Part shown: positions 1 to 34,587 of the stretch, in pieces
How the letters are laid out: the number at the start of each line of letters is the position of its first letter
Numbering within the stretch: position 1 is the first letter of the stretch
From: Eubacteriales bacterium
Lineage (GTDB): Bacteria > Bacillota > Clostridia > Lachnospirales > Lachnospiraceae
NCBI GenBank assembly: GCA_030525875.1
Contig: JAUNDV010000022.1
Location: 1-34,587, forward strand
Direction of reading: 5' to 3'
DNA: 34,587 bases
Translations under genes and position numbers: made by a program
Notes under the pieces: model-generated
Told to the model about the DNA's origin: nothing
Database searches by the model: none
The model's input: only the letters and a program-made list of their open reading frames with translations

Positions 1-570
1 AAATCGAGCTTTGATGAGGTCATCTAGTTTCTGAAGCTCTTTATGTCGCATTTTTATAATGCCATACACCAAATCAAGTTGATCACATATAGCAATCTGA
101 TTTGTCATATCAGTATCAATCACTTCATAACGAGATACATAATCATCTGTTTTAAGATTATGAAGTCCTGTAGTCTTATTTTCAAATGGTCTAGTGCCAC
201 CTTTTCTATAATTTGAAAAGAGCGAATAAAATACATATCTTGGATACCAGACCGTTTGATTCTTAATTCTTAGCAAACCGGTAAAATTATTGAATAGATA
301 TGTATTTTCTGGACCATCAAAGTAAACCACACGCCCTACCGGTTGTTTATCACTACCACCAGATTTTTCAATAATGATATCTCCTTTACGAAGATATTTG
401 TCTTCAATTTTCTTTTTTGTAATAGTTCTAGTTACCAAATTACTATAATCAATTACTCCCTCATTTGTGAAATTAGTCGTTCTGAGTACGGGTATACCAT
501 TACCCATTTCATCATCAGTCCCCCATTCACCTGAAAGAGCTTTCCCTGTGATATCCATTAGTTTTACCAT
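1..570 (-). CDS. hsdS: Type I restriction-modification specificity subunit HsdS (partial, runs off left edge)
   Basis: The minus strand is open for exactly 190 codons from an ATG at 570 to the window edge, so only the N-terminal part is visible. HsdS supplies the target-recognition domains that give a type I enzyme its sequence specificity. The visible part looks like a first recognition domain (an IPVLRTTNF segment, then GDIIIEKSGGS and TGLHNLKTDDY) followed by the start of the conserved helical spacer, which reads KLDDLIKARF at the edge. An AGGGATG ribosome site lies just before the start. An ATG inside that site is in another frame and stops at once. It begins 24 bases after hsdM stops, so the two are co-transcribed. 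The second recognition domain and any hsdR lie outside the window. The family call is firm; the DNA target cannot be read from sequence. Confidence 0.88.
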   Translation of the reverse strand, partial: MVKLMDITGKALSGEWGTDDEMGNGIPVLRTTNFTNEGVIDYSNLVTRTITKKKIEDKYLRKGDIIIEKSGGSDKQPVGRVVYFDGPENTYLFNNFTGLLRIKNQTVWYPRYVFYSLFSNYRKGGTRPFENKTTGLHNLKTDDYVSRYEVIDTDMTNQIAICDQLDLVYGIIKMRHKELQKLDDLIKARF

Positions 571-594
571 TTGTTCATCCCTATAAATCCGAAT

Positions 595-2094
595 TTATAA
601 TTCCAATAAAGCCTGAAGTTCATCCATCTCCTCAGCTATCTTCATTTCTAGTTCTCTTAATTCTGTCATTATTTCAAGTGTTGAAGGATACTCTACAGGT
701 ATATAATCTATTTCCTTATATTTATTTATACTAAGATCATAGTCATTTTCCCTTATTTCATCTACTGGTACAAAGAAACTCTGCTCTGTACGTTTACGAT
801 TTTCTTCTGCCTCAAGATTATGAAATCTTGATACAATATCAGGGATATCATTTTCATTTACAGGAGATCTCTTATCATCAAGACTTAATCCATCCGCCTT
901 CATATCATAAAACCAAACTTTGTCAGTTCCGCCATGACCTGTCTTTGTGAACACAAGAACAGCTGTAGAAACTCCTGCATATGGCTTAAAGACTCCGGAT
1001 GGCATTGATATAACTGCTTCTAATCTGTTTCCATCAATTATCTCTTTGCGTATAGATTTATGAGCATTTGAAGATCCAAATAATACTCCATCAGGTACAA
1101 TACAGGCACATCTTCCTCCTGTTTTTAGCATTCGAAGAAATAAAGTTAAGAATAACAGTTCAGTTTTCTTTGTTTTACATACTTTTAACAAATCTGTACT
1201 TACTATATCGTAATCCAGACTACCCTTAAACGGCGGGTTAGCTAAAATAAGAGAATATTTTTCTTTATCCGGATTCTGATCTGATAAACTGTCTCTATAC
1301 TCGATTGACGGATTATCAATTCCGTGTGTCATCATATTCATCGCACCGATACGAAGCATGGTCCTGTCCATATCATATCCATGAAACATGTTGTTCATAT
1401 AATGCGCCTTATTTTTAGTGTTAAATAACTCTTTTAACTTATTGTCCTTTAGGTACTTACTTACTTCAACAAGAAATCCTGATGTACCACATGCTGGATC
1501 ACATACGACATCATCAACCTTTGGATCCATCATATCAACTATCATACGAATAATATGTCTTGGAGTTCTGAACTGCCCATTTCTTCCTGCAGAGGATAAT
1601 TTTGAAAGCATATATTCATATAAATCACCTCTGACATCTGCTGATTTCAGCTGAGTTATGTGTTCATACATTTCATCCATTGATGTTACAACCTTATCTA
1701 AAAGTAATGCTGTAGGCAATTTAAATATTGCATCATCCATGTATTTTGAATATGCGCTTTCTTTATTTCCATGCAGATTCTTAATAAATGGAAATACATT
1801 TTCCTGCATATTGCTGTACATCTTTGCTGCTGGAAAATCATGGAAAACGCTCCACTTTAAATAACTTCCGTCTATTATTCTATCTCCAATCTGCACTTCA
1901 TTTTTGAAAATACTGTTGTGAGGGATTCCGAGCATAATTGCTTCTTTTGCATGTCTATTATCCATCTCGTCTAAATCATGAATAAACATAAGATATGTCA
2001 TCTGCTCTATTACATCAAGTGGATTCGACAGTCCACCTGCAGCAAATATATCCCATAAACTATCTATTTTATTTTTTAACTCGCCTGTTATCAT
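595..2094 (-). CDS. hsdM: Type I restriction-modification DNA adenine methyltransferase HsdM
   Basis: 499 residues, the usual size for HsdM. It uses S-adenosylmethionine to methylate adenine and forms the HsdM2-HsdS core. The N-terminal helical domain (about 1-150) contains the family-typical LSNPLDVIEQMTYLMFI stretch. Motif I, DPACGTSG, is at about 199-206 and catalytic motif IV, NPPF, at 286-289, so the enzyme looks intact. The C-terminal part carries a helical tail that packs on HsdS. It lies directly upstream of hsdS. No hsdR is seen between hsdM and the toxin-antitoxin pair, so the nuclease gene is either beyond the left edge or absent. The start has only a modest ribosome site (GGAG about 13 bases upstream). 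Confidence 0.95.
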   Translation of the reverse strand: MITGELKNKIDSLWDIFAAGGLSNPLDVIEQMTYLMFIHDLDEMDNRHAKEAIMLGIPHNSIFKNEVQIGDRIIDGSYLKWSVFHDFPAAKMYSNMQENVFPFIKNLHGNKESAYSKYMDDAIFKLPTALLLDKVVTSMDEMYEHITQLKSADVRGDLYEYMLSKLSSAGRNGQFRTPRHIIRMIVDMMDPKVDDVVCDPACGTSGFLVEVSKYLKDNKLKELFNTKNKAHYMNNMFHGYDMDRTMLRIGAMNMMTHGIDNPSIEYRDSLSDQNPDKEKYSLILANPPFKGSLDYDIVSTDLLKVCKTKKTELLFLTLFLRMLKTGGRCACIVPDGVLFGSSNAHKSIRKEIIDGNRLEAVISMPSGVFKPYAGVSTAVLVFTKTGHGGTDKVWFYDMKADGLSLDDKRSPVNENDIPDIVSRFHNLEAEENRKRTEQSFFVPVDEIRENDYDLSINKYKEIDYIPVEYPSTLEIMTELRELEMKIAEEMDELQALLEL

Positions 2095-2287
2095 ATATGC
2101 TCTATTCTCCAGTTTTTTGTTGTATTAATGATATTATCTGCAAATCACGGTATATAAAGGTTTTAAGCGGTTTTTATTGCTAATTTTTCGCTAACCGTTC
2201 AGAAGCTTTTTTATAATTATCCGTTACTTTTGAGTTCCAGAATCTCATCTGTGTAAGCATTTAATGCCTTGCATATCTCAGCATTTC
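2095..2287 (-). other. Intergenic stretch with a possible HTH-regulator remnant
   Basis: Between the antitoxin stop and hsdM. On the minus strand, directly after the antitoxin stop, one frame reads NAEICKALNAYTDEILELK and then stops. This resembles the last helix of Cro/CI-type regulators (xICKALNxxxDEIL) but has no start codon and no HTH core. It is best read as a decayed gene end or chance. The rest is AT-rich leader for hsdM; no convincing promoter could be fixed. Confidence 0.3.
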
Positions 2288-2578
2288 TTATTCAGCAGGA
2301 TTCATTGGAACAACTGCTAATGTTTTCCCCAATGGGGCTAACAATTTTATTAAAGTGTCAATTTGAGGGCTTATATTTCCCTTTTCAATTCTCGCAATAG
2401 CCGTCTGCTTGACTCCGCTTAATTCCTCGAGCTTCCTTTGGCTTATTCCTTGATCTTTTCTAGCTTTAATTATTTCACCAATAAGTGCAACTCTCAAATT
2501 ACTTTCTGCTATTTCTTCAGGAGTAAAGAGTTCAGCTCTTACTTCATCCCATGATCTACCAACTGCACTATTATTCAT
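2288..2578 (-). CDS. HigA-like antitoxin, XRE-family HTH protein
   Basis: 96 residues. The Cro/CI helix-turn-helix covers about 33-87, with the recognition region [21 protein letters not shown], followed by [18 protein letters not shown], which is typical of HigA/RelB-type antitoxins paired with Gp49-like toxins. It would neutralise the upstream toxin and repress the shared promoter. Its start overlaps the toxin end by 8 bases, and its ribosome site (AAGGGG) lies inside the toxin gene, so translation is coupled. Toxin-before-antitoxin order is the higBA arrangement. Pair identity is well supported; the exact sub-family is not. Confidence 0.85.
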
Positions 2579-2933
2579 TTTCCATACCCCTTTCCAAAAA
2601 ATCAGCCAAATATTTCTTTGCCTTTTCGATTTCTTTTTTTGGTGTCTTCTGTGTTTTCTTTGTAAAATGACTTAGTAAAACAAAATTATTTCCTATCCAG
2701 GCAGCAAACAAAATTCTATTTCTTATAGGTCTAAGTTCCCATATATCTCCATCTAAATGCTTGATATATGGTTCTCCTGCCTGAGTTCCATACTGCTTTA
2801 AAATTTCAATATAGTCATTTATTTTATTTAGATTTATTCTTGCATCTTTACTGTTTTTCTTGGCAAGTTCAAGCATATACTCATAAACTGGTTCTTTTCC
2901 TTCTTTGTCCCTATAAAAAACTATTTCATACAT
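2571..2933 (-). CDS. HigB-like toxin, phage Gp49-like / RelE superfamily
   Basis: 120 residues with the Gp49-like (HigB-type) pattern: an N-terminal [14 protein letters not shown], a middle helix, then [23 protein letters not shown] and [22 protein letters not shown], where the conserved Arg/Lys and the LL-HxFxKKTQKTP block characterise the family. Members are mostly ribosome-dependent mRNA interferases acting in the cytoplasm. It is the first gene of a two-gene operon. An AGGTG ribosome site lies 8 bases before the ATG. Activity is inferred from family only. Confidence 0.87.
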
Positions 2934-2954
2934 CTTGTTTCACCTAATCATTTG

Positions 2955-2990
2955 TAACTATATGATAACATTTTTGTTATCATCATTCAA
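2955..2990 (-). promoter_or_regulatory. Promoter and likely autoregulatory operator of the toxin-antitoxin operon
   Basis: On the minus strand TTGAAT (2985-2990) and TATCAT (2962-2967) stand 17 bases apart, a plausible sigma-A pair. A perfect inverted repeat, ATGATAAC at 2962-2969 and GTTATCAT at 2976-2983 with a 6-base spacer, covers the -10 box and spacer, so a protein bound there would block transcription. It is inferred to be the antitoxin's operator. Confidence 0.6.
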
Positions 2991-3072
2991 TACCTTTTTC
3001 GCTTTCACTCAGTATCATATCCTGAGTTTCGATAAAAATCGTACCATCACTTTTTCGATGTACACATTCCAT
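2983..3072 (-). pseudogene. Possible small ORF or gene remnant upstream of the toxin
   Basis: A 29-codon frame begins MECVHRKSDGTIFIETQ and ends SEKGIE, with its stop inside the toxin promoter. The frame stays open upstream of the ATG for about 13 more codons. No ribosome site and no recognised family. Composition looks protein-like, but it is too short to call. A decayed neighbour of the defence island is the likeliest reading. Confidence 0.2.
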
Positions 3073-3166
3073 GTTAGAAATAAGATATGCATAAGCACTT
3101 TTTATAATATGTAATTATAGTATAATTTTCCATTTATCTCCACCACTGTCATAACTTAGTTTTCTG

Positions 3167-3205
3167 ATAAAAAAATAGAGAATACTGAAATTAATCAGTA
3201 CTCTC
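3167..3205 (-). terminator. Rho-independent terminator of the hrcA-grpE-dnaK-dnaJ operon
   Basis: An 11-base-pair stem (3178-3188 with 3195-3205, one G-U pair, 6-base loop) is followed on the minus strand by TATTTTTTTAT. It lies about 40 bases after the dnaJ stop. Confidence 0.85.
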
Positions 3206-3243
3206 CGAAAATATATCTTATATTTTATTTTATATATTATATA

Positions 3244-4368
3244 TTATAATTCTTCTCCGCTTGCCTTGGCAAACTCTTTAAGTTTCTTCTTCTGCTCCTT
3301 ATCAAGTGTAGTAGGAACCTGAACTACAAGAGTAACATAATGGTCTCCTCTTGCATTCTTATTATTGATAAATGGAACTCCCTTTCCTCTCAGGCGTACC
3401 TTTGTATTGGTCGCTGTTCCCGGCTTAACCTCATATTCCACTGCACCATCAACTGTATTGATACGAAGTGTTCCACCAAGTGCCATCTTTGCAAATGAAA
3501 CTGGAACTGTTGAGAAAATAGTTGTATTCTGTCTCTTAAAAATAGGATGAGGTGTAACTGCAACTTCTACCAGGAGATCACCTCTAGGTCCTCCATTAAT
3601 TCCTGGCTCTCCAGCTCCTGAAAGCTTAACAGCCTGTCCATCATCTATTCCTGCTGGAATATTAACCTTGAATCGCTTCTTGGTCTGAATATATCCTGTA
3701 CCATAACAGTCAGGACATTTTTCTTTAATTATAGTTCCCTTACCCTGACAGTCAGGACAGGTTGTCACTGTCTGTACCTGTCCAAAGAAAGGATTGTTCT
3801 GTGTTACAGTAATCTTACCTCTTCCCTTGCATCGTTCACAGGTTTCAGGAGAAGTTCCTGCCTTTGCTCCTGTTCCATTACAGCTAGAGCAGGTATCCTT
3901 GTAATTAACTTCTATTTCCTTTTCACATCCAAAAACAGCTTCTTCAAATGTAAGTCTTACTCTGGCACGAATGCTCTGACCTCTCTGAGGAGCATTTGCT
4001 GAAGCTCCTCCAAAACCGCTTGAGTAATATGATCTTCCACCGAAGCCACCACCAAACAGATCTGAGAAAATATCGCTGAAATCCATTCCACCAAAATCAA
4101 AACCACCAAATCCTGATGCCTGACCAGCTGATGAATTAGGATCGAATGCGGCATGACCATATCTGTCATAAGCCTCTCTCTTCTTAGGATCTGAGAGAAC
4201 AGCATAAGCCTCTCCTGCCTCCTTGAATTTCTCTTCAGCTTCTTTATCTCCAGGATTTGAATCTGGATGATATTTTTTAGCAAGCTGTCTGTATGCTTTT
4301 TTTATTGCTGCATCATCGGCATTTTTATCAACACCGAGAACCTCGTAATAGTCACGCTTTTGTGCCAT
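3244..4368 (-). CDS. dnaJ: Chaperone protein DnaJ (Hsp40)
   Basis: 374 residues from the ATG at 4368; a TTG two codons earlier is less likely because GAGAG is well spaced only for the ATG. It delivers substrates to DnaK and stimulates its ATPase in the cytoplasm. Domains in order: J domain 1-70 with the HPD tripeptide at 34-36; a Gly/Phe region 80-125; the zinc domain with four intact CxxCxGxG repeats at about 160-167, 177-184, 204-211 and 218-225; then the C-terminal substrate-binding barrels. This is the full type I (DnaJ/DnaJA) architecture. It is the last gene of the heat-shock operon, 99 bases after dnaK, and that gap holds a GC-rich hairpin. Confidence 0.98.
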
Positions 4369-4430
4369 AATCAATCTCTCAATCTATAATAATTTTTATA
4401 TTATCTATGGTTCTGCCATAACAGACTTCT

Positions 4431-4452
4431 AGCGGGGCATATATACCCCGCT
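4431..4452 (-). promoter_or_regulatory. GC-rich hairpin between dnaK and dnaJ
   Basis: Perfect 7-base-pair stem (AGCGGGG with CCCCGCT) around an 8-base AT loop, 15 bases after the dnaK stop. No T-run follows on the minus strand, so it is not a full terminator. It is more likely an mRNA-stabilising or processing element that sets dnaK above dnaJ. Confidence 0.55.
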
Positions 4453-4467
4453 CAAGCCTTTTATAGA

Positions 4468-6330
4468 TTATACCTCTTTGTAATCTCCGTCAACTACATT
4501 ATCATCATGTGGAGCTTCTCCAGCACCCTGATTCATATCAGGAGCTGCACCGCCCTGTGCCTGCTGGGCCTGCTCATACATCTTTGTAAATACCGACTGG
4601 GATGAATTCATGAGCTTTTCCTTAAGTCCTTTGAGCTTATCTATCTGCTCTGGTGTAGGAACTGCATCTGCTGGGATTTCCTTAAGCGCATCCTTAAGTG
4701 CATCTATATCAGCCTGAACTGCTGTTCTGTCACTCTCAGATACCTTATCTCCAACTTCCTTAAGTGCCTTCTCTGTCTGGAATACGATTGAGTCAGCCTC
4801 ATTTCTAGCATCGATTCCTTCCTTCTTGCGCTTATCCTCTGCCTCAAACTGCTGTGCTTCACGTACAGCCTTATCTATATCATCCTGTGACATATTAGAA
4901 CCTGAAGTAATTGTAATATGCTGTTCCTTGCCAGTTCCAAGATCCTTTGCTGATACATTAACGATACCGTTGGCATCGATATCGAACTTAACCTCGATCT
5001 GAGGGATTCCTCTTGGAGCAGGAGCAATTCCATCAAGTCTGAACTGTCCAAGTGTCTTATTGTCCTTTGCAAACTCACGCTCACCCTGTACTACATGAAT
5101 GTCAACTGCTGTCTGGTTATCAGCTGCTGTTGAGAATACCTGCTGGGCTGTTGTAGGAATAGTTGTATTTCTCTTAATGAGAGGTGTAGCTACTCCTCCA
5201 AGTGTCTCAATACTAAGTGTAAGAGGTGTTACATCAAGAAGAAGAACATCGCCTGCACCTGCATCTCCTGCAAGCTTTCCACCCTGTACTGCAGCACCGA
5301 TAGCTACGCACTCATCTGGGTTAAGTGTCTTAGAAGCTTCCTTACCTGTAAGCTTCTTAACCTCTTCCTGTGCACAGATCATACGTGTTGATCCACCTAC
5401 AAGAAGTACCTTTCCAAGATCTGCATTTACTACGCCTGCATCTCTCATAGCATTCTGTACAGGAATTGCTGTACGTGCTGTAAGCTCTGATGTAAGTTCG
5501 TCAAACTTAGCTCTTGTAAGATTCATATCAAGATGCTTTGGTCCTTCCTGAGTAGCTGTAATGAATGGGAGGTTGATATTTGTTGTAGTAGCTGCTGAAA
5601 GTTCCTTCTTAGCCTTCTCTGCTGCTTCCTTTAATCTCTGCATAGCCATCTTATCAGAAGAAAGGTCTATTCCCTCTGCCTTCTTGAACTCACTTACAAG
5701 ATAGTTCATAACAGCATTATCATAATCATCTCCACCAAGATGAGTATCTCCATTTGTAGCCATAACCTCTACAACACCATCTCCGATGTCAATGATAGAT
5801 ACATCAAATGTACCACCACCGAGGTCATAAACCATAACCTTCTGCTCCTTCTCATCCTCAAGTCCATATGAAAGAGCTGCTGCTGTAGGCTCATTGATAA
5901 TACGCTTTACATCAAGTCCGGCAATTCTTCCGGCATCCTTTGTTGCCTGACGCTGAGCATCATTGAAGTATGCAGGAACTGTAATAACAGCCTCTGTTAC
6001 CTTCTCACCAAGGTAGCTCTCAGCATCTGCCTTAAGCTTCTGAAGAATCATTGCTGATATTTCCTGTGGTGTATAGCTCTTATCATCTATTGTTACCTTA
6101 TAATCTGATCCCATATATCTCTTGATTGATGAGATAGTTCTGTCTGGGTTTGTAATAGCCTGTCTCTTTGCAGGATCTCCTACAAGTCTCTCTCCTGTCT
6201 TTGTGAATGCAACTACTGATGGAGTTGTTCTCTGTCCCTCTGCATTAGGGATAACTGTTGGTTTTCCACCTTCCATAACTGCAACGCAGCTGTTTGTTGT
6301 ACCTAAGTCAATTCCAATAATCTTACTCAT
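4468..6330 (-). CDS. dnaK: Chaperone protein DnaK (Hsp70)
   Basis: 620 residues, the usual length. It is an ATP-driven chaperone that binds exposed hydrophobic segments and works with DnaJ and GrpE in the cytoplasm. The nucleotide-binding domain opens with [19 protein letters not shown] (phosphate-1 loop) and contains [25 protein letters not shown] and a LLVGGSTRM segment; the linker is [16 protein letters not shown]. The substrate-binding domain and helical lid follow, ending in a Gln/Ala-rich stretch and the acidic tail DGDYKEV. A strong AAGGAGG ribosome site precedes the ATG. It lies 59 bases after grpE and is regulated by HrcA through the CIRCE operator upstream of hrcA. Confidence 0.99.
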
Positions 6331-6389
6331 TTTCTTTTCCTCCTTGGAAATCTATCAAAAATTAAAATGTATTTATGTTAAAACCTTAA

Positions 6390-7061
6390 TTAGTTTGCTA
6401 CCTTTACCATCGAATATCTAAGTACCTTGTCCCTGAACATATAACCCTTCTGGAACTCTTCTACTACGATATTCTCTCCTACAGTATCATCCTCTATATG
6501 CATAACTGCATTGTGAAGATTTGCATCAAATTCCTTTCCCACAGCTTCTATTGGCTCTGTTCCAAGTTCCTTAAGCGTATCTAAGGTTGAACGGTATATC
6601 TTCTCCATTCCTTCAACATAGCTGCTTCCCTTTAATTCCTCTGGAACACTTGCAAGTGCTCTTTCAAAATTGTCTACTATATTAAGCACCTTAACGAGTA
6701 CAGCTCTCTCTCCTTCAGCATACATTCCTGCTTTTTCTGTTTCTGTACGCTTTCTAAAATTGTCAAACTCTGCAAAGAGACGTTTGTACTTATCTGTAAG
6801 CTCATCTATCTTTTCGTCTTTTTTATCTTTCTTTAAGCTAGCCTTTTCTTCAGTATCTTCTGCACTCCCAGCACCTGTCCCAGCATCTTTTTTTTCATCT
6901 GCTGGCTCAGCATTTTCAGCAGTGGCTTCTTCAGGACTTATTGATTTATCTTCTGAAAATATCTCCTCAGAACGATTATTGCCTTCATTTACTTCCTGCT
7001 GCCCGCTAAATATATCCTGTGTCTCTTCCATCATTTCTTCTATATTCTTATCTTCTGACAT
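6390..7061 (-). CDS. grpE: Nucleotide exchange factor GrpE
   Basis: Two ATG codons stand in tandem (7064 and 7061). AAGGAG is 6 bases from the second and only 3 from the first, so the second is preferred (223 residues). GrpE dimers release ADP from DnaK. The N-terminal 80 residues are acidic and low in complexity. A long coiled coil follows from about 80 (KIDELTDKYKRLFAEFDNF, then RKRTETEK), and the C-terminal beta head carries HNAVMHIEDD, GYMFRDKVLRYSMVKV. The acidic N-terminal extension is longer than in many GrpE proteins, which is common in Clostridia. It sits 15 bases after hrcA. Confidence 0.97.
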   Translation of the reverse strand: MSEDKNIEEMMEETQDIFSGQQEVNEGNNRSEEIFSEDKSISPEEATAENAEPADEKKDAGTGAGSAEDTEEKASLKKDKKDEKIDELTDKYKRLFAEFDNFRKRTETEKAGMYAEGERAVLVKVLNIVDNFERALASVPEELKGSSYVEGMEKIYRSTLDTLKELGTEPIEAVGKEFDANLHNAVMHIEDDTVGENIVVEEFQKGYMFRDKVLRYSMVKVAN

Positions 7062-7076
7062 CATCTGCTCCTTTAT

Positions 7077-8120
7077 TCATTCCTTTTTAAAAGCCTGATC
7101 AAGCTGATTCATCAAGTTCTGCATAGTAGAAAGAACCTTCTCATAATCCATTCGCTTTGGACCTATAACTCCGATAACACCTCTTAATCCATCACCTATT
7201 TCATAATTAGCTGTTACAAGAGAACAATCCTGCATGTTCTGAATCGGTCCCTCTCCTCCAATATAAACCTGAAGTGCATTGGCATTGTCTTCATCGCCTT
7301 CGCTGAGACTTGTTACGGTACTTACAAGCTTCTTAAGCTGATCCTTTTCCTCAAATGCTGAGATAAGCTCACTCGCCTTATCAATTTCAGCAAGCTCTGG
7401 ATATTTGAAAATATTTGTCGCTCCTGAAGTAAATATTTCTCTTTCTTCCTCAGCTTCAAGCATCTCGGCAACCGCATCAAGTACAGCCTTCACTGTTGAT
7501 GAATGTTCACCTGCTTTAAGCATTATATCCGAAACAACTCTGGTTGAAATCTCAGTAAAACTTAATCCGCTAAGATGATTATTAAGCATAACAGTAAGAT
7601 TTAGTACTGTTTCATAATCCAGATCTTCATCTATACTGATAACCTCATTTTTTATGATATTGCCCTCAAGTACGAGTATAAGCAACAGTTTCTTTTCTGA
7701 TGGAACACTAAGCTGAAGATATTTAATCTTATTCTCTGAAAGTGAAGGTCCACTTATAAGAGCAGCATAATTTGTATCCACTGCAAGAAGCTTAACCAGA
7801 TTCTTAAGAAGCATCTCAAGCTTATCCACTCTCTTTATCATGAGACCAGTTACTTCGTTAACCTTTCTCTCATTGTCCTGCATAATGCTGTCTACATAAA
7901 ATCTGTAACCCTTATCTGAAGGAATTCTTCCGGCAGATGTATGTGGCTGTAAAATATATCCCATTTCTTCGAGATCGCTCATCTCATTTCTTATAGTGGC
8001 TGAACTTAAATTCAATCCACTATACTTTGAAATGGTTCTTGATCCTACAGGCTCACCGGTTTCGAGATAGTTCTTGATAATTGTTTTTAAAATAATTATT
8101 TTTCTGTTATCGAGTTCCAT
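7077..8120 (-). CDS. hrcA: Heat-inducible transcription repressor HrcA
   Basis: 347 residues, full length. It is a cytoplasmic repressor that binds the CIRCE operator and needs GroEL to stay active. The N-terminal winged helix contains GEPVGSRTISKYSGLNLSSA, then TIRNEMSDLEEMGYI and the HTSAGRIPSDKGYRFYVD block that identifies the family. The GAF-like middle and the C-terminal GVIGVIGPKRMDYEKVLS signature are present. It is the first gene of the heat-shock operon and sits just after its own operator, so it represses itself together with grpE, dnaK and dnaJ. Confidence 0.98.
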   Translation of the reverse strand: MELDNRKIIILKTIIKNYLETGEPVGSRTISKYSGLNLSSATIRNEMSDLEEMGYILQPHTSAGRIPSDKGYRFYVDSIMQDNERKVNEVTGLMIKRVDKLEMLLKNLVKLLAVDTNYAALISGPSLSENKIKYLQLSVPSEKKLLLILVLEGNIIKNEVISIDEDLDYETVLNLTVMLNNHLSGLSFTEISTRVVSDIMLKAGEHSSTVKAVLDAVAEMLEAEEEREIFTSGATNIFKYPELAEIDKASELISAFEEKDQLKKLVSTVTSLSEGDEDNANALQVYIGGEGPIQNMQDCSLVTANYEIGDGLRGVIGVIGPKRMDYEKVLSTMQNLMNQLDQAFKKE

Positions 8121-8154
8121 CCTCTCACCCGCCTTCCTTTTCTCTCTTTTTATG

Positions 8155-8181
8155 TTAGCACTCTGTGTCTTTGATTGCTAA
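8155..8181. promoter_or_regulatory. CIRCE operator (HrcA binding site)
   Basis: TTAGCACTC at 8155-8163, a 9-base spacer, then GATTGCTAA at 8173-8181. The known consensus is TTAGCACTC-N9-GAGTGCTAA, so this has exact spacing and one mismatch in one arm. It spans the probable transcription start and lies 35 bases upstream of hrcA. Confidence 0.95.
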
Positions 8182-8188
8182 CACAGAT

Positions 8189-8217
8189 ATAATATAATAC
8201 CGCCTGACAAATGTCAA
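8189..8217 (-). promoter_or_regulatory. Sigma-A promoter of the hrcA operon
   Basis: On the minus strand a consensus TTGACA (8212-8217) and TATTAT (8189-8194) are separated by exactly 17 bases. The predicted start falls at the edge of the CIRCE operator. Confidence 0.88.
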
Positions 8218-8222
8218 GCGGT
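8199..8222 (-). terminator. Hairpin after hemW that also contains the hrcA -35 box
   Basis: An imperfect dyad, ACCGC-TGACA against TGTCA-GCGGT with one internal mismatch, lies about 40 bases after the hemW stop and is followed on the minus strand by an AT-rich run (TATTATATTATAT). It could terminate hemW transcripts. The hrcA -35 hexamer lies inside it. Confidence 0.5.
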
Positions 8223-8260
8223 ATGCCATCAAAATATATAAACTTTATATAAACAATATT

Positions 8261-9436
8261 TTATGTAAGAAGGAATTCACTCATTACCTGATTTGCAAGC
8301 TCCATTCCCCTTTTTGTAAGATAATATCTGCTTCCACTATGCGCCATAAGGCCGTTTGAAGTAAAATTTATAAGCTGTTTTCCAAAAACAGATATCAACG
8401 TTCTTCCAAATCTTAGTCTGAAGTCATCCTCTGATATTCCTTCTGTCATCCTGAGTCCAAGGAACATAAATTCTTCCATCTCTTCCTCAACTTTAAGCTT
8501 TGAAATTTCACCCCTCAAAATTGAAATAGGATTATCTTCTGAAATATACTTATCACTATTTTTAAGATCCAGTTCAAGATATTCCTTTATAGAAGATGTA
8601 TTACTCCATCTCATATCATTAAAAAATGAAGCAGCTCCAATACCAAAGCCTATATAAGGAGTTCCTGTCCAGTACCCCTTATTATGTCTGCATTCAAAGC
8701 CTTGCCTTGCAAAATTACTTATTTCATATCTTGCATAGCCTTGTTTCTCCATAAATTCAAGCGTAAAATCATCAATTCTTGCCTGCTCATCCTCATCTGG
8801 TAAAAGCAGCTGTCCCTTCTTATATAAGTCACCAAAAGGTGTCCCATCTTCAACTATCAGATTATATACCGAAATATGTTCGGGCTTAAGCATTGTAACC
8901 TGTCTTAAGGATTTCTTCCATGTCTTTATACTTTGCATAGGAATACAGTCTATAAGATCTACATTTATATTCTCGAAACCTGCTTTTCTGGCAGCTTCGT
9001 AACTCTTAAGAAAATCCTCTGCTGTATGTATTCTTCCTAATATCTTAAGTTCATTATTATCAGCAGACTGAAGTCCTATACTGAGTCTGTTTATTCCTGT
9101 CGCTCTATATGTCTCAAATTTTTCCCTGAGTGCAGAGGCAGGATTGCATTCAATTGTTATTTCTGCATCCGGTATCACATCATAGTTTTTAAATATGCAG
9201 TCCATTATCAATGCGATATCCTTGGAAGGCAATATAGAAGGTGTTCCTCCACCTATAAAAATGGAGCTTACGGAGTATGGCTCACATTCCTTAGCCACCG
9301 CTCCAAGCTCCATTATAAGCTGCCTTACATATGATTCCTTGGTTTCACTATCTGATGTGAATGAAAGGAAATCACAATAATTACACTTTGCTGCACAAAA
9401 AGGTATGTGCAGATACAATTCTAAATTATGTTTCAT
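8261..9436 (-). CDS. hemW: Radical SAM heme chaperone HemW (formerly called HemN-like)
   Basis: 391 residues. HemW binds heme and a [4Fe-4S] cluster and is thought to hand heme to target proteins; many homologs are mislabelled coproporphyrinogen III oxidase. The start LELYLHIPFCAAKCNYCDF has the radical-SAM cysteines at 14, 18 and 21, with the Cys-x3-Cys-x2-Cys spacing and no extra fourth Cys as in true HemN. IFIGGGTPSILPS follows, then the SAM-binding strand with TIECNPAS, RLSIGLQS and the C-terminal HemN_C-like domain. Its ATG overlaps the TGA of the upstream 3D-domain gene (TGATG), and AAAGG precedes it, so translation is coupled. It precedes hrcA, as in Bacillus. Confidence 0.95.
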   Translation of the reverse strand: MKHNLELYLHIPFCAAKCNYCDFLSFTSDSETKESYVRQLIMELGAVAKECEPYSVSSIFIGGGTPSILPSKDIALIMDCIFKNYDVIPDAEITIECNPASALREKFETYRATGINRLSIGLQSADNNELKILGRIHTAEDFLKSYEAARKAGFENINVDLIDCIPMQSIKTWKKSLRQVTMLKPEHISVYNLIVEDGTPFGDLYKKGQLLLPDEDEQARIDDFTLEFMEKQGYARYEISNFARQGFECRHNKGYWTGTPYIGFGIGAASFFNDMRWSNTSSIKEYLELDLKNSDKYISEDNPISILRGEISKLKVEEEMEEFMFLGLRMTEGISEDDFRLRFGRTLISVFGKQLINFTSNGLMAHSGSRYYLTKRGMELANQVMSEFLLT

Positions 9437-10059
9437 CAGTCAACCTTTTTTGCTATCCAGACCTCTGCTACATTCCAGCCATCGTTTGTAACTGCCCTGG
9501 CCTCAGCATCTGTTTCAAAGAATATATCCAGCATTCCACCTTCTATAGCTTTGCCGCCTCTGTCTTCTACAACATATACTCCGTCAAAGTCAGAATGATT
9601 AGGTCCTTTTTTTCCTTCAACTATAATAACTGTTCCTATAGGAAGCTCTGATGAAGCTGCTATAGTATGCTTTGCTCTGGCTTCTCTACCAGAATAAAGC
9701 TTGTCTCCGTTCTTCTCTCTTGAGTATCCTGTAAGCTTGTGTTCACCCCAGGAATCGCCCTTTACGTACTTCACATCATCGTGAATATAAATCTTTTCAT
9801 CTGCTGAGCTTTCATTGTCATCAGCTGAAACCACCTCAGGTATATCAGAAATTGTATCTTCTTGTTCTGAATTAACCGCAGATTCTTCGACGTCCTCCAT
9901 ATCCTTGGCTATCACATCTCCGTCCTGTGAAAGTTCCACACCCGGACCTCCATTATAGCCAGTTACAATCTCTTCTGCATAGGCTGGTCTGCTTAAAAGT
10001 ATTATGCATGTTACAGCAAGCATTCCCCACAACAGAATAGACTTATAAGAATTTTTCAT
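9436..10059 (-). CDS. Secreted 3D-domain protein (probable cell-wall hydrolase-like)
   Basis: 207 residues with a signal peptide (hydrophobic 8-24, probable cleavage after AYA at about 28), an acidic linker (about 45-95) and a C-terminal 3D domain with the family pattern: ASSELPIGTVIIVEG, FDGVYVVEDRGG and MLDIFF, the three conserved aspartates at about 159, 166 and 178. The 3D fold is a double-psi barrel related to MltA and RlpA and usually acts on peptidoglycan. No wall-anchoring domain is visible. It is transcribed with hemW (1-base overlap). The start has GGAGGAAAGAG. The substrate is not known. Confidence 0.87.
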   Translation of the reverse strand: MKNSYKSILLWGMLAVTCIILLSRPAYAEEIVTGYNGGPGVELSQDGDVIAKDMEDVEESAVNSEQEDTISDIPEVVSADDNESSADEKIYIHDDVKYVKGDSWGEHKLTGYSREKNGDKLYSGREARAKHTIAASSELPIGTVIIVEGKKGPNHSDFDGVYVVEDRGGKAIEGGMLDIFFETDAEARAVTNDGWNVAEVWIAKKVD

Positions 10060-10072
10060 CTCTTTCCTCCAT

Positions 10073-10125
10073 TTTAGACTGATACTGCATGTCTAAACTA
10101 TAATCAGTTTTACCTCTTTCGTCAA
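10073..10125 (-). promoter_or_regulatory. Promoter of the 3D-protein/hemW operon with a dyad at the start site
   Basis: On the minus strand TTGACG (10120-10125) and TATAGT (10097-10102) are exactly 17 bases apart. A perfect inverted repeat, TTTAGAC and GTCTAAA (arms 10091-10097 and 10073-10079, 11-base spacer), covers the predicted start site and ends just before the ribosome site. This position suits an operator or a leader hairpin. Confidence 0.75.
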
Positions 10126-10159
10126 CAAAATGGAGAATATTGTAAAAACTTCGTAAGGT

Positions 10160-12115
10160 TTATGCATGCTTAAAAATAGCTGTAACAGCTTCAAAAATCC
10201 TTACAAATACCCTTTTTACTCTTCCAAAAAGTCCTATATCTGTACCTGCATCCTCTGCATCTACTATAGGTGTTGTCTTATCTTCATCAGTAATTTCTTT
10301 TGTTCTTAACACTATCTGCATTGAAGAAGGAGCATCATTTTTATCAGAGGTAAGGCTAATTCTTTCTGCCTCAGGATCAATATTTAAAAAATTATTTTCT
10401 TCCTCCATCTTTTCTGTTTCATCATCAAGTGTATCTTTAGCCAGCTTTCCTGATTCTCTCATATCATCTGTTGCATCAAACATTTTCATAGATCTGTCTA
10501 TCATACTTATTGATGCATCTATACTCTGTGAAAGGGCATCATCTGTTGTTTCCATAACATCCTTCAAGGTATCCTGAGCCATCAAGAGTGCATTTGAGCC
10601 TGCATCAAGACTTGAACCACTCTTTTCAAATATTGCCTGTGTTGTTGTTAATATTCCTTGAAGATCTGGATACATTAAATTGAGTGTTTCATTTGTGTCT
10701 TCAATATTTTGAATTACGGTCACAAGTCCCTCTGATGTAAGTCTTGCTCCCCCTGCTGTTCTGGTAGCTCCGGATAAGAGCTTTTCTATACTGTTGCTTG
10801 TTTTATCCAGCTGTTCAAGAATATTTTTTAACTTTTCCGCCTTATCCTTAATCTCATCTACAATATTTCTAAGTGAAGCATCCTTTGTAAGCTCTATATC
10901 CGCATATTCTGCTGCAAGATCATTAAGTTCATCCTCTATCTGCACTTTTTTGTCATTGAGCTTATCTAACAGATCCCCTAATTCACTAAGATCATTTTCA
11001 GTAGCAACAGAACCATTAGACAGTCTCTTTAATCCTTCAGACATATGATCAAGTGTATCCTGAAGTTCTGATATAGAATTCACAAGCATATTTAGGTTTG
11101 TGTTGAGTGTATGAAGCTTATCCTGTGATGCGCTTATATAAGGTATCATGTCCTGCATCTTGGATGAAAGATCCTTGATTTCATTTAATGCTTCTTCATT
11201 AGCTTCAAATACTGAGTCCTTTGAAGCTTCCATCTGTGCTCTGGCTTTATCTGCATTTACAAGACTTGCTCTTATATTAATCATATCCTCTCTCATAGAA
11301 GATATTACCTCCAGCATGCTGTCAAGGCTGTCATACATGGCATCACCAGAGTCCTTCCAGGTGTCCTTCAAATTCTTTATATCCACTATATTATTAAGAC
11401 TGTCCGCAGTTCCTGGTATAAGCGTAATCATAATACCGCTCATTTCAAAATCATTGGCACCAAGTCTTACTGTAAACTCCTTTTCTTCACCTGGCAGACC
11501 TGTATACATCACTCCTGAAATATTTCCTATGCTTTGTATCTGCGCACCTGGAGCGTCTATAGAATAAATCTTTTTACTATCTATAGGTATGATTACTGCA
11601 AGAAGCATATTGTTTTTTAGATAGGCATTACAATTTTCATTAGGAACAGCCTTTATATTTATCTCTATAAGACCATCTGCACCGCTCAAATGTTCTGCTT
11701 CTACTTCTACGCCATTTAACTTATAGCTAATGTCAAAATTCCATGGAAGAGATACCTGATTATTATTCATTTGTCCTTCAAAATAGAACTTCTGCCCATT
11801 TCCTTTTATATCTAATTCAAGCTTTCCATCCTTGTAATTGAGCTCATCATTTGAAGACATATTTGTTACTTTTCCATAATCACCAAAATCTGTATATTTT
11901 ACATTTTTTGTGGAATTAATTCCTTTTACAATATTTACATTTTCAGGATTTCCATAATAATCCAAATTAACATACAGATTTTCATCTACATTTACATATT
12001 GCATATCCTCTGGATTTTGTGTTCCTGCGTATGCCGGTATTACAAGAGACATTATGTTTGCAAGAACCAACACGGCTGCAGTTACCTTTTTACTTCTATA
12101 ATCTCTCTTTTTCAT
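10160..12115 (-). CDS. Secreted coiled-coil protein, probable partner of the MMPL exporter
   Basis: 651 residues. There is a signal peptide at 1-30 (TAAVLVLANIMSLVIPAYA), a beta-rich region from about 35 to 240 (short strands such as GYGKVTNM, KFYFEG), then long heptad-bearing helices from about 260 to 560 (for example LDKLNDKKVQIEDELNDLA), and an amphipathic C-terminus (KRVFVRIFEAVTAIFKHA). It resembles the YhgE/Pip-like and other exported coiled-coil regions that accompany or are fused to MMPL exporters in Gram-positives. Its start overlaps the exporter stop by one base, so the two are translated together. No enzyme motif is seen. An adaptor or tether outside the membrane is the likeliest role, by inference. 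Confidence 0.6.
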   Translation of the reverse strand: MKKRDYRSKKVTAAVLVLANIMSLVIPAYAGTQNPEDMQYVNVDENLYVNLDYYGNPENVNIVKGINSTKNVKYTDFGDYGKVTNMSSNDELNYKDGKLELDIKGNGQKFYFEGQMNNNQVSLPWNFDISYKLNGVEVEAEHLSGADGLIEINIKAVPNENCNAYLKNNMLLAVIIPIDSKKIYSIDAPGAQIQSIGNISGVMYTGLPGEEKEFTVRLGANDFEMSGIMITLIPGTADSLNNIVDIKNLKDTWKDSGDAMYDSLDSMLEVISSMREDMINIRASLVNADKARAQMEASKDSVFEANEEALNEIKDLSSKMQDMIPYISASQDKLHTLNTNLNMLVNSISELQDTLDHMSEGLKRLSNGSVATENDLSELGDLLDKLNDKKVQIEDELNDLAAEYADIELTKDASLRNIVDEIKDKAEKLKNILEQLDKTSNSIEKLLSGATRTAGGARLTSEGLVTVIQNIEDTNETLNLMYPDLQGILTTTQAIFEKSGSSLDAGSNALLMAQDTLKDVMETTDDALSQSIDASISMIDRSMKMFDATDDMRESGKLAKDTLDDETEKMEEENNFLNIDPEAERISLTSDKNDAPSSMQIVLRTKEITDEDKTTPIVDAEDAGTDIGLFGRVKRVFVRIFEAVTAIFKHA

Positions 12116-14265
12116 CAGTCATTCCTCACAATCAGATTTTTAAGTTTATTTATTCTTTCTTCTCTTCTCTTTTTGAGATATTTTAAGAAACGCTCCATCT
12201 CATTTTCACGAAGAAGAGGATCAATAAGTACTAGTAAAGCAGGAAGAAGTCCTAAAACAAGTAATACGCTCATCCATGCTCCTCTTCCTATAAGATGTCC
12301 AAGCTCTCCTATTGCGGATATTGTAGATATGTAATAAAGAATATATCCACAAATTGTAAGTATTGACCCAGATGTCAGTATTGCAGGAATACTTCTGTTA
12401 AGTGTCCATATAGCTGCCTTTTGTGGATCTAGCTTCTCTTTATTTCTTGCTTCAATATAGTTTGAGGTCGTAAGTATGGAATAATCTACTGTAGCTCCAA
12501 GCTGTATACAGCCTACAATTATATAACCTATATAGTTAATCTCATCTCCTGCAAAATAAGGTACTGCCATATTTAGGAAAATAGCAAATTCAATCGGTAT
12601 CATTACTACTATAGGTATAGCTAAGGAATGGAAGGAAATCATTACTACTACAAATACTCCAATAAGTGATAAGGCATTTACAAGCTTGTAATCCTTAGTT
12701 ATTACCGTCTTTATATCCTGTGTTGCCGGAGTTCCTCCAACAAGATATGAGTCCTCAGGATAGTATTTTTTCACTATGGAAAGAACCTCATCAGCTGCAT
12801 TAAAGGCTGCTTCACTTTCTTCCTTTGTTCTTGTAAACATAAGCATTCTTGCATAATTATCTGTATGGAGAAGCTCTGTAAGATTAGATGGAAGGAAATC
12901 CTCAGGTACGCCTTCTGGAATCTTATCTACAAGAGAATCTACACTCTTCATATAAGGAAGATCTTCCAGCTCATCGCAAAGTGCCTTTTCTGTAACATTT
13001 GAAGTATTAGGAACTATTGCCATCATCATATTGGATCTTCCAAATTTTTCTATTATCTTAAGGTCATTTTCATATACCTGTGTTCCTTCACTTGCACCAA
13101 CTGATGCATTTCCAAACAAAAATGAGTTCATTGACTGTGCTGTATACAGCGGTATAACTGTTACTATAGCAAAAAGCAAAATAAGTTTTCTTCCTCTATA
13201 TATAAGCTTTGAAAATTTAGTGAAGTTAGGAAAAAATGATCTGTGCGCTGTCTTATCAAGAAGAGCTGACATTCTTAAAATCAGTGCTGGCATAAGCAAT
13301 AGAACTGTTGCCAGTGAACAAACAATTCCTTTTGTAAGCGCAAGACCAAGGTCAAATCCTATTCTAAACTTCATAAATACAAGTACCACAAATCCTACTA
13401 TTGTCGTAAGGGAAGAAGCTAGGATGGAATTTATTGCCTCATCAATAGCCGCTGTAAGTGCCGCTTTTTGTTCCATTCCCTGATCCTTGTATCTTGTATA
13501 AGCATGAAGAAGGAAAATAGAATAATCCATTGATACGGCTAACTGTAATACAGCAACAACATTATCCGTAAGAAATGAAATCGTACCCAGCATTACATTA
13601 CTTCCTTTATTTAGGAGAATTGCAACACCCATAACCGAAAGAAACAAAACCGGCTCCATCCATGATGTTGTAGTGAGCATAAGTATTATGAATATCATGA
13701 TTACAGCAATTACCATTATCATACTTAACTCACGTCTTACATTTTCTTCCAGTGATTTGTTCTGTGCCGCCATACCAACAAGATAGCCATGGTCTCCTAC
13801 AAGCTCATTTATAGCATTTATAGCTTCTACAGTATGCTCGTCGGAATCCCCGTATTCAAAGGTTATATCCATAACAGCACAATTATCTTTGTAATATTCG
13901 TCTATGGCATCATAATCTATAAAATCGGACGACCCATATACGTCATTTGTACTATCGCACCACATGACCATATCTACTCCGGGTATAGCCTCTACAGCAT
14001 CTTTGGTTCTTTTGGCCTCATACAGGTCGACATCTCTTATCATAAGACGTCCTGTTCCAGGATATCCAAACTCCTTCTCCATAAGATCAAGTCCTTGCTT
14101 TGATTGTACAAAAGAAGGAAGATATTCTGTCAGATCATAATTCACCTTTACAAAAGGCATAAAAAAAAGAGAAATTAAACACAGGAGAAAAAATACCTTT
14201 TCAATTGCTCTTGAATGTTTAATAATGAAATCTGGCAGGTAAAACTTTTCTTTTTTGTTATTCAT
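12115..14265 (-). CDS. MMPL/RND-superfamily exporter
   Basis: 716 residues with the two-fold RND layout: TM1 at about 20-40, an outer loop domain, a five-TM bundle at about 180-335, TM7 near 360-380, a second outer domain, and five TMs from about 530 to 690. Each half has the Asp-Tyr pair used for proton relay in MmpL-type transporters: SMDYS at 246-249 (pair 247-248) and TVDYS at 593-596 (pair 594-595). It exports a lipid, drug or peptide using the proton gradient, but the substrate is unknown. AAGGAG lies 9 bases before the ATG. It is transcribed away from a TetR-type gene, whose product probably represses it, and together with the secreted coiled-coil protein. Confidence 0.9.
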   Translation of the reverse strand: MNNKKEKFYLPDFIIKHSRAIEKVFFLLCLISLFFMPFVKVNYDLTEYLPSFVQSKQGLDLMEKEFGYPGTGRLMIRDVDLYEAKRTKDAVEAIPGVDMVMWCDSTNDVYGSSDFIDYDAIDEYYKDNCAVMDITFEYGDSDEHTVEAINAINELVGDHGYLVGMAAQNKSLEENVRRELSMIMVIAVIMIFIILMLTTTSWMEPVLFLSVMGVAILLNKGSNVMLGTISFLTDNVVAVLQLAVSMDYSIFLLHAYTRYKDQGMEQKAALTAAIDEAINSILASSLTTIVGFVVLVFMKFRIGFDLGLALTKGIVCSLATVLLLMPALILRMSALLDKTAHRSFFPNFTKFSKLIYRGRKLILLFAIVTVIPLYTAQSMNSFLFGNASVGASEGTQVYENDLKIIEKFGRSNMMMAIVPNTSNVTEKALCDELEDLPYMKSVDSLVDKIPEGVPEDFLPSNLTELLHTDNYARMLMFTRTKEESEAAFNAADEVLSIVKKYYPEDSYLVGGTPATQDIKTVITKDYKLVNALSLIGVFVVVMISFHSLAIPIVVMIPIEFAIFLNMAVPYFAGDEINYIGYIIVGCIQLGATVDYSILTTSNYIEARNKEKLDPQKAAIWTLNRSIPAILTSGSILTICGYILYYISTISAIGELGHLIGRGAWMSVLLVLGLLPALLVLIDPLLRENEMERFLKYLKKRREERINKLKNLIVRND

Positions 14266-14570
14266 TTCATTACTCCTTACAGTCTGTCATTTATGATTTG
14301 ACTAAAATAATTATCATATATATCAAAAAGTATTAATTACTGACAAAAGTTTGTTATATGTATAATAATTGTTTAATATACTATATTATATTATTGAACT
14401 TCTTGATATTTAATTGACATTTGTCTATTTATCTGTTAGCTTATTATATGTATGATACAGATTAAATGCAATGAGCAAAGGTATGTTTTTATATACGTTA
14501 GTGTACTTTTTAATATCAAAGTGTTTAATTTTATATTTTTTTTATAATTTACGTTAAGGAAGGCAAAACT
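14266..14570. other. 305-base divergent promoter region between the exporter and its TetR regulator
   Basis: Almost pure A/T. For the exporter (minus strand) TTGTCA (14341-14346) and TATATA (14317-14322, preceded by TGA) are 18 bases apart, a weak promoter candidate. A small dyad, ACAAA and TTTGT (14343-14347, 14350-14354), lies over that -35 box and is a weak candidate operator. For the regulator (plus strand) TATAAT at 14543-14548 is the best -10, but no good -35 is found. TTGACA at 14414-14419 has no matching -10. Nothing coding is seen. Confidence 0.45.
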
Positions 14571-15161
14571 ATGGCAAATGCAAAGGACAATGTCAGAGTA
14601 CCTGACAGAAGAGTAAGAAAAACAAAGGCACAGCTTAGAAAGTGCCTTGCAGAGCTGCTCAAGACAAAAAAGATAAATGAAATAACTGTTAAAGAACTTA
14701 CAGACATGTCGGATTTAAACAGAGGTACATTTTATCTTCATTATAGAGATGTATTTGATCTTCTGGAACAAACAGAAACCGAGATTATGGATGAATTTAA
14801 TGCAGCTCTCAATAAATATGAATATGATAAAATAAAATCCCACCCTTCCCTGATGCTGGAAGAGGTCTTTAATCTTGTTAAGGCAAACAAGGACATTATA
14901 AGCACTCTGGTAGGCGAAAATGGTGATCTTAATTTCATAAATCAGCTTTTAGACATTGTTAGAGAAAAATGCCTTAAAAATATGATTGAGCTATATAAGT
15001 CAAAGAATTCAGAGCACTTTGATGTATATTTCTGCTTTATTCTCTCTGGCTGTCTCGGAGTCGTAAAATACTGGCTAAAGAATGACTGCAAGGAAAGTCC
15101 ATCTGAATTAGCTCTTATTACAGAGAAAATCTTCAAAGAAGGAATTAATGTTCTGGATTAA
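14571..15161 (+). CDS. TetR/AcrR-family transcriptional regulator
   Basis: 196 residues. The N-terminal HTH (about 17-60) reads INEITVKELTDMSDLNRGTF and YLHYRDVFDLLEQ, characteristic of TetR proteins of the YxxY/FYLHYxD type. The C-terminal region is helical, with a ligand-type core (VKANKDIISTLVGENGD) that matches the TetR_C_7-like group common in Firmicutes. A GGAAGG ribosome site lies 7 bases before the ATG. It is divergent from the MMPL exporter, so local repression with release by the exporter's substrate is inferred. Confidence 0.88.
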   Translation: MANAKDNVRVPDRRVRKTKAQLRKCLAELLKTKKINEITVKELTDMSDLNRGTFYLHYRDVFDLLEQTETEIMDEFNAALNKYEYDKIKSHPSLMLEEVFNLVKANKDIISTLVGENGDLNFINQLLDIVREKCLKNMIELYKSKNSEHFDVYFCFILSGCLGVVKYWLKNDCKESPSELALITEKIFKEGINVLD

Positions 15162-15173
15162 TTTTATTTAAAT

Positions 15174-15247
15174 AAAAAAGGATCGTTTTTATATCTTATA
15201 ATCAGTATCTGAACTGAATTTTACGATATAAAGCGATCCCTTTATTT
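15174..15247. terminator. Bidirectional terminator between the TetR gene and the MBL-fold gene
   Basis: The genes converge here. AAAAAAGGATCG (15174-15185) pairs with CGATCCCTTTATTT (15234-15247), and ATATC/GATAT pairs continue the stem inward. Each side has an A/T run, giving a T-tract after the stem on both strands. Confidence 0.8.
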
Positions 15248-15250
15248 ACA

Positions 15251-16267
15251 TTAGAAGATTATAACATCTTCATCTTTTGTTGTATAATTATGTTCTGTAT
15301 TAAGCTTATCTATCCAAGCCTTGGTTTCATTTGTCTTAAAGCCAAACTGATTATCTGTCTGTACATTATAAAGCCATTTTGTTGTAGGCCATATACAGTT
15401 TTTTGGATTAAGTCTCTTATAAAATTCTTCATCTACTCCATTTTGTCCATGATGGCTTATCTGAACAAAATCAGCTGTAACTCCTTCAAGTACGCCTTCA
15501 TTCATTAGCTGTCTTCCTGCAACTGGTCCCATATCTCCCAAAATTATGACATGTTTTCCATCAATACATATATCGTACATCAGGCTGGAATTATTTACAG
15601 CATAAACATCATTCATCTTAACCGGATCATTCATGACCTTTATAGTAAGCTTATCTGAAAGCTCTATAAGCGTTCCTTTACTTATTTCACCATGCACCCT
15701 ATCCTGAGGATATTTGGAAAGTGCGTCATTAAGAACAAATACTATACCACATTCCTCTGGATCAACCTCCTGATACCATTCAGGCTCATGAAAATTGTAA
15801 TAAATATTTCTTATATCTATCTCTGTACTTCTATTGTTAAGAATTTCTGTGAGTGCTCCTATATGATCCTGCTGTGGATGAGTAATGAGCCATGCATCAA
15901 CATAGCCTCCCATTTCCTTGATATTTTGAAGCAGATGATCTGTATCTGCTGACACACCCCCATCTACAACTACAATCTTACCATCTGAACTCTTTAGTAT
16001 GGCAGAAAGCTGCTGGGAATCCGAACCTTTATTGGTTAAAAATCTCATTTCTCCGCCTGAAAGCACATGCTCTCCATCTACATTGGTAGTTTCAGGACTG
16101 TTTACACCACCAAATGAACCCGGACCATCATACATATCCTTACTATATACTGCATACTTAGGCTTTGCTTCGTTTTCAGCCGCTAATACAGGATTATATA
16201 ATCCTGCAGTTATTCCTATACCAATAAAAAAAATGAAACTGCTCTTCTTAAAATTATATCTGAACAT
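15251..16267 (-). CDS. Secreted metallo-beta-lactamase-fold protein (ComEC-type MBL domain)
   Basis: 338 residues with a signal peptide (hydrophobic 10-27, cleavage near VLAA). MBL-fold landmarks are VVVDGG at about 99-104, THPQQDHIGAL with the motif at 130-135, LGDM at about 243-246 and SHHG at about 271-274. This pattern is closest to the stand-alone MBL domains related to ComEC/Rec2. The usual HxHxDH reads HPQQDH here, with Gln at the second His position, so one metal may be bound differently. A family of secreted hydrolases fits, but no substrate is known. GGGAGAG lies before the ATG. It converges with the TetR gene and diverges from the FchA-like gene. Confidence 0.8.
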   Translation of the reverse strand: MFRYNFKKSSFIFFIGIGITAGLYNPVLAAENEAKPKYAVYSKDMYDGPGSFGGVNSPETTNVDGEHVLSGGEMRFLTNKGSDSQQLSAILKSSDGKIVVVDGGVSADTDHLLQNIKEMGGYVDAWLITHPQQDHIGALTEILNNRSTEIDIRNIYYNFHEPEWYQEVDPEECGIVFVLNDALSKYPQDRVHGEISKGTLIELSDKLTIKVMNDPVKMNDVYAVNNSSLMYDICIDGKHVIILGDMGPVAGRQLMNEGVLEGVTADFVQISHHGQNGVDEEFYKRLNPKNCIWPTTKWLYNVQTDNQFGFKTNETKAWIDKLNTEHNYTTKDEDVIIF

Positions 16268-16287
16268 ACTGCTCTCCCTGCTCTATT

Positions 16288-16310
16288 TATGTATTTTCAT
16301 AAAATACATA
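16288..16310. promoter_or_regulatory. Perfect 10-bp inverted repeat upstream of the MBL-fold gene
   Basis: TATGTATTTT (16288-16297), three bases, then AAAATACATA (16301-16310). It lies 21 bases upstream of the MBL-fold start codon, inside the divergent spacer. It could be an operator or a leader hairpin; no known regulator consensus was recognised. Confidence 0.55.
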
Positions 16311-16400
16311 CAACTATGATTTTTCTATCATATTTAAGTTTTTTTTGCAAGCCAGCTTAATACATCGTAAGCAAAATGTATGAATTATATTTATAACTGT

Positions 16401-16408
16401 GCTATAAT
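16401..16408 (+). promoter_or_regulatory. Extended -10 promoter of the FchA-like gene
   Basis: TGCTATAAT (TG at -15 plus consensus TATAAT at 16403-16408) lies about 30 bases upstream of the ATG. No good -35 is seen, as is common for extended -10 promoters. Confidence 0.6.
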
Positions 16409-16438
16409 GTTTTTAATTTTTCACTCAGGAGAATAAAT

Positions 16439-17071
16439 ATGTTAACAAAGGATAAAACACTTTTAAAGTATACGACTGAACTTGGAAGCAAGCTTCCCGC
16501 TCCGGGAGGCGGAAGTGCCGCTGCCGTTTCTGCCTCACTTGGCACCTCTCTTCTTATGATGGTAGCAAATCTTACAATAGGTAAAAAAAATTATTTGGAA
16601 TATGAAGCAAGACTAATTGAGATAGTGGAATTTCTTACAAAAAAATATTCTCTGTTTTTAGATTTAAGTGACAAGGATGCAGAGGCTTTTATACCTCTTT
16701 CAATAGCCTATAAGCTTCCAAGAAATACAGAAAAAGAACAGCTTTTAAGGAAAAGCGAAATTGAAAAGTGCCTCTATCAGGCTGCAAATGCTCCACTAGA
16801 ATTAATGAAAGAAATCAGAGCTGTCTTAAGCTATTCACAGAAATTGTGCGAAATAGGAAGCCGTCTTGCTATAAGCGATGTAGGAGCTGGCATAAAGCTA
16901 CTTCAGGCTGGCTGCGATACAGCCTATCTCAATGTAATCATAAACACAAAGCTTATGCAGGATAAATCCAAGGCAAGCGTCTATGATGAAGAAGCCCTTA
17001 TTTTAAAAAATGAGATTTCAGATATATGTGATAAAGTGTACAAGCTTGTATGTGATGAGATTAAAATGTGA
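16439..17071 (+). CDS. fchA: Cyclodeaminase/cyclohydrolase family protein (FchA-like)
   Basis: 210 residues, the usual length of the formiminotransferase-cyclodeaminase C-terminal family as a single protein. The hallmark LPAPGGGSAAAVSASLGTSL lies at about 19-38, followed by DKDAEAFIPLSIAYKLP and the GSRLAISDVGAGIKLLQAG segment. Members convert 5,10-methenyl-THF to 10-formyl-THF or deaminate 5-formimino-THF in one-carbon metabolism. Which reaction applies cannot be told from sequence. CAGGAG lies before the ATG. It stands alone on the plus strand, without folD or formyl-THF ligase beside it. Confidence 0.88.
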   Translation: MLTKDKTLLKYTTELGSKLPAPGGGSAAAVSASLGTSLLMMVANLTIGKKNYLEYEARLIEIVEFLTKKYSLFLDLSDKDAEAFIPLSIAYKLPRNTEKEQLLRKSEIEKCLYQAANAPLELMKEIRAVLSYSQKLCEIGSRLAISDVGAGIKLLQAGCDTAYLNVIINTKLMQDKSKASVYDEEALILKNEISDICDKVYKLVCDEIKM

Positions 17072-17172
17072 ATTTATAATATCTCTCATACAATCTGGAC
17101 GTAAAATCTATATTTCAACAATATAAAATTCCTACTAAAATCTTCTAACAAACTATTTCATCTATTAAAAAT

Positions 17173-17216
17173 GCATTATTTTGGTATATGAACAAAATTC
17201 ATAATCAAAATAATGC
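17173..17216. terminator. Long bidirectional hairpin between the FchA-like and Dabb genes
   Basis: A perfect 11-base-pair stem (GCATTATTTTG with CAAAATAATGC) encloses a second perfect stem (TATGAA with TTCATA). A/T runs flank both sides, as expected for a terminator shared by two converging genes. Confidence 0.8.
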
Positions 17217-17237
17217 GCTATATTTTATATCGATATT

Positions 17238-17534
17238 TTAAAAATTAAGGCAAGCCCTGTCACAGGTATAAGGTCTTACAAAAGTATTCGCAACCTCCAA
17301 ATGTGCAGGATGTTCTCCATAAGCCTTTATATCTTCAGCATTTTCATGCGTTGTTACAAGAGCCATTTCATGTGTTGTTCCCGGAAGTGGTTTCTCAATA
17401 AATTTTACACTTAAAAGACCAGGAACCTTACCACATAATGACTCGAGGTTTGTCTTCATATTTTTGAGAAGCTCTTCCTTTTCTGAATCCGCAATTTCAG
17501 GTTTAAATCTCCACATTACAACATGAGTATACAT
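17238..17534 (-). CDS. Dabb (stress-responsive A/B barrel) domain protein
   Basis: 98 residues, a complete Dabb domain: YTHVVMWRFKPEIADSEKEE at the start, GKVPGLLSVKFIEKPLPG in the middle and EHPAHLEVANTFVRPY at the end. The fold is a dimeric alpha-beta barrel related to several small enzymes. Cellular roles of single-domain members are mostly unknown. GGAGGATAATAT lies before the ATG. It follows lepA by 27 bases and probably shares its transcript. The shared hairpin downstream ends it. Confidence 0.88.
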   Translation of the reverse strand: MYTHVVMWRFKPEIADSEKEELLKNMKTNLESLCGKVPGLLSVKFIEKPLPGTTHEMALVTTHENAEDIKAYGEHPAHLEVANTFVRPYTCDRACLNF

Positions 17535-17561
17535 ATATTATCCTCCATATCTTTCAATGCT

Positions 17562-19382
17562 TTAATCATCGTCATCCAGCTTGAGTACACTCATAAAGGC
17601 CTGCTGAGGAATTACAACATTTCCAATCTGTCTCATTCTCTTCTTTCCTTCCTTCTGCTTCTCAAGCAATTTCTTCTTTCTGGATATATCACCGCCATAA
17701 CACTTTGCTAATACATCCTTTCTAAGTGCTTTGACAGTCTCTCTTGCTATGATTTTTCCACCTATAGCTGCCTGAATAGGAATCTCAAACTGCTGCCTTG
17801 GGATTTCATCCTTAAGCTTCTCGCACATCTTCCTTCCTCTTTCATATGCTGAATCAGCGTGTACTATAAATGAAAGCGCATCCACTTCTTCTCTATTTAC
17901 GAGAATGTCAAGCTTAACAAGCTTAGATGCCTGATATCCCTTTAGCTCATAATCAAATGAAGCATATCCTCTGCTTCGGGATTTAAGTGCATCAAAGAAA
18001 TCATAGATAATTTCATTTAAAGGAAGCTCATATCGAAGGGTAGCTCTTGTTTCCTCCATATATTCCATTCCCTTATATACACCTCTTCGCTCCTGACAGA
18101 GTTTCATTATTGCACCTACAAACTCTGTTGTGACCATTATCTCAGCATCTACAACTGGTTCCTCCATATATTCAATAAGCGAAGGATCAGGAAGATTTGT
18201 AGGGTTTGTAAGATCTATACACTCTCCATTTGTCTTGTGAACCTTATATATAACTGAAGGTGCTGTTGTAACAAGATCCAGATTATATTCTCTCTCAAGC
18301 CTCTCTTGTATAATTTCCAGATGAAGAAGTCCAAGGAAACCACATCTAAATCCAAATCCAAGAGCAACTGATGTTTCAGGCTCATAAAACAAAGATGCAT
18401 CATTTAACTTGAGCTTTTCCAAAGCATCTCTAAGATCAGGATATTTTGCTCCATCAGCCGGATATAATCCACAGTAAACCATTGGTGTTACCTTTTTATA
18501 ACCTGGAAGAGGTTCTGCTGCCGGATTTTCTAAATCAGTTATTGTATCTCCCACTTCTGTAGTCTGGATATTTTTGATACTTGCTGTCATATATCCAACC
18601 ATTCCTGCTGAAAGCTCATCGCAAGGGAAGAACTGACCAGCTCCAAAATATCCTACTTCAACAACATTATAAACAGCTCCTGTAGCCATCATTTTAACAT
18701 TCTGGCCCTTTTTGAGTGTTCCTTCCTTTACTCTGCAAAATACAATAACACCCTTATACGCATCATATACTGAGTCGAAAATAAGAGCCTGTAAAGGTGC
18801 TTCTGGATCCCCCTTCGGTGCAGGTATCTTTTTTACAATCATCTCAAGCACATCGTGAATATTGAGACCTGTTTTTGCAGAAATTCTTGGAGCATCCTGT
18901 GCTTCTATTCCTATAACATCTTCAATTTCATTGACAACTCTGTCAGGATCTGCACTTGGAAGATCTATCTTATTTATAACTGGCAATACCTCAAGATCAT
19001 GATCCAGAGCCAGGTAAACATTTGCGAGTGTCTGCGCCTCTATTCCCTGTGCTGCATCCACAACAAGAACAGCCCCATCGCAGGCTGCAAGCGAACGAGA
19101 AACCTCATAATTAAAGTCTACATGTCCCGGCGTATCTATCAGGTTAAAAATGTACTCCTTACCATCATCTGCCTTGTATACGGTACGCACAGTCTGAGCC
19201 TTTATAGTAATTCCTCTCTCTCTTTCAAGATCCATATTATCAAGCACCTGTGACTGCATTTCCCTCTGTGTGAGAAGTCCGGTCTGCTCAATTATACGGT
19301 CCGCAAGAGTTGATTTGCCATGATCAATATGGGCTATAATGCTAAAGTTTCTAATTAAGTTTTGATTATATATATTTGACAT
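17562..19382 (-). CDS. lepA: Elongation factor 4 (LepA), ribosome-bound GTPase
   Basis: 606 residues, full length. It is a translational GTPase that associates with ribosomes and is linked to translation initiation or back-translocation, with its role debated. G motifs: AHIDHGKST at about 17-25, [17 protein letters not shown]-like domains follow, and the C-terminal LepA-specific domain ends with [20 protein letters not shown]. An in-frame TAA two codons upstream fixes the start at this ATG, because the next Met lies past the P loop. No ribosome site is visible before it. It follows rpsT after a terminator. Confidence 0.97.
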
Positions 19383-19400
19383 AGTTTAAATAATATCAGA
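19383..19400 (-). promoter_or_regulatory. Possible extended -10 promoter next to the lepA start
   Basis: On the minus strand TGATATTAT ends 8 bases before the lepA ATG, so a start 7 bases downstream would give a leader of zero to two bases. A second weak box (TATACT) lies about 30 bases further upstream. No -35 and no Shine-Dalgarno sequence were found. Confidence 0.4.
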
Positions 19401-19487
19401 ATTTTTTTAATTTTAAAAGTATAATAGGTGTATTTATATTTATTTTCTTACCATTTAATATAAATACTGCAAAAAATAATTTGACAA

Positions 19488-19525
19488 CAAAAAATCCCCG
19501 TTGGGTTATACGGGGAAATTCTTTT
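19488..19525. terminator. Terminator after rpsT
   Basis: CCCCGT at 19496-19501 pairs with ACGGGG at 19510-19515 around an 8-base loop. The minus strand continues into ATTTTTTG; the plus strand also has a T-run (TTCTTTTTG), so it can act both ways. Confidence 0.9.
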
Positions 19526-19595
19526 TGCTTATAATCAATCTGTAAAATGACTGATTAAAATAGTATATAAAATCCTAATTAATTATATGAACAAA

Positions 19596-19859
19596 TTAGT
19601 TCATAGCTGCAACAGCCTTAGAAAGTCTTGATACCTTTCTTGATGCTGTGTTAGCGTGATAAACGCCCTTAGACTCAGCCTTGCTAATCTCTGAAATAGC
19701 AGCCTTGAGAGCCTCATTTGCAGCAGCCTTATCGCCTGCCTCGATTGCAGCATTAACCTTCTTCACATAAGTTTTAACCTTAGATCTGATTGCCTTATTA
19801 CGCTCTGTTCTTGTCTGAGCTACAAGTATTCTCTTCTTTGCTGACTTAATGTTTGCCAT
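19596..19859 (-). CDS. rpsT: 30S ribosomal protein S20
   Basis: 87 residues, normal length. S20 binds 16S rRNA in the lower 30S body. [20 protein letters not shown] is the classic opening, followed by the Lys/Ala-rich helices and a [15 protein letters not shown] tail. A strong GAAGGAGGTG ribosome site lies 8 bases before the ATG. It is a single-gene unit with its own promoter and terminator. In Bacillus and many Clostridia gpr and spoIIP separate it from lepA, but not here. Confidence 0.98.
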
Positions 19860-19938
19860 GGGTTACACCTCCTTCTTCAAATATTATTTGTTTCCACTAA
19901 TCCCGGACACGGACAGTTTGGTGTAAACATTCTTATAT

Positions 19939-19967
19939 ATTTTATATATAAATAACTTTTATGTCAA
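19939..19967 (-). promoter_or_regulatory. Promoter of rpsT
   Basis: On the minus strand TTGACA (19962-19967) and TAAAAT (19939-19944) are 17 bases apart. The leader of about 72 bases contains a GC-rich patch (GTCCGTGTCCGG) that may fold, but no known S20 autoregulatory element could be recognised. Confidence 0.8.
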
Positions 19968-20049
19968 GTGTCCTTTATGTTTTTAACCAATCATTTTGTA
20001 TTTTTATAAAAAATGCATTAAAAGCCTGAAAATAAAGGGATTTTTCTAA

Positions 20050-20109
20050 TCATTATGAGCATAAGACTATCTTTACGCCTCATTATGAACATAAGACTAT
20101 CTCTACACC
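20050..20109. repeat. Tandem 30-base duplication at the 3' end of holA
   Basis: 20050-20079 and 20080-20109 are identical at 27 of 30 positions. The upstream copy on the minus strand encodes the last codons of HolA (GVEIVLCS and a TAATGA double stop); the second copy repeats them as GVKIVLCS plus the same double stop, in frame but beyond the first stop. Confidence 0.92.
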
Positions 20110-21051
20110 TATTCTTTCAATCATGTCTCCTTGCTTGATCTTGCCTTCAGTGCTTACACAAAGCTCCAGATAACGCCTCACTTCATTAATGCTTATCCTG
20201 CTACTTTGCTGCTTTAAATTTCTAAGCTTCCAATCCTTTATATTCATCTTTGCAGCTATCTGTGCATCACTTAAATATTGATTTTGAAGCTCCTTTAGTA
20301 TGTAAACCTCATTAAACTGCTTAGCAAGCATATATAGTACAGTCATGGGTTTCACCCTGATACTCAATAAGTCCTCATATATCCTGAGAGCCTTTCCAAT
20401 ATTTCCTGTAAGCTTCGCTGCAAACATATCAAAAACCTGATCAGTTACATTCTTTGAACATATCTCCTGTATGTCTGTATCCGTTATTTCTGTTCCTTTT
20501 CCTCTGTCATAGGTATACATAACAAGCTTCTCTGCTTCGTTATCTAGTCTTTCCATGTTATATTCATAGCTTACTAACAGCTTTTCTATATTTGCTGAGT
20601 TTATTTTTCTGCCTGCCTCTTTAAACCTTTTCAACATCCACTTTTTTATCTCAGCCTTATCTTCCTTTGTTTCAGCCCATTTTCGTCCTGCAACTTTTTT
20701 AAATGAAAATATTTCTCCTTTTTTCTTTACTAACTTATATAAGGAATTTGTTGTATCTGCCTCATCCTCGTAAAATATAATCACAGTTGATGGTGGCAGA
20801 TTCTCCAGCATATCAATAACCGTATTATTTTGTGAAAGTTTAAAAAGCCTGCTTCCATCTATTAATATAACTCTGTGTTCTGCAAAAAAAGGCATCGTTG
20901 AAGAAAGTGCTGATACCTCATCATAATCTATCTCACCACTAAAGCTATTAAAATTAACACTTCCTCTTACTCCATAGTAATTTAGAAGTTCATCTCTTTT
21001 TCGCTTTTTTAAAAATTGCTCATCACCTGTTATTAAATATATATTGCTCAA
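20083..21051 (-). CDS. holA: DNA polymerase III delta subunit (clamp loader)
   Basis: 322 residues. The delta subunit opens the sliding clamp. The N-terminal fold begins NIYLITGDEQFLKKRKRDEL with the family pattern, and the C-terminal domain includes LYMLAKQFNEVYILKELQ and YLELCVSTEGKIKQGD. The start is a TTG (no ATG lies near); AAGGAG sits 14 bases upstream, a long spacing that suggests low expression. It is the last gene of gpmI-degV-comEC-holA. Its 3' end is tandemly duplicated (20050-20109). Confidence 0.93.
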   Translation of the reverse strand: MSNIYLITGDEQFLKKRKRDELLNYYGVRGSVNFNSFSGEIDYDEVSALSSTMPFFAEHRVILIDGSRLFKLSQNNTVIDMLENLPPSTVIIFYEDEADTTNSLYKLVKKKGEIFSFKKVAGRKWAETKEDKAEIKKWMLKRFKEAGRKINSANIEKLLVSYEYNMERLDNEAEKLVMYTYDRGKGTEITDTDIQEICSKNVTDQVFDMFAAKLTGNIGKALRIYEDLLSIRVKPMTVLYMLAKQFNEVYILKELQNQYLSDAQIAAKMNIKDWKLRNLKQQSSRISINEVRRYLELCVSTEGKIKQGDMIERIGVEIVLCS

Positions 21052-21140
21052 TTTCTTTGCTACTGCTCCTTGGTGATTTAAAATTTATACTATATCATTT
21101 TTATATGACTTATATTATTCTATATAAAATCTATATGACT

Positions 21141-23339
21141 TTACAACATTTTATATGGCATTACCTCAAAATGTCCTTCACTACATTCTACTATTATTGC
21201 ACCATGAGAATAACTATAAAGACATTTTGCACCCTTTTCTTTGCATAAATCTACCACTCCTCTGTCTGGATGTCCATATCTATTTTTTTTAGCACATGAA
21301 AAGAATACGTATTGAGGTCTTATTAAGTCTATTAATTCCCGTGTATTTGATCCTTTACTTCCATGATGTCCAGCCTTAAAAAATGAAATACTCTTTCCTT
21401 TAAGCTCATTATTTATTGATGAAGCAGCTCTGATTTCATCCTCAGCCACTGCATCACCACTGCTTAACATATTAAAATTACCATAGTTTATCATCAAAAA
21501 TGAAGAATGTCTGTTAACATCCTCTCCATCTTCTATGCCTTCCTGTATACATTTTATACTTAGCTTTTTACCTACATGCAGTACATCTCCGTCTTTTAAG
21601 TATATTGGTTTTTTATTTTCAGAAGAATAATATTTTTCTATAATTCTTTGATATTTTTCATGATTTTGAGCTGGCTTTGGTAAAATAAGCATATTAATTC
21701 CAACATCTCTATCCTCTATAAGCTTTTCTATACCATTTACGTGATCAGCATCCGCATGACTTACTATCACAGTATCAAGTCTTTTTATTCCGTAAAATCC
21801 CAATACTTTATCTATTACCTCATCATAAATATCTCTGCTAGTTGAAGAGCCTCCGTCTATCAGTACAGATCTTTTGCCATCCATAATAAGGCATGAATCT
21901 CCTTGACCAACATCTAAACTTATTATTTGAAGTTTTTCACTACATGGTCGTTTTAGTATAAAAGGAGCAAGAAAAAATAATAAAAAAGCTGCCAGGACAG
22001 ATATAATTACTTTACGCTTGTTTTTCACTCTTCTATTACTACATTGACTTTTTAACGTTAAAATTATAATAAAGAGCAAGATATAATAAAATGCTATCTG
22101 CAGACCTTTTGGACGCCCAGTTCGTATCGTACTAAGTGGAAGCATATTTCCAAATATAGCCAGATTTTTAAAAAGTTTTAAAGTATAATGTGCCGGTGCT
22201 CCTAAAAGCATATATATACCTTGTCCTCTAAAATTCATCCAATGAAAAATATCTGTAATAACCCCTCCAAAAATAACTGCCATACCTGAATATATTACAA
22301 AACCAGCCAATGGAACAATTATTATATTTATTATTACTGAACTTAAATTAAGCTCATAAAAATGATATGCAAGTATCGGAAAAGCGACAAGCTGAACTGA
22401 AATACAAACTATAAGTGCTGATACAACTTTATTTAATTCCCTATCAAAATATAATTTTAAAGCCTCTATAATAATTCCTGACACACAGGATATTGCTATT
22501 ACTGCTGAAAAGCTCAACTGAAAACCTGACTGAAGTAAAATATAAGGTCTAAAAAAGACTATAGCTACAGCTGAAACTAAAATAGCTGTTATCATGTCAT
22601 ATCCTCTGCCAAGATACATACCGGTATATTTTATAATGAGCATTATCACAGCCCGTACTGTTGAAACAGCATTTCCCGTTATAAATCCATAAATTATTGT
22701 AAAAAAAGAAGCACCAAAAAGAGATATTCCTATACCAGCCTTAAGTTTATTTAAAATCATAAAAAAACTCATCCCTGCAAAAGAAACATGTAGTCCAGAT
22801 ATAGATATGATATGTGATATACCAGCTTTTTGATAAATATTCTTTAAATCAATATTCATCTCAGACTTATCGCCAATAAGCATTGCTCTGAGCACACCAG
22901 CATCTTCCTCATCAAAGCTAGAACTTAGTTTGTTAAGTGCATAATTTCTTATGTTACTTAAAGGAAGGTCTGAATTTTTACTATCATCAAGCATTTTTTC
23001 ACTGTGTATTCCTTTTGATTTTAAATATAATGCATAGTCAAACTCTCCAGGATTTGACGGTATATAATTACTATAAAATTCTATTGCCTCTTTCGTATTA
23101 AAGATTTTGTATTCTATATCGGCTCTTATATATCCCAATATAAATAAGGAAAAATAGAATAAATACAGCTTCAAATAAAAAAAGAAAGGCCTGTTTATAA
23201 GGTCTCTCTTTTTTTGCAATACAAAACACAGTAAAAAAATTACCGATACTATTTTGACCATTCTGTTTATATCATGGAGACCGCACATTATTCCGGACAG
23301 TACAATCAGGGCCATAAAAACCAGTGGTCGTTTTTTCAT
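21141..23339 (-). CDS. comEC: DNA internalization-related competence protein ComEC/Rec2
   Basis: 732 residues. In competent bacteria ComEC forms the membrane channel for single-stranded DNA, with a C-terminal nuclease-like domain. N-terminal TMs (10-75) are followed by the competence domain with SHIISISGLHVSFAGM at about 175-190 and further TMs to about 430, then the MBL domain from about 470: ISLDVGQGDSCLIMDG, IDGG, SHADADH at 527-533 and KAGHHGSKGSNT near 660. The N-terminal soluble loop (between about 75 and 130) appears shorter than usual. It starts 6 bases after degV with no clear ribosome site, so translation is probably coupled. Other com genes are not in the window, so whether the organism is competent is open. 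Confidence 0.94.
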   Translation of the reverse strand: MKKRPLVFMALIVLSGIMCGLHDINRMVKIVSVIFLLCFVLQKKRDLINRPFFFYLKLYLFYFSLFILGYIRADIEYKIFNTKEAIEFYSNYIPSNPGEFDYALYLKSKGIHSEKMLDDSKNSDLPLSNIRNYALNKLSSSFDEEDAGVLRAMLIGDKSEMNIDLKNIYQKAGISHIISISGLHVSFAGMSFFMILNKLKAGIGISLFGASFFTIIYGFITGNAVSTVRAVIMLIIKYTGMYLGRGYDMITAILVSAVAIVFFRPYILLQSGFQLSFSAVIAISCVSGIIIEALKLYFDRELNKVVSALIVCISVQLVAFPILAYHFYELNLSSVIINIIIVPLAGFVIYSGMAVIFGGVITDIFHWMNFRGQGIYMLLGAPAHYTLKLFKNLAIFGNMLPLSTIRTGRPKGLQIAFYYILLFIIILTLKSQCSNRRVKNKRKVIISVLAAFLLFFLAPFILKRPCSEKLQIISLDVGQGDSCLIMDGKRSVLIDGGSSTSRDIYDEVIDKVLGFYGIKRLDTVIVSHADADHVNGIEKLIEDRDVGINMLILPKPAQNHEKYQRIIEKYYSSENKKPIYLKDGDVLHVGKKLSIKCIQEGIEDGEDVNRHSSFLMINYGNFNMLSSGDAVAEDEIRAASSINNELKGKSISFFKAGHHGSKGSNTRELIDLIRPQYVFFSCAKKNRYGHPDRGVVDLCKEKGAKCLYSYSHGAIIVECSEGHFEVMPYKML

Positions 23340-23345
23340 ATTTAA

Positions 23346-24254
23346 TTATTCTGTGATTCTTTCATTGTATTCTTTACTATCTTTTAGCTTATCTATCTTT
23401 CTGACAGCAGCTATTGCAAGTGATCCTGGTCCAATATGACAGGCTATTGCAAGTGGAAGAGGTTCTATAAAAAATACTGCCTTTGGCCATCTTTCCTTTG
23501 CCATGAGCTCTAGTTCTTTGGCCATTTCTTCATTTTGCGTATGTGCAAGGAAAATAAATGAATGTGATCCATCATGATCCATAAATCTATTATCTAAAGC
23601 CTGCTGTATTGCATTAAGCATGGTTTCCTTTGCCTGTGACATAGTTCTTACCTTGCTAAAGGCATCCAGCTTTCCACCATCTATCTCAAGAACAGGTTTT
23701 ATCTTAAGCAGTGAGCCTAAGGCAGCTGCCGCAGGAGTTATCCTGCCTCCCTTTTTTAGATACTTGAGAGTATTTACAGTAATATATATAATATTGTCTT
23801 TTCTTGTATACTCAAGTATTTTCTTTATTTCTTCTCCAGTATATCCCTTATTTACAAGTCCAACAGCACCTTCAACTGCAAGTCTTTGCACAATGGAAAC
23901 ACTTCTGTTGTCTACTGGAAAAACTCTTCCTTCATAAGGCTCCTCCGAAGCTAACATTGACATTGTCTGATATGCGCCAGTCAAAGCAGAGGAAAGTGGA
24001 ATACAAACAATCTGATCATACTCTTTGAGAATTTCATCCCACATATTAAGAATATCTCCAGGAGAAGACTGTGAAGTTGATACATCAGCCCCAGACTCTA
24101 ATTTTTCATAAAAAGTTTCTGAATTCAGATTAATCCCCTCAAGATACTGCTCTCCATCCACCATAAAAGGGGCATTAAGAAGAAAAATGCCTTTTTCTCT
24201 AGCCTCTTCAGGCATTATTCCACTATGAGTGTCTGTCATTATCGCAACTTTCAT
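23346..24254 (-). CDS. DegV family fatty-acid-binding protein
   Basis: 302 residues. DegV proteins bind a fatty acid between two domains and, as FakB, feed the fatty acid kinase FakA for phospholipid synthesis. Markers: VAIMTDTHSGI at the start, ADVSTSQSSPGDI, VCIPLSSALTGAYQTM and a late HIGPGSLAIAA. An in-frame TAG four codons upstream limits the start to this ATG. The nearest good ribosome site (AGGAGT) is 29 bases away across a small hairpin. It lies between gpmI and comEC on the same strand. Confidence 0.93.
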   Translation of the reverse strand: MKVAIMTDTHSGIMPEEAREKGIFLLNAPFMVDGEQYLEGINLNSETFYEKLESGADVSTSQSSPGDILNMWDEILKEYDQIVCIPLSSALTGAYQTMSMLASEEPYEGRVFPVDNRSVSIVQRLAVEGAVGLVNKGYTGEEIKKILEYTRKDNIIYITVNTLKYLKKGGRITPAAAALGSLLKIKPVLEIDGGKLDAFSKVRTMSQAKETMLNAIQQALDNRFMDHDGSHSFIFLAHTQNEEMAKELELMAKERWPKAVFFIEPLPLAIACHIGPGSLAIAAVRKIDKLKDSKEYNERITE

Positions 24255-24266
24255 ATTTGTACGCTA

Positions 24267-24288
24267 ATCAGATTGCTCTGATACTCCT
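24267..24288 (-). promoter_or_regulatory. GCAA-loop hairpin between the degV ribosome site and start
   Basis: On the minus strand AGGAGT is followed directly by ATCAGA-GCAA-TCTGAT, a perfect 6-base-pair stem with a GNRA loop, then 12 bases to the ATG. Folding would bring the ribosome site to within about 13 bases of the start. Confidence 0.5.
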
Positions 24289-24307
24289 AACCTAAATTAT
24301 TTATTAA

Positions 24308-25852
24308 TCAATCTTCTATGAGTAATGATTTTCCTGTCATCTCAGCTGGCTGAGGAAGTCCCATAAGCTGTAATAATGTAGGAGCGATATCTGCAAGCAC
24401 TCCTTCCTCACGAAGCTTATATTTTTTATCTGCATTAAATAAAATAAATGGAACCGGACTTGTTGTATGAGCTGTGAATGTCTCATGTGTATTAGGGTCA
24501 ACAAGCATATCAGCATTACCATGATCAGCACAGATAAACATTACTCCATCAGTCTTCTTTACTGACTCCATTGCTCTTCCTATACAGGTATCTACAGCTT
24601 CCACTGCCTTAACAGCTGCATCTAAAACACCAGTATGACCAACCATATCAGGATTTGCAAAATTACAGATGACTACATCATATTTTCCTGACTCTATAGC
24701 TTCACAAAGCTTATCACAAACCATAGGTGCACTCATCTGAGGCTTAAGATCATATGTAGGAACTTCCTTAGGTGATGGGACAAGTACCCTGTCCTCTCCT
24801 TCATTAGGAGTTTCTACACCGCCATTAAAGAAGAATGTTACATGAGCATATTTTTCAGTCTCTGCAACTCTACACTGTGTCTTGTTATTCTTGGCAAGAT
24901 ATTCACCTAAAGTATTTGTTATCTCCTCTTTATGGAATACAACTGCCTTATTTCCTATAGTTTCATCGTAATCCACAAAGCAGGTAAAGCATAGGTCTAT
25001 TCTCTTATCTCTGTCAAAGCCTGTAAATTCATCATCACAGAATGCCCTTGTCATTTCTCTAGCTCTGTCAGGTCTGAAGTTAAAGAATATCATGCTATCC
25101 TTGTCATGCACAACACCTCTAGGCTGTCCATTTGTTTCAATTACTGTAGGTACAATAAACTCATCTACTACACCATTTGCATAAGATTCTTCCATGGCAG
25201 AAACTGCGCTGTCCGCCTTATTTCCAACGCCCTTTGTCATAGCATCATAAGCCTTTACTACACGATCCCAGTTCTTATCTCTGTCCATTGCATAATATCT
25301 TCCGCTAATTGTTGCTATCTCACCAACTCCAAACTCCTGCATCTTTGCTTCAAGCTGTCTGATGAAACCTATACCACTGTCTGGAGGTGTATCTCTTCCA
25401 TCCATAAAGCAATGAACATAAACCTTCTTAAGTCCTGCTCTCTTAGCAAGCTCTAAAAGGCCATAAATATGTGTTAAATGACTATGAACTCCTCCATCTG
25501 AAACCAATCCCATAAGATGAAGAGCACTATCATTATCCTTACAGTTCTGTACAGCATTGATCAGCTCAGGCATTTCAAAAAATGTTCCTTCATCAATAGC
25601 CTTTGTTATACGTGTAAGCTCCTGATATACAATACGACCAGCTCCCATATTAAGATGTCCAACCTCAGAGTTACCCATCTGTCCATCTGGAAGTCCTACT
25701 GACAATCCAGAAGCGTATCCCTTGACAAAAGGATATTCATTCATTAACTTATCTAAATTTGGCTTATTAGCCAGTGCAACTGCATTGCCTTCTTTATCAT
25801 CTCTTAATCCATATCCGTCCATAATAACAAGAACGACAGGTTTTTTGCTCAT
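24308..25852 (-). CDS. gpmI: 2,3-bisphosphoglycerate-independent phosphoglycerate mutase
   Basis: 514 residues, standard length. It interconverts 3- and 2-phosphoglycerate in glycolysis using two Mn ions and a phosphoserine. Metal Asp is at 12 in VLVIMDGYGL, and the catalytic Ser at 62 in GQMGNSEVGHLNMG. FMDGRDTPPDSG, CADHGNADMLVD and the late AHTTSPVPF supply further ligands. A strong GAGGAGGAATTAAT ribosome site precedes the ATG. It is the first gene of the group ending in holA. A clear promoter could not be fixed in the AT-rich spacer before uvrB. Confidence 0.98.
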   Translation of the reverse strand: MSKKPVVLVIMDGYGLRDDKEGNAVALANKPNLDKLMNEYPFVKGYASGLSVGLPDGQMGNSEVGHLNMGAGRIVYQELTRITKAIDEGTFFEMPELINAVQNCKDNDSALHLMGLVSDGGVHSHLTHIYGLLELAKRAGLKKVYVHCFMDGRDTPPDSGIGFIRQLEAKMQEFGVGEIATISGRYYAMDRDKNWDRVVKAYDAMTKGVGNKADSAVSAMEESYANGVVDEFIVPTVIETNGQPRGVVHDKDSMIFFNFRPDRAREMTRAFCDDEFTGFDRDKRIDLCFTCFVDYDETIGNKAVVFHKEEITNTLGEYLAKNNKTQCRVAETEKYAHVTFFFNGGVETPNEGEDRVLVPSPKEVPTYDLKPQMSAPMVCDKLCEAIESGKYDVVICNFANPDMVGHTGVLDAAVKAVEAVDTCIGRAMESVKKTDGVMFICADHGNADMLVDPNTHETFTAHTTSPVPFILFNADKKYKLREEGVLADIAPTLLQLMGLPQPAEMTGKSLLIED

Positions 25853-26014
25853 ATTAATTCCTCCTCAAGGATAATACAATTTTTAATAGCTATATCTTCA
25901 TAATATTAACACAACTTATTAAAAATAGCAAAGCTTCATATTAAATAAGGCAAAAAAGTCCACTCTCATACATATTGTCTTATAAATATTGTGGAAGATT
26001 TAAATAACAAAATG

Positions 26015-26020
26015 TATAAT
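26015..26020 (+). promoter_or_regulatory. Probable -10 box of uvrB
   Basis: Consensus TATAAT about 36 bases before the uvrB ATG. The hexamer 17 bases upstream (TGGAAG) is a poor -35. No SOS box of the Firmicute type (GAAC-N4-GTTC) was found in this spacer. Confidence 0.45.
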
Positions 26021-26056
26021 AGCTTCAAGAGTATTAGATGAAAGGTATATAAATTC

Positions 26057-28036
26057 ATGGCTAATTTTAAACTAATATCTGAATATCAGCCAACTGGAGA
26101 CCAGCCACAGGCTATTGAAGAGCTTGTTAATGGATTCAAAGCTGGAAATCAGTTCCAAACTCTTCTTGGTGCAACAGGCTCCGGAAAAACTTTTACTATG
26201 GCTAATATCATAGCTAAGCTTGGAAAGCCTACACTCATAATAGCACATAATAAAACTCTTGCAGCGCAGTTATATTCAGAAATGAAAGAGTTCTTTCCTG
26301 AAAATGCTGTAGAGTATTTTGTATCATACTATGACTATTATCAGCCAGAAGCCTATGTTCCTTCTACTGACACCTACATAGAAAAAGACTCAGCAATAAA
26401 TGATGAAATAGATAAACTAAGGCATTCGGCAACTGCTGCCCTTTCCGAAAGAGATGATGTGATAATTATAGCCTCTGTATCATGTATATATGGTCTTGGT
26501 TCTCCTATAGACTATAAAAACATGACAGTCTCTCTCAGAGAAGGTCAGGAGTATGACCGTGATGAGGTAATGAAAAAACTTGTTAATATGCAATACAGCC
26601 GCAACGAGATAGATTTTAAAAGAGGATCATTTAGGGTTCACGGAGATGTTCTTGAAATTTATCCTTCATATTCAGGTGGTGAAGCATACAGGGTAGAATT
26701 TTTTGGAGATGAAATTGACAGAATTACATCTATAGATTCTGTAACAGGGCATGTTAAGGCTTCTCTAAACCATATACTCATTTTTCCAGCATCACACTAT
26801 GTTGTTCCACACGACAAAATGGAAATAGCCTGCAGATCAATACTTAAAGAAATGGATGAACAGGTAGCCTTCTTCAAATCTGAAGATAAGCTCATAGAAG
26901 CACAGAGAATAGGAGAAAGAACCAGCTTCGATGTCGAAATGCTTAGAGAAACAGGTATATGCTCTGGAATAGAAAATTATTCAAGACATCTCACTGGATC
27001 TAAGCCAGGAGAACCTCCATATACTCTTTTAGACTATTTTCCTGACGATTTCCTAATAATAGTTGACGAGTCGCATATTACTCTTCCACAGGTAAGAGGT
27101 ATGTATGCCGGTGATCACAGCCGAAAAACAACACTTGTTAATTATGGCTTCAGACTTCCATCTGCACTAGATAACAGACCGCTTAATTTTACCGAATTTG
27201 AATCTAGAATAGATCAGATGTTATTTGTTTCCGCTACACCTAACGACTATGAAGATGAACATGAGCTTCTTAGGGCAGAACAAATAATCAGGCCTACAGG
27301 TTTACTTGACCCTAAGGTAGATGTTCGACCAGTAGAAGGTCAGATAGACGATCTGGTCTTTGAAATAAAAAACGAAACTGATAAAGGTAATAAAATTCTT
27401 GTTACTACACTTACAAAAAAAATGGCAGAAGATCTGACCAAATATATGCAGGATATAGGAATACGTGTAAGGTATCTCCATTCAGATATAGACACCCTTG
27501 AAAGAAGTCAGATTATAAGAGATATGCGTTTGGATGTATTTGATGTACTTATTGGTATAAATCTCTTGAGAGAGGGTCTTGATATTCCTGAGGTATCACT
27601 TGTTGCAATTCTTGATGCAGACAAGGAAGGCTTTCTCAGAAGTGAAACTTCGCTGGTTCAGACCATAGGACGAGCTGCACGAAATGCTGAAGGCCATGTA
27701 ATAATGTATGCTGATAAGATTACTGATTCAATGAGACATGCTATTGATGAAACAGAAAGAAGACGTAAAATTCAAAATGCCTACAATGAAGAACATGGCA
27801 TAACACCTCAGACAATCAAAAAAGCCGTACGTGATCTCATAATCATCTCAAAAGCTGCATCTGATAATTCTGGTAAACATACTAAGGATCCTGAATCCAT
27901 GACTCCTTCTGAACTCAAGGCCTTAGAAAAAGAACTTAATAAAAAAATGCGTGCCTGTGCAGCTGAACTCAACTTTGAAGAGGCTATGGTACTTAGAGAC
28001 AGACTTGTTGAAATCAGAAAGCTCCTTTACTCATAA
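26057..28036 (+). CDS. uvrB: Excinuclease ABC subunit B (UvrB)
   Basis: 659 residues, normal length. UvrB verifies damage in nucleotide excision repair, receives DNA from UvrA and recruits UvrC. Walker A GATGSGKT is at about 38-45, the damage-binding beta-hairpin [20 protein letters not shown] at about 92-111, DESH, then the RecA-like motifs REGLDIPEV and QTIGRAARN, and a C-terminal UVR motif ([20 protein letters not shown]) that binds UvrC. The start has only AAAGG, 12 bases away. uvrA and uvrC do not follow, which is unusual for Firmicutes, where uvrBA often pair. The stop codon lies inside the terminator. Confidence 0.98.
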
Positions 28037-28056
28037 GGAGCTTTTTGATTTTTTTC
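28018..28056 (+). terminator. uvrB terminator overlapping the stop codon
   Basis: AAAGCTCCTT pairs with AAGGAGCTTT around a 7-base loop, followed by a T-rich run (TTTTTGATTTTTTT). The TAA stop (28034-28036) lies at the loop-stem edge, so the last codons form the 5' arm. Confidence 0.9.
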
Positions 28057-28062
28057 TTTTTA

Positions 28063-28122
28063 TTTAATTTGTTTTTGTTTAATCTGTCTTTATTTAATTT
28101 ATCTTTGTTTAATTTTTTTAAT
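28063..28122. repeat. 15-base T-rich tandem repeat, about four copies
   Basis: TTTAATTTGTTTTTG, TTTAATCTGTCTTTA, TTTAATTTATCTTTG and a final TTTAATTTTTTT run head to tail just after the uvrB terminator and into the stop of the converging secreted-protein gene. It is low complexity and probably slippage-derived. Confidence 0.75.
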
Positions 28123-29380
28123 CAACCATGTAAGCTTCGTGTATCATTCCTTTTCTATTTATACGCTCTAAAACATGTGTTTCATCATATTTTAATTCTG
28201 TTGTCTTATCTCCTATCCTTATCCTATATCTTATCGGTTCATAAGTAAGCTTTATATCGCCTCCTCTTTCAGGAATGGCTATTTTCCCTGGTGTCAAATA
28301 TCCCTTTGTTTCCGGTGGTGTAAAAAAAGCTCCAGGTTTCATAGAATATTCAATATTTTTAGTATAACCATTATACTGGCATATAACATTTCCACTTACA
28401 TTAAACTGATACGAACATGACGGACATCTGGATAATTCATTTTTTGCTCCATGTTTCTCTTTACCAAGATTTCTCTTACACTGGGTACAAATTAAATTGT
28501 GATTTACTTCATCTCCTGCTATTTGCTCTGCCCTTTTCTGAGTATGTGAACACAAAGCCATGTTGATTGAGCTTGCAAGATTTGTACATCCCTGTTTTCC
28601 TACATTCATACTATAACTTCCTTCTTCCTTGAATCCAGCAGCCCAGTTTATATTATTATCAGTACACAGCTCTTTAAATCTTTTTAACTCATCTCCGCTC
28701 AGATCCCAGTATCCTTTAAATTGAAGTCTTCTCTTATCCGGACTTGAACTACCTACAGAACTAAAACTCAATGTTGTGACCGTTCCTCTATATGCAGAAA
28801 CTTTGTCTTTAATTTGTATCCACGGATTTTGTAATGAGTGAGAATAACTATTTATTTTAGGATCTGGTGACAGCTGATATGTACATTTTCCACTTTCACC
28901 ACCAGCGTTATCTGACATATCCATATCTATATGGATTCTCACTGCATTTGCCCCTATGACTTCCGCTGAAAGATTATGTTTGTAGAAATATCCATAAAAT
29001 GGTTTAGCATCAACACCTGTAAGCCTGTGCCATCTTCTATTAGTATCATTACCTACAGTTCCATATGCATAAACACCATGATTTACAATACTGTCATCGG
29101 CCTCATTAGGCTCTGTAATCTCCCAGCCACCAAATATATTTCCTTCTTCATAATCTTCCATTGTCATTGAATAATATGAGAGGAACTCTTTATTATAACC
29201 TGCTTTAAGTCCTTTTTTCTCTTCATCAGCAATCTCTGGAAATGCATTATAAAAGCTATTCCATATATCTTCTGTATATTCATCTTCGGAAATCATGTTG
29301 TATTTATATTTTACTTCAGCAAAACTTATAATGTTGAATGAATACAGAATAGCTAATATTATAACTATCAGTTTTTTCAT
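28118..29380 (-). CDS. Secreted protein with a zinc ribbon, last gene of the SipW operon
   Basis: 420 residues, not recognised as a known family. A standard signal peptide (IILAILYSFNIISFA, cleaved near 21) predicts export by an ordinary signal peptidase rather than SipW. A zinc-ribbon pattern lies in the second half: CTQC at 298-301 and CPSC at 319-322, with CSH (277-279) nearby, and a further Cys at 334. The C-terminus, from about 345, is beta-rich (YTKNIEYSMKPGAFFTPP, then IRYRIRIGDKTTELKY). AGGAGGAGCAGT precedes the ATG, which overlaps the upstream stop by 4 bases. Cytoplasm-type CxxC ribbons are unusual on an exported protein. Its operon place suggests an accessory of the matrix or fibre. 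Confidence 0.7.
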   Translation of the reverse strand: MKKLIVIILAILYSFNIISFAEVKYKYNMISEDEYTEDIWNSFYNAFPEIADEEKKGLKAGYNKEFLSYYSMTMEDYEEGNIFGGWEITEPNEADDSIVNHGVYAYGTVGNDTNRRWHRLTGVDAKPFYGYFYKHNLSAEVIGANAVRIHIDMDMSDNAGGESGKCTYQLSPDPKINSYSHSLQNPWIQIKDKVSAYRGTVTTLSFSSVGSSSPDKRRLQFKGYWDLSGDELKRFKELCTDNNINWAAGFKEEGSYSMNVGKQGCTNLASSINMALCSHTQKRAEQIAGDEVNHNLICTQCKRNLGKEKHGAKNELSRCPSCSYQFNVSGNVICQYNGYTKNIEYSMKPGAFFTPPETKGYLTPGKIAIPERGGDIKLTYEPIRYRIRIGDKTTELKYDETHVLERINRKGMIHEAYMVD

Positions 29381-30417
29381 ACTGCTCCTCCTGATTCTGA
29401 AATTATTTCAAGTCTTTGACCATCTGCAAAGATTTCAATATCTGTAATCTCAGCCAGATACCAGACTTTTACTGGCATTTCATACATGATTTTTGTACCA
29501 TTATCACCAAATCCTACCTCACATCTATAAATGTCTCCATTATCGGCTCTTGTTAATTTATCAGCTTTATAAACTGCACCTGCATGATCAATATCTGTAA
29601 ACGACTCTGTCCCTCGTTTTTTCACAGACCATTTATAACTATTTGCGTGCTCAGTTTCCGCATTAAGTAAAAGTCTCCTATACGAATAGTCAATATCTCC
29701 AAATGATTTTTTATAAGCCTCCTTATCTTGATATTTTTCTATATATTCTATAACCTGATTAGCCTTGTTAAGTTCATTCCACCCACCTGTATTCTCTTTA
29801 TCTACATTATCAGGTCCATTTCCATCACTGCCTCCTGGCAAAGTATTATTATTTTTTCTCCATAAAGCCTTAGCTATTGTTATTCCATCACTTCCATGTT
29901 CAGTTCTGGAAAGGTCTTCCTCATCGTCATTTGCTATATTGTATTTACATTTTTCTCCTATTATTTCTCCATCTCCTGAAGTTTGATTTATTTCCGGAGT
30001 TCTATTTCCTTTTAAATACCAGCCTATAAAATCATATCCTTCTCTTACTGGAGCATTTGGTTTTATTATATATTCTGTATTATCTATCAATTCAGGACTG
30101 TCTGGATTTCCATTATATATTTTCCCACCATCATTATATACAACCTCAGTCAAATAACCTTTTTGTCCATCTGTAAACTCTCCTTCACCACATTCAAATC
30201 TAAGCTTGTATCTTTTGGGTGTATATAAAGGATTAAGAGAAATCTCTTTATCATTGACATCCGTAAGATTCTTTATTTCGGCTTCAACATTTAAAATATC
30301 TCCTTTTGTTGCAATTCTATCCAAAAACATTCCTGCTGCCATTGCATTTATCGTACATACCATAGAAGCTATGGCAATAATCACTATATTTTTTTTATTA
30401 TTTTTCAAAAAAATCAT
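29377..30417 (-). CDS. SipW-type exported protein with InlB-like repeat and Ig-like domain
   Basis: 346 residues. The N-terminal signal region (hydrophobic 10-28) runs into AAGMFLDRIATKGDILNVEA, which matches the A-x-x-F-x-D...LxVxxxxI signature after the cleavage site in TasA-type SipW substrates. An InlB/Listeria-Bacteroides-type repeat follows (YKLRFECGEGEF to PVREGYDFIGWYLKG, about 70-137), then a linker with charged low-complexity residues and an Ig-like domain at about 255-320 (W263 in YKWSVKKRG, C299 in DIYRCEV). AGGTGAT precedes the ATG; the stop overlaps the next gene by 4 bases. Surface adhesion or fibre subunit role is inferred. Confidence 0.7.
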   Translation of the reverse strand: MIFLKNNKKNIVIIAIASMVCTINAMAAGMFLDRIATKGDILNVEAEIKNLTDVNDKEISLNPLYTPKRYKLRFECGEGEFTDGQKGYLTEVVYNDGGKIYNGNPDSPELIDNTEYIIKPNAPVREGYDFIGWYLKGNRTPEINQTSGDGEIIGEKCKYNIANDDEEDLSRTEHGSDGITIAKALWRKNNNTLPGGSDGNGPDNVDKENTGGWNELNKANQVIEYIEKYQDKEAYKKSFGDIDYSYRRLLLNAETEHANSYKWSVKKRGTESFTDIDHAGAVYKADKLTRADNGDIYRCEVGFGDNGTKIMYEMPVKVWYLAEITDIEIFADGQRLEIISESGGAV

Positions 30418-30445
30418 AATCTAATAATCACCTGCCTATATAGAC

Positions 30446-31447
30446 TTACGAGTCTTGAATTATTTTTTTACATACAAGTTTGCCTGCTTTTTCTAGAAAA
30501 ACAAAAAATGGAGAAGAAATAGTTCCTGCTTTATTTTTAACTGTATATCTTATTTCAGTGTTTAAATTAGATGAATTAAGACAAAGTGATAGTGCCCCAT
30601 CTTCATCAGCCTTAAGTTTCTTATCCTTATTATTCATCTTTCTGTAAAAAATAACATCTGAAGTATCTCCTTCTGCATCCTTAATTACTGGTTTAATTCT
30701 TATAAAATAAGCCTTCTTACCTGCAATACAGTTTCCATTTTGATCTACAGTCTTATCGCTTCCTATTATTTCAGAAAATCCTTTTACTTCTGAATCTTTT
30801 TCCTCAGCCTTATTTTTTATTTGTTCAAAAACCTTAGTAGGATCTGAGGAATCTTCAATAGTCCACTCATTTCCTTTTATCTGAGTTATTGCAAATTGCA
30901 TTTCTGGGATTATAAGAATTGACGGAGCAAGGTTTACATCTTTACTTTCTTCTATCTTAATTATAAATTTATATTTTTTCTCTTCTCCCGGCTTGCACAA
31001 TTCAGATTTAAGAAAAATTTCTTCACTTATCTGTCCATTTCCATTGAACACAATATTTTTTAAAAGTTTTCTTCCCTCTGCATTTTCTCTATATACTGCA
31101 AGCTTGTCCCCTTCTTTAATATTTTTAATTTTCAATATAAGCTTTGGAACAATATATGCATCTGTTGAACCTTTATAAACTGTCCTAAAGTTAAAATTAA
31201 ATTCATCATTTTGCTTTATTGGATCAATTTTATTATCCAGCTCATTCAGATCAGCTGATACTTTCATATCCTTTCCAGTATTATTAGGACTATTTTCTGG
31301 TAAATTAAGAGAAAGATCAGCCGTTTTTATAAGAATTTTTTGATCTATAACATCGCTAAAAAAAGCTGCCGTTATACTCATACCTGCAATAACAGTGAAT
31401 AACGTTATAAACAGCATAATTTTTAAAAGCTTTTTTCGATTGATCAC
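30446..31447 (-). CDS. TasA/camelysin-like SipW substrate (larger)
   Basis: 333 residues, GTG start (31447) overlapping the upstream stop (GTGA). A basic-hydrophobic signal (RKKLLKIMLFITLFTVIAG) leads into SITAAFFSDVIDQKILIKTA and DLSLNLPEN, the AFFSD plus later LxLxL pattern of TasA/CalY-type proteins cleaved by SipW. The mature part is rich in beta strands and Lys/Asp, with no sorting motif. GGGGG lies about 10 bases before the GTG. It may be a fibre subunit or its chaperone; the exact subfamily is not fixed. Confidence 0.75.
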   Translation of the reverse strand: MINRKKLLKIMLFITLFTVIAGMSITAAFFSDVIDQKILIKTADLSLNLPENSPNNTGKDMKVSADLNELDNKIDPIKQNDEFNFNFRTVYKGSTDAYIVPKLILKIKNIKEGDKLAVYRENAEGRKLLKNIVFNGNGQISEEIFLKSELCKPGEEKKYKFIIKIEESKDVNLAPSILIIPEMQFAITQIKGNEWTIEDSSDPTKVFEQIKNKAEEKDSEVKGFSEIIGSDKTVDQNGNCIAGKKAYFIRIKPVIKDAEGDTSDVIFYRKMNNKDKKLKADEDGALSLCLNSSNLNTEIRYTVKNKAGTISSPFFVFLEKAGKLVCKKIIQDS

Positions 31448-32142
31448 GGTTCTTCAACCCCCTTTGTGCCATCGACCTGCTCTATCCAATTGTTATCTTG
31501 TCTTATCTCCTCAGTGTTTCTATGTTGCATAGCATATGTTTTTATTTGCACCTCTGCTGCAGCACCCATAAAACCAACATCAGAAGACTCACTTAATTTA
31601 AGTGCTGTGGAAAACGCTTTAGTAGTTATAATTTTTCCTTCATTGACATCTTTATCTAGCTCAGGATCCTTTTGAATACTTCCTGCTAATGTAATTCCTC
31701 TCTTAGCTGTATACACAGCTTTATTAAAAGCTGTTCCATTTGAATTAGCTACTTTTACATCATTTAAAAAATATTCAATTTCAAATTCTTCAATAGCTTT
31801 CGTGTCATTATTATTTACAAGCATAAATTCAGAACCACCAATGGTCATATTTTTATCACTTTTTATGCTTATAACGGGTTTAATATCAACAGATGTTTTA
31901 CCTGTATTACTTACAGAAAAATTAATATCCGATTTTTGACCTGGAACGAAAGCCTCATTACCAGCAATATTTAAAGCCTCCTCATCATATTGTATCCCTA
32001 TATCCAAGGTTCCAATATTACTACTTAAATCTATTCTTTCTGTCCAATATGCCATTGACGCAATTCCTATAGACGCAACCGCAATTAATGCTATTGATAT
32101 AGTTACTACTAATTTTTTTGATAACTTATTTTTTTTATTCAT
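31444..32142 (-). CDS. TasA-like SipW substrate (smaller), candidate main fibre subunit
   Basis: 232 residues. The signal (KKLVVTISIALIAVASIGIA) is followed by SMAYWTERIDLSSNIGTLDI, which lines up with the TasA pattern WAAFND...SGTLDL; cleavage is expected after the SMA. The mature part is a predicted beta-sandwich of about 200 residues (INFSVSNTGKTSVDIKPVIS), the size and kind of TasA/CalY subunits. It follows sipW with a 4-base ATGA overlap. TasA polymers form matrix fibres in Bacillus; polymerisation here is inferred only. Confidence 0.78.
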   Translation of the reverse strand: MNKKNKLSKKLVVTISIALIAVASIGIASMAYWTERIDLSSNIGTLDIGIQYDEEALNIAGNEAFVPGQKSDINFSVSNTGKTSVDIKPVISIKSDKNMTIGGSEFMLVNNNDTKAIEEFEIEYFLNDVKVANSNGTAFNKAVYTAKRGITLAGSIQKDPELDKDVNEGKIITTKAFSTALKLSESSDVGFMGAAAEVQIKTYAMQHRNTEEIRQDNNWIEQVDGTKGVEEP

Positions 32143-32642
32143 GCAATACTCTCTTTCATCTTCTCTGCTATCTTTGATATTTGTCCCGGAAGATTGAAAA
32201 TAAATACTACCTTCCCTTTAATATCATCTGGATCAAGCAGTTCAATATCGTTTATCCTATTATTATCTCCCTTTGTAATAAGATATTTTTTCTCACCATT
32301 ATTAAACGCTTCTTCATCCCTTCCAATAAGTCTGTGTGTAACATAGGTATTTCCAACTTTATATGTTATTATGTCTCCTGCATTAACATTTTCATGTCCT
32401 GCTTTTTTTAGAATTACAATAGAATGCTTTAATATTGTATTTTCCATAGAGCCACTGACTATGTACACGGGTTTATATCCACATATAAATCCTAACTCAC
32501 CACTTTTTCTTTCTCTGATTCCAGCTTCAACACTCAGAAATGTTATAATGATAGAAGCCACAATCACAATATCCATAACGATCTGAATTAAAAAGCTAAA
32601 GGATTTCTTCAAAAAACTATACAAGCTTTGCTCCATTCTCAT
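32139..32642 (-). CDS. sipW: Signal peptidase I, ER-type (SipW)
   Basis: 167 residues. An N-terminal TM (about 16-38) leads into the catalytic serine in VSGSME (Ser65) and the histidine in VTHRLI (His103), the Ser-His pair of the ER/SipW subfamily rather than the Ser-Lys of ordinary bacterial enzymes; TKGDNNRIND (about 123-132) is the third conserved box. A second TM seems present near the C-terminus (KVVFIFNLPGQ). In Bacillus SipW processes TasA and TapA. It overlaps the upstream anchor gene by 26 bases and the downstream substrate by 4, a sign of tight coupling. Confidence 0.93.
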   Translation of the reverse strand: MRMEQSLYSFLKKSFSFLIQIVMDIVIVASIIITFLSVEAGIRERKSGELGFICGYKPVYIVSGSMENTILKHSIVILKKAGHENVNAGDIITYKVGNTYVTHRLIGRDEEAFNNGEKKYLITKGDNNRINDIELLDPDDIKGKVVFIFNLPGQISKIAEKMKESIA

Positions 32643-33939
32643 CTACTGTATACCCATCCGGAGTTTTTTCATTCATAAATAAAGATCCGTAGGTTCGTCC
32701 TCCAAGATTTTTATATATCCATCTTCCAAAAGCAGTATTAAAAAACCAATTTTGCCTATATGTATCTTCAAGCTTTGCAAAATAATACTCCTTTTCAAGT
32801 CCATTTTTATCCTTGATTTTATTCCATCCGCTTAGCATTCTTCCATTTAATTCACTTAAATAATACCAGTGTCCATCCTCTGTACTATTGAGCCATCCTG
32901 TTACAAGATTTCCTCTATTGCCATTTGATACTTCATTTGCATAGTACCATGACTCATTTTCACATCTTATCCATCCAGTCTGCATATAACCATCTTTATC
33001 AAAATAATACCAGCTCGAAGTAGCTTTAGGCTGCCCATATGGATTAAACAATAATGCCCATCCATCTTTAATATACGTTCCGTCTTTTAACTTAAAGCTC
33101 CATTTATTATCTCTTTGTTCCCAGCTTCCTTCATATGAACTATTTTTAAGTTTAAGATCAGGAACTGCATAAACCTTTGCAGCCGCCGTTTCCATAGAAG
33201 AGGTATCTAAAGTGTTATTAAACTTACCACCATTAAATCCACTACCTGCTGCATGACCTCCTCCTTGAGATGAGGGTCCATGAGAACCTCCCCCTGATGA
33301 ATTTCCTCCTGACGAGCCTCCGCCCGACGAACTGCCTCCTGATGAGCCGCCTTGATTATCATCATTGCCGTCTTCATCATTGTCGGTATTTCCATCTGAA
33401 TCTCCTGATCCATCTGAACCATCTATCGTTCCATTTTCTCTATCAGAAACAAGATACACAAAACGAAGATTCCTAGTTTCACCTTGAATCTCATTTCCAC
33501 AGCTAATAGGGATGTGCAAACTATACTTATATTTTTCAACTTTGCCTTTATCAATGATCAACTCCGGTGTATATGCCTTACTAAAACTTCCATCATATAA
33601 GGTTTTTCCTGATTTATCAGAGATTATAAGCTTTAAGCTATCCATAAGTTTTTGACCTTCAGGATGCCCATATATTCCCTTCAGTCTGTAATATATTATG
33701 TTTCCCGTTTTATTTGAAACTTCAAGTTCTCCCTGTACAGTGTCACCAGGAATTAACGACACTTCTTCGAATATTCCCTGACGTGATATACTAATACTTT
33801 TTTTACCAGCAGACTCTTCAATATTAAGTTTTCCTGTTGCAGCATATGCAGTTATACCAGCTGTAGCAAAAAATGAACTCAATATCAGTCCAAATAGCAA
33901 AAGCAAGCATCTATCACAGCATTTACTTTTAAAATACAT
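32617..33939 (-). CDS. Secreted wall-binding protein with beta domain, Gly/Ser linker and choline-binding-type repeats
   Basis: 440 residues from the ATG at 33939, chosen because GGAGGA lies 10 bases upstream; the longer frame (to 34044) would translate its own ribosome site. Signal peptide to about 34 (ITAYAA). Domain order: a beta-sandwich at 35-165 (SLIPGDTVQGELEVSN, YKYSLHIPIS), a flexible acidic then Gly/Ser-rich linker at about 167-245, and aromatic-rich repeats at about 275-430 (SWYYFDKDGYMQTGW, ESWYYANEVSN, NGHWYYLSE-like) as in choline-binding/glucan-binding modules. The repeats suggest non-covalent wall attachment and the beta domain may hold the fibre. It is the first gene of the operon. 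A TapA-like role is only an analogy. Confidence 0.82.
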   Translation of the reverse strand: MYFKSKCCDRCLLLLFGLILSSFFATAGITAYAATGKLNIEESAGKKSISISRQGIFEEVSLIPGDTVQGELEVSNKTGNIIYYRLKGIYGHPEGQKLMDSLKLIISDKSGKTLYDGSFSKAYTPELIIDKGKVEKYKYSLHIPISCGNEIQGETRNLRFVYLVSDRENGTIDGSDGSGDSDGNTDNDEDGNDDNQGGSSGGSSSGGGSSGGNSSGGGSHGPSSQGGGHAAGSGFNGGKFNNTLDTSSMETAAAKVYAVPDLKLKNSSYEGSWEQRDNKWSFKLKDGTYIKDGWALLFNPYGQPKATSSWYYFDKDGYMQTGWIRCENESWYYANEVSNGNRGNLVTGWLNSTEDGHWYYLSELNGRMLSGWNKIKDKNGLEKEYYFAKLEDTYRQNWFFNTAFGRWIYKNLGGRTYGSLFMNEKTPDGYTVDENGAKLV

Positions 33940-33993
33940 TTTTGAATTTCCTCCGTTTCCGGAAGATTGAAAAAAAGAATTTAGAAAATAGAT

Positions 33994-34020
33994 AATATCC
34001 ATGTTTTCAAACATGATATT
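33994..34020 (-). promoter_or_regulatory. Leader hairpin of the SipW operon
   Basis: AATATC, one bulged base and ATGTTT pair with AAACAT and GATATT; the inner CATGTTT/AAACATG is perfect. It lies at the very 5' end of the predicted mRNA. A T-rich stretch follows only about 12 bases later, so it is more likely a stabilising 5' hairpin than an attenuator. Confidence 0.55.
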
Positions 34021-34029
34021 GTTATAATA

Positions 34030-34058
34030 ATTATATATAAACACATGTATATGTTCAA
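34030..34058 (-). promoter_or_regulatory. Promoter of the SipW operon
   Basis: On the minus strand TTGAAC (34053-34058) and consensus TATAAT (34030-34035) are exactly 17 bases apart. It implies an mRNA start near 34023 and a leader of about 84 bases. Confidence 0.65.
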
Positions 34059-34092
34059 GATAATGACATATACAATATTAATCAAGATAATG
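34046..34092. promoter_or_regulatory. Dyad and direct repeats at the SipW promoter
   Basis: TGTATATG (34046-34053) and CATATACA (34067-34074) form an 8-base inverted repeat with a 13-base spacer over the -35 box. TCAAGATAATG occurs at 34055-34065 and again, exactly, at 34082-34092 (27-base period). These are likely regulator sites; no known consensus was matched. Confidence 0.55.
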
Positions 34093-34203
34093 TTAATCAT
34101 TTCTAACATTTTATCAACATTTTATTTATTTACTGTTGGCAAATGCGAAATTAAAAAAATTATATAAAAATATATTTATCCATTTATGAGAATTTTTTGA
34201 AAG

Positions 34204-34233
34204 AGAGGATACCCGTAAGAAAAGATATCCTCT
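34204..34233 (-). terminator. Possible terminator after the small membrane protein
   Basis: AGAGGATA and TATCCTCT form a perfect 8-base stem 15 bases after the stop. The following minus-strand sequence has only a poor T-run, so function is uncertain. Confidence 0.45.
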
Positions 34234-34248
34234 AAAATAATTAAAAGC

Positions 34249-34551
34249 TTATATAGTTGCCGACCTTAATCTGGTTCTTCTTGCTCTCCTTAGCTCTTCT
34301 CCTATATAAAGCCTAAGAAGATGACATACTATAAGCGTAATAGTAGAAATACAATAAAGCGAAAATATGAACTTAAAATTAGGAGAATCTATACAGCACA
34401 TTGAGAAAGCCATAATAATACCCGCAATAAGCTCTATAAATGGAAGTATATAATTCTTTAAACCATATCCACAGCTTAATATAAACCTATTTATTCTTCT
34501 CAATGCAAGTTTTTGATTTCTTGTCAGATAAATCTTGAACTCTATCTTCAT
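34249..34551 (-). CDS. Small membrane protein of unknown function
   Basis: 100 residues from the ATG at 34551, preceded by GGAGG at 8 bases; an ATG at 34566 would be part of that ribosome site and is rejected. Two hydrophobic segments are visible, about 35-58 (YILPFIELIAGIIMAFSMC) and 60-82 (FIFSLYCISTITLIVCHLL), flanked by a basic N-terminus (RRINRF) and a very basic C-terminus (RRARRTRLR). No family was recognised. It lies upstream of the SipW operon on the same strand but apart from it by a hairpin and 309 bases, so a link is only positional. Confidence 0.7.
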   Translation of the reverse strand: MKIEFKIYLTRNQKLALRRINRFILSCGYGLKNYILPFIELIAGIIMAFSMCCIDSPNFKFIFSLYCISTITLIVCHLLRLYIGEELRRARRTRLRSATI

Positions 34552-34587
34552 ACTGAAGTCCTCCATAAACGTAAGCTTTATATACTT

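Follow-up and report, generated by a model that had tools for sequence, protein, structure and literature searches.

How a surface fibre may be held on the cell that makes it is the question raised by a six-gene operon in the 34,587-nucleotide stretch of Lachnospiraceae DNA analysed here, which we call the window. To our knowledge, the fixing of TasA- and BsaA-type matrix fibres to the cell is poorly settled. On the strength of sequence comparisons, we hold with a probability of about 0.7 that this operon encodes a TasA/BsaA-type surface fibre assembled by donor-strand exchange on a base protein bound non-covalently to the wall.

The operon consists of six tightly packed open frames on the minus strand (28118-33939). 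Four junctions overlap, by 26, 4, 4 and 4 bases, and one leaves a 28-base gap. The gene products are a wall-binding protein from g1, a SipW peptidase of the ER type from g2, and an exported protein from each of g3 to g6. Features are listed below.

34030..34058, minus strand: weak promoter-like site upstream of g1, TTGAAC-17-TATAAT (motif scan)
32617..33939, minus strand: g1, candidate wall-bound base protein with a classical signal peptide, TasA-like front domain, Gly/Ser-rich linker and choline-binding-type repeats
33424..33840, minus strand: g1 front domain (base domain) with Pro-Gly box (hhalign)
32620..33132, minus strand: g1 choline-binding-type wall repeats, approximate limits (NCBIfam residues 271-437; Pfam from residue 308)
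32139..32642, minus strand: g2, SipW, ER-type signal peptidase (TIGR02228 and invariant Ser65/His103)
31444..32142, minus strand: g3, TasA/CalY-like, likely main fibre subunit with a TasA-type signal end (hhalign and signal motif)
30446..31447, minus strand: g4, second SipW-type substrate, TasA-like N-terminal part and unrelated C-terminal third (hhalign)
29377..30417, minus strand: g5, exported accessory protein with a Listeria-Bacteroides (InlB-type) repeat, not TasA-like (PF09479)
28118..29380, minus strand: g6, exported accessory protein; its invariant Cys/His residues show zinc-ribbon-like spacing (orthologue alignment)

The likely start codon of g1 is the ATG at 33939, behind a GGAGG-like site, rather than the GTG at 34044. 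The stretch scanned for promoters held 35 promoter-like sites against 32.6 expected from shuffling, and an Rfam scan at gathering thresholds returned only rRNA pieces, in two relatives. The same six-gene order, convergent with uvrB, was found in eight relatives from the same genus and, with the window included, is kept in all nine uncut operons. The operon or a contig-cut part of it occurs in 13 of 25 genomes of the genus, and g6 faces uvrB in every carrier whose contig permits checking (12/12). The first-pass annotation of this DNA had proposed a tight, SipW-centred operon and named its conservation in related genomes as a check; both points held, as did its identification of g2 as an ER-type signal peptidase with Ser65 and His103. 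The g2 protein exceeds the curated cut-off of TIGR02228 (83.6 bits, cut-off 51.85), is the only match to this model in its own genome, and carries the Ser-His rather than a Ser-Lys catalytic pair, with both residues invariant in 10 aligned orthologues; against the Bacillus SipW model NF046067 it scores 55.5 bits, under the curated cut-off of 190.

The protein most like a fibre subunit is g3. Its mature domain aligns over 154 columns with six camelysin-like proteins (hhalign 97%, E 4.9e-11). The window g3 matches PF12389 at E 0.0021 (18.4 bits, under the cut-off of 22.5), five of 10 orthologues match it at E<=1 (best 8.8e-6), and a PF12389 search of the window's own genome gave no match at E<=0.001. 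The BsaA family TIGR04090 did not match the window g3 and matched one of 10 orthologues at E 0.014. The NCBIfam TafF model matched one orthologue (E 0.00072, 18.8 bits, cut-off 420); a literature search on the name TafF gave no paper with that word among the matches listed, and sequence searches against solved structures returned nothing relevant. The signal end A-[YFL]-W-T-[DE] is present in all 10 orthologues, with the second place aromatic in nine and Leu in one, and from it we infer a cleavage point that would leave an aromatic P2' residue after SipW cleavage. The Pro-Gly box is likewise present in 10/10.

The resemblance of g4 to TasA is confined to its front part. Its mature part matched a 37-sequence TasA/BsaA set, whose members were partly picked by the g3 model, at 90.5% (score 46.9, against 12.4 for the best of 20 column shuffles; such controls were run for the TasA-like comparisons of g3 and of the g4 and g1 front parts). 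This value falls to 43.6% when the first strand region of g4 is removed, and the C-terminal third gives 0.08%. The 90% level is reached solely with the 37-sequence set; the remaining hhalign comparisons, with g3 or small TasA sets, range from 0.1 to 46% (22-46% for g3), and the TapA model TIGR04087 matched one of nine g4 orthologues at E 0.16.

The number of SipW substrates was evaluated from the signal ends. A looser motif, tried first, matched g3 in 10/10, g4 in 9/9, g5 in 3/9 and g1 in 3/11 orthologues; since the g5 and g1 matches and two of the g4 placements lay either within the hydrophobic core of the signal peptide or far inside the protein, the stricter motif A-[FYWL]-[FYW]-x-[DE] was adopted, which is found in 10/10 orthologues of g3, 8/9 of g4, 0/9 of g5, 0/9 of g6 and 0/11 of g1. 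The first-pass annotation had counted three TasA-type substrates, with g5 as the third. The three signal ends that it quoted are all literally present, and g3 and g4 stand by both motif and HMM-HMM comparison with TasA/CalY; the third end (AAGMFLDRIA, in g5) is not conserved in relatives. We regard a third SipW-cut fibre subunit as very unlikely: g5 does carry M-F-L-D behind its signal in the window, and Listeria-Bacteroides-repeat proteins (Pfam) in two genomes (G096 and G020) do have an aromatic signal end, but no g5 orthologue, the window's included, meets the motif, and g5 scored under 1% against the TasA-like sets with no TasA-like domain. Candidate g5 was rejected as a third SipW substrate on these two grounds. 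One further locus (G022) reads g1-g4-g5-g6, with sipW and g3 not found there, and g4 is therefore perhaps not always SipW-dependent.

Domain content sets g5 and g6 apart from the TasA-like proteins. An InlB-like repeat had been assigned to g5 together with an Ig-like domain; the repeat is real (PF09479, E 2.4e-7, exceeding the cut-off, with 7/9 orthologues matching at E<=1), and the Ig-like part is weak (1/9 orthologues, E 0.0056). The sixth operon member, g6, was absent from that earlier account. A Pfam scan of the window g6 found no family above cut-off, and it shows no resemblance to TasA/CalY/BsaA profiles; its invariant residues in nine aligned orthologues are C277, H279, H294, C298, C301, H310, C319 and C322.

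The front domain of g1, which had been overlooked earlier, resembles the fibre subunits themselves. The own-genus set aligned with five SipW-locus proteins at 97.7% (hhalign, E 1.6e-12), these five having been selected using the g1 profile, and with the partly g3-selected 37-sequence set at 91.5% by itself or 93.8% with the five added. Values were 72-77% against two small TasA sets and 7.9-60% against g3 alone. The Pro-Gly box is present in 8/8 base domains. Pfam and NCBIfam scans gave this domain no named family, and the TapA model TIGR04087 did not match g1 at E<=1.

This base domain was found in 40 of 348 genomes of the family, and its neighbourhood is consistent. A TasA-like frame lies beside it in 27 of 29 loci examined, compared with 0/49, 0/13 and 3/58 control segments, and sipW in 12 of 29, compared with 1/49, 0/13 and 5/58. 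The loci of the first control came from the same genus, and their lack of the operon was known beforehand; a second, less favourable control was therefore added. The 58-segment control lies close to other sipW genes. Four of nine TasA-like neighbours scanned exceeded the BsaA-family cut-off, and in Clostridium tarantellae (L088) the protein encoded after a BsaA-family gene has the base domain and a sorting-like tail. As a separate observation, one genome (G212) holds a single 647-aa open frame matching both SipW and the base domain, consistent with a family of base proteins. The proposal of a distinct Lachnospiraceae fibre system thus needs narrowing: the pairing of base domain and TasA-like gene also occurs elsewhere in the family, and therefore only the six-gene form and, for the most part, the anchor type look lineage-specific.

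These neighbourhoods also bear on whether there is a fibre at all. The proteins g3 and g4 might instead be separate surface adhesins or camelysin-like proteins, soluble or wall-bound, with g1 merely another choline-binding-type surface protein. The closest Pfam family of g3 is indeed named camelysin metallo-endopeptidase, and the C-terminal third of g4 and the whole of g5 and g6 are without TasA-like similarity. We consider this unlikely, however, given the link of the base domain to TasA/BsaA-like genes and the retention in g3 of the aromatic N-terminal end and Pro-Gly box, which are protomer-interface regions as far as the available text of the TasA papers describes them (PMC10151520, PMC9674648).

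The second half of g1 would provide the anchor. Its C-terminal repeats match PF19127 (E 9.4e-12, 45.1 bits, above the curated cut-off of 27) and are predicted to bind the wall, which agrees with the repeat-based anchor first suggested for the operon. They also match the glucan-binding repeat model TIGR04035 weakly (E 0.0093), and could then bind glycans from the host or its diet, or adjacent cells, making g1 a fibre tip or aggregation adhesin. We think this quite unlikely, as the front domain elsewhere is joined to a TG sorting-like signal (23 of 29 loci) or a hydrophobic tail only (3), both of which would fix the protein to its own cell; repeats account for one locus, and two are unresolved. 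A sortase search of the window's own genome detected none, and sortase matches occur in 6 of 13 operon carriers and 28 of 29 base-domain genomes. One genome (G078) has a sorting-like tail yet no sortase match, and G096, the only further genus in which a repeat-anchored base protein was seen, has two. Given G096 and the six carriers, sortase absence alone does not explain the anchor swap.

More tentatively, and with somewhat less than even confidence, the front domain may define an as yet unnamed Firmicutes family of TasA-like, strand-exchanging fibre-base proteins that commonly attach TasA/BsaA fibres through interchangeable wall anchors, with non-covalent repeats swapped in by some lineages, several without sortase. 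If true, the anchor could be of three kinds: wall-binding repeats, a sortase-type signal or a hydrophobic tail. A base domain that occurs together with TasA-like genes across this gut family while its anchor is exchanged would offer a testable general answer on fibre attachment and a handle on the surface fibres of unstudied gut Lachnospiraceae.

For the wall-based fibre that we favour, the exported proteins of g1-g6 would leave the cell via Sec. SipW would remove the signal peptide from both g3 and g4, where the motif places an aromatic residue just past the cut that suits SipW over ordinary signal peptidases. The g3 protein would then polymerise, most likely by TasA-like donor-strand exchange through its freed N-terminal strand, and g4 may join as a minor or terminal subunit displaying its extra C-terminal part. 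An ordinary signal peptidase would cut g1, whose choline-binding-type repeats would hold it on the wall in place of the sortase-type signal of related base proteins, and its TasA-like front domain may seat or start the fibre in the manner of TapA (B. subtilis) or CapP (B. cereus). The g5 and g6 proteins might serve as exported adhesion or assembly helpers.

Several known systems resemble this arrangement in part. The Bacillus subtilis tapA-sipW-tasA operon shares SipW, a TasA-like subunit and a fibre-starting accessory protein; the available text describes donor-strand TasA fibres (PMC9674648) and strand donation by TapA (PMC10151520). In contrast, the signal of g1 is classical and the protein carries wall repeats, and the present operon has two TasA-like substrates and two extra exported proteins. 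The Clostridium perfringens sipW-bsaABCRSD locus is similar in being a clostridial operon that combines SipW with a secreted, TasA-like polymer, and BsaA polymers were, in the available account, unaltered by deletion of a neighbouring sortase gene (PMC7395162); the window operon differs in lacking internal two-component genes and in its repeat-held base protein, and no counterpart of g4-g6 was identified in the C. perfringens locus. Bacillus cereus, with sipW-tasA, calY and capP, shares two TasA-like subunits and a two-part wall-sitting protein. As far as the available text goes, the C-domain of CapP anchors on the wall independently of sortase and is described as disordered, whereas choline-binding-type repeats form the end of g1; capP has a transcript of its own and its product is described as processed by SipW (PMC13082335). 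Both CapP and TapA are described as SipW substrates, unlike g1, which lacks a TasA-type signal, and this counts against our explanation. Finally, the C-terminal repeats of g1 match those of pneumococcal choline-binding proteins of the PspA and PspC type, far under the whole-protein cut-offs, but its front domain is TasA-like and its gene lies within a SipW operon.

The gene order at this locus comprises six head-to-tail open frames (g1-g6) on the minus strand, with overlaps of 26, 4, 4 and 4 bases; only g4 and g5 are separated, by 28 bases:

33939-32617, minus strand, g1, wall-binding protein
32642-32139, minus strand, g2, SipW
32142-31444, minus strand, g3, TasA-like protein
31447-30446, minus strand, g4, TasA-like protein
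30417-29377, minus strand, g5, exported protein
29380-28118, minus strand, g6, exported protein

Downstream of g6, in the opposite orientation, lies uvrB (named by eye and later used as a query). The g1 start is most likely the ATG at 33939, because a GGAGG-like site precedes it and because the GTG at 34044 would fall ahead of a transcript started from the promoter-like site at 34058-34030; support for this promoter is weak, as shuffling gives 32.6 such sites against 35 observed. Elsewhere in the window, inspection by eye suggests putative type I restriction-modification genes at the contig edge and a small RelE/HigB-like gene (1-2933), as well as a large MMPL-like membrane protein, its putative coiled-coil exported partner and a divergent TetR-like regulator (10160-15161).

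The g2 protein matched the SipW/ER-type signal peptidase model TIGR02228 at 83.6 bits (cut-off 51.85) and the Bacillus SipW model at 55.5 bits, below its cut-off of 190. It is the single TIGR02228 match in its genome, and Ser65 and His103 are invariant across ten aligned orthologues.

The first-pass annotation had proposed three SipW substrates with TasA-type signal ends, and the orthologues bear this out for g3 (10/10) and g4 (8/9) but not for g5 (0/9); g6 (0/9) and g1 (0/11) also lack such an end. An aromatic P2' residue is linked to SipW-cut TasA in one study, which adds that neighbouring residues also matter (PMC10269814). Profile comparison by hhalign divided the three proteins in the same way. 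Mature g3 aligned over 154 columns (97%, E 4.9e-11) with a six-protein camelysin-like set; of the five members scanned for the TasA/CalY family PF12389, four match (two above cut-off) and one (L092) does not. Against a 37-sequence TasA/BsaA set, selected partly by the g3 model from loci found via the g1 domain, g3 reached 96.7% and g4 90.5%, whereas g5 and g6, like the C-terminal third of g4, remained under 1%. Of 40 candidate frames for this set, 27 showed a recognizable signal end and 26 were taken, one being too short; 11 of 12 earlier ones completed it. Against the same set, the g1 front domain, hereafter the base domain, gave 91.5% with own-genus sequences and 93.8% with five outside proteins added. 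Scores exceeded the best of twenty column shuffles for g3 (64.3 versus 15.8), g4 (46.9 versus 12.4) and the own-genus g1 domain (43.5 versus 14.6); g4 fell to 43.6% when its first strand region was omitted. A PF12389 search of the window's genome returned nothing at E<=0.001, and PDB sequence searches gave no match.

The gene order recurs in related genomes: the complete six-gene order was found in eight relatives besides the window, and two more contigs break off inside the operon. A single-sequence g3 search of 61 genomes matched 11: the window's own and 10 of its 24 congeners, but none of 36 genomes from outside the genus. Profile searches of the 25 genus genomes found g3 in 11, g4 in 15 and g6 in 14. 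With partial or divergent matches left out (g6 in G020 and G022; g4 in G014, G018 and G022), the operon or a contig-cut part of it is carried by 13 of the 25 (G000-G003, G006, G008, G009, G011, G012, G015, G019, G023, G024). Two carriers show only g6 (G006) or g4-g6 (G009) at contig ends; sipW and g3 were not found by profile searches of these genomes and may truly be missing there. A SipW scan of named genomes confirmed 383 loci; among the 80 best of them, only two, both from MAGs (L023 and L024), contained the operon, with gene positions as in G001 and G019. Full-length g6 occurred only in the window's genome among 348 sampled family genomes (two from the genus); six others gave matches to short parts of g6, in open frames of 166-3612 aa. 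The exported g6 protein itself has eight invariant Cys/His residues with zinc-ribbon-like spacing.

The operon occupies one chromosomal site, with g6 facing uvrB in all 12 carriers whose contig permits checking, and it is absent 3' of uvrB in 12/12 non-carriers (2 to 14 kb read per genome). Mapped onto a 24-genome uvrB tree, its presence required 4 changes versus 8.3 with shuffled labels, and 1 of 500 shuffles was as low. In G013, a solitary open sipW lies on the 3' side of uvrB (L170, G013:C40:1-15500, 12638-13288); g3-g6 were not found in that stretch, and the gene is apparently a remnant of the operon. The single site, patchy presence and leftover sipW together fit an old operon that was lost several times. 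A divergent locus in G022 (L158, G022:C12:24000-38000, 2592-8861) contains g1-, g4-, g5- and g6-like genes and a second repeat protein; its g4-like protein retains A-Y-F at the signal end. Neither sipW nor g3 was found at this locus, and TIGR02228 matched nowhere in that genome (93% complete).

The base domain extends beyond the genus. SipW loci of other organisms yielded six proteins that match the g1 profile (E 4e-4 to 5e-14), and the own-genus domain aligned with five of these at 97.7% (E 1.6e-12). One of them, from Clostridium tarantellae, adjoins sipW, a BsaA-family gene (TIGR04090; 99.7 bits, cut-off 60) and, by eye, a sortase-like gene. Base-domain matches occurred in 40 of 348 family genomes. 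Of the 39 besides the window's own, we examined 29 at their best loci, leaving aside weaker hits and second copies. A TasA/BsaA-like frame lay within about 1.5 kb of the base domain in 27 of 29 loci, and sipW was nearby in 12, one being a 647-aa open frame in G212 with matches to SipW as well as to the base domain (L257, G212:C31, 184-2124), either a naturally fused gene or an artefact of assembly. TasA/BsaA-like frames and sipW were counted in the same way in three controls. A lenient one, of 49 segments taken from the window and from twelve uvrB loci of the genus that were already known to be without the operon, gave 0 and 1, the one sipW being that of G013. A second, of 13 loci that had been retrieved because of other matches, gave 0 and 0. 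A severe one, of 58 segments some 5-8 kb away from other sipW genes, gave 3 and 5 (E<=0.01). No name for the domain emerged when five such proteins were scanned with Pfam (window g1, L069, L088, L158, L237) and seven with NCBIfam (window g1, L069, L088, L094, L074, L014, L017); the scans named anchors and repeats, all other matches being below cut-off. It deserves naming as a domain family.

Anchor types differ among these proteins. By a loose pattern, 23 of the 29 loci have a TG sorting-like motif with a hydrophobic tail, three a hydrophobic tail only and one choline-binding-type repeats (G096), with two unresolved by the pattern; a repeat end is common to all 11 own-genus g1 proteins read (the window copy was scanned with Pfam and three copies with NCBIfam). 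Sortase (PF04203) was not found in the window's genome (97.75% complete). Its absence can be only part of the explanation for the anchor, because sortase is present in 6/13 carriers and in G096; it also occurs in 8/12 non-carriers and, G096 included, in 28/29 base-domain genomes. The G096 locus (L237, G096:C48), from another genus, has a repeat-anchored base protein adjoining sipW; the next frame past sipW has both an aromatic signal end and a Listeria-Bacteroides repeat.

Known fibre systems suggest how these proteins could act together. According to the respective papers, TasA subunits are linked via an N-terminal donor strand (PMC9674648), the TapA N terminus is donated to TasA (PMC10151520), and in B. 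cereus CapP the N-domain assembles while the C-domain anchors to the wall (PMC13082335). For C. perfringens, a further paper describes BsaA as requiring SipW for secretion and forming polymers without the neighbouring sortase, with bsaB and bsaC merely improving the pellicle (PMC7395162). What the sequences themselves show is the gene order, the protein families, the signal motifs, the domain similarity, the gene association and the anchor types. By analogy, g3 would be the fibre subunit, g4 a second subunit and g1 the wall-bound base, with SipW cleavage, polymerisation and donor-strand exchange as probable steps and g5 and g6 as putative accessory proteins. Among the titles and abstract starts listed by searches of open-licence papers on SipW/TasA, SipW with Lachnospiraceae and SipW with choline-binding, none described such an operon, and we file it as a variation on the already known SipW/TasA fibre systems.
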